Origin: Chamaesiphon minutus PCC 6605 | GTDB taxonomy: Bacteria > Cyanobacteriota > Cyanobacteriia > Cyanobacteriales > Chamaesiphonaceae | Assembly: GCF_000317145.1 (NCBI RefSeq) | Contig: NC_019697.1 | Coordinates: 2,170,001-2,234,000 of the forward strand | DNA: 64,000 bases | Direction: 5' to 3' | Shown here: positions 1 through 64,000 of the stretch, piece by piece | Numbering within the stretch: the stretch's first letter is position 1 | Layout of the letters: every line of letters starts with the position of its first letter | Notes under the pieces: model-generated | Databases searched by the model: none | What the model was told of the DNA's origin: nothing | The model's input: the letters and a program-made list of their open reading frames with translations, nothing else | Made by a program: the position numbers and the translations under genes

Positions 1-3000
1 ATCCTTGTAGTAAGGGTTGGGCTTCGTGTTCTTTGAAGCCTTCGAGTTGAATGGATTCGCCGATATTGAAGGGGGTAATCTGGGTATTGGTAATTAAATC
101 GGCAGGGGTGGCGACACCGAAGATGGCGAAAGTTAAGCGTTGATAGTTGGGTTTGAGGCTGCGCTGGTTGTAGCAGGAACGAATCAGGGCGAAGAAATCA
201 TTGACGGGGAATTTTAAGCCTAAGACGCAATCGATTTCATCGATGAAAATGACGAGTTGGTTTGAGGGGGTGCCGACTTCTACTAATAGGACTAATTCGA
301 TAAACTCACTCAATCGCTGGACTGGCGAGAGATCGGCTCGATCTTGCCACCAAGTTTTGAGGTTGACTTTACCCCGTAGCTCGAAATGTCGGGATAGTTC
401 GGAGGCGATGCCCTTGTACCATTGTTCTGGGGTAATGGTTTCACTGCCAATGCGGGTCATATCGATCGAGGCACACCACATCCCTTCGTGTTGGAGGTGA
501 TTTATCATCCGTACCATCAGGCTGGATTTACCCATCTGGCGGGGATTGAGGACGTAGCAAAACTCGCCGCGTTTGAGTGCTTTGTAGAGGTGCCTGTCGG
601 CGGCACGGACGACATAGGTGGATGCGTCCATCGGTAGGCTACCACCGACTTGATAGTCAAAGGTGGCGGGTGGTGCGGCACTGCGGAGTAGCTCGTTTTC
701 AAACAGGAGTTCGGATTGGGTGGCTTTGAGGATACCGAGGGTGTGAGAGAGTTCTTGGGTGCGTTCGAGGACTTTGTGTTCTAGGGTGCGGCTGTATTCG
801 GTTAATTCATCTCTGGCTTGTTCGAGGGCAAGATTTTTGAGTGCTAGCTCTTGGGCAAACTGAATCCGCTCGGCTTCGGCTCGTTTGCGAAGGGATATAT
901 CGGTAAAGGCAACCATCGCATAGGCAACTCGACCATTGTCGTCAAAGACTGGCGTACCAGCAGATTCGATCGGAATAATTTTGTCAGCATGGCGAATTTC
1001 CATGTCGTCAACAGTACTCCGTTCCCCACTTAATGCTCGGAGCAGGGGCACATCTGGCGACGGGTATAATCGATCGGTTCCGGCTTGATAAAGTTGATAA
1101 GTCTCCGTCAGTCCATCGGCTGTGGCTTCGGCGACAATCCCTTTGCCCAAGAGCTGCTGGGCGATCTGATTGGCATAGAAAGGTTTGCCATCAGCATCAA
1201 GGATACCAATGCCCACGGGCACTGCTTCTAAGAATTTATTCAGTCTGCTTTCGTTCTCACGTAATGCGACGTAAAGTTGGGCATTTTGGATCGAAATTGC
1301 TGCTTGAGCAGATAGGAGTTTGAGGACTTCTAAGCGATCGGGTGTAAAGGCATTAGTAGTCGAATTGTTTTCCAGATATAAGATCCCGCGCAGTTTGCCG
1401 CGTTGCTCGTTGCCAGCCGCTCCGCCCACGAGCAATGGCGTACAGAGAATGGATTTTGGTTGAGTGGAGATGATATATGGATCGCGAGTAAATTGTCCCG
1501 CATTAGTCGCATCATTGAGGACGACACTTTCCTGAGTGCGCGCGACATAATTGACGATCGTAGTTGACAACATGGAGATCTGAGCCGCATCTACTGGCAC
1601 CTGTCGCCCGATGGTAAGATCATCCTCATCGGCGACGCCTTCGGCTTCGATAACCCAGCGCAGATCTGCATCTACGCCAATAGGCGAGAGCAGGAAACCT
1701 GTTTGCGCCCCAGCATTCTCGATGACAGTTTTCATCAGCTTTTCGAGCAACTTGTCGAGGGCGATTTCGCTCGAAATTGCTTGCGATGCTTTGATGACTG
1801 CGGCTAAATCGATCGATTCGCTAGTGCTGTTAGAAATTCTGGTGGCATTGGTTTGAACTTCAGGTGCGGTGGCACTCAGCCACTGGGGATATCGCTCGTC
1901 TAAATCGGCTACTTTACGTTTAGCACCCCAAATTTGATAGCCTTGACGAGCTTTTTTTAGATAAAGTTGTGCAAATTCTGATTTACCTCGTTCCACCCAA
2001 AACTTGCCTGCTAGCTCATTTGCCAGAGCTTCATTCTGGACAAATTCATGTTCTCTCGCAGCAGCAATGGCTCGATCGTATAAGTCCATTGCTTCTGGCC
2101 ATTTACCAGAGATTCGCGCCATTTCGGCTGCTACCAACAGATATTTATGCAGGAAATTTTCTGGGCAGTTATCCGCCCAGATTTTCATCTGCTGTTGATT
2201 TTGTTCTACTTTATGCCAATATTGCTGCTGTTGTGCTGCTGAATCCGTAAATAAAGCTATGAGAATTAATGAGTAGTAAAAATTATGTTCCGAAACCAAA
2301 TATTGACCGACAATCGACGAGCTGATTTGCTCTGCCGCTAAACTACAATCGAGTGCCAGACTATGTTCGTGATAAAGATACAAAGCCTGACTTTTGAAGA
2401 TATAATAATAACAAATAGATGCTAGATTTATCGTTTGGTTGTAAACCTCTGAATTTTGGAGTTCGATGATTCTCTCCGATTGAAAATCCAATTTGTCTTG
2501 ACTGATTCCCAGCAAGTTGGAGACAGTTATTCTAAATACAAAAATTAAGTCTAAGCTAAGTTGATTTTTAGTTTTTCTTAAAAATGGTAATGTATTGGCA
2601 ATTTTTTCATCAATTTTTTGAAGGTTTATACCTTGATGAAATTGACTCAAGATCGCATAAACTAAATTATATCCGGCATATAATAACTCTCCAGATATTA
2701 AGCCTGCGTTATATCCATCCCAGTAAAAAGTATCTAAACTTGCCAAAGGTTTTATCCAACAAGCCAGCCAATAATTATGAATGGAAATTTTGCATTTTTG
2801 AGCACGATCGTTAAATCGATCGCTTAGCTTCAGTGCGAGCAACCCAAATTGGTAGGCGGCTTGATAATCTCCGAGGATAGAAATCGTTGCGACCCCAAAA
2901 TCGGAATATCCTTTGACTGACTCAGCGATATTACCATATTGAAAAAATATATTTACCTGTTTAGACGCAACCCAATGATATAAACTATCATCGAGCAAGT

Positions 3001-5779
3001 ATGCCGCCGAATCCATCGCTCCTAATATTTTAACAGCAGCTATTTTATCAGGAATGTTCATGAGCGGTAGATCGATCGATGATGAAATATCTCGATCTCT
3101 TAAATACTGCTGAATTGACGAAAATTCCAGATCGATTGCTGCTTTTAAATTCGATCGAGGTACTTGAATGTCTAAGAGTTTTAATCCCTCACTTCCAGCA
3201 ACAATCGCTGATTGGAACTTAGCAGACATCGCATATAATATAACGAGTGATTTATATATATCTGCCTTTTCTAAGATAGATCTAGCCTTGGCTAAATTTG
3301 AAATCATCAACTCTTCCGCTCTATCTAAATTGCCAGTTAAATATTCGACTTCTGCCAACTTTTTGTACAATAAAAATGAAAGTGGATCGTCGATCTGCCA
3401 AAGTGTTGGCAGGCAATTAATACCAACTTGAAAATAGGATCTTGCTGACATATAAGCAGCAGAATCTCTTGCTCTTTGCCCTGCTTCCAGATTTAGTTTA
3501 ACCAATGATCTTCTTTCGCTCTCATCTACAATCAGATCTTGCGATTGATTCAGATGAACGACAATATCGAAAACTTTTTCTGCTCTTTTTTCAAGTGGTG
3601 TATCGATGAGTAATAGCCGACCAATTTGAAGATGAACGCCCTGTTTGTGTCGATCGTCAATTAAAGTATAAGCTGCTTGTTGAACTCGATCGTGTCGGAA
3701 TTTAAAATTGAGAATTAGCAGTCGCGCATCGATCGCTTCCAGCCCTACCGCAGCTAACTCGGAAGTCGGTAAAATCACACCTCGATCGAGCGCGGGTAAA
3801 AGTGTTGAAAAGGTTTCAGAGAGGGATTTTTCGCCGATAATTGCGAGCGTATTTAAATCGAAACTATTCCCCACGCAAGCCGCCAACCGCAAACTATGCT
3901 GGGTTGATTCTGGTAATTTCTTTAAGTTATCGATGGTTGAGTTGACGACATTATCGGCAATATCTCTTTGTTCGATCGTCTTAATATCCCACTGCCAACA
4001 ACCTTGCTGATAATCAAAAAGTAATAAGTTATCTCGATGCAAAGCTTTCAAAAATTCATTAACAAAAAAGGGATTGCCCAGAGTTTTAGCAATGACTAAT
4101 TCAGCTAACGGTTTAACTACATTCAGATCCCGAACTAAAGTATCGGCAATCAGATGGCCGATCTCCTCCAGATTCAAAGGTGCTAAAGTAATCTTGTTAA
4201 TGTTAGCACCTTCATTTATTAATGACTCAATGGCGATCGATAAGGGATGGATCGGACTGACTTCATTATCGCGATAAGCTCCGATCGGGAATAGATATTG
4301 AATGAGATCGTCACTAACGATCGACTCGATCCATTTTAGACTGGCTAAGTCTGCCCATTGGAGATCGTCGAGAAAGATAACTAACGGATGCTCTGCTTGA
4401 CAAAATACCCGAACGAAGTTTTTAAATACTAGATTAAAGCGATGCTGCTCCGTTAACTCTAATGGTTGTCCGACTGGTTGAGCACCGATAATCATCTCCA
4501 CATCGGGAATGACATCGATAATCATTTGTCCATTATTACCCACCGCAGCCAAGATTTTCGATCGCCACTGAGCTAGTCGTGCGGCACTTTCACTTAATAG
4601 TTGCCGCACTAATGACTTAAATGCTTGGGCAATCGCTGAGTAGGGAATATTGCGCTGCAATTGGTCGAATTTTCCCGCGATAAAGTAGCCGCGCTGTTGA
4701 GCGATTGGTTTATAAATTTCTTGTACCAAGGCTGATTTACCGATCCCGGAATAACCGGAAACCAGCATCATTTCGATCGTGGATTGCCGAACATGCTCTC
4801 CTGCTGGTACGCGCTCCTGTGCCGGAGACGCTACGCGAGCGAAAGCTGCTAATAAGGTGTCAATTTCTCGCTCCCTACCATAGAGTTTCTGCGGAATTTG
4901 GAAATTTCCCGACACATCTCGCTCGGCGAGGGGAAAGTTATAAATCTCACCAGTATGCTGTAATTGCCGCTGGCAGATCTCTAAATCTACTTTTAATCCC
5001 CAGGCACTTTGATATCGCTCCTCAGCCGTTTTTGCTAACAGTTTCATCACCAGATTGGAAACAGTTTGCGGAATTTCGGGAACTAATTGGTGAGGGGGTA
5101 TCGGTTGTCTGGCAAGATGACAATGCACTAGCTCTAGTGCGTCGGTTGTTTCAAACGGCACTCGTTGAGTCAAGAGTTGATAAAATGTCGCACCCAGAGA
5201 GTACAAGTCAGTGCGATAATCTAGGCTTCGATTCATTCTGCCAGTTTGTTCTGGCGACATATAGGCGAGGGTGCCTTCGAGTAAAGTGGGATGTTTAATC
5301 GCGGGATTTTCGCGCGTAAATACGGTTGAGATCCCAAAGTCAATTATTTTGAGCTGCCCAGTGGTTGGGTTGAAAACGATGTTACTGGGATTGAGATCTT
5401 TGTGAACGATCTTAGCGTCATGAATCTGGCTTAAAATCTCCGCTATTTTAATCGCTACATCGAGAAATGCTGATAGGGTAAAATTGCTGGAATTCATCAG
5501 GATATCTAAAGATTCACCCCCAAAATCTTCCAAACACATCACCAATGTATTTTGATATTTTTGCAAGCCATACGCCTTGACAACGCCCTCTATTTGCAAT
5601 GAGCGAACTATTTCATATTCTTGCTTGTATCGGGTTAGTTCTGCTGGCGTAGGATAGCCCGGTTTGAGCAGTTTGAGAATCGTAGATTGTCGATCGATTA
5701 GCGAGATCGATCGATATACAATTGAATTGGCACTTTGATAAATTTGCGATACGATTTGGCGATCGAGAATTGTCATCAT
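1..5779 (-). CDS. Ser/Thr kinase-AAA-GAF-PAS-AAA_35 multidomain signalling protein (3' end outside window)
   Basis: The frame stays open from an ATG-ATG at 5779 to the left edge (about 1925 codons), so the C-terminus is missing. In order: a protein kinase domain (about residues 1-265; HKDLNPSN catalytic loop near 125, DFG near 147); an AAA_16-type ATPase with P-loop GYSGIGKS near 345 and Walker B VIFLDD; a long helical TPR-like region to about 1300; a GAF domain (about 1320-1480); a PAS domain (about 1490-1620); a coiled coil; then the start of a second ATPase of the AAA_35 type, with motif NPRQMGKSS near 1746 and FIDEID. Such giant kinases are common in filamentous cyanobacteria and usually end in a histidine kinase or cyclase; here an AAA_35 domain takes that place. 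No Shine-Dalgarno precedes the start. Domain identity is strong; substrate and stimulus are unknown. Confidence 0.85.
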   Translation of the reverse strand, partial: MMTILDRQIVSQIYQSANSIVYRSISLIDRQSTILKLLKPGYPTPAELTRYKQEYEIVRSLQIEGVVKAYGLQKYQNTLVMCLEDFGGESLDILMNSSNFTLSAFLDVAIKIAEILSQIHDAKIVHKDLNPSNIVFNPTTGQLKIIDFGISTVFTRENPAIKHPTLLEGTLAYMSPEQTGRMNRSLDYRTDLYSLGATFYQLLTQRVPFETTDALELVHCHLARQPIPPHQLVPEIPQTVSNLVMKLLAKTAEERYQSAWGLKVDLEICQRQLQHTGEIYNFPLAERDVSGNFQIPQKLYGREREIDTLLAAFARVASPAQERVPAGEHVRQSTIEMMLVSGYSGIGKSALVQEIYKPIAQQRGYFIAGKFDQLQRNIPYSAIAQAFKSLVRQLLSESAARLAQWRSKILAAVGNNGQMIIDVIPDVEMIIGAQPVGQPLELTEQHRFNLVFKNFVRVFCQAEHPLVIFLDDLQWADLASLKWIESIVSDDLIQYLFPIGAYRDNEVSPIHPLSIAIESLINEGANINKITLAPLNLEEIGHLIADTLVRDLNVVKPLAELVIAKTLGNPFFVNEFLKALHRDNLLLFDYQQGCWQWDIKTIEQRDIADNVVNSTIDNLKKLPESTQHSLRLAACVGNSFDLNTLAIIGEKSLSETFSTLLPALDRGVILPTSELAAVGLEAIDARLLILNFKFRHDRVQQAAYTLIDDRHKQGVHLQIGRLLLIDTPLEKRAEKVFDIVVHLNQSQDLIVDESERRSLVKLNLEAGQRARDSAAYMSARSYFQVGINCLPTLWQIDDPLSFLLYKKLAEVEYLTGNLDRAEELMISNLAKARSILEKADIYKSLVILYAMSAKFQSAIVAGSEGLKLLDIQVPRSNLKAAIDLEFSSIQQYLRDRDISSSIDLPLMNIPDKIAAVKILGAMDSAAYLLDDSLYHWVASKQVNIFFQYGNIAESVKGYSDFGVATISILGDYQAAYQFGLLALKLSDRFNDRAQKCKISIHNYWLACWIKPLASLDTFYWDGYNAGLISGELLYAGYNLVYAILSQFHQGINLQKIDEKIANTLPFLRKTKNQLSLDLIFVFRITVSNLLGISQDKLDFQSERIIELQNSEVYNQTINLASICYYYIFKSQALYLYHEHSLALDCSLAAEQISSSIVGQYLVSEHNFYYSLILIALFTDSAAQQQQYWHKVEQNQQQMKIWADNCPENFLHKYLLVAAEMARISGKWPEAMDLYDRAIAAAREHEFVQNEALANELAGKFWVERGKSEFAQLYLKKARQGYQIWGAKRKVADLDERYPQWLSATAPEVQTNATRISNSTSESIDLAAVIKASQAISSEIALDKLLEKLMKTVIENAGAQTGFLLSPIGVDADLRWVIEAEGVADEDDLTIGRQVPVDAAQISMLSTTIVNYVARTQESVVLNDATNAGQFTRDPYIISTQPKSILCTPLLVGGAAGNEQRGKLRGILYLENNSTTNAFTPDRLEVLKLLSAQAAISIQNAQLYVALRENESRLNKFLEAVPVGIGILDADGKPFYANQIAQQLLGKGIVAEATADGLTETYQLYQAGTDRLYPSPDVPLLRALSGERSTVDDMEIRHADKIIPIESAGTPVFDDNGRVAYAMVAFTDISLRKRAEAERIQFAQELALKNLALEQARDELTEYSRTLEHKVLERTQELSHTLGILKATQSELLFENELLRSAAPPATFDYQVGGSLPMDASTYVVRAADRHLYKALKRGEFCYVLNPRQMGKSSLMVRMINHLQHEGMWCASIDMTRIGSETITPEQWYKGIASELSRHFELRGKVNLKTWWQDRADLSPVQRLSEFIELVLLVEVGTPSNQLVIFIDEIDCVLGLKFPVNDFFALIRSCYNQRSLKPNYQRLTFAIFGVATPADLITNTQITPFNIGESIQLEGFKEHEAQPLLQG

Positions 5780-5841
5780 TACTGGTTATTTATAGATGTA
5801 AACGCTCGAAACTAAAGCATTAACTCCTAGAAGATCCACCT

Positions 5842-5934
5842 CAATCCCCCTAAGTCCCCCTTTTTAAGGGGGATTTAGGGGGATTTCTAGAGTTTTCGCT
5901 TCTCTCTAGACTTATGTATACAGGGTAGCTTTAC
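5842..5934. repeat. CCCCCTTTTTAAGGGGG palindromic repeat
   Basis: The intergenic DNA holds a palindrome with AATCCCCC/GGGGGATT arms around CCCCCTTTTTAAGGGGG, followed by a tail TATGTATACAGGGTAGCTT. Both the core and a related tail (TGTATACACGGTAGCTT) recur in the 28.1-28.5 kb cluster; the core also recurs at 31.1 kb, so this is a member or fragment of a dispersed MITE-like family. It lies between the divergently oriented promoter side of the kinase and the 3' end of the FAD oxidoreductase gene. Confidence 0.75.
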
Positions 5935-5977
5935 AAGGGGAGGGCTGGGGCGGGGTAAACTCAAACAGGTAGCTCAA

Positions 5978-7861
5978 TCACGCCAAAATTCGGTTCGCGC
6001 CTAGGATATCTTCCCAAGGCAAACCTTGTTGATAGCGCATCTTGTCGTGCCAGCGCAGCGGCGCAAAGATTTCTGGCTCGTGGAGTTCCCAAATTTTGCA
6101 GGGAATGGCAGGATGTCGTGCCGCATCTAAAATTGCGTTAACAGCTCGGCGAGCGGCTTCATTTGCGCCTTCCATCGTCGCTAAATCTGTATTGGTACGC
6201 ACGTAGTCAGAGGCGAGAAAGAGGTTAGGAATTCTGGTAAAAGCATCTGGGCGGAGTTGCCAGGTATTGACGTGGTTGACTAATAACGGTTCTAGATTAT
6301 TACGCAGATTCAAGACAGACTGATAAACCACTTTGCCATCCCAGACACTTTTTTCTACAGCTCCTAAGTCAACGAGTGACTGAAGTAATGTTTTGGTATC
6401 TCCCTGATTTTCGTCCAGATCTGATGCTAGTCGATCGAAATTTCCCTCATAGAGCGTTACTCGTGCATCGGGTTGCGAATTAATTTTATTCAGGAGTTTC
6501 TTTGCTCGATCGACAATAGCTGGGTCGAGAAACCAGCTATGTATATTTTCATCTTTGAGGACTTCTTTACCATCGACGTTTAAACTTCTTTGGAGTTGCG
6601 CCCAGACTTCTTCGGCAATCTCATCATTAGTACAATCTTTGGCAAACTTTTCAATCTTAATTCCCTGACTTTCCGATTTATTCCCTTCTAATCCCCAGTC
6701 TGAGATATCCACTGATAGAATTCCTTTAACTTTACCATCTCCATATTCATTGAGATCGATATCTGGCCAGAATTGTGGTTGAGAAATGGCAGTCAACGCC
6801 CAGGGAGTATCGACGAGTAAAATGTGTCCGTGAGTAATCGGCACATCTTCTTTGAGATAAAATTGAATGCCATTCATCCAGGCAGTATTCGGAGCGAGTT
6901 TGCGAATATTTTCAAAAGTGGGATCGTAGCGTTCGAGCTTGCTCTCGATAATCACTCGATCCATCACCTCGACAGGCACAGCCGCAATATAATAGTCGCC
7001 CTTGACGAGATATTTTTCCTTGCTAATCACATCTTCGATCGTCGCACTTTGGATTTTGCCATCTGCATAGTCGATCGAAACCACATCACTATTGAAGTGA
7101 TAGCTCACGCCCAAACTTTTCAAATAAGTCAACCACGGTTCGATCCAAACTTCATTTGTCGGGCCATTTAACAACCGATCGGTACTAATCGTAGGATTTA
7201 GCAGATCGAGTAATAGTTGTAATAAAATATCGCCAACAGTTTTGGTGCTAGCAAGTTTTGCTTTGGAAGCAACTAGCGATTCGGTCATTCCTTTGGCTAA
7301 CAAGCTCTGATATTCAGCGGAGCGACTTTCTGCTTCTACAAAAGTCCACCAATCAACTTTTTCATATTCGCCAATCCGACGTTCTTGACAACTGGTAATT
7401 AATTGCCAGAGCTTTTGAGCGAATAATTCTAATTCTCCGACTTCTAATTCGGATTGCGCTGAGATTAATTGCAAGAAGGCATTAACTAATAGTCTAATTT
7501 CGCTGCTGGTAGTCGGAGCTTTTGCTGGTATCGTTAGCCCCTTTTTATCGAAACGCGGTATGGAAATGCGAGTGGCATCGACCAGATTATCGAACACCCC
7601 TTGCCGATTATCCTGGTAAGGGATGCGTTTCATCGTATCGGTAATATGCTGATAAAATCCTGGGAAAAATCTAAATCCATGCTCTCCAGGTAAAGGTTTT
7701 CTGCCATTGGTACTACTTTCGGGGACAGGCATACTGCGCGCTTTGCCGCCAGGAATATCGCGCAGTTCGTAAACAACCACCTCAAAACCGCGTTCTGCCA
7801 ACTCGTGAGCCGCGCTCATCCCAGCGACACCACCACCTAAGATAACGACTTTTTGTTTCAT
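5978..7861 (-). CDS. FAD-dependent amine-oxidase-type oxidoreductase
   Basis: The 627-aa protein opens with a Rossmann dinucleotide motif (VVILGGGVAGMSAAHEL) followed by YELRDIPGGKARS, the signature of the amine oxidase/phytoene desaturase flavoprotein superfamily. The stretch GEHGFRFFPGFYQHI is typical of a cyanobacterial/actinobacterial subgroup annotated loosely as desaturase or hydroxysqualene dehydroxylase-like. The C-terminus contains LFLASDYVRTNTDLATMEGANEAARRAVNAI, in two adjacent parts, which is the usual FAD-binding end of this family. The ATG at 7861 is chosen because GGAG lies 6 bases upstream; an in-frame TTG four codons earlier overlaps that site. Only 30 bp separate it from the upstream HTH-AAA gene, so they may be cotranscribed. 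The substrate (carotenoid, isoprenoid or amine) cannot be told. Confidence 0.8.
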   Translation of the reverse strand: MKQKVVILGGGVAGMSAAHELAERGFEVVVYELRDIPGGKARSMPVPESSTNGRKPLPGEHGFRFFPGFYQHITDTMKRIPYQDNRQGVFDNLVDATRISIPRFDKKGLTIPAKAPTTSSEIRLLVNAFLQLISAQSELEVGELELFAQKLWQLITSCQERRIGEYEKVDWWTFVEAESRSAEYQSLLAKGMTESLVASKAKLASTKTVGDILLQLLLDLLNPTISTDRLLNGPTNEVWIEPWLTYLKSLGVSYHFNSDVVSIDYADGKIQSATIEDVISKEKYLVKGDYYIAAVPVEVMDRVIIESKLERYDPTFENIRKLAPNTAWMNGIQFYLKEDVPITHGHILLVDTPWALTAISQPQFWPDIDLNEYGDGKVKGILSVDISDWGLEGNKSESQGIKIEKFAKDCTNDEIAEEVWAQLQRSLNVDGKEVLKDENIHSWFLDPAIVDRAKKLLNKINSQPDARVTLYEGNFDRLASDLDENQGDTKTLLQSLVDLGAVEKSVWDGKVVYQSVLNLRNNLEPLLVNHVNTWQLRPDAFTRIPNLFLASDYVRTNTDLATMEGANEAARRAVNAILDAARHPAIPCKIWELHEPEIFAPLRWHDKMRYQQGLPWEDILGANRILA

Positions 7862-7891
7862 TTCAAACTCCAAACTTTAGAATTTTACAAA

Positions 7892-9211
7892 TTAGCTCTT
7901 AAACGCCTGCTGATACAACTCACAACCTGGAATCGCTGTGTCTCCCACTCGATCGATCAGTCCCAGACTGCTCAACTTATAAGCTAGGATCGGAGCTAGG
8001 ACGAGCGGACTAGTTGCACTCATGACTCGATCGAGTGCTTGTGCTAATTCTGGCTGTTCTGTTAGCGTTACCCAATGACGCTGCAAATGATGATGATAAA
8101 TTCCGGTAGCTGTGGCGGCAGTTTGTAGCAATTCTCCTAAAGTGATGTCGCCACGACTCAGATGATAGAAGGCAATATTCACCAGTGCGGGATGTCCCCC
8201 CACCAGCTCCATTAGTTGCCCAGCTTCCGTCCCATCGTCCCAGTCCAGTCCGTAGCATCGAGCTAACTGCTGCACCTCTGCTAGCGAGAAAGTATCTAAC
8301 TGAATCGGCAAGCCGACATTAAACGGGGATTGGTTGAGCTGAAGGGGAATGTAAATCTCCGTCGAGTGAACTACAATCAGGCGCAGCTTTTGCCAAATTG
8401 GGAGGATTTTGGCTTCTTCATACCAAGAGCGCAGCAACGGTAAAAAATCATGGGCGATCTGCGGATGCTCGAAAATATGATTCAGCTCATCGAATACCAA
8501 TACCAGCGGAGTAGAAATTTTCGCTAATAGATAGTGTTGAAAGTAGTCAGTGCAGCTAATTTTACTGCCAAGATCCTCATCCCAATACTCGTCGATCCTC
8601 GGTTTGAGCTGGAGCTGACGCGCCACATTCGTACAAATACAGCGCAAAAATCGATCGAGATCGCTCAAGATTGATTCGTCAACTTGGGCGAGATTGAGGC
8701 TGACGGTGTGGTATCCCAAACTTTGTGCCGATGCCAGTACTCTCAGGAGCAGGGATGTCTTACCCATTTCTCTCGGTGCTTTGATCCGCACCAGTGCCCC
8801 TGGCTTGCTGATTTCGCGATCGATCTGCGCCTCAAATGGGATGCGCTCCAAATAAAATGGGGAGCCGAGCGGGACGGCACCATTGGGGTAGCGGGGTGAT
8901 GTGTCTGGCGGTAGAAAATCTTTGGCGGAGCCTGTGTTCTGACTTACCCAAACCGATTCAGGCTGGAAAATCTGCGGCGATCTCACCGCTACATCTAGCG
9001 TCGAAATTTCTCGCCAGTCTAATTCTAGTTTCCGACAAAGTTCTTCAAAAGTCGTGTAGTCAACAGCTTTGCCAGTCAGAAATTTATTAACTGTCGCCAG
9101 TGCGAAGCCGACATCCTCAGCCAAGGAGCGTTGGCTGGGAAAGCCATTGCGGTTGAGTGCCAGCTTGACTCGCTCGATGCAATTTTCTTGAACTCTGAGG
9201 GATCTGGGCAT
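7892..9211 (-). CDS. HTH-AAA_35 ATPase (STAND-like)
   Basis: The 439-aa protein has an N-terminal XRE-like helix-turn-helix (about residues 10-60, containing GFPSQRSLAEDVGFALATVN, as found in cyanobacterial AAA-like proteins) and an AAA_35-type ATPase domain. The ATPase shows YLERIPFEAQIDREI, a P-loop-like REMGKTSL, and a Walker B-like LVLVFDELNHIF. It ends shortly after the ATPase winged-helix region, without a WD40 or TIR partner. The start MPRSLR at 9211 is favoured over an ATG 12 bases upstream because AGAGG lies just before it. It may be cotranscribed with the FAD oxidoreductase. The function is probably regulatory or defence-like signalling; this is inference. Confidence 0.75.
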   Translation of the reverse strand: MPRSLRVQENCIERVKLALNRNGFPSQRSLAEDVGFALATVNKFLTGKAVDYTTFEELCRKLELDWREISTLDVAVRSPQIFQPESVWVSQNTGSAKDFLPPDTSPRYPNGAVPLGSPFYLERIPFEAQIDREISKPGALVRIKAPREMGKTSLLLRVLASAQSLGYHTVSLNLAQVDESILSDLDRFLRCICTNVARQLQLKPRIDEYWDEDLGSKISCTDYFQHYLLAKISTPLVLVFDELNHIFEHPQIAHDFLPLLRSWYEEAKILPIWQKLRLIVVHSTEIYIPLQLNQSPFNVGLPIQLDTFSLAEVQQLARCYGLDWDDGTEAGQLMELVGGHPALVNIAFYHLSRGDITLGELLQTAATATGIYHHHLQRHWVTLTEQPELAQALDRVMSATSPLVLAPILAYKLSSLGLIDRVGDTAIPGCELYQQAFKS

Positions 9212-9280
9212 AGAACCTCTCATGGTATATGTTTCAATCTTACAAGATAATTCAAAAAAAGTAGTTATTCAATATACATA

Positions 9281-9326
9281 AGTTATAAACAAGTTAGTCA
9301 TTCGTAGTCTCGAACTCAGATAGGAG
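9281..9326 (+). promoter_or_regulatory. 11-bp direct-repeat element (copy A), upstream of P450
   Basis: Two 11-bp repeats, AGTTATAAACA (9281) and AGTTAGTCATT (9292), are followed 21 bp after the start of the last repeat by GAACTCAGATAGGAGT. The same arrangement occurs at four other places in the window. The 11-bp period is typical of OmpR/PhoB-type regulator sites, and TCAGAT or TAGATAG-like sequence could serve as the -10. Regulatory function is inferred. Confidence 0.6.
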
Positions 9327-9392
9327 TCAAATACGATAAATGTATCGAATGCGCTCGAACCAAATCTAATTAAGATGTATTGGGAATCGATT

Positions 9393-10793
9393 ATGCAACT
9401 ACCTCTAGGCCCCCAAACTCCCGCTTTTGTCCAACTCACGCGCTGGATTTTTAGCCCAATGTCGTTCATGGACGAATGCGTTCGCCGCTTTGGAGACATG
9501 TATACCGTCAATCTGGGCAAAAATAATCCAAATCTAGTCTTTGTCAGCAATCCTCAAGCTTTGCAGCAAATGCTAACTCAAGATACTAGAGCAGATTTTC
9601 ATGCTCCAGGCGATCGGAACGGTTTACTAAAAACCTTGCTCGGTGACAACTCGGTCATTTGCTTGAGTGGATCGCAACATCAACGCCAACGACAGTTGAT
9701 GATGCCACCATTTCATAGCGATCGAATGCGTACCTATAGTCAGGTTATTAACCAAGTTACTACCGAAACGCTAGCCCGAGTCCAGATCGGTCAAACTTTC
9801 GACGTGCGAAAGACCACCCAAGCAATTACGCTGCGGGTGATTATGCAAGCTGTGTTTGGATTAAATCGGGGCGAGCGTGCCGAACGACTCGCACATTTAT
9901 TAAGCCAACTGCTCGATCGCAGCGGCTCTCCCCTGAGTGTCTCAATGTTATATTTTCCGATCCTCCAACAGGAATGGGGTGGTATCAGCCCCTGGGCGAT
10001 CCAAATGCGCGTTCAGCGAGCGGTAGATGCCTTAATCTACGCCGAGATCGCAGAACGTCGGACTCACCCCGATTCCTCCCGTACCGATATCCTCAGCCTA
10101 TTGATGGCGGCGCAGGATGAAGCGGGTGAATCGATGACCGATGTTGAATTGCGGGATGAATTGATGACGCTGCTGGTTGCCGGACATGAGACGACGGCGA
10201 CAGCTTTAGCTTGGGCATTATATTGGCTGCATAAATTGCCAGCCGTCAGGGATAAACTAGTCGCGGAACTCGATGGCTTAGGCGCAGAGCCAGATGTTAA
10301 CGCCATTATCAAAGCACCCTATCTCGAAGCCGTTTGTAATGAAACCCTGCGGATTTATCCAGTCGGGATGCTGACTTTGCCTAGAGTTAGTCTCAAATCT
10401 GTGACGCTTGCCGGACGAGAAATACCACCAGAGACAACCATATTGGGATCGATTTATTCAACCCATCAGCGAGCAGATTTATATCCCCAACCCCAGGAAT
10501 TTCGCCCAGAACGCTTCCTAGAGCGAAAGTTTTCGACCTTTGAGTTTTTGCCTTTTGGTAGTGGTGCCAGACGCTGCATCGGTAGTGCGTTTGCAATGAT
10601 GGAACTGAAACTCGCCCTCGCCAAGATCCTCTCGCGGTGGGAACTGGAATTGGTAGATAAGCGGGATATCCATCCCAAACGCCGAGGTTTGGTTACGGCT
10701 CCCGAACGCCCAATTCAACTACTGGTCAAAAGCCAGCGATCTGCGAGCGATCTCCACCCAGCCCAGGCGATCGATCGCGGAGCGTTCGCCTAG
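9393..10793 (+). CDS. cytochrome P450, CYP110-like
   Basis: The 466-aa protein carries all P450 landmarks: I-helix AGHETTAT (about residue 263), K-helix ETLR, and the haem-binding loop FLPFGSGARRCIGSAFA with the axial Cys near residue 395. The N-terminus MQLPLGPQTPAFVQLTRWI resembles the cyanobacterial CYP110 family, whose members oxidise fatty acids, alkanes or terpenoids. The ATG at 9393 is preferred to one 18 bases upstream because GGGA precedes it at good spacing and CYP110 proteins start this way. The last codons run into a short GC-rich dispersed repeat (GCGGAGCGTTCGCCTAGCG), which probably replaced the original C-terminus. Copy A of the direct-repeat element lies upstream. Confidence 0.9.
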   Translation: MQLPLGPQTPAFVQLTRWIFSPMSFMDECVRRFGDMYTVNLGKNNPNLVFVSNPQALQQMLTQDTRADFHAPGDRNGLLKTLLGDNSVICLSGSQHQRQRQLMMPPFHSDRMRTYSQVINQVTTETLARVQIGQTFDVRKTTQAITLRVIMQAVFGLNRGERAERLAHLLSQLLDRSGSPLSVSMLYFPILQQEWGGISPWAIQMRVQRAVDALIYAEIAERRTHPDSSRTDILSLLMAAQDEAGESMTDVELRDELMTLLVAGHETTATALAWALYWLHKLPAVRDKLVAELDGLGAEPDVNAIIKAPYLEAVCNETLRIYPVGMLTLPRVSLKSVTLAGREIPPETTILGSIYSTHQRADLYPQPQEFRPERFLERKFSTFEFLPFGSGARRCIGSAFAMMELKLALAKILSRWELELVDKRDIHPKRRGLVTAPERPIQLLVKSQRSASDLHPAQAIDRGAFA

Positions 10794-10950
10794 CGAAATC
10801 GACTCTCCCTGCTTGGCGATCTTCGACGAAACTTAGCAAACGCTGCAACTCCTCACAACCATGAATGACGTTTTTATCGGTGCGACCGCGATCGTTCCCA
10901 CCACTTTCTCATCGGTCACAGTCGCTGAAGAATTTTTTCACTCAAAAATT

Positions 10951-11030
10951 AGTTAAAAGTTATTCATAAGTTACTCACAAGTTAGTCACAACTCGATCGT
11001 TCTCAGATTCAAACTTAGTTAGCGGTAGAG
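10951..11030 (+). promoter_or_regulatory. 11-bp direct-repeat element (copy B, three perfect-phase repeats)
   Basis: AGTTATTCATA (10958), AGTTACTCACA (10969) and AGTTAGTCACA (10980) are three consecutive 11-bp repeats. They are followed by AACTTAGTTAG at 11012, 32 bp from the last repeat start, that is one helical turn more than in copies A, C and D. A further AGTTA lies just upstream at 10951. This is the clearest copy and defines the consensus AGTTAGTCACA. It lies before a small membrane-protein ORF. Confidence 0.65.
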
Positions 11031-11081
11031 TCTAATCGATATAGCAAACTGAAGTCAACTAAATTTTCAATCTGAAAAATT

Positions 11082-11240
11082 ATGCCTAATAACTCCAGAC
11101 GATCCACCAAAGAGATCCTCTTATTATCTCTTAGTGTACTGATTATTATTAGTTCTACTATGGTTGGCTTGACTGTTTTATGGAAAGAATGTTCGCGATT
11201 AATAACTAAAGATCTCATCTACCCTTCCGCTTGGCGATAG
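11082..11240 (+). CDS. small single-pass membrane protein (52 aa)
   Basis: The ORF encodes 52 residues: a basic N-terminus (MPNNSRRSTKEI), one hydrophobic helix (about residues 13-34, LLLSLSVLIIISSTMVGLTV) and a short charged tail ending SAWR. The gene starts about 50 bp after the AACTTAG box of copy B of the direct-repeat element, which supports expression. There is no recognisable Shine-Dalgarno. The hydrolase gene follows 66 bp downstream. I do not recognise the family; a small membrane-anchored stress or regulatory peptide is one possibility. Confidence 0.45.
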   Translation: MPNNSRRSTKEILLLSLSVLIIISSTMVGLTVLWKECSRLITKDLIYPSAWR

Positions 11241-11306
11241 GTCACAAAATTCTCGATTTTGTTAACTTACATTCGATGAGCATTTACTTAAAAGGAAGGT
11301 GCGACC

Positions 11307-12371
11307 GTGTTAATGGAAAAACTGTGTGCGGCTACTCCTCAATTAGAAACCTCGCTCGCTCGGCAAAAAAACTATTTGTCTCCGATCCGATCGGGATCGT
11401 CTGGTGTTAATATTCCTCATTCTGGCATCTGTAAAGATTTACCTGGGAAACAAAAAACTTCATTTAGTCCCGAACCTTTATACAAGGAGACGAAAAGCTA
11501 CACCACGACGATCGCCACAAGTGGAGATCCTGCTGATATTTATTACCCGATTGCCAAGTCAAACAAATGTCCGGTGGAATTTCCGATTGCACTGCTGCTG
11601 CAAGGAGCGTTAGTTGATAAAGCAGATTACGCCAATTTTGCGGCTCAAGTAGCCAGTTATGGCTTTATCGTGGTGGTTCCCAATAACGAACGAACCTTGA
11701 GTGCGCCAACCGGACAAACAATTACCGGATTGTTTCCCGAACCGCAACAGATTAATGAGGTTTTGGATTGGATGGAGGCAGAAGATGTCAATCCTGATTC
11801 GCCGATCGTTAACATTATCGATCCAGATAAATTGGGATTGCTAGGACATTCCTTTGGGGGGAGCGTCGGATTGGGTGCCAGTCAAGAAGACATCTTTGTC
11901 CCTGGAATTAGTTCTCCAAATTATGTCCAACCGCCCGAACTAAAAGCCGGGATCTTTTATGGCACTAGTTTCAGAAATCCCGTTACCGATGCCGTTTTAC
12001 CATTAAATAACCAGGATATTGCCACTGGCTTAATTGTCGGCGATCGGGATGGCGTAATTAAACCTGGATCTACAACCGAAACCTACGATCTGATTCTCAA
12101 TCCTCCCAAGGCGTTAATTACAGTCGAGGGTGCCAATCACTATGGTATTACCAATCTAGACAATCCGATCCGCGAACCCAATCGACCGACATTAGCGCAA
12201 TCTACTACTACAGAGACGATCGCGCGCTGGAGTGGGCTATTTTTACAGGCACATCTGCAAGGTAGCTCAGGTGCTTTTGACTATATTTACAACACTGGTG
12301 ACGCTCTCGATCCCAATGTGAGTGTCATCAGTCAAAGTCCCAACTTCGGACACTTCTCGAATCTGCCGTAG
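11307..12371 (+). CDS. alpha/beta hydrolase, chlorophyllase/dienelactone hydrolase-like
   Basis: The 354-aa protein has an alpha/beta-hydrolase core: nucleophile elbow GLLGHSFGGSVG, an acid-containing GLIVGDRDGVI, and a C-terminal His in VEGANHYGITN. The lead-in PIALLLQGALVDKADYANFA and VASYGFIVVVPNNER resemble chlorophyllase and PET-hydrolase-like cyanobacterial enzymes that act on ester bonds. The N-terminal 60 residues are low in order and show no clear signal peptide. GTG at 11307 has GGAAGG 8 bases upstream, whereas the ATG two codons later is too far from it. It may be cotranscribed with the small membrane protein under copy B. The substrate is unknown. Confidence 0.75.
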   Translation: MLMEKLCAATPQLETSLARQKNYLSPIRSGSSGVNIPHSGICKDLPGKQKTSFSPEPLYKETKSYTTTIATSGDPADIYYPIAKSNKCPVEFPIALLLQGALVDKADYANFAAQVASYGFIVVVPNNERTLSAPTGQTITGLFPEPQQINEVLDWMEAEDVNPDSPIVNIIDPDKLGLLGHSFGGSVGLGASQEDIFVPGISSPNYVQPPELKAGIFYGTSFRNPVTDAVLPLNNQDIATGLIVGDRDGVIKPGSTTETYDLILNPPKALITVEGANHYGITNLDNPIREPNRPTLAQSTTTETIARWSGLFLQAHLQGSSGAFDYIYNTGDALDPNVSVISQSPNFGHFSNLP

Positions 12372-12410
12372 TGGCTGGGGAGATCGTACCGATATCCAAA
12401 AGCGATCGAC

Positions 12411-12448
12411 AAGTTAGTCATTCTTCGTCTCGAACTTAGATAGGAGTC
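12411..12448 (+). promoter_or_regulatory. direct-repeat element (copy C)
   Basis: AAGTTAGTCATTC at 12411 is followed by GTCTCGAACTTAGATAGGAGT, with 21 bp from repeat start to AACTTAG as in copies A and D. Only one clear 11-bp repeat is visible. The match to copy A runs almost without change across the whole 38 bp, so the conserved unit is larger than the repeat alone. It lies 45 bp before the unknown gene at 12493. Confidence 0.55.
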
Positions 12449-12492
12449 GAGTTAGATGGATGTATGAGATGCAAACCAGCAGAATTTGAGCT

Positions 12493-13104
12493 ATGTCACA
12501 CACCATCATCGACGCGCTAGATCGAGTCATCCCATCGTTGGTACAGCCGCTGCCGAGGAGCATCGTACCGACAGACGAGACACTAAGCAAACACACTAAT
12601 TGCCTGTGCGCCAGTCGTGGGGATTTTCCCCATCAAAAACTACTCATATCAGACTACGACCTCACTTGGTCGATTCTAGAGTGCGATCTATCTCAATGTA
12701 GTCAGGAGGTGAGTGCTGAAATGGTGACAGCCTGGGAAGCAGCGGGAATTAATTGGCAGCAGCGGGCAGTCATCAATCTTAAAGTGGCATCTAGAGAGCT
12801 GTGGACGCATCGCCAACTGCGCCCGGATGGCAGCCTGCTGATGGCACTAATGATGCACGATGATGGGTTTGGTTCGTCCCGCATTCTCCTGTCTGGCTAT
12901 CTCCAACAGCATTTTCCCGCTGGTTATTATGTGGCAATTCCCGATCGACGAATCGGCATCGCCACGCCGAGCAATCTCTCAGTTAGCGAACGGCAAGAGA
13001 TTCAAGATTCGATCCAATCTTATTACGATCGAGCCTCTATGCCGATCGGTTCCCAGCTACTCGCCCCTGAAGATCTCATTCCCCAACATTATTACTGGAA
13101 CTAG
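12493..13104 (+). CDS. conserved-looking protein of unknown function
   Basis: The ORF encodes 203 residues without a signal peptide or membrane helix. A distinctive stretch is ILLSGYLQQHFPAGYYVAIPDRRIGI (seen in two parts), followed by LSVSERQEIQDSIQSYYDRA. The pattern of a beta strand with FPxGYxVAIPDR suggests a cyanobacterial family with a DUF1444-like core, but I cannot assign it. Direct-repeat copy C precedes it, placing it in the same putative regulon as the P450 and the cytochrome peroxidase. Codon use and CGATCG content match the neighbours. Confidence 0.6.
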   Translation: MSHTIIDALDRVIPSLVQPLPRSIVPTDETLSKHTNCLCASRGDFPHQKLLISDYDLTWSILECDLSQCSQEVSAEMVTAWEAAGINWQQRAVINLKVASRELWTHRQLRPDGSLLMALMMHDDGFGSSRILLSGYLQQHFPAGYYVAIPDRRIGIATPSNLSVSERQEIQDSIQSYYDRASMPIGSQLLAPEDLIPQHYYWN

Positions 13105-13393
13105 CGGCATTCGTTGGCGGAGCCTCTTTCAAGAAACTTAACCTGAAATTGGCTCTGTACAAGGATCTGTAGGTTGGGTTGAAGAATGAAACCCAACGCA
13201 CCCAAACAGAGTTTCTTTCATCCATTAGACGACATTTATGTCGGCTCAGATGCTCTGGAAGAGAATCGGCATCGATAGAGCCACCACTAGAGTTAATACC
13301 TCAACGGTATTTAATTGAGATAGGAAATTTGTGAGATCAGAATGCCGGAAATAACTTAACTTTAGGTATTGACAAAAGTTGATTAAAGTTGCC
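13105..13393. other. intergenic region with two dispersed repeats
   Basis: This stretch has no gene. It contains a short GC-rich repeat at 13108 (TTGGCGGAGCCTCTTTC) and a hairpin at about 13173-13197, GTTGGGTT-gaagaatga-AACCCAAC, both seen widely in cyanobacterial intergenic DNA. Downstream, AAAGTTGATTAAAGTTG may be weak relatives of the AGTTAGTCA repeats. Nothing else is recognised. Confidence 0.5.
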
Positions 13394-13457
13394 CTCTTTT
13401 GACAACTTTCGATCGAGACGTTTTTCAGATTTTTTCCTGTTTTGAAATCTCTAAGAT
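13394..13457 (+). promoter_or_regulatory. shared 64-bp upstream box (copy 1)
   Basis: CTCTTTTG, nine variable bases, GATCGAGAC, TTTTTCAGAT and finally ATCTCTAAGAT occur in the same order and exact spacing as at 14202-14265. No gap is needed in the 64-bp alignment. The box lies 64 bp before the GTG start of the GAF protein and is probably a promoter or operator common to the two adjacent units. Confidence 0.6.
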
Positions 13458-13521
13458 GAGAACATACCACGGCAAGTATTTAAATCCCCGTGAGTGTTTA
13501 CACTTTAATGGAGTAACCGCA

Positions 13522-14142
13522 GTGATTAATTTCAAACAGATCGATTCAGTCAAGCAACAAGAAAGACCGATCCTCCAAGACTCTAGATTGGCCTCGATCG
13601 ACGGAGTTGTAGATATGGGTACTCAGTTCATTCAAACCTCTTCCCTCTCTTCACCACAATCTTTAACGCCACTGGTAGACGATCGGGAAGACGCTGGCAT
13701 CATGCCGTTGCTAAATTCGATTCAAGGTATAAATGAAGCACCCAACGTTGAAGATACAATTGCACCGATTGTCATGCAGATCTGTGAAGCAGCGGGGTGG
13801 GATTATGGAGAAATATGGATTCCTTCAGCTAACTCCATAATTTTAGAACTGACCGACGTTTTTCATATTGCATCGAACACCACCGATTTGCAGTCTTTAG
13901 AGCAATTTCGCCTATGTAGTGAAGGGTTTGTTGTCTCACCTGGAGAGGGATTACCAGGGCGGGTTTGGTCATCGGGGCAATCCGAGTCGATTGCCGATGC
14001 TACCGCTGACTCAGAGTCTTATTGGTTGCGAAATCAACTTGCTAAAGCATTCGATCTGAGTGCTGGGCTTGGCGTGCCAATTATCGAGAACGGGCGAGTG
14101 GTGGCAGTTTTGGTATTTTTTCAATTAGTAACTCAGCAATGA
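13522..14142 (+). CDS. GAF-domain protein
   Basis: The 206-aa protein is mostly one GAF domain (about residues 75-205): APIVMQICEAAGWDYGEIW, an extended middle, then SPGEGLPGRVWSSGQ, and GLGVPIIENGRVVAVLVFF. This GAF subtype is the one usually fused to cyanobacterial histidine kinases, but here it stands alone with an unstructured N-terminus. There is no Cys in a bilin-binding context. GTG at 13522 is chosen because GGAG lies 8 bases upstream; an ATG at 13456 overlaps the shared upstream box. It may act as a stand-alone sensor for a neighbouring kinase; this is inference. Confidence 0.75.
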   Translation: MINFKQIDSVKQQERPILQDSRLASIDGVVDMGTQFIQTSSLSSPQSLTPLVDDREDAGIMPLLNSIQGINEAPNVEDTIAPIVMQICEAAGWDYGEIWIPSANSIILELTDVFHIASNTTDLQSLEQFRLCSEGFVVSPGEGLPGRVWSSGQSESIADATADSESYWLRNQLAKAFDLSAGLGVPIIENGRVVAVLVFFQLVTQQ

Positions 14143-14201
14143 AGTTCCCAAAAGACCTAACTAAGTATACTTAGCACCCCCAAAAGTCAACCAGGATTAC
14201 T

Positions 14202-14265
14202 CTCTTTTGTTAAAGGTAGATCGAGACATTTTTTAGATGTTTATTTTAATAGATATCTCTAAGAT
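14202..14265 (+). promoter_or_regulatory. shared 64-bp upstream box (copy 2)
   Basis: This is the second copy of the CTCTTTTG-N9-GATCGAGAC...ATCTCTAAGAT box. It matches the copy at 13394 in order and spacing and lies 48 bp before the DUF4278 gene. A short palindrome CTAAGTATACTTAG precedes it at 14161. Confidence 0.6.
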
Positions 14266-14313
14266 ATAAATAATTGAATTGACAAATACATTGTGATAAA
14301 TACAGGCAAAATT

Positions 14314-14514
14314 ATGAATCTCACCTATCGTGGCAATAACTATAATTCCAATTCAGCCAAACTAAAATCTCTTTTTTCAGCTCAAAATCAAATCAAATCA
14401 GTTCATAAGTTGATGTACAGAGGTAACACTTATCAGTTCGGCTCAAACACCTCTGCTGTTAAATCGATCGGTTATAAGTTGACTTATCAGGGTAATACCT
14501 ATTATGTCAATTAG
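14314..14514 (+). CDS. DUF4278 small protein with three YRGNxY repeats
   Basis: The 66-aa protein is composed of three copies of a nine-residue motif: LTYRGNNYN, LMYRGNTYQ and LTYQGNTYY, separated by linkers of about 20-30 residues. M(K/N)LTYRGxxY is the hallmark of DUF4278, a family known almost only from cyanobacteria and of unknown function. Most family members have one or two copies; three tidy copies filling the whole protein is unusual. Its TAG stop overlaps the ATG of the next gene (14504), so translation is probably coupled. The shared 64-bp box lies upstream. Confidence 0.75.
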   Translation: MNLTYRGNNYNSNSAKLKSLFSAQNQIKSVHKLMYRGNTYQFGSNTSAVKSIGYKLTYQGNTYYVN

Positions 14515-15145
14515 CATGAATCGATCGATTCAACCATCAGATCTAAATAGGAATTCAGTACTAATGCATGGCATCTCAACTCGAAAGCAGATTTTAATTA
14601 TCGATCCAGATGCGTCATTGGCAAAAACGTTACTCGACGATACTTATGGCAATCTCATTGAAGTGACGATCGCTTGTAATAGCCGAGCTGGAATGACGTT
14701 GGTGAAAGAAATCATGCCAGACGCGGTTTCGATCGGCTCGCAGCTTTCTAGCATCGAATGTTATGAAGTGGTGCAGAAATTGAGATCGTTTTCCCCCACA
14801 ACACAAATGCCGATCGTCTTCTTTTCTGGACTCCCAGATCTGAGTCGAATCATCGATATCACTGAACTCAAACAACCCTCTGATCGGCAACAAAAACGAT
14901 CGCGTCAGCAAGAGCGGCTTGCCAAGATCCTGAAATGGTCGAGCAGTGCTTGTGCGATCGCTGGGGGCGTTTTGCTGGCATCAAATATCCCGATCAGTGG
15001 ATTTGGGTTTATCGGTTTGGCTACGAGTTCGTTTCAGATGTTATTGGCTAGCTGCTTGCTGGCAGATAAAACAATGGTTGTTTATTCTGGTGCGCTGTTT
15101 ATATTTGTAGATTGTTTGGGAGTATTTCGATGGCTAATCATGTAG
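14504..15145 (+). CDS. degenerate receiver domain fused to a small membrane domain
   Basis: The 213-aa protein begins with a receiver-like fold (about residues 28-120: KQILIIDPDASLAKTLLDD, then MPIVFFSGL). The phospho-acceptor strand reads MPDAVSIGSQLSS, so the usual LLDxxMP Asp is absent and phosphorylation is unlikely. The C-terminal third (about 145-213) has three hydrophobic segments, including GGVLLASNIPISGFGFIGL and GALFIFVDCLGVFRWLIM, resembling small SWEET/PnuC-like or CBU_0592-type membrane proteins. It overlaps both the DUF4278 gene upstream and the Coq4-like gene downstream. An alternative ATG lies at 14516. A membrane-tethered pseudo-receiver is the plain reading. Confidence 0.65.
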   Translation: MSISMNRSIQPSDLNRNSVLMHGISTRKQILIIDPDASLAKTLLDDTYGNLIEVTIACNSRAGMTLVKEIMPDAVSIGSQLSSIECYEVVQKLRSFSPTTQMPIVFFSGLPDLSRIIDITELKQPSDRQQKRSRQQERLAKILKWSSSACAIAGGVLLASNIPISGFGFIGLATSSFQMLLASCLLADKTMVVYSGALFIFVDCLGVFRWLIM

Positions 15146-15621
15146 AGATGTTTTCCCCGTCGGCTGCCATGACGTTGGGATCGGCAGTAGCAGCATTGGG
15201 CGGATTTGAGCAATCGGACGTGCCCTGGCAAATCTGGCTCATCGAAAACCCCGATAGCCCGATCGCACTGCCTGGAAAAATCAGTCTGTATAATCACGAT
15301 TGCCTTCATGTACTGCTGGATCGTGGTTTATCCAATGCCGAGGAAGCTTTTGTGGTTGGCTTTTCGATGGGCACCGATCGGCAGACTCATTGGTATCATG
15401 TCATCATTTTTAAGCTGATTTCGCTGTACTTCTATCCTCCCAAGTATCGGTTTACTTGGGAACAGATCGAATCCTTTGAATTGGGATACAAATTTGGCAA
15501 GTTGAGTGCGATTAAGAATCTCAACTCCATCAACTTTCGCCTCCATACACACAAAACTGTCGATCGCCTCAGACAGCTTTTGGGCATAGATTTGGATAAT
15601 TTAACACTGGGAAAGGAGTAA
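15130..15621 (+). CDS. Coq4-like protein with HDxxH-x11-E motif
   Basis: The 163-aa protein contains HDCLHVLLDRGLSNAEE, matching the HDxxH-x11-E zinc-ligand pattern described for Coq4 (ubiquinone biosynthesis scaffold), followed by AFVVGFSMGTD, comparable to the Coq4 helix after the motif. The remainder (KLISLYFYPPKYRFTWEQIE) does not match anything I recall. ATG at 15130 is chosen because GGGAG lies 7 bases upstream; the gene then overlaps the preceding stop by 16 bp. With the DUF4278 and receiver-membrane genes it forms a tightly coupled three-gene unit. Cyanobacteria make plastoquinone by a different route, so a direct ubiquinone role is doubtful. Confidence 0.55.
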   Translation: MANHVEMFSPSAAMTLGSAVAALGGFEQSDVPWQIWLIENPDSPIALPGKISLYNHDCLHVLLDRGLSNAEEAFVVGFSMGTDRQTHWYHVIIFKLISLYFYPPKYRFTWEQIESFELGYKFGKLSAIKNLNSINFRLHTHKTVDRLRQLLGIDLDNLTLGKE

Positions 15622-15695
15622 GTCAACGCCAGTTCGGGTTAAGAATATTTGCTCCGCTTCAGCACCGCCGCCGATTGAAATCGGGGCTAACGTTA

Positions 15696-15745
15696 CAAAG
15701 TCCGCCTGCGCGGACTCTTCTCTCAGTCCGCGCAGGCGGACTTTG
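15696..15745. repeat. GTCCGC-type hairpin repeat (copy 1)
   Basis: CAAAGTCCGCCTGCGCGGACT pairs perfectly with its reverse complement 7 bases later, giving a 21-bp stem. Flanking sequence (ATTGAAATCGGGGCTA left; GCATCACAAGCCGAGAC right) belongs to the same repeat family as at 19.8, 31.2 and 62.5 kb. The stem could also end transcription of the Coq4-like gene. Confidence 0.8.
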
Positions 15746-15800
15746 CATCACAAGCCGAGACTTCCAGTCTCCAGGCATCTCTTATCCCGAATTGAGGGTA

Positions 15801-15851
15801 AGTCACTCAAAAGTTGGTCATTCTCAGTCTCGAACTTAGTTAGTAGTGGAG
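15801..15851 (+). promoter_or_regulatory. 11-bp direct-repeat element (copy D)
   Basis: AGTCACTCAAA (15801) and AGTTGGTCATT (15812) are followed by GTCTCGAACTTAGTTAG with the same 21-bp spacing as copies A and C. It precedes the cytochrome c peroxidase/hybrid kinase operon by about 50 bp. Its presence argues against upstream start codons for the peroxidase that would place it inside the coding region. Confidence 0.6.
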
Positions 15852-15898
15852 TTAAATCAATAAATGAGATCCAAACAAGCGCACAGTCGAGAACTAGG

Positions 15899-16936
15899 AT
15901 GCAATTACTGAATATCGATCGGCGAATTCAACGCTGGATTTACTTTGCGGCTTTAATTTTCGGCGCGAGTCTGCTCGTACTTTTCTTGCAGCACAGATCT
16001 TCGTTCCAGCCGTCTGTGACAATACCCAAACAGATCGAAATAGCTCTGACTGGCGAACCGATCCAAGCGATTCCGCAAGAAATCGCAATTAATCTACCTA
16101 AAGTAACGTTGGGTGAGAAATTATTTCAAGACGTGCGCTTGTCTACAAATAATCAGAAATCTTGCCTCAGTTGTCACAGTTTTAGCTTGGGTGGGGCTGA
16201 TGGTCGTTCCCATTCGATCGGCATCAATGGCATCCCGACTGAAGTTAATACCCCAACGGTGTTTAATGCGCGGTTCAACTTTCGACTCAATTGGAACGGA
16301 AAATATACCAATCTTAGCGATCATCTCGATGCGCTGATGAGCAATCCGAAGGTGATGGGCGTTCAATGGCCAGCCGCGATTCGATCGTTGGAGCAGGTGC
16401 CAGAATACAGGCAGCTATTCGATCGGGTTTATCCAGATGGACTGACTCCCACCAATATTAAAGATGCGCTCGTCGCTTATGAATTGTCGCTCAATACGCC
16501 AAATGCGCGGTTCGATCGCTTTTTGCTCGGCGATAAACAGGCATTGACAGCCGCCGAAATAGAGGGATATCGGTTGTTTAAAGCCAATGGTTGCATCAGT
16601 TGTCATCAAGGGGTGAATGTCGGGGGCAATATGTTTCAACCCTTTGGGATTATGAGTGACTATTTTGCCGCTCGGGGTCGGATGACTCCAGCCGATTTAG
16701 GTCGTTTCAATGTTACCAAAAATGAGGCCGATCGCCATCTATTTCGGGTGCCGAGTCTACGGAATGTCGCGCTGACTGCGCCTTACTTTCATGATGGTTC
16801 AGCCAAAACTTTGGAGGAGGCGATCGCCACGATGACCAAATATCAACTCGGTCGCACTTTGCCTACAGAGCAGATTGCTTCGATCGCCAAGTTTTTACGT
16901 ACCCTCACTGGTGAGTATCGAGGCAAACCCTTATGA
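15899..16936 (+). CDS. di-haem cytochrome c peroxidase (MauG/CcpA family)
   Basis: The 345-aa protein has an N-terminal membrane anchor or signal ([18 protein letters not shown], about residues 10-27), and two CxxCH haem sites: CLSCH and CISCH. Conserved surroundings [24 protein letters not shown] and [19 protein letters not shown] are diagnostic of bacterial cytochrome c peroxidases, which reduce H2O2 in the periplasm or lumen using electrons from small c-type cytochromes. The ATG at 15899 is chosen because direct-repeat copy D lies upstream of it; an in-frame ATG at 15743 would begin inside the hairpin repeat. Its TGA overlaps the ATG of the hybrid kinase (ATGA), so the two are translationally coupled, suggesting redox or peroxide signalling. 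Confidence 0.88.
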
Positions 16937-19755
16937 GATCGGTTTTTTACCACAAAATCTTAGCACCGCTGGAATCTACTTCCCGCGCCAACCGCGATCG
17001 CTATTCGCAACTGTTTTTAGCACGGGGCGGTTATCTATTGCCCCTGGTGTTGGTGGTATTAGTCCTGCTCTGGGTGAAGTCATTAGCGATCGATGTCGAT
17101 CGTCATAATCAATATCTTGCCCACTTGCGCCAAATCCAAACCTTAGATGCGCGGATCGATCGCAATGTCTTGCAGGTACGGGATGGACTCTTAACTTATT
17201 ACGACCCAATTGTCAACGATTTAGCCCAGATTAACCGATTACAGACCGATCTCCAGCGTGCGCCCAGTTTTGTGGATGCAGATAGTCGCCAAGAACTCGA
17301 TCGGTTGTTGCAAACACAGCGCGATCTTTGGCAGCAGAAAGAAGAGTCGATCTTCAAGTTTCAATCGCAAAATGCGGTTTTAATTAACTCGTTGACCTAT
17401 TTCCCGATCGCGATCGCTGATATCACTAAAAGTACCACAGCCCCCGCCCTGAAGGAACGGTTGAATACCCTGCTGCGAGATATTTTGTTATTTAATCTCT
17501 CTACTGAGAAAACCTTAATTCCGCAAATCCAACGAGAAATTGCCCAGATCTCGACAACTGAAGGGACGACGATTAAAACGGTGTTGAGTCATGCCCAGAT
17601 TATTCTCAACAAACGCGATCGAATCAATGATTCAGTCAAGCTGATGATGGAATTGCCCACCGCCGCCAGCAGTGAAAAGCTGGCGATCGCCTACAATCAA
17701 CGCTATCAAGCCGCGATCGACACAACTAACAACTATCGACTCTGGTTTTATCTGCTATCGATCGTGCTGCTGGGGGGAATTGCGACTTGGATCTTGCTCA
17801 AAATTAGAGCCTATGCCGCAGCCACCGCACAAGCTGAGGAAAAATATCGCAGTATCTTTGAAAATTCCGTCACGGGGATCTGTCAGACGACTCCTGACGG
17901 TCGATTTCTCAGTGCCAATCCCGGACTGGCACAGATCTATGGCTATGAATCCGTCGCCGCTTTAATGGCACACGTAACAGATATCGATCGACAGATTTTT
18001 GTATTCCCAGAGCGACGGGCAGAGTTGCTGCGATTGCTGCAAACCCAAGGAGCGGTAGCGGATTTTGAGGCGCAAGTTTACCGCCAGGATGGCACGACGA
18101 TCTGGACTGTCGAAAATATCAGGTGCGTGCGCGATGCCAGGGGGAATCTCCGCTACTACGAAGGCACCGTCACCGACATTAACGCCCGCAAACAAGCCGA
18201 AGCAGCACTCCAAGAAGCTAAACTCGCAGCGGAAGTTACCAACCTTGCCAAGAGCCAGTTCTTGGCGAATATGAGCCACGAATTACGCACGCCGTTGAAT
18301 GCGATCATCGGCTATAGCGAGATGTCGATCGAAGAAATTACCGATCTGGGCATCCCCAGTTTGGTGCCAGACATCCAAAAGATCCACGGTGCGGGGCAGC
18401 ATCTGCTGGGGCTGATTAATAATATTCTCGATCTGTCTAAAGTCGAAGCAGGAAAGGTCGAACTCTTCCTCGAAACCTTCGAGATCGCGCCATTGCTAAC
18501 CGAGATCGCGGCGACAATGCGCCCCCTAGTGATGAAAAACCACAATACCTTAGTCATCAACTGTCCGCCCGATCTTGGCTCCATGCACGCGGACATCACT
18601 AAGCTGCGGCAGAGCCTGTTCAACCTGTTGGGTAATGCGAGCAAGTTTACCGAACATGGCACGATTACATTAGGCGCAAAGCGAGAAGCAACGGGTTGGC
18701 TCGCTTTTTCGGTCGCCGATACCGGAATTGGGATGAATCCAGATCAACAGGCAAAGCTATTTCAGTCCTTTACTCAAGCCGATGCCTCCACCACCCGCAA
18801 GTATGGTGGCACGGGCTTGGGATTGGTCATCACGCAGCAATTCTGTCAAATTATGGGGGGCGAGATCCAGGTGGCTAGCACCGCAGGCACGGGGACAACC
18901 TTTACGATTCGCTTGCCAGATCCAGTCGAGCCACTCTCGCCCGAACCAGCTAGTCAAAATGGACATCAACAGCCAAATATTATTACCACTCTAAGTACCT
19001 CAGTCGCTGGTGCCAGCACCATTCTGACGATCGATGATGACGCTAATGCCCGGGATCTGATGCAACGCTTTTTGATTCGATCGGGATATAACGCGATCGC
19101 CGCAGCCAGCGGCGCGGAAGGACTCCGCCTTGCCAAAGAACATTTACCCGCAGCCATTCTGCTAGATGTGAAAATGCCCGATCTAGATGGGTGGGGAGTC
19201 TTGAGTCGGCTCAAGTCCGATCCCGATCTCGCCGATATTCCCGTGATGATGGTCACAATTGAGGGCGATCGCGCCTTGAGCAGTGCCTTGGGAGCGGTTG
19301 ACTATCTGGTCAAACCCGTGGATTACGATCGGTTGATGACGCTGTTGGAGCCATATCAGACCAACTCAGCCCCCACATCCGTGATGGTAGTAGAAGATAA
19401 CTCCGAAAATCGGGAGATGATCTGCCGCCAACTAACCAAAGCCGGATGGCGAGTCTTGGCAGCCCAACACGGGATCGAGGCACTAGCACTGATGCAGACA
19501 GAAGAACCTGGAGTTATTTTGCTAGATCTGATGATGCCAGAAATGGATGGATTTGAGTTTCTGCGTCAACTTCGCCAACATCCGCAATGGCGATCGCTCC
19601 CCGTCATCGTCCTCACCGCCAAAGACTTGACTACCGAGGAACGTCAGTGGTTAGACAGTCAAACTCAACGCATTTACCAAAAAGGTGCCGGAAACAAACA
19701 AATCCTCGACGAAATCCGCACGTTAATCGCTTCGCATTCTTCCCAGCGGTGTTGA
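16933..19755 (+). CDS. DAHL-sensor hybrid histidine kinase with two receivers
   Basis: The 940-aa membrane kinase has: TM1 (about residues 33-50), an all-helical extracytoplasmic domain of the DAHL type ([21 protein letters not shown]), TM2 (about 273-291), a PAS domain (about 300-420), HisKA with phospho-acceptor His449 ([11 protein letters not shown]), a HATPase domain ([20 protein letters not shown]), and two receivers ([11 protein letters not shown] and [11 protein letters not shown]). The HisKA to HATPase part looks fully competent. Its ATG lies inside the stop of the cytochrome peroxidase gene, so the DAHL domain may read a redox or peroxide state in the same compartment. No output regulator is fused; the NarL-type regulator at 21747 or other receivers are possible partners. 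Confidence 0.88.
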
Positions 19756-19779
19756 ATACGAGCATGAGATATTCGCTCC

Positions 19780-20035
19780 GTTCCAGTTCCGCCAACGATT
19801 GAAATCGTGGCTAGTGATGCAAAGTCCGCCTACGCGGACTAAGAAATCCAGGTATTGCTGAATTTAATGTATGAAACCTCTGGTAGGGGCAATTCATGAA
19901 TTGCCCCTACCAGAGGTTCTAGAGATAGAAACGATCGCTTATCGTACTTGTATTCAGCAACGCCGAAATCCAGTCCGCGTAGGCGGACTTCGCATCATGA
20001 GCAGAGACTTTAGTCTCTAGGCTCTAGGCTCTAGG
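19780..20035. repeat. nested palindromic elements inside a GTCCGC hairpin
   Basis: The two arms of a GTCCGC-type hairpin (GCAAAGTCCGCCTACGCGGACT at 19818; AGTCCGCGTAGGCGGACTTCGC at 19971, each quoted in part) are split by about 130 bp. Inside is an element with inverted ends TTGCTGAAT/ATTCAGCAA, and at its centre a perfect 44-bp palindrome (19875-19918) whose half is AACCTCTGGTAGGGGCAATTCA. The right end carries three tandem TCTAGGC units. This accounts for the whole 344-bp gap between the two kinase genes; no gene is seen in it. Confidence 0.75.
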
Positions 20036-20099
20036 CTCTTCTTAGACGATCGAGATCGGGGATAAATTCATTGCCAAACTCTAAAATAATGTTCTAAAA

Positions 20100-21692
20100 A
20101 TGCTCCAAACTCGCCAAGTGCAGCACACACTAATGGCTTACCTCCGCCACGAACTCTGTACCCCGATCGATGCCACGATCGGTTACAGTGCCATGCTGCT
20201 CGAAGAGCTACAAACACAGCCAGACTCAATCTTCGTTGCCGATCTCCAAAAGATTCATGCCTGTAGTCAACAACTATTGACACTCGTAACGACAATTCTC
20301 GATCCAGTGCAACTGGAAATGAGCCAGATTGACGGCGAACTGAGTCGGTTTGGTGCCGAGCTAAGGATGGAACTACTCACGCCCCTAAGCACGATTATCG
20401 GCTACTGCGAGATGCTGTTAGAGGAAGCTCCAGCCGAATTGATTCCCGATCTAGACAAAATTCATACTGCGGCTCACCAGTTATTGAGCCTGGTAAATGA
20501 TATCGTCCATCTGGCCCAGCAACAGTTACAGCGGTTGACAACCCCAGATACTAATTCTCCACTACTTCTGGAACACCCAGCCACGGCGATCCTGCTGCGG
20601 AGCGCAACCACTACACTAGAAACGCTCGATCGAGAGTCTACCGTAACGCAATCACAGGGAGGGATGATTTTAGTAGTCGATGACAACCCGACCAATTGTG
20701 ACTTACTCTCGCGCCAATTAAAACGGCAAGGTTATACAGTCACAACGGCGACTAATGCCCGTCAAGCCTTACGCCTGCTCAAAGCGATCTCTTATGACTT
20801 GATTTTGTTAGATGCGATCATGCCAGAAATTGATGGGCTGGAGTTACTCCAGCAGCTCAAACAGGACGATCGATTCAAGCACATTCCGGCGATCGTCATT
20901 TCGGCTCTAGAAACGATCGATGTTGCAGTTAAATGTATCGAACTCGGTGCCGAAGACTACTTGCAAAAGCCCTGCAATCCGATCTTACTCCAAGCCAGGA
21001 TTGCTACCAGTTTAGAGAAAAAGCGACTGCGCGATCGGGAAATCCTCTACCGCCAACAAGTAGAACATCTGACCGCAACCGCCGCCGCGATCGAAGAACG
21101 CAACCGGATCGCCCGTGAGATTCACGACTCCTTAGGACATTCGCTGACGGCTTTAAACGTGCAGATGCAAGCTGCGGCAACCTTGTTGCTCACCGATCCG
21201 ACTCAAGCCCACTCGTTTCTGACTCAAGCCCAGCGGTTGGGTAAAACTGCCATGCAAGAAGTCCGAGAATCGGTCAGAGCACTGCGAACAGACGAACGCA
21301 CCGAACAGCCCTTCGCCGAAACGATCGCGGCTTTGGCAGAAGAGTTTCGGCAAGTTACAGGGATTACCCCGAACATTTGTCTTCGACTGACCCAACCTTT
21401 GTCTTTTTCCGTATCTAAAACCCTCTATCGGATCGTGCAAGAAACATTGACAAATATCTCCAAATATGCAGAGGCGACTCAGGTGCAAATTCACTCGATC
21501 GCCACCGAGCATCGGATCGACCTCAAGATTACCGATAACGGTCGCGGATTTAATGCTCACCAACAAACAACCGGATTTGGACTACAAGGAATGCAAGAAC
21601 GAGTCGCCGCACTCAACGGCAAGTTTCACCTAACAACCTCACCAGGATCTGGCTGCCAAATCCAAGTCGAACTTCCCCTGTCGCTCAATTAA
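20100..21692 (+). CDS. tandem HisKA-REC-HisKA_3 histidine kinase
   Basis: The 530-aa cytoplasmic protein starts with two consecutive HisKA-like helical hairpins. The first keeps the His (LRHELCTPIDATIGY, H17); the second has Met at that position (LRMELLTPLSTIIGY, M90). A receiver follows (ILVVDDNPTN, LLDAIMPEIDG, D238), then a NarL-type kinase core: HisKA_3 with H342 (EERNRIAREIHDSLGH) and a HATPase (DNGRGF, GFGLQGMQERV). No membrane segment is present. The N-terminal 320 residues are nearly the same as those of the ParA-fused protein at 25907. The NarL-type regulator 54 bp downstream is the likely partner. Two unrelated dimerisation/phosphotransfer types in one chain is unusual. Confidence 0.85.
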   Translation: MLQTRQVQHTLMAYLRHELCTPIDATIGYSAMLLEELQTQPDSIFVADLQKIHACSQQLLTLVTTILDPVQLEMSQIDGELSRFGAELRMELLTPLSTIIGYCEMLLEEAPAELIPDLDKIHTAAHQLLSLVNDIVHLAQQQLQRLTTPDTNSPLLLEHPATAILLRSATTTLETLDRESTVTQSQGGMILVVDDNPTNCDLLSRQLKRQGYTVTTATNARQALRLLKAISYDLILLDAIMPEIDGLELLQQLKQDDRFKHIPAIVISALETIDVAVKCIELGAEDYLQKPCNPILLQARIATSLEKKRLRDREILYRQQVEHLTATAAAIEERNRIAREIHDSLGHSLTALNVQMQAAATLLLTDPTQAHSFLTQAQRLGKTAMQEVRESVRALRTDERTEQPFAETIAALAEEFRQVTGITPNICLRLTQPLSFSVSKTLYRIVQETLTNISKYAEATQVQIHSIATEHRIDLKITDNGRGFNAHQQTTGFGLQGMQERVAALNGKFHLTTSPGSGCQIQVELPLSLN

Positions 21693-21746
21693 AGTCTAAT
21701 ATCCCATTCCTTTCCCCTTTCCCCTTTCCCCCTACCTCCTACCCCT

Positions 21747-22385
21747 ATGATTGGCTTACTACTAGTAGACGACCAAAGTTTGATTTGCCAAGGCTTGGCA
21801 GCAATTCTCGATCGAGAAGACGATCTGCAAGTACTTGGATGTGCAGAAAATGGACGAGCGGCGATTTCTCAGGTCGAATCTTTGCAGCCAGATGTAGTCT
21901 TGATGGATATCCGAATGCCCATAATGACGGGGATTGAAGCGACGCGGCTGATTGTCGATCGATTTCCCACCGTCAAGGTATTAGTTCTGAGTACATTTGA
22001 TGACGATCGTGATATTGCGCTATCGATGCGAGCAGGTGCCAACGGATATTTGCTCAAAGACATGCCTGCGCCAGAACTAGTTGGGGCGATTCGGTTAGTT
22101 CATCGTGGCTATACCCAAATGGCACCAGGACTGATGGAAAAGCTAGTCACAAATGTTGCCGATCCCGCCGATAGCATTCCTCCAGCCGAGCCAGCAGCCT
22201 TAAAACAAATACCAGCCAGAGAACGCGATGTCTTGCGGCTGATCGGGCAAGGCTGCACAAATCGCCAAATCGCCACTCAATTGAACCTCGCTGAAGGCAC
22301 TGTCAAAACCTATGTGACTCATCTGCTCAACCGTTTGGCACTTAGCAATCGATCGCAACTGGCTATTTTTGCTAATTCGTTTTAG
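21747..22385 (+). CDS. NarL/FixJ-family response regulator
   Basis: The 212-aa protein has a receiver domain (LLLVDDQSLICQGL; phospho-Asp in VVLMDIRMPIMTG; Lys in YLLKDMPAPELV) and a LuxR-type helix-turn-helix (ERDVLRLIGQGCTNRQIA...LAEGTVKTYVTHLLNRL). All catalytic residues are present, so it is a normal phospho-activated DNA-binding regulator. It directly follows the HisKA_3 kinase in the same orientation, the classical arrangement for NarL-type pairs. The short spacer contains a C/T-rich run (CCTTTCCCCTTTCCCC) and no strong promoter. Confidence 0.9.
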   Translation: MIGLLLVDDQSLICQGLAAILDREDDLQVLGCAENGRAAISQVESLQPDVVLMDIRMPIMTGIEATRLIVDRFPTVKVLVLSTFDDDRDIALSMRAGANGYLLKDMPAPELVGAIRLVHRGYTQMAPGLMEKLVTNVADPADSIPPAEPAALKQIPARERDVLRLIGQGCTNRQIATQLNLAEGTVKTYVTHLLNRLALSNRSQLAIFANSF

Positions 22386-22538
22386 CTTTCTACGACAAAC
22401 GCGATTTCTTCAAGAAATTGGGCTGGTGTCTCATTAGTGTAGCAGTTACTATAGTGGAGAGAGTTAGCTGTGCTGTAATTGTTATGAGTCTAATTGGAAC
22501 TGCGATCGAAGTAATCAGAACTTCGGTGTTGTAATTTT

Positions 22539-25500
22539 ATGGGATTCTTTGATACTGTCGCTAGATTGACAATAACGGAAGTTTTCAAGGCAGGTTTGGC
22601 TGAGGTGAATAGTCACCTGAATCCAGATGAGATGATAGTGCTGTTACAGCAAGCAGAAATAGCGGCAGATGAAGCACAACCAGAACTTGGTGGATTATTT
22701 CGGCGGATCGATCGTGATGGCGCGAATGGATATCAAAAGTTCCTAAAGTTTTTTCAGTCACGTTTGGTACAGAATGAGTTGCAGAGACCTTTTCAGAATG
22801 GTGGTAAGCCTAATGTAAAGATTCTAGTGGAGGTGTTTAAACGATCTGCATTCGAGCATCCCGAATCAGAGAATTACCTATCCGATTTGATGCCGTTGTG
22901 GATGGATGCGTTTGTTGAAAGCTATTTCGATCGCGTAGGAATTTGCTTTCAGGTGGCAAAGGAGCAATATCTGAAGCAATTGGCGCGGCGGGTAAATAAA
23001 GTAAAGTTTGTTGGAATGGCTGTGCCAGCAGGAGAGGTTGAAACGCAGAAGGGTTTAGTACAGATATTTGTCATGCCAGATGTGCGGGAAAAACGCAGTG
23101 GAGTAATAAATGACATAGATATTGATTATGGCTGTATTCTTGACTCTGCGCCCAAAGATTTGTCGAGCCAGGAATATCAAGAATTAAAGGGTTTTGTTCA
23201 ACAGAAAAATTTACTCCAAGAACAAAAACAATGGGCACTGCGAGATCGATCTGCTGCGCGAGTTTCAGCTCCAAAAGTTCTGAATTTGGCTCAGAAAAAA
23301 GTAGTGTTACTAGGCGCACCAGGTTCTGGAAAAACCATGTTGTCTAGCTATTTTGCCTTAATGCTGTGTCAAAGTACTCCAACTGAGATTAGCTTGGATG
23401 TAAAGGTCGAGTTGCCTATTTTTATAAGAATTCGAGATTGGATTTCAAAACCTGAACAAGGATTGTTGAGTTATTTACGTTGGGATGCGGAAGCGAATTT
23501 ATCCATCAACAATTTACCTTTGGGATTTTTTGAGCATTGGCTGGAGAGAGGGCAAGCATTAATTTTACTTGATGGGCTAGATGAGGTTGTAAATGAAGCC
23601 CAACAAAGTAAAGTGGTGGAAAAGATTGAGACATTTTTGCATCAATACCAGAACAATCCGGCGGTAATTACGTCACGTCCAGCAGGGTATCGAGAAGCTT
23701 TCAATCTCGATGAATTTCCCCACTATACGCTGGAATCCTTCGATGACAAGCAAGTGGCGACATTTATCGACCATTGGTATGACAGTCGGCTCAAGGATGA
23801 TAAGGCGCAAGCAGAACGGCGGAAGGTTGATTTGCAGAAGGCATTTGCCAGAAATGATCGGATTCGACTGCTGGCTAGAAATCCATTGTTATTGACACTT
23901 ATTACATTAATTCATCGTGATGGAGGTGAGTTACCTAAACAGCGTTACAAGCTCTACGAGAGAGCGGTGGAAATGTTGCTGATCCAGTGGGATTGTGCGA
24001 GAGATATCAAGCTCGATCCTAAGAATATTCTTTTCAAGTCAGAAGATTTATTGTATGTCTTAAAAAAAATAGCTTACTGGATTCATACTCAGGGCAGTAT
24101 AGGGGAAACAGAAGGTGGCACACTCATTGACAAGGATGAGTTAATGCGGCAGTTACGAACAGAAATTAAGATGCTAAAAAAATGCGAATCGCATGAAGCA
24201 ACGGCAGAAGCAAAAAGGTTTATCGATTTTATAAGAGAACGGACAGGTTTATTAAATGAACAAGGCATAGATTGCTATGCTTTCGTACATAAGACGTTTC
24301 AGGAATATCTAACAGCAGAGGAGATCTATGAGGCAGATGAATCGGGAGAGGATACAGAGATTATCGGGAGACATTTTCGGGAGTATGTACACGATCAACA
24401 TTGGCGAGAAGTTTTGTTATTACTGGTGTCGAAGCTGAAAGGTAAGAAAGCACAAAATGCGATTCAGACTGTTTTGGATGCTAATAGCAAGTATGAACAG
24501 TGGTTACATCGAGATTTACTTTTTGCAGGTTGGTGTCTGACAGAAGATCCATCTAGATTGACAATGGTAGCGGCGGATTGGGTGGGGGAAATACTCGATC
24601 GATTGGTTGATTTAGAGGTTGAAAATTCCGATCGGATTGGTAGCAGAATTAGAAGCGAAGTAGAAAAGATTCTATATTGCTTTGGTGAAACAAATTCAGA
24701 AGTTGATGTGTGGGAGAAGTTGCAAGCGAAAGGAGATCGGATCGATCGTTTTCAACGCTAAAATTTCAGGCTGCTTTGGGAAAAGAAACAGAAGCGATCA
24801 ATATATTGGTCAATTTATTGGAAAATCAACATGGTGTTACAAGCCTTCTTGCTGTACAAATATTAGTAGAATTAGAATGTAAAAATGAGAAAGTGGTAAG
24901 TTGTTTATTAGGTTTATTAGAGAGTGAGCAACGTTTTATTTTCGTTCACGCTGCAAAAATATTGTATCAGTCAGGCAACTCTAAAGATAAGGTGGTTCAG
25001 CGTTTTCTCTTGATGTTGGACAATGAAGATTCCGTTACCCGTATTGGAGCCGCACAGATCCTAGTTCAACTAGGAAATACTGGTGAGCAGGTTATAAGTA
25101 GTTTAGTCTCCTTACTGGGAGATGAAAACTTCCATGTGCGCTCCAATGCCGTATCAGAATTGGGTCAATTAGGGAGTACTGGTAAGCAGGTGATAAGCCG
25201 TTTAGTTGACTTACTGAATGATGAAAACTCCACTGTACGCTTTATTACAGCAGAAGCATTAGGTAGATTAGGAAATGCTGATCCGGAAGTGGTAAATCAT
25301 TTACTTCCCTTACTTGTTGATACAAATTCTTCCTTACGTTCTAGTGTTGCGGAAGCATTAGGTAGATTAGGAAACGCTAGTTCGGAAGTGGTAAATCGTT
25401 TACGTCCCTTGCTTATCGATCAAAGCTCATCTGTTCGCTCTAGTGCTGCGGAAGCGTTGATTAGATTAGGAACTGTTGATTCAGAAGTAGTAAATGTTTT

Positions 25501-25681
25501 GCTATCTTTACTCCAAGATGAAAGCTCGTTTGTGAGATTTCCTGCGGCGGAAGTATTAGGTCGATTAGCTAAAACCTCAGATACAATTCGCACCAACGTG
25601 GTGCAATGGGTGGAACAACATCCGAATGACGATCAAATTGGTAGTGCGATCGATTGTTTATGGTCGATTGTTGTTGAATAA
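22539..25681 (+). pseudogene. NACHT-HEAT STAND NTPase, apparently frameshifted at 24735-24744
   Basis: The first frame (22539-24761, 740 aa) has an N-terminal helical domain, a NACHT NTPase (P-loop LLGAPGSGKTML, residues 258-268; Walker B LILLDGLDEV) and the NACHT C-terminal motif FVHKTFQEYLTAEE. The second frame continues as at least six HEAT repeats (VRSSAAEALIRLG-like units) to 25681 but lacks its own convincing start. GATCG is tandemly duplicated at 24735-24744; removing one copy joins the frames as KGDR-SFSTLKFQAALGKE, giving a protein of about 1045 aa. Cyanobacterial NACHT-HEAT proteins are usually single chains, and bacterial NACHT proteins are often antiphage defence factors. An inactive or switchable allele, or a sequencing error, are the alternatives. 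Confidence 0.75.
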
Positions 25682-25732
25682 ATGATAGTGAGGTTCGATC
25701 GATAAGTACGATCGATCGAATCTAGTACTGCT

Positions 25733-25766
25733 AAAAACCCGACTTTTTTGAAAAAGTCGGGTTTTT
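25733..25766 (+). terminator. rho-independent terminator after NACHT-HEAT
   Basis: AAAAACCCGACTTTTT pairs with AAAAAGTCGGGTTTTT across a TG loop, giving a strong stem ending in a T run 51 bases after the HEAT stop codon. Confidence 0.85.
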
Positions 25767-25807
25767 GTCCTCTCAGTTTTACTCGATCGGTAGTCAAAGT
25801 CAGAACA

Positions 25808-25850
25808 AGTCAGTCACAAGTTAGGTTTTAACTTAGTTAGTGGTGGAGTT
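25808..25850 (+). promoter_or_regulatory. 11-bp direct-repeat element (copy E)
   Basis: AGTCAGTCACA (25808) and AGTTAGGTTTT (25819) are followed by AACTTAGTTAGTGGTGGAGTT. The AACTTAG box begins 11 bp after the last repeat, that is one turn less than in copies A, C and D, so the helical phase is kept. It precedes the HisKA-REC-ParA gene. Confidence 0.55.
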
Positions 25851-25906
25851 TACTAGAGCTATGGCATTGCTCAACTCCCAACGCCACAACCAAAGGTATT
25901 CCAAAC

Positions 25907-28114
25907 ATGAAGACTAGCCAAGTGCAGCACACACTAATGGCATACTTACGCCACGAACTCTGTACGCCGATTAATGCCACGATCGGTTATAGTGCCATGC
26001 TGCTCGAAGAGCTAAAAACACAACCAGACTCGATCTTCGTCGCCGATCTGGACAAGATTCACACCTGTAGTCAACAACTATCGATCCTGGTAAATACCAT
26101 CCTCGATCCAGTGCAACTGGAAATGAGCCAGATCGATGGCGAACTGAGTCGGTTTGGTGCGGAGCTAAGGATGGAATTGCTCACGCCTTTGAGCACGATT
26201 ATCGGTTACTGCGAGATGCTGTTAGAGGAAGCTCCAGCAGAATTGATTCCCGATCTAGACAAAATTCATACGGCAGCGCACCAGTTATTGAGCTTAGTAA
26301 ATGATATCGTGCATCTTGCCCAGCAACAGTTACAGCAGTTGACGGTACCGGATACTAGTTCCCCCCTGTCGATCGAACACCCAGCTACGGCTAGCTTGGT
26401 GCGGAGTGCAACCACTACACTGAAGATGCTCGATCGATTGTCTGGCGTACCGCAGGCACAGGGAGGGATGATTTTAGTAGTTGATGACAACCCGACTAAT
26501 TGTGACTTACTCTCGCGCCAATTAAAACGGCAAGGCTACACAGTCACAACGGCGACTAATGCCCGTCAAGCCTTACGCCTGCTCAAAGCCGTCCCTTACG
26601 ACCTAATTTTACTAGATGTCATCATGCCGGAGGTCGATGGGCTGGAATTACTCCAGCAGCTCAAACAGGACGATCGATTCCAGCACATTCCGGCGATCGC
26701 CATTTCGGCTCTAGAAACGATCGATGTTGCGGTTAAATGTATCGAACTTGGTGCCGAAGACTATTTACAAAAGCCCTACGATCCGATCTTGCTCCAAGCG
26801 AGGATTACCGCCTGTTTAGAGAAAAAGCGACTGCGCGATCGGGAAATCCTCTACCGCCAGCAAGTACAATGCCTGAGTGCCGCAGCAGCCGCGATCGAGA
26901 CTAAAACCTTCAACCCCAATAGTTTGGACGATCTGAGCCAGCAGTCGCACCAATTAGGGCAACTAGCTCGCGCTTTCCAACAGATGGCGCGATCGGTTAA
27001 TTCCCGCGAACAGGAGCTAGCACAACAGATTCAGCTCTTACAGAATGGCATCGATCTGGGACAGCCACAGCGAGTGGTGGCTGAGATTACCGCCGCAGAA
27101 CATTTTCAACAGCTCCAGCAGCGCACGAAGCGCAGTAGCGATATCGAGAATCTCTATCGCTCTTCCCTGTACCCTGCGCTCCATCCCGCTCCCCCCGTTG
27201 GCGATCGCGCTGCATCCTCACCAGTGACGCGATCGCCGTTGGCAGTTGTCAGGCGGGTAGAGCAACCAGCGATCGATGCCCAGCAGGTTAGCACCGCCAA
27301 AGTTATCGCTGTCCACTCCTTTCGCGGTGGTACGGGTAAGTCAAATCTCATTAGTAACCTGGCGGTGAGTCTCGCCAAGCAGGGTAAACGGGTGGGCATT
27401 ATCGATACAGACTTACAATCTCCGGGCATTCATGTGCTGTTTGGGCTGGATGATGAGACGATCGACCTCACCCTCAATGACTATCTCTGGCATCGTTGCG
27501 CTTTGTATGAAGCCGCCTACGATCTGAGCCATCTGTTGCCTCAACCTGCTGGTAATCCTGCTGGGGCGATTTATCTGATTCCCGCCAGTGCCAACGCCAA
27601 CGACATTAACCAGATCGTGCGTGAAGGCTATCCCCCAGATCTGCTTCTCGATGGTTGCGCTCAGACGATCCGCGATCTCCAACTAAATGTTCTGTTACTT
27701 GATACCCATCCCGGCATCGATCGCGAAACCCTTCAGGCAATCGCGATTTGTAGTCAGCTAATTGTGATGCTGCGTCCAGACTATCAGGACTATCAAGGCA
27801 CTGCCGCGATCGTCGAGCTGGCGAGGATGTTGTCGGCTGCGGAGCTGTTACTAGTTGTCAATCGGGTACCACCCAATTTTGAGATCGAAACCTATCAACA
27901 GCAGGTACAAACCGCCTACGGTGTCCCCGTCGCCGCAGTTTTGCCCTTTGCCGAGGAAATGCTGAATCTCGCCAGTAGTCAAGTCTTTGCAGTGCGCTAT
28001 CCCACTCATCCGCTGACTCAGGCAATCGATCGACTGGGCGATCTGATGATGCTTCAGGGGAGAGGCTCCGCCAACGAATACAAGACAGCGATACAGATCG
28101 GACGATCGCCTTAA
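25907..28114 (+). CDS. tandem HisKA-REC-ParA/MinD fusion protein
   Basis: The 735-aa protein has the same N-terminal block as the kinase at 20100: HisKA-like hairpin 1 with His (LRHELCTPINATIGY, H16), hairpin 2 with Met (LRMELLTPLSTIIGY), and an intact receiver (VVDDNPTN, LLDVIMPEVDG). After a coiled-coil linker comes a ParA/MinD/CpaE-type ATPase (about 465-700) with deviant Walker A SFRGGTGKSNL, VGIIDTDLQSPGIH and LLLDTHPG. It lacks any HATPase, so it cannot autophosphorylate. CpaE-like REC-ATPases place pili or polarity factors; this could link a phosphorelay to positioning on membrane or nucleoid. A short GC-rich repeat is embedded in frame near the C-terminus (LQGRGSANEY). Direct-repeat copy E lies upstream. 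Confidence 0.85.
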   Translation: MKTSQVQHTLMAYLRHELCTPINATIGYSAMLLEELKTQPDSIFVADLDKIHTCSQQLSILVNTILDPVQLEMSQIDGELSRFGAELRMELLTPLSTIIGYCEMLLEEAPAELIPDLDKIHTAAHQLLSLVNDIVHLAQQQLQQLTVPDTSSPLSIEHPATASLVRSATTTLKMLDRLSGVPQAQGGMILVVDDNPTNCDLLSRQLKRQGYTVTTATNARQALRLLKAVPYDLILLDVIMPEVDGLELLQQLKQDDRFQHIPAIAISALETIDVAVKCIELGAEDYLQKPYDPILLQARITACLEKKRLRDREILYRQQVQCLSAAAAAIETKTFNPNSLDDLSQQSHQLGQLARAFQQMARSVNSREQELAQQIQLLQNGIDLGQPQRVVAEITAAEHFQQLQQRTKRSSDIENLYRSSLYPALHPAPPVGDRAASSPVTRSPLAVVRRVEQPAIDAQQVSTAKVIAVHSFRGGTGKSNLISNLAVSLAKQGKRVGIIDTDLQSPGIHVLFGLDDETIDLTLNDYLWHRCALYEAAYDLSHLLPQPAGNPAGAIYLIPASANANDINQIVREGYPPDLLLDGCAQTIRDLQLNVLLLDTHPGIDRETLQAIAICSQLIVMLRPDYQDYQGTAAIVELARMLSAAELLLVVNRVPPNFEIETYQQQVQTAYGVPVAAVLPFAEEMLNLASSQVFAVRYPTHPLTQAIDRLGDLMMLQGRGSANEYKTAIQIGRSP

Positions 28115-28145
28115 TCATTGGGGGTTTGGACGATATGACTCGCAA

Positions 28146-28612
28146 TACTGTTTGGTTAGCTTCGCTTGAGATCTGAATCCCCCAACCCCCTTAAAAAGGG
28201 GGCTTTAAAAGTCCCCCTTTTTAAGGGGGGAACCAGATCCGGAAGTCCCCCTTAAAAAGGCTACCGTGTATACACATCTCTAGTTAGAAGCGAAATTGGT
28301 AGAAATCCCCCTAAATCCCCCTTAAAAAGGGGGACTTTGAGCGGATCTTAGCCCCCTTTTTAAGGGGGTTTGGGGGATTCAGATCTAGAAACGAAGCCCA
28401 GCCGACTTGTGTATACACGGTAGCTTAAAAAGGGGGATTTAGGGGGATTCACACCAATTTCGCTTCTCACCAGAGATGTGTGTACACGGTAGCTTTTTAA
28501 GGGGGATTTAGCAGCTCCCGTAACTCCTTTGGAGTGGCTGCGCCAACGTCGGGTTCCCCGACGGATTAGGGAGACAAGACAGGGAGATTTCAACCTAAAC
28601 CGAAGCAATTAA
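28146..28612. repeat. left inverted copy of a 240-bp repeat, interrupted by a MITE
   Basis: The ends TTTGGTTAGCTTCGCTTGAG (28150) and CAACCTAAACCGAAGCAATT (28591) match the reverse complement of the copy at 30923-31160 downstream of the next gene. Between them the common core AACCAGATCCGGAAGTCCCCC and GCCAACGTCGGGTTCCCCGA is split by a second element (28252-28500). The whole fills most of the gap between two signalling genes. No gene is seen. Confidence 0.8.
28252..28500. mobile_element. MITE-like element with long terminal inverted repeats
   Basis: The left end TTAAAAAGGCTACCGTGTAT and the right end (reverse complement TTAAAAAGCTACCGTGTACA) continue as inverted arms of about 70 bp through GAAGCGAAATTGGT and AATCCCCCTAAATCCCCC. 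The interior holds another half unit ending TGTATACACGGTAGCTTAAA. There is no coding capacity. It sits inside the CCCCCTTTTTAAGGGGG palindrome of the surrounding repeat, suggesting that palindrome is its target. A related tail is seen at 5.9 kb. Confidence 0.75.
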
Positions 28613-28669
28613 CCGATCGACCTCTCATCGCAAAGTCCAGCAGAATTTATACATACCGGAGCCAGATCG

Positions 28670-30904
28670 ATGCCTACAATTCTGTTAGTTGAAGATAACG
28701 ATATCAACCGAGATATGCTATCCCGCCGTCTAGAGCGTAATGGATATCAGGTAATTGTTGCTGTCAATGGCACCGAAGCTGTCGCCAAAACTCTGTCAGA
28801 TCGACCGGATATCGTGTTGATGGATCTGCACCTCCCCATTCTCGATGGTTGGGCAGCTACCCGACAGATTAAAGCCAATCTTCAAACGCGAGTCATTCCC
28901 ATTATTGCGTTGACGGCGGATGGGAATGCTGGCGAACGCGAAAAAGCACTAGCTGCGGGTTGCGATGAGTATGATACCAAACCAGTGGATCTGCCTAGAT
29001 TGCTCCAAAAAATTACCAAGCTGTTAGAGCCAGTCATCGTAACAGCCCCAGCACCCCCGAACTCGCCGCCAGATCCCCGCTTACAGCAGATCTTACTAAA
29101 TCGGTTGCGGCACCAACTCGATCCGCCGATCGATCGGATTATTGGCTATAGCGATTTGCTATTGGATCTTCTGGGCGATGGACAGCAGCCAGATCTATGC
29201 AGCGATATTCAGAAGATTCACGCCTCTGGGCTGCGAATTTTGCAACTGGTACAGGCAATGCTCAACCCAGTACTATTGGAGCTACAACAGCAGGAAATCA
29301 ACATTTTCACTCCCACCTTACGATTGGAAATTCTCACGCCGCTGAGTACGATTATTGGCTACTGTGAGATGTTATTGGAGGAAGCCTCTACCGACCTAAT
29401 CCCAGACCTGGAGCAGATCTACACTTCGGCACAGGATTTGCTCAGTGTGGCGAATAGTCTAGATAGCCCGTTGGCGGAGCCTCTCCCCTGGAGAATCGAT
29501 CTTCAAACAATCTCGCTACAATCTATCGATCTTGACAATTTGAGTCTAGCAAAGGATTGGACGCGATCGTTTAGCGTCGGCTCTGCCGAATCGCCAATTG
29601 CCACAGATCGTCGAATTTTAATCGCAGACGACAACGAATCTACCTCCCAGTTGTTGTCGAGACAGGTAGAGCGGCAGGGATCGCAGGTGACGATCTCGAC
29701 GATCGATCGAGTCTTTGATACCCTCGCAGCCATCCCCTGCGATCTAATTTTGCTGGAGATCGGTCGAACGGGTAGTGGATTGCAACTGTTGGCGCAGCTC
29801 AAACAGGGCGAGTGGCGACACCTTCCCGTCCTAATCTTGGCAGCACCCGATCGCATGGATCTGGTGCTGCGAGGGATTGAGATCGGCGCAGCAGACTATC
29901 TGACTAAGCCGTTTCAGTCGGTGTTACTTCAGACTAAGATCGCGGCTTGTCTGGAGCTACAGCGGCGGCAGGGACAGGATGAGAGCTTCGATAGTCTGTT
30001 TGAAAATGCGCCAGTCGGCGTTTATCAAGCGACGGTTACAGGGTGCTATCGGCGGGTGAATCCGGCTTTAGTCGAACTGCTGGGATACCCCGATGCAGAG
30101 ACACTGATGGCGATGGTGACAGATATTGCCGACCGCATTTATGTCGATCGCAATCGCTATGCGGATTTCAAAACGATGTTAGCAGAACACGATCGGGTGA
30201 CTGGATTTGAGTATCAAGCATATCGCTATGATGGCGACCCCATCTGGATTGCGGAGCACGCTCGCGCTGTCCGCGATCGGGAGGGGAAGTTAGTGGCTTA
30301 TGAAGGCATTGTCGAGGAAATCTCCCAACGCAAGTTAGCTGAAGCCGCGCTCCAGCCACAATTAGCGGCGTTGCAACTCGAACTCGCCAATATTAAGCTC
30401 ACCCAACAGGTGGCGGAGATCGTCCAAACTGATTATTTTCAGCAGTTACAGCCCAATGGTGAAGCCTCGATCGCTGGCGGAGCCACGCCGATGGAGGATC
30501 GAGATTCTAGCTTGCAATCGTCTCTACCGCTCAAGGTGCTGTTGGTTGAAGATAATGAATTGAATTCTGATATGCTCTCGCGGCGGCTGCAACGTGCTGG
30601 CTATGCTGTGGTGGTTGCCAGCGATGGTGCTGAGGGTGTGGCGAAGGCGATCTCGGAACTACCAGATCTGATTCTGATGGATATCAGTTTGCCGATTCTA
30701 GATGGGTGGGAGGCAACTCAACAGATCAAGGCGAACGCCCAGACTGCGCGGATTCCGATTATTGCTTTGACGGCACATGCGATGGCTGGCGATCGAGAGA
30801 AGGCGTTGGCGGCGGGTTGTAATGATTATGATACTAAGCCAGTGGAGTTACCTCGGTTGTTGGGCAAAATTGAAGGTTGTTTGAAGCGATCGATCTCTAA
30901 TTAA
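28670..30904 (+). CDS. REC-HisKA-HisKA-REC-PAS-REC regulator
   Basis: The 744-aa protein has an intact receiver (VEDNDINRDML, D52 in LMDLHLPILDG), two HisKA-like hairpins (His148 in RLRHQLDPPIDRIIGY; Leu in place of His in LRLEILTPLSTIIGY), a second receiver whose acceptor is Glu (LILLEIGRTGSG), a PAS domain (about 445-565) and a third intact receiver (LMDISLPILDG). The first and third receivers are close copies of each other (shared PILDGW, AGxREKALAAGC and YDTKPV), an internal duplication. There is no HATPase. It probably relays phosphate between partners rather than making it. The gene lies between inverted copies of the 240-bp repeat. Confidence 0.82.
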   Translation: MPTILLVEDNDINRDMLSRRLERNGYQVIVAVNGTEAVAKTLSDRPDIVLMDLHLPILDGWAATRQIKANLQTRVIPIIALTADGNAGEREKALAAGCDEYDTKPVDLPRLLQKITKLLEPVIVTAPAPPNSPPDPRLQQILLNRLRHQLDPPIDRIIGYSDLLLDLLGDGQQPDLCSDIQKIHASGLRILQLVQAMLNPVLLELQQQEINIFTPTLRLEILTPLSTIIGYCEMLLEEASTDLIPDLEQIYTSAQDLLSVANSLDSPLAEPLPWRIDLQTISLQSIDLDNLSLAKDWTRSFSVGSAESPIATDRRILIADDNESTSQLLSRQVERQGSQVTISTIDRVFDTLAAIPCDLILLEIGRTGSGLQLLAQLKQGEWRHLPVLILAAPDRMDLVLRGIEIGAADYLTKPFQSVLLQTKIAACLELQRRQGQDESFDSLFENAPVGVYQATVTGCYRRVNPALVELLGYPDAETLMAMVTDIADRIYVDRNRYADFKTMLAEHDRVTGFEYQAYRYDGDPIWIAEHARAVRDREGKLVAYEGIVEEISQRKLAEAALQPQLAALQLELANIKLTQQVAEIVQTDYFQQLQPNGEASIAGGATPMEDRDSSLQSSLPLKVLLVEDNELNSDMLSRRLQRAGYAVVVASDGAEGVAKAISELPDLILMDISLPILDGWEATQQIKANAQTARIPIIALTAHAMAGDREKALAAGCNDYDTKPVELPRLLGKIEGCLKRSISN

Positions 30905-30922
30905 GGTGAGTTCGGGATCTGT

Positions 30923-31160
30923 GCCAATACGGTTCGGTTAAGAACCAATCGTGAGTTAATTACTTCGGTTTAGGTTGAAATCCCCCTGTCTTGTCTCCCT
31001 AATCCGTCGGGGAACCCGACGTTGGCGCAGCCACTCCAAAGGAGTTACGGGAGCCGCTAAATCCCCCTTAAAAAGGGGGACTTCCGGATCTGGTTCCCCC
31101 CTTTGAAAGGGGGGTTAGGGGGGATTTAGATCTCAAGCGAAGCTAACCAAACCGTATTGG
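30923..31160. repeat. right inverted copy of the 240-bp repeat
   Basis: The copy is bounded by inverted ends CCAATACGGTTCGGTT (30923) and AACCAAACCGTATTGG (31145). Inside it runs GGTTTAGGTTGAAATCCCCC, a hairpin TCGGGGAACCCGA, CCACTCCAAAGGAGT and CCCCCTTAAAAAGGGGG. It is the reverse complement of the repeat at 28146-28612 but without the inserted MITE, so it shows the empty site. Confidence 0.8.
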
Positions 31161-31212
31161 GATCTGTGCTCCGTTCCAGTACCGCACTCGATTGAAATCG
31201 GTGCTAGTAGTA

Positions 31213-31264
31213 CAAAGTCCGCCTACGCGGACTAATTAATGTCAGTCCGCGTAGGCGGACTTTG
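31213..31264. repeat. GTCCGC-type hairpin repeat
   Basis: CAAAGTCCGCCTACGCGGACT pairs with AGTCCGCGTAGGCGGACTTTG across a 10-base loop. The flanks GATTGAAATCGGTGCTAGTA and GCATCATGAGCCACGATTTC are the family flanks also seen at 15.7, 19.8 and 62.5 kb. It lies 64 bp before the amidotransferase/SIS gene. Confidence 0.8.
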
Positions 31265-31327
31265 CATCATGAGCCACGATTTCAATCGTAGGCATTTTCT
31301 TTTCAACACCACTAGCAGTTAGACATC

Positions 31328-34300
31328 ATGACTATTTGGTTGGTAATTTATCAAAACTTAATTCCAGAATTCATCACCACCGTGATGATGATTTGCGGCG
31401 GCATCGGATCGAATCCTGCTTTGATTTGCTCCTACTCGATCGTTTGCACATTCCTACTCAGAGTTATTTGGCATATTTCAATCTTAATTCATGGCTTGGG
31501 TCATGTCTTGTCGATCGTTATTATCGACCGAGATCCATCTTTCATCAACACTACTAACATCCTCGAACATCGAACTCTATCAGCTATATTTAGATCCTTA
31601 ATTCCCTTTGCACCGATATTTGTACCATCGATCGAGAACTCAGATTACCCTTGGGTTGATGTTGGTCGATCGACTTCTACTTCGATTCGATTCAAGGCAT
31701 TGGGTGGCATCTTATTTAATGGAATTGCGGTGGGATTGGTACCGTTAGCAAATTCTTTAATTATGAGTATCGATCGCCATCCAGATGAATTTATCGTTGG
31801 GTTTGTAATTAACACTTTTGTAGGTGCCAATCTTTTAGTTATTTTTAGTTCGCTGTCGGATCTGGTGGCGGTGGTGACGGGTGAGGCGACTTGTTTTAAC
31901 TGCGGCAATTTTGGGTTTGTTGGCAAACGATTGGTGAGTGACGATCGATCGTTGCTACCAGCAAGAGTTATCGATATTTTCAAAACAATGGGCTGCGAAA
32001 CTGAAATTCGGGGCGAACAAGCTGGTGGCGGGGTGGTGTTTGCCCAGGATCGAGCCGATCGAGTGGTATTTGTCGGGACAAAGGTAGTCAATCGCAAGCG
32101 ACAAAATTTAACCCAATCTCTAGAAGCGGCGTTTGCTCCGGTGCGAAATCAAGCGATGCGGGCTGGTGCCCAGGCTGTGGATGCGGCGATCGTTGGGGTT
32201 TGGCACTATCGTTATGCTACGAGTAGTCTCCCGGCAATTGTCGAGACTCATTGGCATGAGTGGATGCCCGCTAGAACTGCTGCTGTGTGGAGATTCGATC
32301 GGGGAAAATGGGTGGGCGATCGCCAAACGGTAAACCACCGGATTACCCATAATGGGGATTTTGATGCTTGGGTGCTGTTTGGCGATCCGATCGAGAATGC
32401 CGATCTGGGTTTATGGCTCGAACGGGTGTTACATACGCCGAATTCGACGCTGGGCGACTCGCCGAAGATTGCGGGGATGATGGATTTATTAATTACCCAG
32501 GGGATGTGGGGTGCTTCGTTGCGACTGGCTTACCAACTGACGGTGGCTAAGTCGATCGAGGAGGCATTTGGGGGAAAAAGTCCGGCTAAAGCGGCACCGA
32601 ATAACGCCCCATCGGAGTTGGAGATCGGCGATTGGGCGGCGATCGCTGAAGGGATCTTTGTCAGACATCAGGAGGCGATTTTGCTCCCGTCCGCTAAATC
32701 GATGTTGGAGTTATCTCCGCCACAAGTTCATCAGCTCGAACGAGATCTGCTCGCAGCTTTGAGTCAGCATCACTCGATCGGTACATGGAATGACTCGGAT
32801 CGATCGGCTTTTGTCAAGACTGCCGTCGATGTTTTTTTCCATCACAATCCCTATCAGGCGACGAAATTATTTATGTCCAGAGCCAAGGGTAGTTTTGGGC
32901 TGGTAACTGCTTCGACATTGAATCCCGATAGTCTGGTATTGAGTGCTTGGGGACAACCGATCGCGACTGGATTCAACGTTCGCGATGATTATATGGTTTA
33001 TGCTTCAGAACCAGCCGCTGTCGATGCTGTTTTATCCGATATTCCCCGTTCCTATCGCTTGGATTTGGAGCAGAAAGGGGGTGAAATTGCCTGGGTGGGG
33101 GTCGATCGAATTACGATTTATTCGATGCCAGCAGATCGCGAATTACTGGGTGTGGAATTAGCACAACGGTGGATTCCATTACAGGGAAATGCCTATATTC
33201 TGCCGCCCACCACAAATGCTGAAGATCCGGTCGAGCATGACATTCAGGAAATTCCCCAGGTGCTGCAATCGATCGCCACATCCTGGGGCGATCCAGCTTC
33301 ATTCAATCGTCAAAGCGCAGACTATTTAGCCGAACTATTGATTGCCAAAGCTAAGAGCTGGGATCGGCGACAACGGGCCACGATCGATATTAAACTCGAC
33401 CGAGTGGCAACAGATCGATCTGTAGATCTACTTATTACGGGTGTTGAGAGCAGCCTCTGGTTGGGCGAGCGATTTGCCCAAGATTTAATTACCATCTGCC
33501 CCGCGCTAAAAGTTGCCACAATTTCAGCCAATCAGGTGTTACGGAAATTGCCATCTGACTCCAACCGACTGCATTTAGGTCAAAACTCGATCGTCCTAGC
33601 CATCAGTCAATCTGGACAAACATTTCCCACCCTGCAAGCTACCCACGCCTTCGAGGAACTTCGCCGCCAAGGATCGATCGGCGAGATATTTGTGATGACT
33701 GGCGAAATCTGTAGCCTGATGGGTACCGCGATCGAGCAGTATTATTACCCCGCATCTAGTTTTACTCGCCGGATTTTTATCAATGGCAGCGGTCGCCGCA
33801 CGGCTGAACCCACCACCGTCGCCGTAGCTGCCGCTCAAGCCACGTTAACGGAATTATTGCTATACCTCGCCAAACGGCTCCGACAAAGCTTCCCTGGCCA
33901 AAATGGGGCGTTTGAGATGACCTTAACCGCCGCAAATTTAGAGACTCTCGATCGAATCAAAGCTGAATTTGTCGATCTGAGCGTAGTACCGATCGTCGGC
34001 ACGACAGCCAGCGGTGAAACCAGCAATTCATCAGTCCATCGTCAGCTCCTGCGATCTGGTCGAAACTGGGCATTGCATGTCACCGAAACTCCCCTCGTCT
34101 GGGGCATTCATGCCCTCTACATCGCGATTTCCGCTGGATTTAAAGTACCATTGGTGCAAACGATCGCAAACTCAATGTTTGCGCTGGCGCATGTCCCCAT
34201 CCCCGGATTATTGCTGCCGGCGATCGTCTTAGCCGATGTGCTGATTTACATCTTTGGCCCCTGGTTTTGGACATTGGGACTGCGGTATTTCCAGGGTAGA

Positions 34301-34906
34301 CCCCTCCTCGCCCGCATGGGCAAACGCACCCTGGTCATCGGTGATGTGCCGTGGGTGCATCAATTATTAAAAGTCTATGTCAGCAAACTATTCTCGCTCA
34401 GTTATGGGATCGCCTCCCTCGATGTACATGGTGCCAACCCCCAAGATCACATGCTCCACCACTTCGGACATCGGGTGGTGAGAGGATCTTTAATCTTCTT
34501 AGGCATACCTGATGGGCGACGCGACAAGCTGCACAAAGAGTATGAAAGTGCCGTAATTATGACGGGCAAACAAGCCAATGGGGTGCGAAATATCAATGCA
34601 GGAGCGGAAATTATTGCCCTGGGACACAATCCGGCGATTTTCGTTCCGAAAGGCTCCGCCAACGCCCAGCAAGGCTTTCAAGATACGATCGTCCTCCCAA
34701 GTGCCCCAATTGTCGCTAGCGACGGTAGCATCCTGGAGGAATTACGCGAATCGCGGTTTGGCTCGTTCGAGCGATTACTGGCCAGCTATGTATTGTTCTG
34801 GGCATTGTCGAAACAGGTTGCCTCCTTCCCCTTGCTCCGATATCAACATTGGAAGTCCCAGAGCCGAACTCGAATCATGACCACCGCCGCTCCGGTGGCG
34901 CGATGA
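31328..34906 (+). CDS. membrane protein with class II glutamine amidotransferase and SIS domains (GlmS-like)
   Basis: The 1192-aa protein opens with about 190 residues of membrane helices, including WHISILIHGLGHVL, an M50-peptidase-like helix in which HExxH reads HGLGH. A class II glutamine amidotransferase domain follows: FNCGNFGFVG aligns with the CGIVGYIG start of GlmS (Cys192), HYRYATSS with HTRWATHG, and HNGDFDAWVLFGD with HNGIIEN. A SIS domain (about 690-850) has LAISQSGQTFPTLQAT, as in the isomerase half of GlmS. More membrane helices follow (about 925-990: HVPIPGLLLPAIVLADVLIYI). In known enzymes the catalytic Cys must be the N-terminal residue, so cleavage before Cys192 would be needed. 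It may make or sense an amino sugar at the membrane. Its 3' end is duplicated at 43449. Confidence 0.8.
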   Translation: MTIWLVIYQNLIPEFITTVMMICGGIGSNPALICSYSIVCTFLLRVIWHISILIHGLGHVLSIVIIDRDPSFINTTNILEHRTLSAIFRSLIPFAPIFVPSIENSDYPWVDVGRSTSTSIRFKALGGILFNGIAVGLVPLANSLIMSIDRHPDEFIVGFVINTFVGANLLVIFSSLSDLVAVVTGEATCFNCGNFGFVGKRLVSDDRSLLPARVIDIFKTMGCETEIRGEQAGGGVVFAQDRADRVVFVGTKVVNRKRQNLTQSLEAAFAPVRNQAMRAGAQAVDAAIVGVWHYRYATSSLPAIVETHWHEWMPARTAAVWRFDRGKWVGDRQTVNHRITHNGDFDAWVLFGDPIENADLGLWLERVLHTPNSTLGDSPKIAGMMDLLITQGMWGASLRLAYQLTVAKSIEEAFGGKSPAKAAPNNAPSELEIGDWAAIAEGIFVRHQEAILLPSAKSMLELSPPQVHQLERDLLAALSQHHSIGTWNDSDRSAFVKTAVDVFFHHNPYQATKLFMSRAKGSFGLVTASTLNPDSLVLSAWGQPIATGFNVRDDYMVYASEPAAVDAVLSDIPRSYRLDLEQKGGEIAWVGVDRITIYSMPADRELLGVELAQRWIPLQGNAYILPPTTNAEDPVEHDIQEIPQVLQSIATSWGDPASFNRQSADYLAELLIAKAKSWDRRQRATIDIKLDRVATDRSVDLLITGVESSLWLGERFAQDLITICPALKVATISANQVLRKLPSDSNRLHLGQNSIVLAISQSGQTFPTLQATHAFEELRRQGSIGEIFVMTGEICSLMGTAIEQYYYPASSFTRRIFINGSGRRTAEPTTVAVAAAQATLTELLLYLAKRLRQSFPGQNGAFEMTLTAANLETLDRIKAEFVDLSVVPIVGTTASGETSNSSVHRQLLRSGRNWALHVTETPLVWGIHALYIAISAGFKVPLVQTIANSMFALAHVPIPGLLLPAIVLADVLIYIFGPWFWTLGLRYFQGRPLLARMGKRTLVIGDVPWVHQLLKVYVSKLFSLSYGIASLDVHGANPQDHMLHHFGHRVVRGSLIFLGIPDGRRDKLHKEYESAVIMTGKQANGVRNINAGAEIIALGHNPAIFVPKGSANAQQGFQDTIVLPSAPIVASDGSILEELRESRFGSFERLLASYVLFWALSKQVASFPLLRYQHWKSQSRTRIMTTAAPVAR

Positions 34907-34970
34907 CTTATTTCGATCGATCGTTCCTAGTTCGCCAAGAATACTAACTAAATGATTTAGACTGAATCTT

Positions 34971-35096
34971 GTCCGCCTAAATACCCAATTTGGGGTGTTA
35001 TACGGATAATTGTCGGGATAATACCCCTATTTGCTAGGGGATATGCGGATAGTTGTCGGGCTAAACACCCAATTTGGTGTGTTATCCGGATAACTT
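34971..35096. repeat. three tandem ~42-bp hairpin repeats
   Basis: Three units (34971, 35012, 35055) share GTCSGSCTAAxxACCC...GGATAxTT. Each contains its own inverted repeat: TACCCAATTTGGGGT, ATACCCCTATTTGCTAGGGGATAT (quoted in parts) and ACACCCAATTTGGTGTGT. Stem bases change together between units, so the structure appears conserved. The array lies between the convergent ends of the amidotransferase/SIS and LysR genes, where it could terminate both transcripts. Confidence 0.7.
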
Positions 35097-35166
35097 TCCG
35101 TCTAATAAATAGTTGTACCGCTTCATATTTCAGTAGGGGTAGTAGCTTAAATTTTGGCGTGAAAAA

Positions 35167-36084
35167 TTAAGTTGGCTTACACGTTGTCGTAAAAGCTTCT
35201 TTCTGCGTTGCCATAAAATCGACAAATGCTCGAATTCGCGGAGCAACAAAGCGACGATCTAGATAGCAAATCCAGACCGGAACTTCTGGTGGTCGATAGG
35301 GGTTGAGGACTTCTACCAAATTGCCAGTAGAAATTGCTTCCGCTGCTAAGAATGCGGGCATCTGGCTTAAGCCTAATCCAGCGATCGCCGATCTCACAAT
35401 CGCGTCGGCATTATCAAACACAACCGAACCACTTACCGCGTATCGCTCAGCTTTCCCTTCAACAGTAAAAGACCAGGGGTAAAAACGCCCAGTAGATCGA
35501 TTACGAAAGTTTAGACAAGTGTGCTGCTGAAGCTGCTCTGGGTGCTGGGGTTGCTCATATTGTTCAAAATAGGTGGGCGAACCACAAACCATCAAGGGGT
35601 AAGTAAGAAGTTGACGGATAATCAGGTTTGCACTGTCGCTCAATTGCCCTGTGCGAATCGCTATATCAATACCTTGCTCGGCTAAATCCACGGGGCGATC
35701 GTCCATTGAAATATCAAGGGCGATCTCTGGAAACGCTTGGGTGAATGCCTTGAGAACTGGCACTAAACAAATGCGCCCAAATGCAGTCGGAACACTCACA
35801 GTTAATCGCCCTCTAGGAGCCACACGATTTCCCTGGATTTCTGCTTCGAGCGCATTTAGTTCCCCCAGTAATTGCTGACATCCTTCATAAAAACGAACAC
35901 CATCTGTGGTCAGGCTGATGCTGCGGGTTGTTCGATGAAACAGTTTAACGCCCAAGTCCGCTTCTAAGCGAGCGACTGCTTTGCTGACGGCAGAAGTCGA
36001 TAATCCCAGCACATTGGATGCCTGGACAAAGCTTTGAACTTCTGCCACTCGCACGAATGCCAGCATATTGGACAAACTCTTCAT
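35167..36084 (-). CDS. LysR-family transcriptional regulator
   Basis: The 305-aa protein has the LysR winged helix at the N-terminus (MLAFVRVAEVQSFVQASNVL, then STSAVSKAVARLEADLGVKL) and a periplasmic-binding-protein-like effector domain starting near residue 92 (GRLTVSVPTAFGRICLVPVL). It belongs to the CrgA/YafC-like subgroup that regulates neighbouring oxidoreductases. It is divergent from the SnoaL/quinone reductase/F420-type operon with 137 bp between start codons, the standard LysR arrangement, so it probably controls that operon in response to an electrophile or quinone. Confidence 0.9.
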   Translation of the reverse strand: MKSLSNMLAFVRVAEVQSFVQASNVLGLSTSAVSKAVARLEADLGVKLFHRTTRSISLTTDGVRFYEGCQQLLGELNALEAEIQGNRVAPRGRLTVSVPTAFGRICLVPVLKAFTQAFPEIALDISMDDRPVDLAEQGIDIAIRTGQLSDSANLIIRQLLTYPLMVCGSPTYFEQYEQPQHPEQLQQHTCLNFRNRSTGRFYPWSFTVEGKAERYAVSGSVVFDNADAIVRSAIAGLGLSQMPAFLAAEAISTGNLVEVLNPYRPPEVPVWICYLDRRFVAPRIRAFVDFMATQKEAFTTTCKPT

Positions 36085-36221
36085 CGTGATTGTTGATAAA
36101 AGGTGGACAAAGAAGTGAAAAGCAACCTCTTCTCAAAAGATTATAAACAAAATATCTTAGAAATCAAGGAGAGCAGCAAAGACTTAAGCACCCTCCAAGC
36201 ACCCTTTTTGAGGAATTAACA

Positions 36222-36707
36222 ATGACTACTCAATATCCGTTTGTTCGTGAACTATACGATGCATTTCAACAGGGCGAATTTAAGCGTTGGGACGCACTTG
36301 TGGCAGAAAATGTGTTGGTCAATTCAACGATGGGTCGAGACATTCAAGGGCGAGAATCCCTGAAAGGATGGGCTTCACAATTTGTCAATGCGCTGCAATC
36401 GCGGGTCGATCTCGTGGACGAATTTGAAGCGATCGATGCCGCTGGCAATGGTCGCGCCTTCTTTACCGTATGCCTGGACTGGAAACACGCTGAAGTATTC
36501 ATGGGGATGCAACCCACTGGACGGGAAGGAACCTCCATTGAAACCATGTTACTGACTGTGAAGGATGGAAAAGTTGTGCGGTGGGATGTTGCCGATAATA
36601 CGGTTGAGATCAATATCTATTTCTGGGAACGAGGTTGGGCAATCCCCCATAACGTTCATCCAGAAGTGCTGGCGAAGGGCATTGAACGTCGCCCCAACAC
36701 AGTTTGA
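36222..36707 (+). CDS. SnoaL-like/NTF2-fold protein
   Basis: The 161-aa protein shows the SnoaL-like pattern: VRELYDAFQQGEFKRWDALV (small alpha-beta barrel start), GRESLKGWA, and a C-terminal KVVRWDVADNTVEI. Members are cyclases, isomerases or non-enzymatic ligand-binding proteins. ATG at 36222 follows GAGG at good spacing. It heads the operon divergent from the LysR gene; the next gene begins 52 bp later. The actual substrate is unknown. Confidence 0.8.
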   Translation: MTTQYPFVRELYDAFQQGEFKRWDALVAENVLVNSTMGRDIQGRESLKGWASQFVNALQSRVDLVDEFEAIDAAGNGRAFFTVCLDWKHAEVFMGMQPTGREGTSIETMLLTVKDGKVVRWDVADNTVEINIYFWERGWAIPHNVHPEVLAKGIERRPNTV

Positions 36708-36759
36708 TTTTTGCCAATATTCGCAAAAAATTCACCTTGGTATTTATTTGGAGAAGCAG

Positions 36760-37749
36760 ATGAAAACGATTCAAGTCGATCGACATGGTAACGCTGATGT
36801 CCTCAAACTCACTGAGCTTGAGACTCCCAAGCCTCAATCTGGACAAGCCTTAATCAAAATTCATTATGCAGGTGTAAACTTCATTGATGTTGCCATGCGG
36901 CGCGGTTGGTATCCGAACCCTGCAATTCCAACACCCTTCACGCCTGGTGTAGAAGGTGCAGGAGAAGTGATTGAGATCGGCACAGGCGTTACTGAAGTTA
37001 AGGTTGGCGATCACGTTAGCTTTATGCAAGAAGAAGAGCCAGGATTGGATCGCGCCTATGCGGAATACATTCCGATAGCAGCTTGGAAGCTGATCCCGTT
37101 GCCCGATTCCATCTCGTTTGAAACAGCGGCGGCAATGACTGCTCAAGGCTTGACCACACAATATATGATGCACGAATTTGTCACACTTCAGCCTGGTAAA
37201 AGCATTCTCATTCATGCGGCTGCGGGCGGAATGGGGTTGAACTTGGTGCAGTGGGCAAAGCATCTCGGTGCATTCGTCATGGGGACGACTTCTAATGAAA
37301 CCAAAGCGCAGCGAGTTTTGGAGTTGGGTGCAGATGCCGCGATCGATTATACACAGGAAGACTTTGTGCAACGGGTTAAAGAACTGACGGATGGCAAAGG
37401 CGCAGATCTCATCATCGACGGGGTTGGCAAAACTACCTTTGCAGGGGATCTCGAAGCGGTTGCCACACGCGGGCATATCGTGACTTACGGCATCACAGGC
37501 GGAATGCCAGACGATATCAACCCATTTGCACTACTTTCTCGATCGAGAACCGTACATGGTGCAGATTTGTTTGACTACATCAATAATCGCGAAGAGCGAA
37601 TCATGAGAGCTAATGCTGTTTGGGAAGGGATCGCAGCGGGGTGGCTCAAACCGCAAATCTCTCAAGTGTTCGCGCTAGAAGATGCGATCGCGGCTCATCA
37701 ACTCATCGAAGATCGTAACAACATGGGCAAAATCCTGCTCAAGATTTAA
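36760..37749 (+). CDS. zinc-free MDR quinone oxidoreductase
   Basis: The 329-aa protein is a medium-chain reductase of the quinone oxidoreductase (QOR) type: ALIKIHYAGVNFIDVAMRRG at the N-terminus, cofactor motif HAAAGGMGLNLVQWAKHLGA, and C-terminal HQLIEDRNNMGKILLKI. The catalytic zinc Cys/His ligands of alcohol dehydrogenases are absent. It is expected to reduce quinones or enones with NADPH in the cytoplasm. ATG at 36760 is chosen because TTGGAG precedes it and it matches the family start MKTIQVDRHG. It is part of the LysR-controlled operon. Confidence 0.88.
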   Translation: MKTIQVDRHGNADVLKLTELETPKPQSGQALIKIHYAGVNFIDVAMRRGWYPNPAIPTPFTPGVEGAGEVIEIGTGVTEVKVGDHVSFMQEEEPGLDRAYAEYIPIAAWKLIPLPDSISFETAAAMTAQGLTTQYMMHEFVTLQPGKSILIHAAAGGMGLNLVQWAKHLGAFVMGTTSNETKAQRVLELGADAAIDYTQEDFVQRVKELTDGKGADLIIDGVGKTTFAGDLEAVATRGHIVTYGITGGMPDDINPFALLSRSRTVHGADLFDYINNREERIMRANAVWEGIAAGWLKPQISQVFALEDAIAAHQLIEDRNNMGKILLKI

Positions 37750-37767
37750 TGGCTTTAGGAGGTCATC

Positions 37768-38412
37768 ATGAATATTGGAATTATTGGTTCGGGCAATGTG
37801 GGTAGCACTTTAGGCGAAATCTGGGCAAAAGCTGGACATCAAGTCATGTTTAGCTTCTCGCGCTATCCAGAACGCCTACAAACACTCGCAACCCAGATTG
37901 GCTCTAACGCAATGAGTGGAACACCAGCAGAAGCTGTAAATTTTGCAGATGTTGTGCTGTTTGCTCCTAACTTTTGGCTAGCTCAGGAGGCGATCGCCCA
38001 AGCTGGCTCTATTGCAGGAAAAATAGTCATTGACGCGACTAACCCTTATCGCTGGGGCGAGAACGGTAGCATCGTTCGCATGGTTGGAGAGAACGTCTCT
38101 GGTGCAGAAACTATCCAGAAGCTAATGCCAGGAGCCAGATTGGTCAAAGCCTATAGCAGTTTTCAACCTAACGCTTTGCGACGCTCTGCTGAACGTTCCT
38201 TAGATCGACGATTGGCGATCGCGATCGCATCTGATGACGAAGCAGCAAAAACACTAGTGGCTCAACTGGCAGAAGACAGCGGCGGTCGCCCATTCGATCT
38301 TGGCTCACTGCGAAATGCCAGTTTAATGGAGATTCCTGGTTCTTTTTCCTCCAGTGATAATCTCACCTTGGATGCTGCATTCAAACAGCGGTTGCAAGTC
38401 CTTGGGTACTAG
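37768..38412 (+). CDS. NADP-binding F420_oxidored-type reductase
   Basis: The 214-aa protein starts with MNIGIIGSGNVGSTLGEIWA, an NADP-binding Rossmann motif, and contains IVIDATNPYRWGENG and the SFSSSDNLTLDAAFKQRL tail typical of small NADPH-dependent F420 reductase-like proteins (F420_oxidored domain). AGGAGG lies 6-7 bases before the ATG, the best ribosome site in this operon. The gene ends the LysR-divergent operon; an attC-like fold begins 8 bases after its stop. Cyanobacteria often encode this fold without a known F420 role, so another hydride acceptor is likely. Confidence 0.82.
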   Translation: MNIGIIGSGNVGSTLGEIWAKAGHQVMFSFSRYPERLQTLATQIGSNAMSGTPAEAVNFADVVLFAPNFWLAQEAIAQAGSIAGKIVIDATNPYRWGENGSIVRMVGENVSGAETIQKLMPGARLVKAYSSFQPNALRRSAERSLDRRLAIAIASDDEAAKTLVAQLAEDSGGRPFDLGSLRNASLMEIPGSFSSSDNLTLDAAFKQRLQVLGY

Positions 38413-38419
38413 CGCCAGC

Positions 38420-38510
38420 AGTACAACAAATCGTTGGAGCGGAACGGGGCGATATGCGATCGGTTATGATGCAAAGTGTGTCGCCGTCCGCTCAACTTAG
38501 TCGTTATCGC
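38420..38510 (+). other. attC-like recombination site 1
   Basis: The left arm CAACAAATCGTTGGAGCGGA pairs with the right arm TCCGCTCAACTTAGTCGTTA: AAC with GTT at the ends, then an unpaired spacer, then GTTG-AGCGGA with one extra G on the left arm. An inner GGCGA/TCGCC stem extends the fold. This is the layout of integron attC sites. It starts 8 bases after the stop of the F420-type reductase gene. Confidence 0.6.
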
Positions 38511-38562
38511 CGACAGCGTAACATATAATTTTTTAGTATATGTTAAAATCTATAGAACGCTG

Positions 38563-38622
38563 CGGGATAACTTGAGCTGAGCCGCACGGCGGCGCAAGAC
38601 GGCGTTGCGGCTCAGCTATGCG
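38563..38622 (+). other. hairpin, possibly a degenerate attC
   Basis: GATAACTTGAGCTGAGCCGCA pairs with TGCGGCTCAGCTATGC over AGCTGAGCCGCA. The left end has TAAC and the right end TATGC, but the GTT core is missing, so it is either a damaged attC or a simple hairpin. It lies between attC-like site 1 and the small ORF at 38640. Confidence 0.35.
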
Positions 38623-38639
38623 AAGCACTTATCGAAGAA

Positions 38640-38768
38640 ATGGATAATGATTATCGCGTTGAGGAAGGTCTTTTCGATCCACGACTATCGGTTTCAAAGA
38701 TTAATTCTCTCAAACGTAGTTTGAAGAAGTTTGGGAATGACATTCTGCGATATGAGAAAGAGCCATGA
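38640..38768 (+). CDS. short ORF, possible gene remnant (42 aa)
   Basis: The frame reads MDNDYRVEEGLFDPRLSVSK then INSLKRSLKKFGNDILRYEKEP. It is charged, has no membrane helix and looks like the C-terminus of a larger protein; the same frame is open a few codons upstream into the hairpin (ALIEE). A Shine-Dalgarno is not evident. A second short frame (38764-38858) overlaps its stop and leads into the DUF4365 gene. I cannot tell a real small gene from a remnant. Confidence 0.3.
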   Translation: MDNDYRVEEGLFDPRLSVSKINSLKRSLKKFGNDILRYEKEP

Positions 38769-38834
38769 CAAGTCATTTTGTTAGAAGGAATCTTATGACT
38801 ACTCATGCTATGATTCAGCCAATCATTCCGTTTG

Positions 38835-39356
38835 ATGCAAGCACCCGTGCTAACTGACCAACATATTGCTGAATCATTGAGCCGCGCCTATGTCCGCGCG
38901 ATTGCTGGACGCGCTGGACTCAACTTAGCGATTCGAGAGTATGACTACGGTGTAGATGGCAGTTTTGATGAGGTGGTAGTGCGTCAGAGTCGTCGAGTTG
39001 AATCTGGTTTTTCCCTCAGTTTTCAACTTAAAGCCTCGACCCAATGGCAACTCGATGATAGTCAGGTCGTCTATGACCTAGAAGTAAAAACCTACAACGA
39101 TTTAATTCTCAGGCGCAGCATGAGAGCCGCAACACCTTGTATCCTAATTTTGTTGGCTTTGCCCACAAATGCCGATCGATGGCTCATTTGTGAAGAAACA
39201 CAACTCCGGTTGCAAGGAACCTGCTACTGGGAATATCTCAGTGGTAGCCTGAGTGAGAATCGCCAATCTGTAAGAATTAGAATTCCGCGATCGCAACGCC
39301 TCACCCCCGAATCTTTGCTAACCTTAATAGAGAACGTCAAAACAGGAGAATGGTAA
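38835..39356 (+). CDS. DUF4365-domain protein
   Basis: The 173-aa protein matches DUF4365: AESLSRAYVRAIAGRAGLNL, YDYGVDGSFDEV, and FSLSFQLKAST. The D...(E/Q)xK arrangement (GVDG followed by FQLKAS) resembles a PD-(D/E)xK nuclease core, and the family is often found in defence islands and mobile elements. Its stop overlaps the ATG of the next gene (TAATG), so the pair is coupled. It lies between attC-like sites 1 and 2, that is, in the position of an integron cassette. Confidence 0.75.
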   Translation: MQAPVLTDQHIAESLSRAYVRAIAGRAGLNLAIREYDYGVDGSFDEVVVRQSRRVESGFSLSFQLKASTQWQLDDSQVVYDLEVKTYNDLILRRSMRAATPCILILLALPTNADRWLICEETQLRLQGTCYWEYLSGSLSENRQSVRIRIPRSQRLTPESLLTLIENVKTGEW

Positions 39357-39655
39357 TGACACCTGAAGTTTTGTCAAGTTACCCCCAAATCCAGGAGCTT
39401 CACGTTGCCGAAGTGGTGAGTTATCTCCAGCAGAATCACTGGGTGTCGGTTAGTCATCCCAGTCCACGGTTACTGGTGTTTGAGAAAGGAGTTGACGATC
39501 GAGGCAAGCCCATTCAGATTGTTCTGCCAAGTAAGGATGATTATGAAGACACGCCCTATTTAATAGCTAAAGCAGTCAATCTTCTGTCTGTTCTAGAATC
39601 TGTATCATTCCAAGAGATTGTGAAAGCGATCGATGCATCAGCACATGTCACTTAA
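39356..39655 (+). CDS. small protein partner of DUF4365 gene
   Basis: The 99-aa protein (MTPEVLSSYPQIQELHVAEV...) has no family I recognise; RLLVFEKGVDDRGKPIQIVL suggests a small alpha/beta domain. AGGAG lies 7 bases before the ATG at 39356, which is preferred to an ATG 6 bases upstream. It overlaps the DUF4365 stop codon by one base. Coupled nuclease-like plus small protein suggests a toxin-antitoxin or effector-immunity pair, but this is inference. attC-like site 2 begins 22 bases after its stop. Confidence 0.6.
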   Translation: MTPEVLSSYPQIQELHVAEVVSYLQQNHWVSVSHPSPRLLVFEKGVDDRGKPIQIVLPSKDDYEDTPYLIAKAVNLLSVLESVSFQEIVKAIDASAHVT

Positions 39656-39677
39656 ATCGCGATCGTCATATCGCGTT

Positions 39678-39766
39678 GCATAACAATCCAAATGCAGCCG
39701 ACGGAATGAAAACGATCGATCGAGAGCCAAAGAAACTATCCGCTGCTGATTTGGGGCGTTAGAGCC
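39678..39766 (+). other. attC-like recombination site 2
   Basis: GCATAACAATCCAAATGCAGC pairs with GCTGATTTGGGGCGTTAGAG: TAAC with GTTA, spacer AA opposite GC, CCAAAT with ATTTGG, one extra-helical G, then CAGC with GCTG. The order of core, spacer, stem and single bulged base is the same as in site 3 and as in known integron attC sites such as those of aadA cassettes. The length (89 bp) is normal. Confidence 0.7.
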
Positions 39767-39949
39767 AGTAGGGCGGGCATCGCCTAGCGTGTTCATTATA
39801 GCGGTAAAACCGTTGATTTTGTTCATGCAGACAATTTTCTAGCCAAGCTAGGCACTGTAAGGATCGATCGATATTTGCAGGGATAAAACCTGCATGAACC
39901 CTTACCCTGTCTGGGGTGACAAAATGAACATGCTAAGCATCGCTCACCA

Positions 39950-40447
39950 CTACTATTCTTATCGTAGGTATAGGTGAAGATTTTACCTTAAATTCCTCTC
40001 AATTATTAGTTCTTCACCATCAAGGAATGGAACTGATGATAAGTAGGCTGAGTTGAGAATTTATGTTGCTTATTTTATAGATGGCGATCGATTGCAATTT
40101 ATCTGGCAGCGATTGCCTACGGCACTCTACGCGATCGAATCTCTGCAATGAGATCGATTCTCCAAGGAGATCGTCTTTGTTAAAACGATCGAACGCCCGA
40201 ATCAACCGAGTCTCAGAAATTTAAGTCGAGTGTAATATTACGATCGACCTAAATCGATCTCGATCGACTGTAAATAATCTCGATCGAGCAATATCGAGCG
40301 TGTCAATTGTTACTATAATTGAGTCATAAAGTTCGATCGAATATCATAATTAACAGAGATCGAAATCGAAGTATGCTGACAAATCGATGAGAACAAGCCA
40401 ACGTTATTGCTCCGTACAGATTTGTCCGTGGGCATCTGCCCACCCTA
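39950..40447. repeat. ~0.5-kb direct repeat, copy 1
   Basis: This block is repeated almost base for base at 42953-43440, with scattered substitutions and small indels. It is rich in GATCGA motifs, has no convincing ORF on either strand, and ends in a GTGGGCATCTGCCCACCCTA hairpin repeat. The two copies flank the acetyltransferase and SelO genes. The 39767-39949 stretch before it holds only a short inverted repeat around TTCATGCAG/CTGCATGAA and no gene. Confidence 0.85.
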
Positions 40448-40476
40448 CTTCTATGGATCTAATTAATAGGTAGAAG

Positions 40477-40959
40477 ATGTCATCCTCCGAGCCAATTAGC
40501 ATTCGTCAGCTTTCCGCCAACGACCTGACACTTATGGAGAGTTTATTGGCTACCTTCGGTGAGGCTTTCGACGAAGTTGATACCTATAGTTCGTCTCGCC
40601 CAAGTAATGCCTATCTCAAGCGGTTGCTAAGCAGCGATTATTTCATCGCGCTTGCAGCGTTAAAGAATGGATCGGTAGTCGGAGGTATCGCCGCTTACGA
40701 ACTCCAGAAGTTCGAGCAGGAGCGGAGTGAAATTTATATTTACGATCTGGCTGTTGCAGCAGCGCATCGACGCGAAGGCATTGCAACCACATTAATCCAG
40801 GAATTAAAGAAGATTGCTGTAGCGCGAGCAGCCTATGTTATTTTCGTACAGGCAGACATCGGGGATGACCCTGCGATTGCACTTTACACGAAGCTTGGGG
40901 TACGCGAAGATGTGCTTCATTTCGATATTGCTGTTGCGGTCAGCGATGACAATGCATAA
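40477..40959 (+). CDS. GNAT acetyltransferase of the AAC(3)-I type
   Basis: The 160-aa protein matches aminoglycoside 3-N-acetyltransferase type I from memory along its whole length: TYSSSRPSNAYLKRLL, FIALAALKNGSVVGGIAAYE, FEQERSEIYIYDLAVAAAHR, REGIATTLIQELK, and VQADIGDDPAIALYTKLGVR. The acetyl-CoA loop (R-R-E-G-I-A) is intact. Known AAC(3)-I enzymes acetylate gentamicin-type aminoglycosides and are classically carried on integron cassettes. Here the gene is followed directly by an attC-like site whose left core covers the stop codon. The natural substrate in this organism is not known. Confidence 0.85.
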   Translation: MSSSEPISIRQLSANDLTLMESLLATFGEAFDEVDTYSSSRPSNAYLKRLLSSDYFIALAALKNGSVVGGIAAYELQKFEQERSEIYIYDLAVAAAHRREGIATTLIQELKKIAVARAAYVIFVQADIGDDPAIALYTKLGVREDVLHFDIAVAVSDDNA

Positions 40960-41040
40960 CAATCGCGATGCACCGAAACTTTGAAGTATACTAGTTTGTA
41001 GCCGAAATTGACTGAGTCCGGTAATCGCGAACGTTAACAA
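40954..41040 (+). other. attC-like recombination site 3
   Basis: GCATAACAATCGCGATGCACC pairs with GGTAATCGCGAACGTTAACA: TAAC with GTTA, spacer AA opposite AA/GT, TCGCGAT perfectly with ATCGCGA, an extra-helical G, then ACCG with CGGT. The left core overlaps the TAA stop of the acetyltransferase and the right core ends 3 bases before the SelO ATG, as expected of joined cassettes. Confidence 0.72.
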
Positions 41041-41042
41041 CA

Positions 41043-42746
41043 ATGTCGTATCAATCTAAACCATCTGCTAGCCCCTGCGTAACTACCTTTGATGAGTTTA
41101 TACGATTGGCGAATTATTCTCTAATGGATACCTTAAATGCCGATCCTGATGCCACGGTCGATGGTGACGATCGCCGTGCCCGACAGGTTTTCTCTGGTCA
41201 TTTCGTACCTGTAACACCTACGCCGCTTGCAGAACCAGAATATGTAACCCATAGCAGCACTTTTTTTAAAGAACTTGGGTTGAGCGACGAGCTGGCTTTT
41301 AACGAACAATTTCGCCAGGTATTTTCTGGCGATCTTTCTGTTGCGCGTGAGCCGATGCGACAGGTTGGCTGGGCGACTGGCTATGCACTGTCCATTTATG
41401 GCACCGAATATATCAGACAATGTCCATTTGGTACTGGTAATGGTTATGGCGATGGTCGGGCGATATCTGTATTTGAAGGAATAATCAATGGCCAGCGCTG
41501 GGAAATGCAATTAAAAGGTGGTGGCCCAACGCCTTATTGCCGTGGTGCCGATGGGCGCGCAGTCCTACGTTCGAGTGTGCGTGAGTTTCTGGCGCAAGAA
41601 TATATGCAGGCTTTAGGTGTTCCAACAGCGCGTTCTTTAACATTGTATGTCTCTAAATCTGAGACCGTTACACGACCTTGGTATTCTCAAGACTCCCACT
41701 CCATTGACCCTGATACTTTAGTGGCCAATCCCGTGGCGATTTCAACTCGTGTTGCACCATCCTTTTTGCGCGTTGGTCAGCTAGAGTTATTTGCCCGCCG
41801 CGCTCGCAGCAATGCTCATCCAAGAGCATTAGAAGAGTTAAGCACGATCGTGTCGCATTTAATTGAGCGAGAATACAAAAGCGACATCGATCGAAACCTT
41901 GTTTTTGCAGATCGAGTAGTTGAGTTGGCTAAGCTATTTCGCCAGCGTCTCACTTCACTGGTGGCCAATTGGCAACGTGTTGGTTACTGCCAGGGTAATT
42001 TTAATAGTGACAACTGCGCCGCTGGTGGCTTTACCCTCGACTATGGACCATTTGGGTTTTGTGAAATTTTTGACCCTGGGTTTCAACCTTGGACTGGTGG
42101 TGGTAAACACTTTTCATTCTTCAATCAGCCGATCGCAGCAGAAGTGAATTATCATATGTTTTTGACAGCTTTGAGGCCGCTACTCGTAGCAGATGCTGAA
42201 GCTTTAGAACACTTCGACCAATTAAGCCATGGCTTTGCAAAAGCTATGGAACAACAACTCCAAACAATGTGGGCTGCCAAACTTGGCATGACTGAATATA
42301 ACTCGACATTAATTAAGGAATTATTGGAGTTGATGCTCTCCTCAAAGGTAGATTACACCATTTTCTTTCGCGAGTTATCTCAGATACCAGACGATGTCTC
42401 AGCATTGAAAAAGAGCTTCTACGCCGAGACTTCACAACAACTCGATGAGCAATGGCAATCTTGGCTCCAAAGCTGGCGCAACCTGGTTAGGAACGACGGC
42501 AATCTGGCTGAGATCTCAAACAAGATGAAACAGACTAACCCAAAATATACATGGCGAGAATGGTTGGTTGTTCCCGCTTACCAACAAGCCATGCAGGGTG
42601 ACTACACCTTAGTCAAAGAGTTGCAGGAAGTGTTTAGCCATCCGTACGATGAGCAATCACCGGAAATAGCAGATAAATACTATCGTCTAAAACCTCAGGT
42701 GTTTTTCGACGCTGGTGGCGTGTCGCACTATAGCTGTTCATCTTAA
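41043..42746 (+). CDS. selO: SelO (YdiU) protein adenylyltransferase
   Basis: The 567-aa protein is a SelO pseudokinase: [20 protein letters not shown] and [14 protein letters not shown] form the glycine-rich loop region, NFNSDN and [15 protein letters not shown] the metal-binding region, and [18 protein letters not shown] the conserved C-terminal block. It ends in [10 protein letters not shown], where the Cys replaces the selenocysteine of some homologues. SelO transfers AMP to protein Ser/Thr/Tyr in redox defence. Family proteins often have QLKGSGRTPYSR; here GSGR reads GGGP, so one ATP-contacting Arg position differs. The gene starts 3 bases after attC-like site 3, implying it was acquired as a cassette; no attC is seen after its stop. 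Confidence 0.88.
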
Positions 42747-42844
42747 TGTTGAATTACCACTGACACTTGGAATGAGGTTCTGGGGCTTTCAGCATACTCT
42801 TACTATCAATAAGTGAAATCTGTTGTTGCATCTCCCTCCCTAGC

Positions 42845-42934
42845 ATGTCCAATCCTCAACGAGTTATCCACCTAACCGAAATCTCGATCGCCGAAATTCC
42901 AGACACCGATCGCTATAAATACAAGAGCCAGTAG
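42845..42934 (+). pseudogene. 5' gene fragment cut by the repeat (29 aa)
   Basis: MSNPQRVIHLTEISIAEIPD begins like a normal gene but runs into AGAGCCAGTAG, the left edge of the repeated DNA that continues as the second direct-repeat copy. The family is unknown. A real short peptide is less likely. Confidence 0.3.
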
Positions 42935-42952
42935 AGTGGGCATCCCCCACCG

Positions 42953-43440
42953 CTACTATTCTTATCGTAGGTATAGGTGAAGATTTTACCTTAAATTCCT
43001 CTCAATTATTAGTTCTTCACCATCAAGGAAAGGAACTGATGATGAGTGGGTTGAGTTAAGAATTTATGTTGCTTGTTTGATAGATGGCGATCGATTGCAA
43101 TTTATCTGGCAACAATTGCCTCACGCTACGCGATCGAATCTCTGCAATGAGATCGATTCTCCAAGGAGATCATCTTTGTTAAAACGATCGAACGCCCGAA
43201 TCAACCGAGTCTCAGAAATTTAAGTCGAGTGTAATATGACGATCGACCTAAATCGATCGCGATCGACTGTAAATAATATCGATCGAGTAATATATAGCAA
43301 GTCAATTGTTACGATCGTTGAGTCATAAAGTTCGATCGAATATCGTAATTAACAGAGATCGAAGTATGTTGACAAATCGATGAGAACAAGCCAATGTTAT
43401 TTCTCCGCACAGAGTTGTCCGTGAGCAGATGCCCACCCTA
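42953..43440. repeat. ~0.5-kb direct repeat, copy 2
   Basis: This is the second copy of the block at 39950-40447, in the same orientation, slightly shorter and with small indels. The sequence before it (AGAGCCAGTAGAGTGGGCATC) resembles DNA at 39762 before copy 1, with about 180 bp missing in between. It abuts the duplicated 3' end of the amidotransferase/SIS gene. Confidence 0.85.
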
Positions 43441-43448
43441 TGAAGCTG

Positions 43449-43861
43449 TCTGTGGTATTTCCAGGGTAGACCCCTCCTCGCCCGTATGGGTAAACGCACC
43501 CTCGTCATCGGCGATGTGCCGTGGGTGCATCAATTGTTAAAAGTCTATGTCAGCAAACTATTCTCCCTCAGTTATGGCATCGCCTCCCTAGATGTACATG
43601 GTGCCAACCCCCAAGATCGTCCTCCCTAGTCCACCGACTGCTGCTGACAGCGACAGTAGCGTAGTGGCGGAATTACGCGAATCGCGGTTTGGCTCGTTCG
43701 AGCGGTTACTGGCTAGCTATGTATTGTTCTGGGCATTGTCGAAACATGTTGCCTCCTTCCCCTTGCTCCGATATCAACATTGGAAGTCCCAGAGCCGAAC
43801 CCGAATCATGACCACCGCCGCTCCGGTGGCGCGATGAACTAATTCGATCGATCGTTCCTAG
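43449..43861 (+). pseudogene. truncated copy of the 3' end of the amidotransferase/SIS gene
   Basis: This DNA repeats 34286-34931 almost exactly, including about 25 bases past the stop codon, but lacks 242 bp (34449-34690 in the parent). The missing piece is bounded by GATC in both places, so recombination between GATC motifs is likely. The deletion shifts the frame and the fragment has no start, so it cannot make the protein. It lies next to direct-repeat copy 2, showing that the two were probably placed here in one event. Confidence 0.85.
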
Positions 43862-44079
43862 ATGGCACAGAATCAGGAGTTACGCAGTTGGAGAAAGAAC
43901 AAACCAAGGAGCAGATAGACAAGAGCGCACAGCATCACGGACAATACTGAGTCTAGACTCATACCAACTGATACCAGTGTTGAACCAGTGGAGATCGATG
44001 GTCTATACTACCTCTAGCTTGCCAAATCATCTTTTAATCCAGCAACACCAGATAACTTGCCTTCCCCAACCATTGCACT
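43862..44079. other. intergenic region
   Basis: No clear gene. On the minus strand a 29-codon hydrophobic frame (43873-43962, MSLDSVLSVMLCALVYLLLG then LFFLQLRNS) could be the last part of a transposase or membrane protein. Otherwise nothing is recognised. Confidence 0.3.
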
Positions 44080-44769
44080 ATGAAATCCTGGAAATTATCA
44101 CTATTTATCGGCGGCCTGATTGTTGCGACTACCTGCTTAGGTTCATCATCGATCGCCTATATGCTGAATGTTCCTGCCAAGGATAAAGTCATTGAAGACT
44201 TCATTCCGGCTGGCTGGATACTAGAAGATCGAACTGCTGGTGATTTGAATGGCGATGGGAAGGATGATTTGGCATTGCGCGTAATTAAATCTGGCAAACC
44301 TGGAGATCGTCCGCGCTCGTTGATTGTGCTACTCAATACGAAAAGGGGCTGGCAACGATTGGCGGTGGCCGACAATCTCCTTTTCTGTGACAGTTGTGGC
44401 GGAATGTTGGGCAATATCAGAATGCAAATTCGGAAACAGGTGCTTATCACAAATCAGTTAGTGGGCAGCCGCAATGCGATCGACATCTCGCACAGTTTCT
44501 GGATCGATCGAAAATCAGGCAAACTAGTCTGTATCGGTGAGGATCTCAATCCATACGATCGGGCCAATGGTAACTCCATTACAGATAGTCGTAACTTTCT
44601 CACTGGTAAACGGATTGTCCAACGCTACCGGGGGAATCCACGCAGTGGAATTGGCAAATCAGAATTGGTTAAAACCGAAAAACTGAATGTGTCCAAAAAA
44701 TTACGTTCGATCGAAAGCATGAACTTTGAAGCCATCCGGCTGAGTTCCCTAGATACCGACAACAACTAA
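44080..44769 (+). CDS. secreted VCBS/FG-GAP-like protein
   Basis: The 229-aa protein has a signal peptide (LSLFIGGLIVATTCLGSSSIA, near residues 6-26) and then FIPAGWILEDRTAGDLNGDG followed by KDDLALRVI. The DLNGDGKDDLAL loop is a calcium-binding FG-GAP/VCBS-type motif seen in small secreted bacterial proteins of unknown role. CDSCGG follows. No membrane helix follows the signal. The function is unknown; it probably acts in the periplasm or outside the cell. Confidence 0.65.
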   Translation: MKSWKLSLFIGGLIVATTCLGSSSIAYMLNVPAKDKVIEDFIPAGWILEDRTAGDLNGDGKDDLALRVIKSGKPGDRPRSLIVLLNTKRGWQRLAVADNLLFCDSCGGMLGNIRMQIRKQVLITNQLVGSRNAIDISHSFWIDRKSGKLVCIGEDLNPYDRANGNSITDSRNFLTGKRIVQRYRGNPRSGIGKSELVKTEKLNVSKKLRSIESMNFEAIRLSSLDTDNN

Positions 44770-44883
44770 ATTAAGCGATCGTCCCTTAACTATCATCCTC
44801 GTTGAATTAATTAAACCAGATCAGCCAAAAATCCGAAGCCTCGCCCTGCAATTCTTGAAGATTATCATCATAAATCATCAATT

Positions 44884-45249
44884 TTGGATTATATCGACGT
44901 GCAAAATCTCGAAAAACCGCTGCCCATAAGACCTTACTTGACAGTTTATCGGTCAATTTTCTCGATCGATTATCCCCGCAATTCATCAGGCGATCTACAA
45001 GCGATAATTCATCCACAACTCCAGTCTCAAGATTATCTAGCATTGCGATCGGGCGATCCGATGTTTTTGACATTTACTGGCGATTCGATTCTCTATCGAG
45101 GTGAAGAGACGGTTTGCCCAATCTTGATAAATGAGGCAGCATATCTAGAGAAAGGGATTGCGATGACATTCACCAAAAAAACAGTCGATCTTGGAAACTG
45201 CATGATTATCCCTGACTCATCTCAACCTTTTTATAGCCTCAATGTCTAA
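44884..45249 (+). pseudogene. aspartoacylase, C-terminal fragment
   Basis: The 121 residues match the last part of cyanobacterial aspartoacylases (about 300 aa): PYLTVYRSIFSIDYPRN, IIHPQLQSQDYLALRSGDPM, FLTFTGDSILYRGEETVCPI and INEAAYLEKGIAMTF. The zinc-binding N-terminal two thirds (GGxHGNE etc.) are missing, and no ATG begins the frame (first start is TTG). The 110 bp upstream show no related sequence. Its stop overlaps the glutaminase start by 8 bp. Loss of the zinc site means no deacylase activity; a retained regulatory domain is unlikely. Confidence 0.7.
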
Positions 45250-46204
45250 AAGATTAGCAGCACTCGATCGGGCACAACTTAATGAATTGCTAACTGAATC
45301 TCGGTCGATAATAGAAACAGCAGGCGAGTTGCCAGCATATATTCCTTTACTAGCCGATCCCAATCGTCGTTTCGACCTAGCAATTCAAGTACATCAAATT
45401 AATGGAGAAATTCTCTCATCTGTTGAAGCCGAGACATTTCGCTTTCCATTAATGAGTTTAATCAAACCATTCGTATTGCTTTATTTATTACAGCAGTCCA
45501 ATCGCGATTTGGTATTCGAGCGTGTGGGTAAAAAGCCGAGCGATCGCCCCTACAACAGCATAGCTCAGTTAGAAATCGATCGATATAAACCGCGCAATTC
45601 CATGATTAATAGTGGTGCGATTGCGCTTACGGCTCTGTTACCTGGCGATCCGGCATCGAACTGTTGTCAAAATTTCTGCGACTGGTTGAACCAAGTTGCA
45701 GGTAGCCAACTTAGCTTGGATCTAGATATGCTCGCATCAGTGAGATCGTCTCCCAACCCCATCAATCAAGCGATCGCTCATTTATTACATCGCGGGGGAT
45801 ATCTCGATTCGCATGGTTTACTGCCTACACTAGCAATCGCCAAAACTTTAGACGTTTACGAACAAATTTGTTGTTTCTCAGGAACGATTAAAGATCTTGG
45901 CAAACTGGGATTATTACTTGCCAGCCCTCAGAATAATCTTCTCGCCAGCGATTTACAAATAGTAAATGCCCTGATGTTAACTTGTGGCATGTATGAAGAA
46001 TCTGGCATGTATGCCGTCTCGATTGGGCTGCCATTGAAATCCAGTGTCAGCGGCTGTGTATTGGCGATCGTTCCAGGTGAAGGAGCGATCGCTGTCTATA
46101 GTCCACCATTAAATCTAGCTGGTAACTCTATTGCCAGCTTATTTATCCTCGAACGATTGGCTCAAACATTTAATTTAAGTATCTTCAGTCCTCGATCGAT
46201 CTAG
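45242..46204 (+). CDS. glsA: glutaminase (GlsA family)
   Basis: The 320-aa protein follows the serine-dependent glutaminase fold: Ser72-x-x-Lys75 in FPLMSLIKPF, RPYNSIAQLE, the KPRNSMINSGAIAL block, and GLPLKSSVSGCVLAIVPGEG. It should hydrolyse glutamine to glutamate and ammonia in the cytoplasm. Several signature positions differ from the common form (SISK reads SLIK, SGVGGG reads SSVSGC), so it belongs to a divergent cyanobacterial branch. ATG at 45242 lies inside the aspartoacylase remnant and may once have been coupled to it. Confidence 0.8.
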   Translation: MSKRLAALDRAQLNELLTESRSIIETAGELPAYIPLLADPNRRFDLAIQVHQINGEILSSVEAETFRFPLMSLIKPFVLLYLLQQSNRDLVFERVGKKPSDRPYNSIAQLEIDRYKPRNSMINSGAIALTALLPGDPASNCCQNFCDWLNQVAGSQLSLDLDMLASVRSSPNPINQAIAHLLHRGGYLDSHGLLPTLAIAKTLDVYEQICCFSGTIKDLGKLGLLLASPQNNLLASDLQIVNALMLTCGMYEESGMYAVSIGLPLKSSVSGCVLAIVPGEGAIAVYSPPLNLAGNSIASLFILERLAQTFNLSIFSPRSI

Positions 46205-46280
46205 ATCGCGACCTCGATTCAGCAACGCCTTCGCGCCTAACTCCCAACTCTTCACTCTCAACGTCTAAGCGGCTGATTGA

Positions 46281-48335
46281 CTACGTGAGACAATCGGCGA
46301 GAGTTTGGAGCAGATCTTTGGTAGTAAAGGGCTTGGCGACGAAGTAACGGCAGCCAAAGCGTTCTGCTTGAGCAACTGCTTCGAGGGAATTAAGTCCACT
46401 CATGGCGATCGCAGGTAAATCGGGATTGATTTGGTGCAGGGCCGTGACGGTGCTGAGTCCGTCCATGACGGGCATCATCATATCGATTAAAACACAATCG
46501 ACCTGCTCGAGGCATCGCTCCGCTCTCGCGTCTCGATGCTGGGCATAAAGTTCGATCGCTTGGGCACCATCATTAGCAGTTAAGACCCGATAATTATATG
46601 TCTCCAGGGTGGCTTTAATCAGCGTGCTAATCGCGATTTCATCATCGATGACTAAAATTAACTGTTGCCGACCGGATGGGAGTTCTGGTTCATTCTCGTC
46701 GAGCTGAATCGGAGTATTACAGGCGGGGATATAGATCTGAAATTGGGTACCCTGATTCACTTGACTCTGGACATCGAGAAATCCATCATGACTTTTGACA
46801 ATGCCCATAACGGCTGATAAACCCAAGCCTGTACCTTTGCCGATTTCTTTGGTGGTAAAGAATGGATCGAAAATGCGGTGGAGGAGTTGGGGTTGAATCC
46901 CCGTTCCGGTATCAGCCACCGTAATGGCGACATAATTGCCCACTGTGGCATCTAGATGGTTGCGGGCAAAAGTTTCATCGATCGAGCGATTAGTAGCTTG
47001 GATGCTGAGTGTACCACCTTGGGGCATGGCATCGCGGGCATTGACGCAGAGATTCATCAATACCTGATGGAGTTGCGTCATGTCACCCAATACTGTCCAC
47101 AAATCGGCGGCAATATCTGTGTCAATTTCGATCGATTTGGGCAGGGTTTGCTGGACGATTTTTTGGATATCGACCAGCAGGTGATGGGGTTGGAGACAGA
47201 CGCGATTGCCTTCGATCCCTCTGGCAAATGATAAAATTTGTTTAATTAAATCTGCCCCTCTGCGGGCACTAGATTCGAGGATTTTGAGCAGATTTTGGGA
47301 TCGATCGTCGATATTTGTCAATCGCAGCGGTAATAGTTGGGCGACTGATAAAATCGGTGTGAGGATATTATTTAAGTCGTGGGCGATGCCACTAGCCAGG
47401 GTACCGAGACTTTCGAGGCGTTGCGCTCTCAGGAATTGTTGCTCTAGTTGCTTTTTCTCGGTAATATCCATGTGAATCCCGATCGTCAGAGTTGGATTGC
47501 CAGTACGATCTAAAAAGATATTACTTTTAATCGCAATCCACTGGATCTTGGTGTCTGGAGCGACGATCCGAAATTCTAAATCTAGTCCCTGTCTGAGTTG
47601 GCGGGTTTTACTCAGTTCTGCTTCGACTTTGGGGCGATCTTCGGGATAAATAGTCTCCAGCCATTGAGCGTGGCTGTAGTCAAAACTACCTGGTGCTAAC
47701 CCATACAAAGCTTCTAACTCGATCGACCAAGTAACTCGATCGGTGATGAGATTCCATTCAAATGTGCCAATCTTACCAGCTTGTTGTGCCAATCCCAACC
47801 GATTTTGAATACTTTCTCGCGATTCGATTTCTTGACGGAGGGATTCATTAGCCGCAGCCAGAGCCGCAGTCCGTTCTTCGACGCGCAATTCTAGGGTTTC
47901 ATTAACTTCTCGCAGCGCGACGGCTGCTTGTTTGCGCTCGATCGCATACCGGACCGATCGCACTAAAATATCTAGATTGACTTGGCGTTTGACGAGATAA
48001 TCTTGGGCACCATGTCTGACAGCATCCAGAGCCAATTCGTCATCGTTGGTGCTAGTTAAGACGACGATTGGTAAATCGGGCGCATTGTGGATCAGCGCAT
48101 CTAAAGACCCCAACCCGTCGCTATCTGGTAGTGTTAAGTCCAGCAATGCAACATCAAAGCTATTCGATTTGAGTTGGGTAATTGCATCGCCCAATCGTTT
48201 GACATGAGTGAGACTAAACTGACTATTCACCGTACCTTTGAAGATTTCTTGCAGCAACCTGGCCTCTGCTAAGTTATCCTCAAGTAGCAAGACGTGAATA
48301 TCTGGATGTTGGGGTGATGGTGCGCTAGCAGACAT
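46281..48335 (-). CDS. REC-PAS-HisKA-HATPase-REC hybrid histidine kinase
   Basis: The 684-aa cytoplasmic protein has an N-terminal receiver (HVLLLEDNLAEARLLQE, D66 in ALLDLTLPDSDG), a coiled coil (about 140-175), a PAS_3 domain (about 185-290), a HisKA domain of the HDLNN type (GIAHDLNNILTPI), a HATPase (NLCVNARDAMP, VADTGTGI, GKGTGLGLS) and a C-terminal receiver (VIDDEIA, LIDMMMPVMDG). The receiver-first layout is common in cyanobacterial kinases acting downstream of phytochromes. It lies next to the Cph1/Rcp1 pair on the same strand (188 bp gap), so Rcp1 or the phytochrome may feed into it. Confidence 0.87.
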   Translation of the reverse strand: MSASAPSPQHPDIHVLLLEDNLAEARLLQEIFKGTVNSQFSLTHVKRLGDAITQLKSNSFDVALLDLTLPDSDGLGSLDALIHNAPDLPIVVLTSTNDDELALDAVRHGAQDYLVKRQVNLDILVRSVRYAIERKQAAVALREVNETLELRVEERTAALAAANESLRQEIESRESIQNRLGLAQQAGKIGTFEWNLITDRVTWSIELEALYGLAPGSFDYSHAQWLETIYPEDRPKVEAELSKTRQLRQGLDLEFRIVAPDTKIQWIAIKSNIFLDRTGNPTLTIGIHMDITEKKQLEQQFLRAQRLESLGTLASGIAHDLNNILTPILSVAQLLPLRLTNIDDRSQNLLKILESSARRGADLIKQILSFARGIEGNRVCLQPHHLLVDIQKIVQQTLPKSIEIDTDIAADLWTVLGDMTQLHQVLMNLCVNARDAMPQGGTLSIQATNRSIDETFARNHLDATVGNYVAITVADTGTGIQPQLLHRIFDPFFTTKEIGKGTGLGLSAVMGIVKSHDGFLDVQSQVNQGTQFQIYIPACNTPIQLDENEPELPSGRQQLILVIDDEIAISTLIKATLETYNYRVLTANDGAQAIELYAQHRDARAERCLEQVDCVLIDMMMPVMDGLSTVTALHQINPDLPAIAMSGLNSLEAVAQAERFGCRYFVAKPFTTKDLLQTLADCLT

Positions 48336-48523
48336 TACAGAATTAGCTGTGATGGGGATTTGTTGTATGGCTCTCTACGTAGTTGTGGCGATCGGTTTCG
48401 ATCGAAATGCGCTCCAGTGACAGCTTGAGCTAGATCCATCACCCCAGTAGCACACTTTCCACACTCAGATTAAACCCAGATCGCATCAAAAGTCTAGGTC
48501 GAATTAGCGGCTGAGTAGAGTTG

Positions 48524-48961
48524 CTAAATCTTAACTGGCAAAGTAGCTGTCTCTAGCCAAAACTCTTCAATCCCCCGCACGATTTTTAAAAGCTGCGGGA
48601 GATTTCGAGATTTGGCAATGTAGCAATTTACATGTAGATCGTAGCTATTAGCGATATCTTCCTCATTGAGGGAAGTCGTCAATACCACCACGGGTAAATG
48701 CTTGAGCTTGGGATCGGCTTTGATTTCAGCTAAGACTTCGCGCCCATCTTTTTTGGGAAGATTGAGATCCAGGAGCACCAAATCGGGGAGGGGAACGTTG
48801 GTGTATTCCCCCTCCTGATGGAGATAGGACATCGCGTCCATCCCATCCCGTGTCACCACTACCTCACATTTGGCAGCGGTGCTTTTCAATGCTTCCTGAA
48901 TTAGGCGGATATCGCCGCGATTATCTTCGACTAGTAGAATAATTTTTACGTCCGTTGACAC
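48524..48961 (-). CDS. rcp1: Rcp1-type response regulator
   Basis: The 145-aa stand-alone receiver has acidic pair ED (LLVEDNRGDIRLIQEAL), phospho-Asp D65 (LVLLDLNLPKKDGREVLAEI) and Lys in HVNCYIAKSRNLPQL, and the C-terminal EEFWLETATLPVK helix typical of Rcp1, the partner of phytochrome Cph1. GTG at 48961 is chosen: GGAGGAG lies about 10 bases upstream and the encoded start fits the family length; earlier codons lie inside the kinase gene. It overlaps the phytochrome stop by 41 bp, so synthesis is coupled. Confidence 0.88.
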   Translation of the reverse strand: MSTDVKIILLVEDNRGDIRLIQEALKSTAAKCEVVVTRDGMDAMSYLHQEGEYTNVPLPDLVLLDLNLPKKDGREVLAEIKADPKLKHLPVVVLTTSLNEEDIANSYDLHVNCYIAKSRNLPQLLKIVRGIEEFWLETATLPVKI

Positions 48962-51224
48962 GATCTCGATCTCCTCCGTTGACAGGAATTGTAAACGAAA
49001 AAGTGCTGCCCTGTTCCGGCTCTGATGTGACCCAGATCTTCCCGCGATGACATTCAACGATTTTTTTACAGATGGTTAGTCCCATTCCCGATCCTGAATA
49101 CTCATCGCGGGTGTGGAGACGTTGGAAGATCACGAAGATCCGCTCGAAAAAGCGCGGATCGATGCCAATCCCATTGTCACGGACGGAGAATAACCAGTCG
49201 TCTTCCTGTCGTTCGATCGAGATGTGAATCTGGGGAACTGTGTCGGGTTTGCGGAATTTAATCGCATTCCCGAGCAGGTTTTGGAAGAGCTGGGTTAGTT
49301 GCGTACTGTCGGCTACAATCGTCGGCATCGGGTCGAAAGTGACGATCGCACCTGTTTCAGTGATTCGTCCGCGCAAGTGGCTCAGAGCGCGATCGAAAGC
49401 GGTTGATACTTCGGTCAGCCCCCACTCGATGCCGAGGAGGTCTACTTTCGAGTAGACTAATACATCGTCAATCAGGGTTTGCATCAAACTGACACCCTCA
49501 ACGGCAAAGCCAATAAAATCTTTAGCATCGGTATCAAGTTGCTCGCTGTACCGCATCTCCAGCAGTTGGACGTAATTTGCCACCTGATTGAGCGGTTCTT
49601 GTAAATCGTGGGAAGCGACATAGGCAAACTTTTTGAGTTCGGCGTTCGATCGCTCCAAATCTGTCGTTAATAATGCTAATTCTTCAGCTTGACGCAGTAC
49701 GATATTGACAATTGCCTTGCGCAGCTCTGTCGCTGCTTCGGCTTCTACTGGTTTCCAGGGGAGCGAATGTAAGCGGACGGTTTCTTTCCACAATTCAAAA
49801 GATATGCGCGGACATAACCGAGGAATCCCATCGGTGTCGGCGAGATGATAGGCGTTATTGGGATCTCCACCCCAATTCACCGTTTGAACTACTTCAGGGC
49901 GGAAGCACAATACATAACTGCGGCGGGAGAGCGAAATTGCTAACAATCCACTCGCCACATCTTTAAATCGCTGTGCGTCGGCATAGATTAAGGGGAGTGA
50001 GTCGGTCAAGAATACTTCCTCTTCGACATTTTTGGTTAACCACTGCACCAAATAGTTGAGTTCGGCTTCTGGTGGAGTTTGACCGATTGTCGTCCAATGA
50101 CCACCAAAACAAATGGCTGCACCATGAGCATCGACGAGATCCAGCAGATTGGGTTCTGCACCCATTAAACCATCGATAAAACTTTCAGAGCGGGACATCC
50201 GCTCGATCGCCACCGATTGAACGTGGGCTAATTTCGCCCGATAATTGTAGTCAGCGACATCTTCACTAGTCGAAATCTCGGCAAAAATTACCTGTCCCAG
50301 AAATTCGCACGCCTTCCGCAGTTCATAGGGGACGAGTTTGGGTGTCCGATGGTGACAAGCAATAATTCCCCATAGCTTGCCATCTTTGATCAGGGAAATC
50401 GTCAACGATGCCCCGACTCCCATATTATGCAGGTACTCAGTATGACAGGGAAAGGCACTCCGCAGAATCGAGAGAGTGAGATCTGTTGGTCGATCTGTCA
50501 GCGGATTTTGGGATGGAATCATCTCCACCGCTGTATCCCCCGCATCGGGAATCACCCGAATCCAGTTGGAGAGAAACATCTTCCGTGCTGGTTGCGGAAT
50601 ATCCGACTCCGGAAAATGTAAGCCCAAATAGGACTCCATCTCCACCAGTTTATCCTCGGCAATTACTTCGCCATGTCCATCATCGTCGAACTTGTAGAGC
50701 ATGACGCGATCGAATCCAGTCACCTTGCGGACTTCACCGACGACAATTCGACCGAAGGCGTGTAAATCAGCCGTTGCCGCTAATTTACCGATCGAGGCTT
50801 TAGCTAAATGATAAAAACTCAAAAACGGAATATTTTCATTCGTCTGGGCAGGCTCCAATTCTAGCACCAGAAATCCGTCAGGACTGCGATGGAAGACCGC
50901 ATCAAATACCAAATAATCATCCCCAGATTTCCGCACCCAGACCTTACTCGGATTGATCGCATCGAGATTTCGCGCTGCCAATCCTTCTCGAAATTGGTCT
51001 ACCTGAAAAGCATCTAAAATCTGCTCTAATGGCTGTCCTAACACCCGATCTGGTGCCATGCCAAATGCCATTAACGTATTATTACTAACCTGAATTACTG
51101 TCAAATCCGGCTCTTGCAAAACTAGCAACACGCCATGAGACTGGATTTTTGTCAAGAGATTAATCGACGGCTGTTTTAAGCTGGTGAGATTGAGATCTGG
51201 AGTGTCGAGACTAATGCCTGTCAT
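48921..51224 (-). CDS. cph1: Cph1-type cyanobacterial phytochrome histidine kinase
   Basis: The 767-aa photoreceptor kinase has PAS (about 20-125), GAF (about 138-315) with FPESDIPQPARKMF and the bilin-binding Cys260 in RSAFPCHTEYLHNMGVGAS, PHY (about 325-500) with the tongue motif CPRISFELW, HisKA with His539 (FAYVASHDLQEPLNQV) and HATPase (NLLGNAIKFRK, VRDNGIGI, GSGMGLTICKKI). A Cys in the GAF domain and no N-terminal Cys means phycocyanobilin attachment as in Cph1, so red/far-red switching is expected. It is followed, overlapping, by its Rcp1-type regulator. Confidence 0.93.
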   Translation of the reverse strand: MTGISLDTPDLNLTSLKQPSINLLTKIQSHGVLLVLQEPDLTVIQVSNNTLMAFGMAPDRVLGQPLEQILDAFQVDQFREGLAARNLDAINPSKVWVRKSGDDYLVFDAVFHRSPDGFLVLELEPAQTNENIPFLSFYHLAKASIGKLAATADLHAFGRIVVGEVRKVTGFDRVMLYKFDDDGHGEVIAEDKLVEMESYLGLHFPESDIPQPARKMFLSNWIRVIPDAGDTAVEMIPSQNPLTDRPTDLTLSILRSAFPCHTEYLHNMGVGASLTISLIKDGKLWGIIACHHRTPKLVPYELRKACEFLGQVIFAEISTSEDVADYNYRAKLAHVQSVAIERMSRSESFIDGLMGAEPNLLDLVDAHGAAICFGGHWTTIGQTPPEAELNYLVQWLTKNVEEEVFLTDSLPLIYADAQRFKDVASGLLAISLSRRSYVLCFRPEVVQTVNWGGDPNNAYHLADTDGIPRLCPRISFELWKETVRLHSLPWKPVEAEAATELRKAIVNIVLRQAEELALLTTDLERSNAELKKFAYVASHDLQEPLNQVANYVQLLEMRYSEQLDTDAKDFIGFAVEGVSLMQTLIDDVLVYSKVDLLGIEWGLTEVSTAFDRALSHLRGRITETGAIVTFDPMPTIVADSTQLTQLFQNLLGNAIKFRKPDTVPQIHISIERQEDDWLFSVRDNGIGIDPRFFERIFVIFQRLHTRDEYSGSGMGLTICKKIVECHRGKIWVTSEPEQGSTFSFTIPVNGGDRDRVNGRKNYSTSRR

Positions 51225-51433
51225 AAATATTACCTCGTTGGTATAGCCTCTTGGCCGAGGCAGAAGCTGGCGCAGATCTAGTGAAGCACCTTCGACCTGA
51301 TGTGGGTGGAGATCGTCGCTCTAGACCTCACAGCATAACTCAACCATTACCGACATTTTCAAAACAATACAATAATCTGATTTACTCAGCAAAACTTATA
51401 ATTCTTTAATTAAAAGAGTCATTTGAGCGAAAA

Positions 51434-51868
51434 TCACGCTACTGGTAATGTCACAATTCCGAACCAAAATTTTTCAATCCGTTGGACAATTTGGCACAAT
51501 CGATCGAGATCGGTAGATTGGACGACATGGCAATTACCTTGCAGTAGATAAGTACTGAAAATATCTGCCTCACTTGCTGCCGTTGTCAATACCACGATCG
51601 GAATGCGCCGCAATTGGGGATCTGTCTTAATTTTAGCGAGTAGATCTAGCCCGTCACGATCTGGTAAATTCAACTCTAGTAAAATTAGATCTGGACGCGG
51701 TGCATCCACATAATCGCCACGACGGTAGAGAAAATCGATCGCTTCAATCCCATCAGCCAGCGTAATTACGCGATGCTGGAAAGATTGCAGCGCAGTTTCA
51801 ATTAATTGAGCGCGATCTCGATCGCGAACGATCGGTAAAATCGATCTTTCTGGCGCAGACTCGTTCAT
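51434..51868 (-). CDS. Rcp1-like receiver with Glu in place of phospho-Asp
   Basis: The 144-aa protein aligns end to end with the Rcp1 at 48524 (RPDLILLELNLPDRDGLDLL; PIVVLTTAASEADI; EKFWFGIVTLPVA). The acceptor is Glu65 instead of Asp, the acidic pair reads RDRD, and the conserved Lys is Gln (CHVVQSTD). It cannot be phosphorylated in the usual way; Glu may mimic the active state. ATG at 51868 is chosen for its GAAGG upstream and family length; an ATG 15 bases earlier is the alternative. It lies 209 bp upstream of the phytochrome gene on the same strand. Confidence 0.75.
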   Translation of the reverse strand: MNESAPERSILPIVRDRDRAQLIETALQSFQHRVITLADGIEAIDFLYRRGDYVDAPRPDLILLELNLPDRDGLDLLAKIKTDPQLRRIPIVVLTTAASEADIFSTYLLQGNCHVVQSTDLDRLCQIVQRIEKFWFGIVTLPVA

Positions 51869-52039
51869 TATTCCTTCGTTCATCCCTGTAGATTGGGTAG
51901 CAAAAATTCCTCTATTGGCATAGTCTAGCCTTTGATGGTACATCGCCGAGGTGTGCGTAAACCCAATACTATCAATATTGACACACGATTTAAACTTAAA
52001 TCGATCGACAGTTATTTATTGTAGCTCTATCTATGTGTT

Positions 52040-52276
52040 AGTCTGTCCGCCATTGCTGTTGGGGGCGGAAGAAGGTATGGCTGCGGAGAAAACGGAGTAG
52101 CGGTCGCCGCTGGTGGATTTGAAGTGTTGAATGAAGAATTACTAGATTGGATGGGAATTTCTGGACATACGATCGTCGAAGTAGCCGAGCGGGAACTTCA
52201 GGAATTACAACACCACGATCGAATATCTAGTGGCGATCGATCGCCACTAGATATTCGCGATCGGATTGTCATTTAG
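52040..52276 (+). pseudogene. phosphoribosyltransferase remnant
   Basis: A frame without a start reads GVAVAAGGFEVLNEELLDWMG, ISGHTIVEVAERELQELQHH, DRISSGDRSPLDIRDRIVI and stop. It matches the middle of cyanobacterial phosphoribosyltransferases (VLNEELLxxxGI; AxxExxELxxRxxxYRGDRPPLDVRxRTVILVDDG), but stops exactly before the PRPP-binding VDDGLATG loop. The stop and the missing ends show a decayed gene. The last part of the fragment is folded into a perfect 38-bp palindrome. Confidence 0.65.
52220..52257. repeat. perfect 38-bp palindrome
   Basis: The half sequence CGAATATCTAGTGGCGATC is followed at once by its exact reverse complement, without loop. In the phosphoribosyltransferase remnant the first half replaces the sequence expected after HHDRI, so the palindrome arose by inverted duplication of about 19 bp within the old gene. 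Confidence 0.8.
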
Positions 52277-52280
52277 CCAT

Positions 52281-52317
52281 TGTACTTTAAAGTTTCGGTG
52301 CATTGCGGTTGTTAGCC
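52281..52317 (-). other. half attC-like site after dinB
   Basis: Read on the minus strand, GGCTAACAACCGCAATGCACC followed by GAAACTTTAAAGTACA follows the DinB stop. It matches the left half of attC-like site 3 (GCATAACAATCGCGATGCACC, GAAACTTTGAAGTATA). The right half with the GTTRRRY core is absent, probably lost next to the phosphoribosyltransferase remnant. Confidence 0.6.
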
Positions 52318-52333
52318 TGTCAACCCGCTCAAA

Positions 52334-52837
52334 CTAAAATTCATAGTAAGGATTGTATGGAAGATCGGTATTTCCATAGTCAATCCCCATTTTGTGCAGC
52401 TCTGTAGTTATTTGGCTTCTATGGTGGGTTTGATGATTAAACATCTGCACATAATAAAAAGATCTAGGCACTTTCCTATTTCTATTCAATTTTGCACTCC
52501 AAAACTCAAAGACTTCATCAAGCCAATTTTGAAGATATACCTGAGACTCGACAACAAGATTTTCATCAAACTCAGAGCGTGCAGATTTTAGTTCGCCATA
52601 GCTAGGATATGGAACAAAAGTCAGATCTAACTTAGGGGGATTTTTCGTATGAATAAAAGAGTGAATAGCTTCATCCACACTAATGATATGATTCAGTGTT
52701 TTAAGAATTGAGTCAAAAAACATTCCTCTAGATAAATGGAGTTGGTAATCGTCCAACTCATCACAAATTGCAAAAAGGTTCTCGTTCTGCCACTTGTTAT
52801 ATAGAGCCATTGTTTCTAAAAAAATTGGAGTAATCAT
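52334..52837 (-). CDS. DinB-family protein
   Basis: The 167-aa protein is a four-helix bundle of the DinB/YfiT type: MALYNKWQNENLF at the start (compare YNxWANxRL), His in LNHIISVDEAIHSF, and the C-terminal FNHQTHHRSQITTELHKMG with the other metal-binding His residues. Such proteins are metal-dependent, often thiol transferases acting with bacillithiol or mycothiol analogues. It has lower GC and fewer CGATCG motifs than its neighbours, and a half attC follows its stop, so it was probably acquired as a cassette. Confidence 0.83.
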   Translation of the reverse strand: MITPIFLETMALYNKWQNENLFAICDELDDYQLHLSRGMFFDSILKTLNHIISVDEAIHSFIHTKNPPKLDLTFVPYPSYGELKSARSEFDENLVVESQVYLQNWLDEVFEFWSAKLNRNRKVPRSFYYVQMFNHQTHHRSQITTELHKMGIDYGNTDLPYNPYYEF

Positions 52838-52869
52838 AATTTTAAATCTACAGAGACTTCAAATGGATT

Positions 52870-55800
52870 CTATAGGGTCGCTCCCAAAGCTGTTAAATTC
52901 TCCTGCTGGGCAGTCAATCCTTGGATGCCCCGAATATTCATCCCTTCATAGGGTCGGGGCGATCGAATGATTTTGACACATTCACCCGTGGCAACATCCC
53001 AGAATCTAATGGTGGCATCAGTGCCAGTACTAGCTAGCAACTGCCGATTGGCAAAATCCGCGCTGTAGTGGGGCACAAAAGCTACTGCGAAAACACAATG
53101 CGTATGCCCCTGCAAGATCTTTAGACATTTCCCGCTCCGCACATCCCAGAGCCGAACGGTACCGTCATAGCTGCCGCTGGCTAACAGTCGTCCATCTGGA
53201 CTAAAAGCCACCGACCAGACAAAGGCTTGATGACCGAGTAAAATTTGGAAACATTCACCAGTATTAATATTCCAAAGAGCAACACTACACTCGACACTAC
53301 CACTAGCCAAAAGCTCGCCAGTAGGACTAACTGCGATCGAGCAAACCGATTGCTGCTGACCTTGTAAAGTGCGGATACACTCACCCGTCTGGATATTCCA
53401 AAACGCGATCGTCCGACTAGCACAAGCCAGTATCGTTGGCGAGGTCAAAAATAATACTGATGTCACCCAATCTGTATCTTCTGGTAGCACTCGGATGCAT
53501 TCCCCAGTCAGAGTATTCCAAAGTCTCACCGTCCGATCGGAGCTACTACTGGCAAGGATGTCACCATCGGGGCTAAATGCCACCGACCAAATGCCATTGG
53601 TATGTCCAGATAAAATGTGGCAGCACCGACCATCGCAGACGCTCCAAAGTTTGACGATCGGGTCGTCGCCGCTACCGCCACTAGCGAGAAATCGACCATC
53701 TGGACTGAAGGCTACCGTTCTAATGGAGCTACTATGACCGCTCAAACTCGTAGAGCGATTCCCCGAAGGGGAGGCTACGCCAACGTCCTGAATATTCCAC
53801 AGTCGTAACGCGCCACCAAAATATCCAGCAGCTAGCATCGGTGACGCATCGATCGAATGTGCTGGGGCGCAAGCCATCCCATAAATCGTATTGGCGTAAC
53901 CCTGAAAAACTCTCAGACAATTACCAGTATCCAGATTCCAAAGCCTGACCGTGCGGTCTTCACCACCGCTAGCTACGATCTGATGAGTCGGATTAGCAGC
54001 GATCGACCAAATCCAATTCTCATGACCTACCAGTGTCTTCAAACAGTTCCCCGTCCGCACATCCCAGAGCTTGATAGTGCGATCCTTGCCACCGCTAATC
54101 AACATTCGACCATCCCGACTGAAAATAACAGACCTTAATTCATCGCGATGTCCTAAATAAGTGCTCAAACATTCACCAGTACTCGCATCATAGAGTTTGA
54201 GGGTGGCATCTTCACCGCCACTAGCGATGGTTCGACCATCGGGGCTAAATGCCACTGAATAGACCTTGCCTTGATGCGTCGTCCATGTTTTCAGGCATCG
54301 TCCGGTGTTAATATCCCACAGCCCGATCTTTGCATCAGCACCGCCACTGACAATAGTTCGACCGTCAGGATTGACTGCTACTGAATAGACCGTCTCACGA
54401 TAGTCGGTCTTCAAACATTCACCAGTGCTGACATCCCAGATCCCGATCGTGCAATCGTCGCTACTATTGACAAAAGTATCAAGGCTACCGCTGACTAGTA
54501 GTTTGCCATCAGGACTGAATGCCACTGACTGGATTGCTTGGGCACGATCTGCGAATGTTTGCAAGCACTCACCTGTACTGACATCCCAGAGCCACACGGT
54601 ACGATCGAAACTCCCACTGGCTAGCGTTCGACCATCGGGACTAAAAGCCATCGCCCTGACCCAATTAGTGTGACCGCGCAGGATCGATCGCAGTTGGAAA
54701 GTGCGGGCATCCCACAATCGAATATCGCCATAAAAATCGCCGCTAGCCAGTGGGAGTTTCGATCGCAATTTACCCATAAGTCGATCGACCAGCGGCACTA
54801 AAATCATCCGCACTTGACTTTCCCGCACGTAGTCTTGAGCCTGAGCCTGAATCAGTGCATGACTATTAAAAATCGCTACATCTAAAGTCGTAATTTCTGC
54901 ACATACTCGATCGATAAATATGGCGGTGACATATTCCATCACCACAGGTTGCAAGGTAAAACATCCAGAACTTTTTTCGATTAAACTTTGCCGATCTAAC
55001 GATTGTAACGCGGCTAATAGTTGCGATCGGAATCCGTTAGGAATGAAGTCTGCTAATAGTTGCGAAATCGATACAGCTTCGCGCCCGATTGCCAACCAGT
55101 ACATTACCTGTTGCTCGATCTGGGACAATCGATTAAATTGTTGACCTAACAAAGCCTCAATCCCATTACAGAGAATTACCCCCTGTTCCAAAAACGCGCT
55201 CACGCTACCGTCGAATAAATCCCGAATCGTCGTCGCCGCAATTTTAATTGCTAACGGGTTGCCAGCGTAAGATTGCTGTAACTGCTGCCATTCGCTGGAA
55301 TTATCTGTATGACACCCATTTGTAGTGCCGATCTTTTGCACTTCGCGATCGCTCAAACCAAGTAAATCCAACGTGCAAACTGCCCCAGATTCTCCTTCTA
55401 AATGAATCAAAGTTTTGGGCTTTTCCCGACTGGTTAAGATTAAACAACTAGCATGATGTTCGGTAGCAATCCGGCGCAGGAGTTCGCTATACCCAGCATA
55501 ACCTTCCCGATAACCGCCATGGGAGAGAATCGATTCAAAATTATCGAAGACAATCAGACAGCGAGTAGTGCGTAAATATGCCATCAATTGGGAGATCTGA
55601 GCATCCACAGTATCCGCAGATTCGGTTTGCTGCTGGTGGGAGACAAAGGCAATAAGTTGAAAGAGAATTTTATCCAGCGGTGAGGCATTACGTAAGGATT
55701 GCCAGACAATGCGCTCGAATTTGCGATCGGCTGCTAACTTTTGAGTGAGTTTGGCGGCTAATGATGTTTTGCCCATGCCACCCATGCCAACGATCGAAAT

Positions 55801-56268
55801 CAGCCGACAACGTGGCTCAAGGGGATTAACATCAGAATTATCATCCAGCCATCGTGCCAACTGCTGGAGTTCATTTTCGCGTCCTCTAAAAGTAGAAACA
55901 TCGATTTGTTCGCCCCAATAGCAATCTCGATTTTCATTCTGACTAACTGAGCTGACGGGATTCGACGGTTCGACAACTGCCGACATCGCTCGATCCACTA
56001 GTTCTGGCGAAATGTTGCTCCGGCGGCGCAGTACTGCTTGCAAATTATTTTTGGTGACTGGTTCGCCCAATACCTGAGTCAATTGTCGCCACAGTTCGTA
56101 GCCGACATCGCGGATATAGCCAGTGTCATAGCCGATCTGCTCTGCCATAACGGGATATGTGCGACCTTCCCAAGCGTGACGAAATACCTGCTCTTGAATA
56201 TCGCGGAGACTCTGTTCTTGGAGCAGTCGATCGAGTAATGCTAAAGCTTCATCTGCTGTCATTGGCAA
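52870..56268 (-). CDS. NB-ARC STAND ATPase with 14 WD40 repeats (paralogue 1)
   Basis: The 1132-aa protein has an N-terminal helical HTH domain of the vMAP-M9 type ([20 protein letters not shown], about residues 1-85), an NB-ARC ATPase (P-loop [14 protein letters not shown] near 160; Walker [11 protein letters not shown]), a winged-helix region, and 14 WD40 units that can form two seven-blade propellers. Compared with the paralogue at 57322 it lacks about 85 residues between MGKLRSK and LASGDF, including the start of blade 1. A GC-rich repeat is inserted in frame in blade 8 (DVGVASPSGNRS). Such proteins sense ligands through the propeller and oligomerise; the output is unknown since no effector domain is present. 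Confidence 0.88.
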   Translation of the reverse strand: MPMTADEALALLDRLLQEQSLRDIQEQVFRHAWEGRTYPVMAEQIGYDTGYIRDVGYELWRQLTQVLGEPVTKNNLQAVLRRRSNISPELVDRAMSAVVEPSNPVSSVSQNENRDCYWGEQIDVSTFRGRENELQQLARWLDDNSDVNPLEPRCRLISIVGMGGMGKTSLAAKLTQKLAADRKFERIVWQSLRNASPLDKILFQLIAFVSHQQQTESADTVDAQISQLMAYLRTTRCLIVFDNFESILSHGGYREGYAGYSELLRRIATEHHASCLILTSREKPKTLIHLEGESGAVCTLDLLGLSDREVQKIGTTNGCHTDNSSEWQQLQQSYAGNPLAIKIAATTIRDLFDGSVSAFLEQGVILCNGIEALLGQQFNRLSQIEQQVMYWLAIGREAVSISQLLADFIPNGFRSQLLAALQSLDRQSLIEKSSGCFTLQPVVMEYVTAIFIDRVCAEITTLDVAIFNSHALIQAQAQDYVRESQVRMILVPLVDRLMGKLRSKLPLASGDFYGDIRLWDARTFQLRSILRGHTNWVRAMAFSPDGRTLASGSFDRTVWLWDVSTGECLQTFADRAQAIQSVAFSPDGKLLVSGSLDTFVNSSDDCTIGIWDVSTGECLKTDYRETVYSVAVNPDGRTIVSGGADAKIGLWDINTGRCLKTWTTHQGKVYSVAFSPDGRTIASGGEDATLKLYDASTGECLSTYLGHRDELRSVIFSRDGRMLISGGKDRTIKLWDVRTGNCLKTLVGHENWIWSIAANPTHQIVASGGEDRTVRLWNLDTGNCLRVFQGYANTIYGMACAPAHSIDASPMLAAGYFGGALRLWNIQDVGVASPSGNRSTSLSGHSSSIRTVAFSPDGRFLASGGSGDDPIVKLWSVCDGRCCHILSGHTNGIWSVAFSPDGDILASSSSDRTVRLWNTLTGECIRVLPEDTDWVTSVLFLTSPTILACASRTIAFWNIQTGECIRTLQGQQQSVCSIAVSPTGELLASGSVECSVALWNINTGECFQILLGHQAFVWSVAFSPDGRLLASGSYDGTVRLWDVRSGKCLKILQGHTHCVFAVAFVPHYSADFANRQLLASTGTDATIRFWDVATGECVKIIRSPRPYEGMNIRGIQGLTAQQENLTALGATL

Positions 56269-56289
56269 AGACCCTGCCAGAATCTATCT

Positions 56290-56307
56290 TTATTCTAGTC
56301 AGAATAA
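56290..56307 (-). promoter_or_regulatory. promoter/operator-like box before WD40 paralogue 1
   Basis: On the minus strand TTATTCTGACTAGAATAA is an inverted repeat (TTATTC/GAATAA) that contains TAGAAT, a good -10 box with an extended TG. The same box occurs at 60990 before paralogue 2 at almost the same distance from the start. Confidence 0.5.
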
Positions 56308-56645
56308 TTCGTAAATTACAATCGCAGATCCGATCTTTTCCGATCTTTTCTGGCTGTCAAACTATTTGTGGCAGCTTATTCTAAAAGACATGTAACAGCT
56401 TCAACCCGTCTAGCGCACCAACTCACACTTCAATTCTCGATTGCCAAATTTCACCCGTTGGCCGATCGAACCCATTTGAGATCTTTCGATCGCTAGCTTC
56501 TGCATTGACTAATATTTACAGTAGTACATTACCAAACGGACAGCTTTGTCTGATGGTCTGTAGTCTCAATGAAGTTGCCTAACAACACCCATGCACAACG
56601 ATCCGCCCTAAAAGATCGCCAAAAGTCAATCCCTGGAGCAAAATT
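56308..56645. other. intergenic region between WD40 gene and cupin gene
   Basis: No gene is seen in this 338-bp gap. It contains two copies of GATCTTTTCC next to each other at 56333 and a TAACAACACCCATGCAC stretch at 56581 that looks like an attC left arm but has no partner. TGGAG before the ATG at 56646 is the cupin ribosome site. Confidence 0.4.
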
Positions 56646-57098
56646 ATGACACCTAAATTAACTCATACCAACCCCAAAATCCTTGCATCTGGCGAAGGTG
56701 AATCGCACCAATTGCTAACTCACACAGTAGTGTGGAAAATCACAACTGAAGATACCAACAGTCGTTATGCGATGTTTGAAATGACCGATACCGTTGGGGG
56801 TTCGGCACCCGCCCACAAACATCCTTGGGAAGAAACGTTCTACATCCTGGAGGGCGAATTAGACATCCAAATCGGCGATCGTTACGAAACGATCGGTGCT
56901 GGCGCAGTCGCCCATTTTCCAGCCAATGCCGTTCACGCTTTTAAAATAGTTTCTCCCGTAGCGCGCGTGCTGATAATTGTCTCACCTACTATTGCCGAAG
57001 CATTCTATCGAGAAGCTGGTGCGCGAATTACCAGTTTCCCACCCGATCCGATCGTCGTGCAGGAGATCTGCGAGAAATATAATTTGCAACCTCAATAG
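56646..57098 (+). CDS. cupin-domain protein
   Basis: The 150-aa protein is a single cupin barrel: GGSAPAHKHPWEETFYILEG gives the metal-binding HxH...E motif and HFPANAVHAFKI the second-motif His. The remainder is short helices. Small one-domain cupins of this type bind iron, manganese or zinc and serve as dioxygenases, isomerases or ligand binders. It lies alone between the two WD40 genes and on the other strand. No substrate can be assigned. Confidence 0.8.
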   Translation: MTPKLTHTNPKILASGEGESHQLLTHTVVWKITTEDTNSRYAMFEMTDTVGGSAPAHKHPWEETFYILEGELDIQIGDRYETIGAGAVAHFPANAVHAFKIVSPVARVLIIVSPTIAEAFYREAGARITSFPPDPIVVQEICEKYNLQPQ

Positions 57099-57321
57099 TA
57101 ACTATTTGAATAAAAAATGGGAGAAAAATTACGATTGAGAATTTTCCAAAAGATCGCATTAAAATTATCGAAGTCTTAGCTCGATCGATCGCACTCAAAC
57201 TATTTAGTGTCGCGCTCGATTGGCTAGATATTGATAAATACACGGATCGTGCGTCTCTTTTGCTCGATCGAAAACCCTCGATCGAGTTGGTACCAACGAT
57301 CGAAAAGATCGCTAATAGATT

Positions 57322-60300
57322 CTATAGAATCGCTCCTAAAGCTATTAAATTCTCCTGCTGGGCAGCAGTCAATCCTTGGATGCCCCAAATATTCATCCCT
57401 TCATAGGGTCGAGGAACGCGGAGGATTTTGACGCATTCACCCGTAGCGATATCCCAAATGCGAATGGTGGCATCAGCACTAGAACTGGCTAGCAACTGTC
57501 GAGCGGTGCCATGTTGAGGGATGAAAGCTACCGAGAATACTCCACTTTCGTGTCCCGCTAATACTTGCAGACATTCACCCGTATGGAGATCCCAAAGTCT
57601 GATGGTGCGATCGAAACTGCCACTGGCTAGAAACCCTCCATCTGGACTAAAAGCCACCGACCACACAAAATGCGTATGACCGAACAAAGTTTGCAAACAG
57701 GCACCTGTAGACGCATCCCACACTTCCACTATGCGCTCCCCCCCACTGGCGATCGTCTTGCTGCTGGGATTAAACGCGATCGCACAAGTCGATCTGTCCA
57801 CCTGCCAAGTCCGCACACATTCACCCGTCTGAAGATCCCAAAAGTTAATCGTCCGATCTAAACCACCACTAACCAGGATCTCTGGGGAACTAAAGACGAC
57901 AGACATCACCCAGTGCATGTGCCCTGTCAAAATCTGAAGACATTCACCCGTCAGAGTACTCCAAATTCTAATCGTGCGGTCGGTACTCCCGCTGGCAAGC
58001 ATTCGACCATCCGTGCTGAAGGCCACCGACCAGACTTCGTTGGTGTGACCGGATAAGCTACAGTAACATCGACCATCCTGGATGCTCCAAAGTTTAATCG
58101 TCGGATCGGCACTACCACCGCCGCTAGCTAAAAATTTGCCATCTGGACTAATTGCAATGGTTCTAATCGCATCAGTATGACCTTTGAAGCTGGTAAATTC
58201 GCCAGTATCGATCTGCCAGAGTCGCACGAGTCGATCGAAGTAGCTCCCAGCCACCAATATGGGCGAATTAGCGAGATTTGATGCAGGCGCGGGCACTGGA
58301 GCGATCGAAAATAGGGTATTGGTATACCCCTGCAAAACTTTGAGACACTGACCGGAATCTAGACTCCAGAGTCGGATCGTCCGGTCTTCACTGCTACTGG
58401 CAATAACTCGATCGTGGGGATTGAAAGCCATCTTCCAGATCCACTTCGTATGACCGATTAGTGTCTTGACACGTTCCCCAGATTGGACATCCCACAATCC
58501 GATCGTCCGATCTTTGCTGCTGCTAATGAGCATTCGACCATCGTGACTGAAGGCGACCGCTCGCACTTCATCATTGTGCCCGACAAAAGTGTGTAAACAC
58601 TCGCCAGTAGCAAGATCCCAGAGCTTGACGGTAGTATCATCGCTGCCGCTAGCTAGAAACTTGCTATCTGGACTAAAGACTACAGACAAAATCCAGCTTT
58701 GATGACCCGCCAGGGTTTGCCAGTAGGTACCATTGCTGCCATCCTGGATGTGCCAGAGTTGAATCGTGCAATCGGTACTACTACTAGCAACGATCCGACC
58801 GTCAGGACTGAAGGCTAGCGACTTGATATCATGAGTTGGATTAGCTTCATACTGAAGACTAGTCAAACATTCCCCATTATTGACATCCCACAGTTTGATA
58901 GTATAATCGTCGCCGCCACTAGCCAAGATCTGGCCATCTGGACTAAATGCCACTGAATAGACTCCCTGGGTATGTTCGGTCAACGTCCGCCAGCACTCAC
59001 CCGTATTGAGATCCCACAGCTTGATGGTGCAGTCATAACTGCTGCTAGCCAACAGCGAACGAACAGGATTATATGTAATCGCTTGTACCCAGTTGGCATG
59101 ACCTTTTAAGATTGACTGAAGTTGGTGAGTCCGCGCATCCCACAAGCGAATATCGCCGTTAAAATCTCCACTAGCAAGATAGTTGCCATCGGGACTAAAG
59201 GCTAGTGAGTGAATGGTGCTAAAGATTTCAGTGAAGACTGACTTGGCCACATCGGTATCGGCAAAGTTAATGTTATGTAAATCTACATTCAGCAGATAGG
59301 CTTGCCAAATACACAAACCCGAAAAATCATAACCACTCAGATCGACTGCCAAATGACGGTAAAGGTTAATAAGATTGCCACCTGCATAGCCTTTTGTGCC
59401 AGCAAATTCAGTTCGCAACTTAACTAATAATCGATCGAGTTGCTGCTTAATTTCTGGTTTCGATCGCAATTTACCCATGAGTCGATCGACCAGCGGGACT
59501 AAAATCATTCGCACTTGGCTTTCGCGTACATAGTCTTTGGTCTGAGCCTGAATCAGTGCATGACTATTGAAAATCACCACATTAGATGTGGTAATTTCTT
59601 CGCAAATCTGCTCGATAAATATGTCAGTGACATACTCCATCACCACGGGTTGTAAAGTAAAGCAGCTCGAACTTTTTTCAATCAGACTTTGACGATCTAA
59701 CGATTGTAATGCGGCTAAAACTTGAGAGCGAAATCCGCTAGGAATGAAGTCTGCTAATAGTTGAGAAATCGAAATAGCTTCGCGCCCGATCGCTAGCCAG
59801 TACATTACCTGTCGCTCGATCTCGGACAATCGAGCGAATTGCTGTGCCAGTAAAGCCTCAATCCCATTGCAGAGAATTACCCCCTGTTCTAAAAACGCGC
59901 TCACGCTACCATCAAATAAATCTCGAATTGTCGTCGCTGCAATTTTAATTGCTAACGGGTTGCCGGAGTAAGATTGCTGTAATTGATGCCAATCGCTGAA
60001 ATCGGCTGTATGACAACCATTCACAGAACCGATCTCGGCCACTTCTATTTCGCTCAAACCAAGTAAATCCAACGTGCAAACTGCCCCAGATTCTCCTTCT
60101 AAATGAATCAAAGTTTTGGGCTTTTCCCGACTGGTTAATAATAAACAACTAGCATGATGTTCGGTTGCGATCCGGCGCAGGAGTTCGCTATACCCAGCAT
60201 AACCATCGCGATAACCGCCATGGGAGAGAATCGATTCAAAATTATCGAAGACAATCAGACAGCGAGTAGTGCGTAGATATGCCATCAATTGCGAGATCTG

Positions 60301-60966
60301 GGCATCCACGGTATCCGCAGATTCGGTTTGCTGTTGGTGGGAGACAAAGGCAATAAGTTGAAAGAGAATTTTATCCAACGGTGGGGCATTACGTAAGGAT
60401 TGCCAGACAATGCGCTCGAATTTGCGCTCGGCTGCTAACTTTTGAGTGAGTTTGGCGGCAATTGATGTTTTACCCATGCCACCCATGCCGACGATCGAAA
60501 TCAGCCGACAACGTGGTTCGAAGGGATTAACTTCAGAATTGTCATCCAGCCATATTTCCAACTGCTGGAGTTCATTTTCACGCCCAATGACGCTAGAAAC
60601 ATCGATCTGCTCGCCCCAATAGCAATCTCGATCTGGGGGTGAAGCTGAGCTGACGGGATTCGACGGTTCGACAACTGCCGACACCGCTCGATCCACTAGT
60701 TCTGGTGCAATGTTGCTCCGGCGGCGTAGTACCGCTTGTAAATTATTTTTGGTGACGGGTTCGCCCAATACCTGAGTTAATTGTCGCCACAGTTCGTAAC
60801 CGATATCGCGGATGTATCCAGTGTCATAACCGATTAGCTCGGCCATTTTGGGGTAGGTGCAACCTTCCCAAGCGTGACGAAACACTTGCTCTTGAAGATC
60901 GCGGAGACTCTGTTCTTGGAGCAGTCGATCGAGTAATGCTAAGGCTTCATCTGCTGTCATTGGCAA
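57322..60966 (-). CDS. NB-ARC STAND ATPase with 14 WD40 repeats (paralogue 2)
   Basis: The 1214-aa protein has the same layout as the one at 52870: vMAP-M9-type HTH domain, NB-ARC ([24 protein letters not shown]), winged helix, a pentapeptide-like linker ([20 protein letters not shown] then [10 protein letters not shown]) and 14 WD40 units. The first 500 residues are nearly identical to paralogue 1, while the propeller units differ in surface residues, as expected of recognition domains under diversifying selection. It retains the linker and the first blade start lost from paralogue 1. Its promoter region is also duplicated. It is divergent from the secreted peptidase gene. Confidence 0.9.
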
Positions 60967-60989
60967 AGATCCTGCCAGAATGTCTAGTC

Positions 60990-61007
60990 TTATTCTAGTC
61001 CGAATAA
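60990..61007 (-). promoter_or_regulatory. promoter/operator-like box before WD40 paralogue 2
   Basis: TTATTCGGACTAGAATAA on the minus strand repeats the box found before paralogue 1 (one base difference), 24 bases before the start codon. The TTATTC/GAATAA arms and the TAGAAT core are the same. Confidence 0.5.
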
Positions 61008-61161
61008 TTCAACAATTACTTTGATGTAATTGTCGTCCGTTGGATCGCTGCTTAATTGACAATTGCCCCTACTCTAAATTTCAGGGATTTTATGTGGAAA
61101 CTACTGAGCGATCTTTTTTAACATGCTGAGTACAATAGGAACTAATTTGTGATGGCTAAGG

Positions 61162-62448
61162 ATGATGCGTTTTTTATCGATTTTACCGATCGTGTCGATC
61201 TGTGGTTTAGTAACAGTAGCTATTGCCACTCAGCCGTCACTCAAGGGTGCAAATCTTCAGTCTTCTTCGCCATTAGGATCGACAAGTAATGCTGGTCAAA
61301 ATCTTACCAGCCGAAAATCGGCAACTGTACCCGATTTTTTAGTTTTGGGCGGTGGTGGCGCACCATCCTATAACGAAATTGCGATCGAAAAAAATGTGCT
61401 TTATTTTCAACGCACGATGAAGACATTGGGTTTCGATCCCAGCCAAGCGACAATTTTATTTGCCAATGGTAACGATGGACGCGAAACGGTACGCTATTTA
61501 GACGCAAATCGCTCAGAACGATTCAAAGCACCCAATATCCCCTATCTACAAGCTGCGGCAACAGTTGACAATTTACAGCAATCGCTCCAGCAGATTGCCA
61601 ACGCATCCGGATCGGATCGCCGTCCGCTGTTTTTTTACTTTACCGGGCACGGTTCCCGCAACCGAGAAGACGAAGATAACAACACGATGCTGCTGTGGAA
61701 CGAGCAAAGCTTGAGTGTGCGAGAGTTTGCAACATTTTTGGATCGGTTGCCGCCCACAAAGCCCGTCATCACTGTCATGGTGCAATGTTATGCAGGTGCG
61801 TTTACTAACTCGCTCGTTTATGAAAATGGCGATCCGCAGGCTAAAATTGCCGAACGACATCGTTGTGGTTTTTTTGCTACCACTAAGTATTTACCGTCGG
61901 TGGGCTGTACTCCTGAAGTCAATGAAGCCGACTATCGAGACTATAGTTCGAGCTTTTTTGCTGGTTTGAGCGGCACCAATCGCATCGGGCAGCGCGTAGC
62001 CTCTGCTGACTATAACCGAGATGGGCGGGTATCTTATCTTGAAGCCCATGCTTTTGCTAAAGTTGACGAACAAGCTGCCGATTTACCGATCTCCACCTCC
62101 GAATCCTGGCTACAATCTCAGCTTTCAGAAGCAGCCACTGCGAATTTACTCGATAAGCAGTCGTTCTCCAAATTGCTAGCCACCGCTCGCCCCGAACAAC
62201 GGTTTGTGGTGCAATCTCTGGCTAAACAGATTAATTTCGATCTGGGTAAAAGCTATAGGGATAACTACGATCGGATCGAGGCATCTGATACGGAAGATGA
62301 ACTAAAATCTACCTATCTAGCCCGACTGAAAATGGAGCTAACTAATATTGCGATCGAACAGCAGCTTCGGACTAGCAAGAATATCCAAAAAATTGCCATT
62401 CTCGATCGATTGTTAAATTGCGAGTCGGGTTCTCTGGGCAAAAGTTAA
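61162..62448 (+). CDS. secreted caspase/C13-like peptidase with EF-hand-like loop
   Basis: The 428-aa protein has a signal peptide (LSILPIVSICGLVTVAIATQ, about 5-24), then a caspase-fold peptidase domain with His163 in FFYFTGHGSRNRED and Cys209 in ITVMVQCYAGAF, the expected dyad of clan CD peptidases. The middle contains DYNRDGRVSYLE (283-294), a canonical calcium-binding EF-hand loop (D-x-N-x-D-G-x-x-x-x-x-E). The C-terminal 120 residues are helical and unassigned. Export plus a caspase-like site suggests a calcium-regulated periplasmic or extracellular cysteine peptidase, unlike cytosolic orthocaspases. It is divergent from the WD40 gene. Family placement (C13, C14 or C11) is uncertain. Confidence 0.7.
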   Translation: MMRFLSILPIVSICGLVTVAIATQPSLKGANLQSSSPLGSTSNAGQNLTSRKSATVPDFLVLGGGGAPSYNEIAIEKNVLYFQRTMKTLGFDPSQATILFANGNDGRETVRYLDANRSERFKAPNIPYLQAAATVDNLQQSLQQIANASGSDRRPLFFYFTGHGSRNREDEDNNTMLLWNEQSLSVREFATFLDRLPPTKPVITVMVQCYAGAFTNSLVYENGDPQAKIAERHRCGFFATTKYLPSVGCTPEVNEADYRDYSSSFFAGLSGTNRIGQRVASADYNRDGRVSYLEAHAFAKVDEQAADLPISTSESWLQSQLSEAATANLLDKQSFSKLLATARPEQRFVVQSLAKQINFDLGKSYRDNYDRIEASDTEDELKSTYLARLKMELTNIAIEQQLRTSKNIQKIAILDRLLNCESGSLGKS

Positions 62449-62505
62449 CATTTTAACATTTCGATCGATCTCAGAATTTTCAACGACTAGAAGTCGTTGC
62501 TAGTG

Positions 62506-62614
62506 ATGCAAAGTCCGCCTGTCTTGAAAAGGTGCTCTACTTGGGGAAACCCCAAGACCGCACTTTTCGCTACGCGGACTGGGAGATTAGTCCGCGTAGG
62601 CGGACTTTGCACCA
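62506..62614. repeat. GTCCGC hairpin interrupted by another palindromic repeat
   Basis: The left arm GCAAAGTCCGCCT stops at 62520; about 51 bases later it resumes as TACGCGGACT, and the right arm AGTCCGCGTAGGCGGACTTT follows. The insert (62521-62571) has its own inverted structure: AAAAGGTGC/GCACTTTT outside and CTTGGGGAAACCCCAAG inside. One repeat family has inserted into another. Confidence 0.75.
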
Positions 62615-62626
62615 TGAGCGGCGATT

Positions 62627-62806
62627 TCAATCGCGCGATGCAACTGAATCTATACCCAAAGCTTGTTGCAATATCTTACGCTCCTCGATCGATAGTTCCA
62701 TCCACACTCTCGGATCGTCTGGTTTTTGCTTATAATGCAGCGCGGTGGTGAGTAAGCATAAGGGTATTCGATCGACTAAATCCACCGCTATCGCCTCGTG
62801 CTGCAC
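62627..62806 (-). CDS. possible small protein (59 aa)
   Basis: From GTG at 62806 the frame reads MQHEAIAVDLVDRIPLCLLT, TALHYKQKPDDPRVWMELSI and EERKILQQALGIDSVASRD. Its composition is that of a real small helical protein (MELSIEERKILQQAL). The last five codons overlap the flank of the hairpin repeat, so the original C-terminus may have been altered. GGAG is too far upstream (15 bases) to be convincing and no ATG exists. I do not recognise the family; a gene remnant is possible. Confidence 0.35.
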   Translation of the reverse strand: MQHEAIAVDLVDRIPLCLLTTALHYKQKPDDPRVWMELSIEERKILQQALGIDSVASRD

Positions 62807-62892
62807 GAAAATTTGACGACGATTCTCCTACGGAGGCTCTGCCAACGCGCTATCATCGATCTAGACGATCGGATTAAATCGAGGTAAAATCT

Positions 62893-63570
62893 ATGTTGAA
62901 GTTTTACTACGCGACGATTTCGGCCAATTCGCAACGAGTTTGGATTACTTTACTAGAGAAACAAATTCCCTTTGAACCAATTATCGTCAACCTGGATGGC
63001 GAACAATTTCAATCCGAATTTACTGCTATCAACCCACTGCAACAAGTTCCAGCGATCGTCGATGACGGATTGCGGATATTTGAATCATTAGCGATTTTAG
63101 ACTACCTCGAAGCGAAATATCCCGTGCCGGAGTTAATGCCAAAAGAATTGGATAAATTGGCAATTGCGCGGATGATTTCGATAATTTCCCTAACTGAGTT
63201 ACAGCCTGCTGCCATTACATTAAGCAAGCAACTGATAGGAGTAGAGATCGATCCAACGAGCGTTGAAAAGGCACGACAACGCGCGAACGCAATTTTACAA
63301 TTTTTTGAGGATACGATTGCTGGCGCAGACAGCAAGCTGTTCGGAGATCGCCCCTACTTCACTGGAAATACATTTACGATAGCCGATATTGTCGCGGGTA
63401 CGCTGGTTCCATCTGTCGCTATGTTTGGTATTTCATTAGATTCTTATCCTGGTTTAAATGCCTGGATCGAGCGATTGTCGCAGCGCGAGAGTTTTCGACA
63501 AACGGCACCAACTCCAGAGGGGGTTCAGGCGGCATTACCAACCATTAAGAAAATTCTAGAAACACGATAA
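62893..63570 (+). CDS. glutathione S-transferase family protein
   Basis: The 225-aa protein has a GST thioredoxin-like N-domain (MLKFYYATISANSQRVWITL, with the cis-Pro in QQVPAIVDDGLRIFESLAIL) and an all-helical C-domain with TIADIVAGTL. The ES pair that binds the glutathione glutamyl group is present (FESLAILDYLE), and Ser near residue 11 is a likely catalytic residue. It should conjugate glutathione to electrophiles or act as peroxidase. AGG lies 7 bases before the ATG. It is convergent with the DUF1272 gene. Confidence 0.88.
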   Translation: MLKFYYATISANSQRVWITLLEKQIPFEPIIVNLDGEQFQSEFTAINPLQQVPAIVDDGLRIFESLAILDYLEAKYPVPELMPKELDKLAIARMISIISLTELQPAAITLSKQLIGVEIDPTSVEKARQRANAILQFFEDTIAGADSKLFGDRPYFTGNTFTIADIVAGTLVPSVAMFGISLDSYPGLNAWIERLSQRESFRQTAPTPEGVQAALPTIKKILETR

Positions 63571-63619
63571 CAGCATTTTAACCCTACCTTTAATCTGCTT
63601 TAATTAGGTATTTTCTACA

Positions 63620-63931
63620 CTACCGTTGTTCTGGAGGCAAGTTATTAATTGCAGCTACCAGCTTGGCATAAGCAGCTAGATCTACTGGCTTATGTTTGAC
63701 TTTGATGCTGGCAGGATCGTTGCTAAGATAATTGTTATCTTTCCAGTTTTTCGATGGTCGAATCGGTCTGGAAACAAAGCCACCACCACAATTTGGGCAA
63801 ATATTATTGCCTAAAATACTATCCACACAAGTAGCGCAAAAGGTACATTCATAAGTACAAATGCGAGCCTCAAGTGAGTCTGGTGGCAATGCTTTATTAC
63901 AATGTTCGCAGGTTGGTCTAAGTTCGAGCAT
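63620..63931 (-). CDS. DUF1272 zinc-ribbon-like protein
   Basis: The 103-aa protein starts with MLELRPTCEHCNKALPPDSL and continues EARICTYECTFCATCVDSIL and CPNCGGGFVSRPIRP: four Cys-x2-Cys pairs or near pairs typical of DUF1272, a small family expected to bind zinc. The C-terminal 45 residues (YLSNDPASIKVKHKPVDLAA) extend beyond the usual domain. AGGAG precedes the ATG at good distance. The function of the family is unknown. Confidence 0.85.
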   Translation of the reverse strand: MLELRPTCEHCNKALPPDSLEARICTYECTFCATCVDSILGNNICPNCGGGFVSRPIRPSKNWKDNNYLSNDPASIKVKHKPVDLAAYAKLVAAINNLPPEQR

Positions 63932-64000
63932 AATTCTCCTGTTGGCGATCGTTAACGTTAGACGGCAAGATCCTTTCGATATTAAAGGTTACTAAAAATC

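Follow-up and report, generated by a model that had tools for sequence, protein, structure and literature searches.

The open reading frame at positions 31328-34906 on the + strand of the window, the 64,000-nucleotide stretch of Chamaesiphon minutus PCC 6605 DNA that was analysed, probably encodes a membrane-tethered, GlmS-like amidotransferase that would be made as a zymogen, with its membrane prefix serving as the propeptide. The frame starts with ATG, spans 1192 amino acids, and joins a predicted membrane prefix resembling site-2 proteases (S2P/M50) to a class II amidotransferase domain and two SIS domains with a hydrophobic hairpin insert. A sequence-only reading of this region had noticed amidotransferase and SIS motifs in GlmS order, and all of them are present: CGNFGFVG begins at Cys192, HYRYATS at residue 293, HNGDFD at 341, and ISQSGQT at 759. 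HGLGH, in which the same reading saw a degenerate M50 helix, occupies residues 55-59.

Annotation searches returned little for this protein. Pfam found no domain in the window protein and, among 18 family members, gave no match at E 0.1 for 17 and a chance-level match to DUF2777 (E 0.089) for the other. NCBIfam gave the window protein a weak GlmS (SIS) match alone, with TIGR01135 at 15 bits and thus below the family cut-off of 418.05, while a PDB sequence search produced a single irrelevant match (E 0.46). Our search for relatives among plasmids, phages and viral contigs found none.

We compared the core with GlmS by profile and by fold. A profile of 38 cores (residues 192-620) aligned to residues 1-240 of canonical cyanobacterial GlmS in hhalign with an E value of 6.4e-7, covering all 240 GlmS columns and placing Cys on Cys; six controls with reversed or shuffled columns gave E 0.16 to 0.61. 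Without this restriction, local profile comparison with GlmS returned three pieces in collinear order, the best having E 3.5e-5 and the one containing Cys192 E 0.0057, plus a non-significant fourth, and global hhalign against GlmS yielded no alignment. The full-length AlphaFold2 model was of medium confidence (mean pLDDT 71.5, with values below 50 at residues 186-193 and 997-1056), and its best PDB matches in Foldseek were GFAT-1 and GlmS (E about 1e-14). VIA-align placed model residues 192..1178 onto residues 1..599 of E. coli GlmS (2j6h_A; Z 24.4, rmsd 3.6, 552 residues aligned), superposing model residue 192 on GlmS residue 1. The amidotransferase fold that the sequence-only reading had expected of a structure prediction was thus found. 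Taken together, the profile and the model indicate that the core from Cys192 is a complete GlmS-like protein, with a class II amidotransferase domain followed by two SIS domains.

Alignment to GlmS 1-240, the VIA match and conservation place the class II (Ntn) glutamine amidotransferase domain at approximately residues 192-621 (31901..33190, + strand). The domain matched 1xff_A with Z 22.8 over 236 residues and, relative to GlmS, has a large insert between the HNG and GSFGLV segments. Its predicted glutaminase residues, Cys192, R295, T298, N342, G343 and D377, are conserved in 37 or in all 38 rows; for all except the cysteine, the prediction uses what we take to be the roles of the matching GlmS residues. 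R295, T298, H341, N342 and D377 are each unchanged in 37/38 rows, the lone exception in every case being L024, where T298 changes only to Ser. All of the listed residues are intact in 29 of 30 long rows and in 8 of 8 short rows, and L024 is a decayed lineage that shows how relaxed constraint looks.

Whether Cys192 is conserved among homologues was one of two points on which the sequence-only reading had staked its proposal, and the residue is invariant in all 18 rows of alignment A2. These rows were chosen by homology and comprise 16 of 20 loci, the window and L024; the loci omitted were a duplicate, half of a gene, a damaged copy and a fragment lacking the Cys region. A larger set of 40 distinct cyanobacterial members spans the junction between prefix and core. 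Since these were chosen by a pattern that includes the cysteine, it is the homology-chosen 18 that prove its conservation. Outside the 40 are fragments in which the junction is not covered (L019, L025, L026, L075, L078, L079, L080, L085, L101, L104, L106 and L107). The damaged copy L015, whose prefix start is disrupted and whose core frame is broken, is included among the long forms described below. L107 and L101, from the same genome (G819), could be taken for a prefix encoded as a separate gene; we rejected this and read them as one gene split across two contigs, since the prefix frame reaches the sequence end at ...CFYCGNFG and, on the other contig, the core frame starts mid-domain.

The 40 junction-spanning members fall into two forms, 32 carrying a membrane prefix of about 190 residues and 8 beginning exactly Met-Cys. 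In the window, the junction is Phe190-Asn191-Cys192 (31895..31903, + strand), which is the predicted maturation site; the pattern [FL]-[YNCH]-C holds in 32/32 long forms, so that the residue preceding the cysteine is Tyr, Asn, Cys or His. An ATG lies immediately 5' of the Cys codon in 8/8 short forms, in which the frame before the cysteine is open for merely 2-6 codons, counting the ATG. Because a start codon occupies that position in 0/32 long forms, we rejected internal translation initiation at the cysteine in these genes. GTG codons do occur in the window 9, 10 and 12 codons before Cys192, and starts there would leave residues ahead of it. With Cys192 falling on GlmS Cys1 and eight relatives beginning Met-Cys, a new membrane amidotransferase that is a processed zymogen is the best supported of the possibilities that the sequence-only reading had raised. 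Another of these, a sensor of amino-sugar pools, is retained as a rival.

To follow the two forms across the family, we built a quick tree from 38 of the 40 cores (>850 aa; L016 and L103 dropped), taking branch support from SH-aLRT alone. The tree has 5 changes of long or short label, at least 4 of which are forced by well-supported branches; without the long-branch rows L024 and L076, 4 changes remain, 3 of them forced. The simplest reading of these sequences is that the short forms arose by repeated prefix loss that left the cysteine as residue 1 every time. That the change was loss, and not gain or recombination, depends on placing the root at L024, whose branch is long, and the rows adjoining the root have long branches as well.

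The prefix itself (residues 1-191; 31328..31900, + strand) is a helical, predicted membrane domain that we characterized using alignment A3 (32 sequences), AlphaFold2, VIA and hhalign. Its H55xxxH59 (HGLGH), GG..N131 and D178 follow the arrangement of metal-site residues and Asn seen in site-2 proteases. H59, N131 and D178 are kept in 32/32 sequences and H55 in 31/32, their equivalence to M50 ligands being by pattern. The position of the catalytic Glu is Gly (Gly56 in the window) in 30/32, which read HGxGH in place of HExxH; one prefix, L017, retains HELGH, and the damaged gene L015 has lost the motif. AlphaFold2 modelled the prefix alone with pLDDT 89.5 and pTM 0.85. VIA ranked the site-2 protease 3b4r_A first for this model, at a Z of 6.5 that lies below the tool's clear range (rmsd 5.2, 141 aligned; next Z 4.3), and Foldseek placed 3b4r fifth (E 2.4). 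The prefix profile matched cyanobacterial M50 proteins in hhalign with E 8.8e-6 (8.7e-5 once L136, present twice, and L137 were removed as dubious rows), and six controls gave E 0.0036 to 0.48, the reversed control being the one at 0.0036. A search for Pfam M50 among the 32 members gave nothing significant, with one match at E 0.55. Thus, the degenerate M50 helix proposed earlier is supported by profile and by invariant residues, with a weak fold match. The prefix appears to resemble a catalytically dead site-2 protease, a likeness with weaker support than that of the core to GlmS.

We also asked how the prefix evolves, using a simple Nei-Gojobori estimate of dN/dS for 9 hand-picked pairs. The ratio was below 1 in 9/9 pairs, a signal of purifying selection, and exceeded that of the core in 7/9, indicating that the prefix evolves faster. 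The pairs are not all independent (L062, L064, L086 and L007 recur) and several are near saturation at silent sites, so the direction of the ratios alone was used.

Behind the amidotransferase domain lie two SIS domains, which together matched 3tbf_D in VIA with Z 25.8 over model residues 627..1166. SIS1, placed at approximately residues 699-858 (33422..33901, + strand; ISQSGQT at 759-765) from hhalign and the secondary structure of the model, aligned to GlmS SIS1 with E 6.3e-5, compared with 0.24 to 0.83 for controls. Helices 902-937 and 960-988 (34031..34291, + strand) form a hydrophobic hairpin between SIS1 and SIS2 that, from the model and hydropathy, is a predicted membrane anchor; a hydrophobic segment in this region is also present in 8/8 short forms. 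Since hydropathy at a threshold of 1.6 also flags segments in 19/24 ordinary GlmS proteins, the membrane prediction for the hairpin rests on its score of 2.28 (residues 958-976), its status as an insert, and the model. The sequence-only reading had placed the enzyme motifs between membrane helices, and the amidotransferase part does sit between prefix and hairpin; nothing suggests that the chain threads through the membrane there.

SIS2 was placed at approximately residues 1000-1178 (34325..34861, + strand) from the VIA ranges, with low model confidence at 997-1056. Its sequence alignment to GlmS (E 0.33) was no better than controls in which the columns had been reversed or shuffled (E 0.04 to 0.6), so residue equivalences in this domain are leads only. 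At the motif level, the candidates are the invariant K1020 for GlmS K485, the near-invariant H1044 for H504, S1023 where Glu488 sits, and K1176 for Lys603. Matching GlmS KLKEISY to K1020-LFSLSY puts Ser at the Glu position in 34 and Ala in 4 of 38 rows. Glu488, His504 and Lys603 are the residues named in the GlmS literature for the isomerase step (PMC9272926).

Canonical GlmS is also present in the window genome and in 35 of the 36 other genomes with a family member that were searched. By sequence, the family is thus best described as a paralogue of glucosamine-6-phosphate synthase (GlmS/GFAT), not a replacement, occurring sporadically in cyanobacteria beside normal soluble GlmS. Upstream in the window, Pfam and tblastn identified a hybrid response-regulator gene with three receiver domains, HisKA and PAS (28670..30904, + strand) and, before it, a HisKA - receiver - ParA/MinD-like ATPase gene (25907..28114, + strand), the second neighbour common to several clade members. 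The family gene follows the hybrid regulator, with a gap of 423 bases in the window, in 7 of the 9 rows of the window's clade (the window, L002, L003, L004, L005, L095 and a short copy in L138), and the clade's short forms have the same regulator neighbourhood as the long ones. No hybrid response regulator was found beside the tested members outside this clade, several of which have only ~1.5 kb of flank. Some members have genes resembling UDP-glycosyltransferases nearby: directly downstream in L014, ~3 kb downstream in L012 and L020, which are one species, and, in L009, ~1.6 kb upstream and on the opposite strand. Pfam was run on the L014 gene alone.

In the mechanism that we propose, the core would be anchored in the membrane by the hairpin inserted before SIS2. 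Because the membrane prefix precedes the key cysteine, Cys192 can probably act only after prefix removal. The peptide bond before it would be cut, either by the protein itself in the Ntn manner or by another protease. This would expose the Cys192 alpha-amino group for glutamine hydrolysis, and the ammonia would then reach a phosphosugar within the SIS domains at the membrane. The neighbouring phosphorelay may regulate these events. A fuller version, to which we give rather little credence, is that the dead site-2 protease acts as both transmembrane propeptide and sensor blocking Cys192, that a signal-triggered Ntn self-cut switches on sugar amination under the phosphorelay, and that several lineages deleted the prefix and start Met-Cys.

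Other explanations were also weighed. The most plausible, although we do not favour it, is a processed, active enzyme whose product is not glucosamine-6-phosphate, in which another phosphosugar is aminated or deaminated without GlmS isomerisation. The retention of canonical GlmS, the UDP-glycosyltransferase-like neighbours and the Ser or Ala at the Glu488 position all fit such an enzyme; the residue argument, however, is weakened by an SIS2 alignment that does no better than its controls in a part of the model where pLDDT is <50. We consider it unlikely that the long form stays uncut with its glutaminase silent. The protein would then serve at the membrane as a sensor or scaffold, binding glutamine, a phosphosugar or both and signalling to the histidine-kinase/response-regulator proteins encoded beside it. 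The hybrid regulator preceding the gene in most of the window's clade would suit this role, but the short forms of the clade, for which Met removal is processing enough, have the same neighbours, and the glutaminase residues are intact in all long rows except L024, which illustrates relaxed constraint.

It is quite improbable that the prefix, instead of being an inert propeptide, is an active metalloprotease cleaving the chain C-terminal to itself, or that it acts as a partner presenting substrate to another site-2 protease. Conserved H55, H59 and D178, the HELGH of L017 and the top VIA rank of a site-2 protease agree with this idea, yet the catalytic Glu is Gly in nearly all rows, and the predicted cut lies in a segment just beyond the final helix of the prefix model, where an intramembrane protease would not be needed. 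That the motifs arose by chance or through an assembly artefact has virtually no prospect of being correct: the lack of Pfam domains in the window protein and its relatives would fit, but 32 distinct long forms with the frame open from prefix into core, a structure match of Z 24 and dN/dS <1 refute it.

To our knowledge, class II amidotransferases expose their catalytic cysteine through loss of Met or of a short peptide, and our literature searches found no published description of a protein like this one. A family with a whole membrane domain before the cysteine, which several lineages lack precisely up to that residue, offers a clean natural test of Ntn enzyme activation and of whether membrane-based control of that activation is possible. 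The family is also an example of a complete GlmS-like protein escaping standard annotation, Pfam giving 17 of 18 members no match at E 0.1 and the other a chance-level one.

Among known systems, GlmS/GFAT (TIGR01135) is the isomerising glutamine-fructose-6-phosphate transaminase, which makes glucosamine-6-phosphate from fructose-6-phosphate and glutamine. It shares with the family a cysteine that comes first in the matched region and the domain order, a class II amidotransferase domain and then two SIS domains, the 552 superposed residues covering most of the 608 of 2j6h_A. Unlike GlmS/GFAT, the family has a membrane prefix, a large amidotransferase insert and a hydrophobic hairpin before SIS2, and scores far below the TIGR01135 cut-off (15 bits vs 418). 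PurF shares the Ntn fold and N-terminal Cys nucleophile (E. coli PurF 1ecb_D, Z 19.3), and PurF-type amidotransferases are described as having a few residues before the cysteine that are removed autocatalytically (PMC9140057). In contrast with these propeptides of few residues and a phosphoribosyltransferase partner, the prefix here is ~190 residues long and predicted to be membrane-embedded, and the partner is SIS. Finally, the prefix shares with site-2 proteases (M50) an HxxxH on a membrane helix, a GG..N helix and an Asp near the last helix, but differs from them in having Gly for the catalytic Glu in 30/32 sequences and in being fused before an amidotransferase.

The window gene (31328-34906, + strand) begins with ATG and encodes 1192 residues, in which the GlmS-like motifs of the sequence-only reading were found from Cys192 (CGNFGFVG) and at positions 293 (HYRYATS), 341 (HNGDFD) and 759 (ISQSGQT). 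Pfam gave no match to this protein and one chance-level match among 18 relatives, while NCBIfam gave GlmS matches of 15 and 17 bits, with a best stretch of ~30 residues. We modeled the full protein in AlphaFold2 using an 18-row alignment (pLDDT 71.5, pTM 0.58). The best Foldseek matches of this model in the PDB were GFAT-1 and GlmS (E about 1e-14), and VIA-align placed residues 192..1178 onto residues 1..599 of E. coli GlmS (2j6h_A; Z 24.4, rmsd 3.6, 552 aligned), the glutaminase domain onto 1xff_A (Z 22.8, rmsd 2.4, 236 aligned), and the isomerase half onto 3tbf_D (Z 25.8). The amidotransferase fold is present in the predicted structure, which settles the fold of the core, i.e. the protein from Cys192 on.

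Profile comparison of 38 cores with 24 canonical cyanobacterial GlmS sequences, trimmed to matching regions, aligned GlmS 1-240 with the two Cys residues matched (E 6.4e-7), as well as SIS1 (E 6.3e-5), with twelve reversed or shuffled controls giving E 0.16 to 0.83. An untrimmed, smaller profile aligned to GlmS as three collinear segments (best E 3.5e-5; the one at Cys192, 0.0057; reversed control, 0.22), and no alignment to GlmS was obtained with untrimmed profiles in global mode. Since the structure superposition and the trimmed profile alignments both point there, the core is a GlmS/GFAT homologue with Cys192 at the place of Cys1.

Forty distinct members span the junction of the core with the ~190-residue membrane prefix: 32 long forms that carry the prefix and eight short forms that lack it (L004, L005, L009, L011, L076, L077, L095, L105). 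In all eight short forms, an ATG lies immediately 5' of the conserved Cys codon, and the frame before the Cys is open for just 2 to 6 codons, ATG counted. A start codon directly before the Cys codon occurs in none of the 32 long forms, where the preceding residue is Tyr (23), Asn (5), Cys (3) or His (1), itself preceded by Phe or Leu. On a tree of the 38 cores, the long/short label needs five changes, at least four of them forced by well-supported branches; without the long-branch rows L024 and L076, four changes are needed and three forced. The tree was rooted on the divergent L024, and every row adjoining the root is a long form. Repeated gain of the prefix, or recombination between copies, is possible, and in one genome (G743) ~9 kb separates a long copy from a short one. 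The simplest reading of these sequences is that an ancestral prefix was lost four or five times, every loss placing the Cys first in the chain once Met is removed. Repeated loss down to the Cys is what would be expected if this residue must be N-terminal for function.

Cys192, G193, E226, R228 and G343 are unchanged in 38/38 rows, Cys192 having been a criterion for row selection. R295, T298, H341, N342 and D377 are unchanged in 37/38 rows, with L024 the sole exception at all five (T298 only to Ser). This divergent member (L024 1360-5037, 37-38% identity) retains the prefix and Cys192. L024 is likely a pseudoenzyme and looks like a decayed lineage; by contrast, the remaining 29 long forms appear to be under catalytic constraint. 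Prefix dN/dS was 0.13 to 0.45 in 9/9 pairs (core, 0.08 to 0.19) and exceeded that of the core in seven, and the prefix seems to be maintained by selection. Because the glutaminase residues are conserved and the prefix appears to be under selection, it is very probable that cells make and use the long protein. Since Cys192 would be blocked inside the chain of such a protein, we infer, as the most economical explanation, that the long form is cut before Cys192. A review describes class II amidotransferases as carrying, ahead of the Cys, a few residues removed by autocatalytic cleavage (PMC9140057).

In a separate alignment of 32 prefixes, H59, N131 and D178 never vary and H55 occurs in 31, an order that we take to be that of site-2 protease ligands. 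Gly replaces the Glu of HExxH in 30/32; HELGH is intact only in L017 (identical in L063), whose prefix could still be a working metalloprotease, and the other non-Gly prefix belongs to a damaged copy, L015. AlphaFold2 modeled the prefix alone confidently (pLDDT 89.5, pTM 0.85). In VIA it best matches 3b4r, a site-2 protease from an archaeon, with Z 6.5 over 141 residues (the next row has 4.3), which lies below the tool's clear-match range. The same structure ranked fifth in Foldseek (E 2.4), where nothing matched at E 0.001. The prefix profile matched one cyanobacterial M50 group at E 8.8e-6 over residues 52-143, or 8.7e-5 without three dubious rows (reversed columns, 0.0036; shuffled, 0.14 to 0.48). 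A match to a second M50 group was confined to the HxxxH surroundings (E 0.0015), and one of the 32 members reached the Pfam M50 model (E 0.55). We read the prefix, with moderate confidence, as a pseudoprotease that derives from an S2P and could still be a metal binder; the degenerate M50 helix proposed earlier has weaker support than the amidotransferase reading.

The family is sporadic in sampled genomes, with a protein query (E 1e-10) detecting it in 3/386 from the phylum and a profile query (E 1e-6) in 23/388 from the order and 18/388 from the class; the samples overlap in some genomes. A genome-contig scan, which relies on short exact peptides and detects close relatives only, found 20 relatives, all under cyanobacterial names, and the plasmids, phages and viral contigs searched held none. 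A separate canonical GlmS is present in the window's genome and in 35/36 other family-bearing genomes (36 of 39 were checked; G466, G507 and G580, with fragments only, were omitted). Thus, the family gene is a paralogue, not the housekeeping GlmS.

The window's genome (6.76 Mb) has a single full copy and, ~8.5 kb downstream, a remnant of its 3' end (43450-43834) that covers approximately residues 985-1041 and 1120-1192, at 96% and 88% identity, and has an internal stretch deleted. L001, whose gene begins at a contig edge, is among the nearest relatives (73% identity). The palindromic repeat GTCCGCCTACGCGGAC has 7 matches in the window at <=1 mismatch (0 in 100 shuffles), with copies at 31217-31260, 15700-15741, 19824-19988 and 62590-62605; one inverted pair lies ~70 bases upstream of the window gene's start codon.

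Nine rows make up the window's clade. A gene for a hybrid response regulator, with three receiver domains, HisKA and PAS in Pfam, lies upstream of the family gene in the window (gap, 423 bases), L002, L003, L004, L005, L095 and the L138 short copy (L105); the L138 long copy (L092) has only a HisKA-type relative nearby. An unusual fusion gene at 25907-28114 combines HisKA, receiver and ParA/MinD-like ATPase domains, and its relatives adjoin the family gene in L002, L004, L005 and the contig-end long form L107. Because the clade's short forms have the same context, this phosphorelay neighbourhood is linked to the core, not the prefix. Beside the members tested outside the clade, several with only ~1.5 kb of flank, these neighbour genes had no close relative (E 1e-20); neighbours there include Ser/Thr kinase and UDP-glycosyltransferase-like genes, among others (Pfam on single examples). 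A NACHT NTPase with an NNH2 N-terminal domain (window 22539-24761) sits amid histidine-kinase and response-regulator genes. A SulP-type sulfate permease with STAS and cyclic-nucleotide-binding domains (L004 1546-3780) lies amid phosphorelay genes upstream of the short-form gene, and L002 has a similar-looking gene (1444-3669). At L019 (5662-7652), a sensor-kinase-like N-terminus resembling L138 331-2844 is fused in frame to the family's SIS part, followed by a frame break; this frame looks like a recombination product.

For the GlmS isomerase step, one source names Glu488, His504 and Lys603 (PMC9272926). A motif-level match places GlmS KLKEISY on K1020-LFSLSY and the GlmS His on H1044, but since this SIS2 alignment, at E 0.33, does not outperform its reversed and shuffled controls (0.04 to 0.6), the equivalences are a lead only. 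This match would set the Glu against S1023, a position with Ser in 34/38 rows and Ala in the other 4. All 38 rows share K1020 and 37 share H1044 (one gap), and K1176 (34/38) is a candidate for Lys603. The product could be glucosamine-6-phosphate or another compound.

Taken together, the fold, conservation and gene structure support the proposed membrane amidotransferase or processed zymogen, and the family as a fresh variant of the GlmS/GFAT kind. Compared with GlmS/GFAT, the amidotransferase domain of its core contains a large insert, and a hydrophobic hairpin formed by helices 902-937 and 960-988 separates SIS1 from SIS2; compared with site-2 proteases, its prefix keeps the ligand order without the catalytic-motif Glu in 30/32 members.
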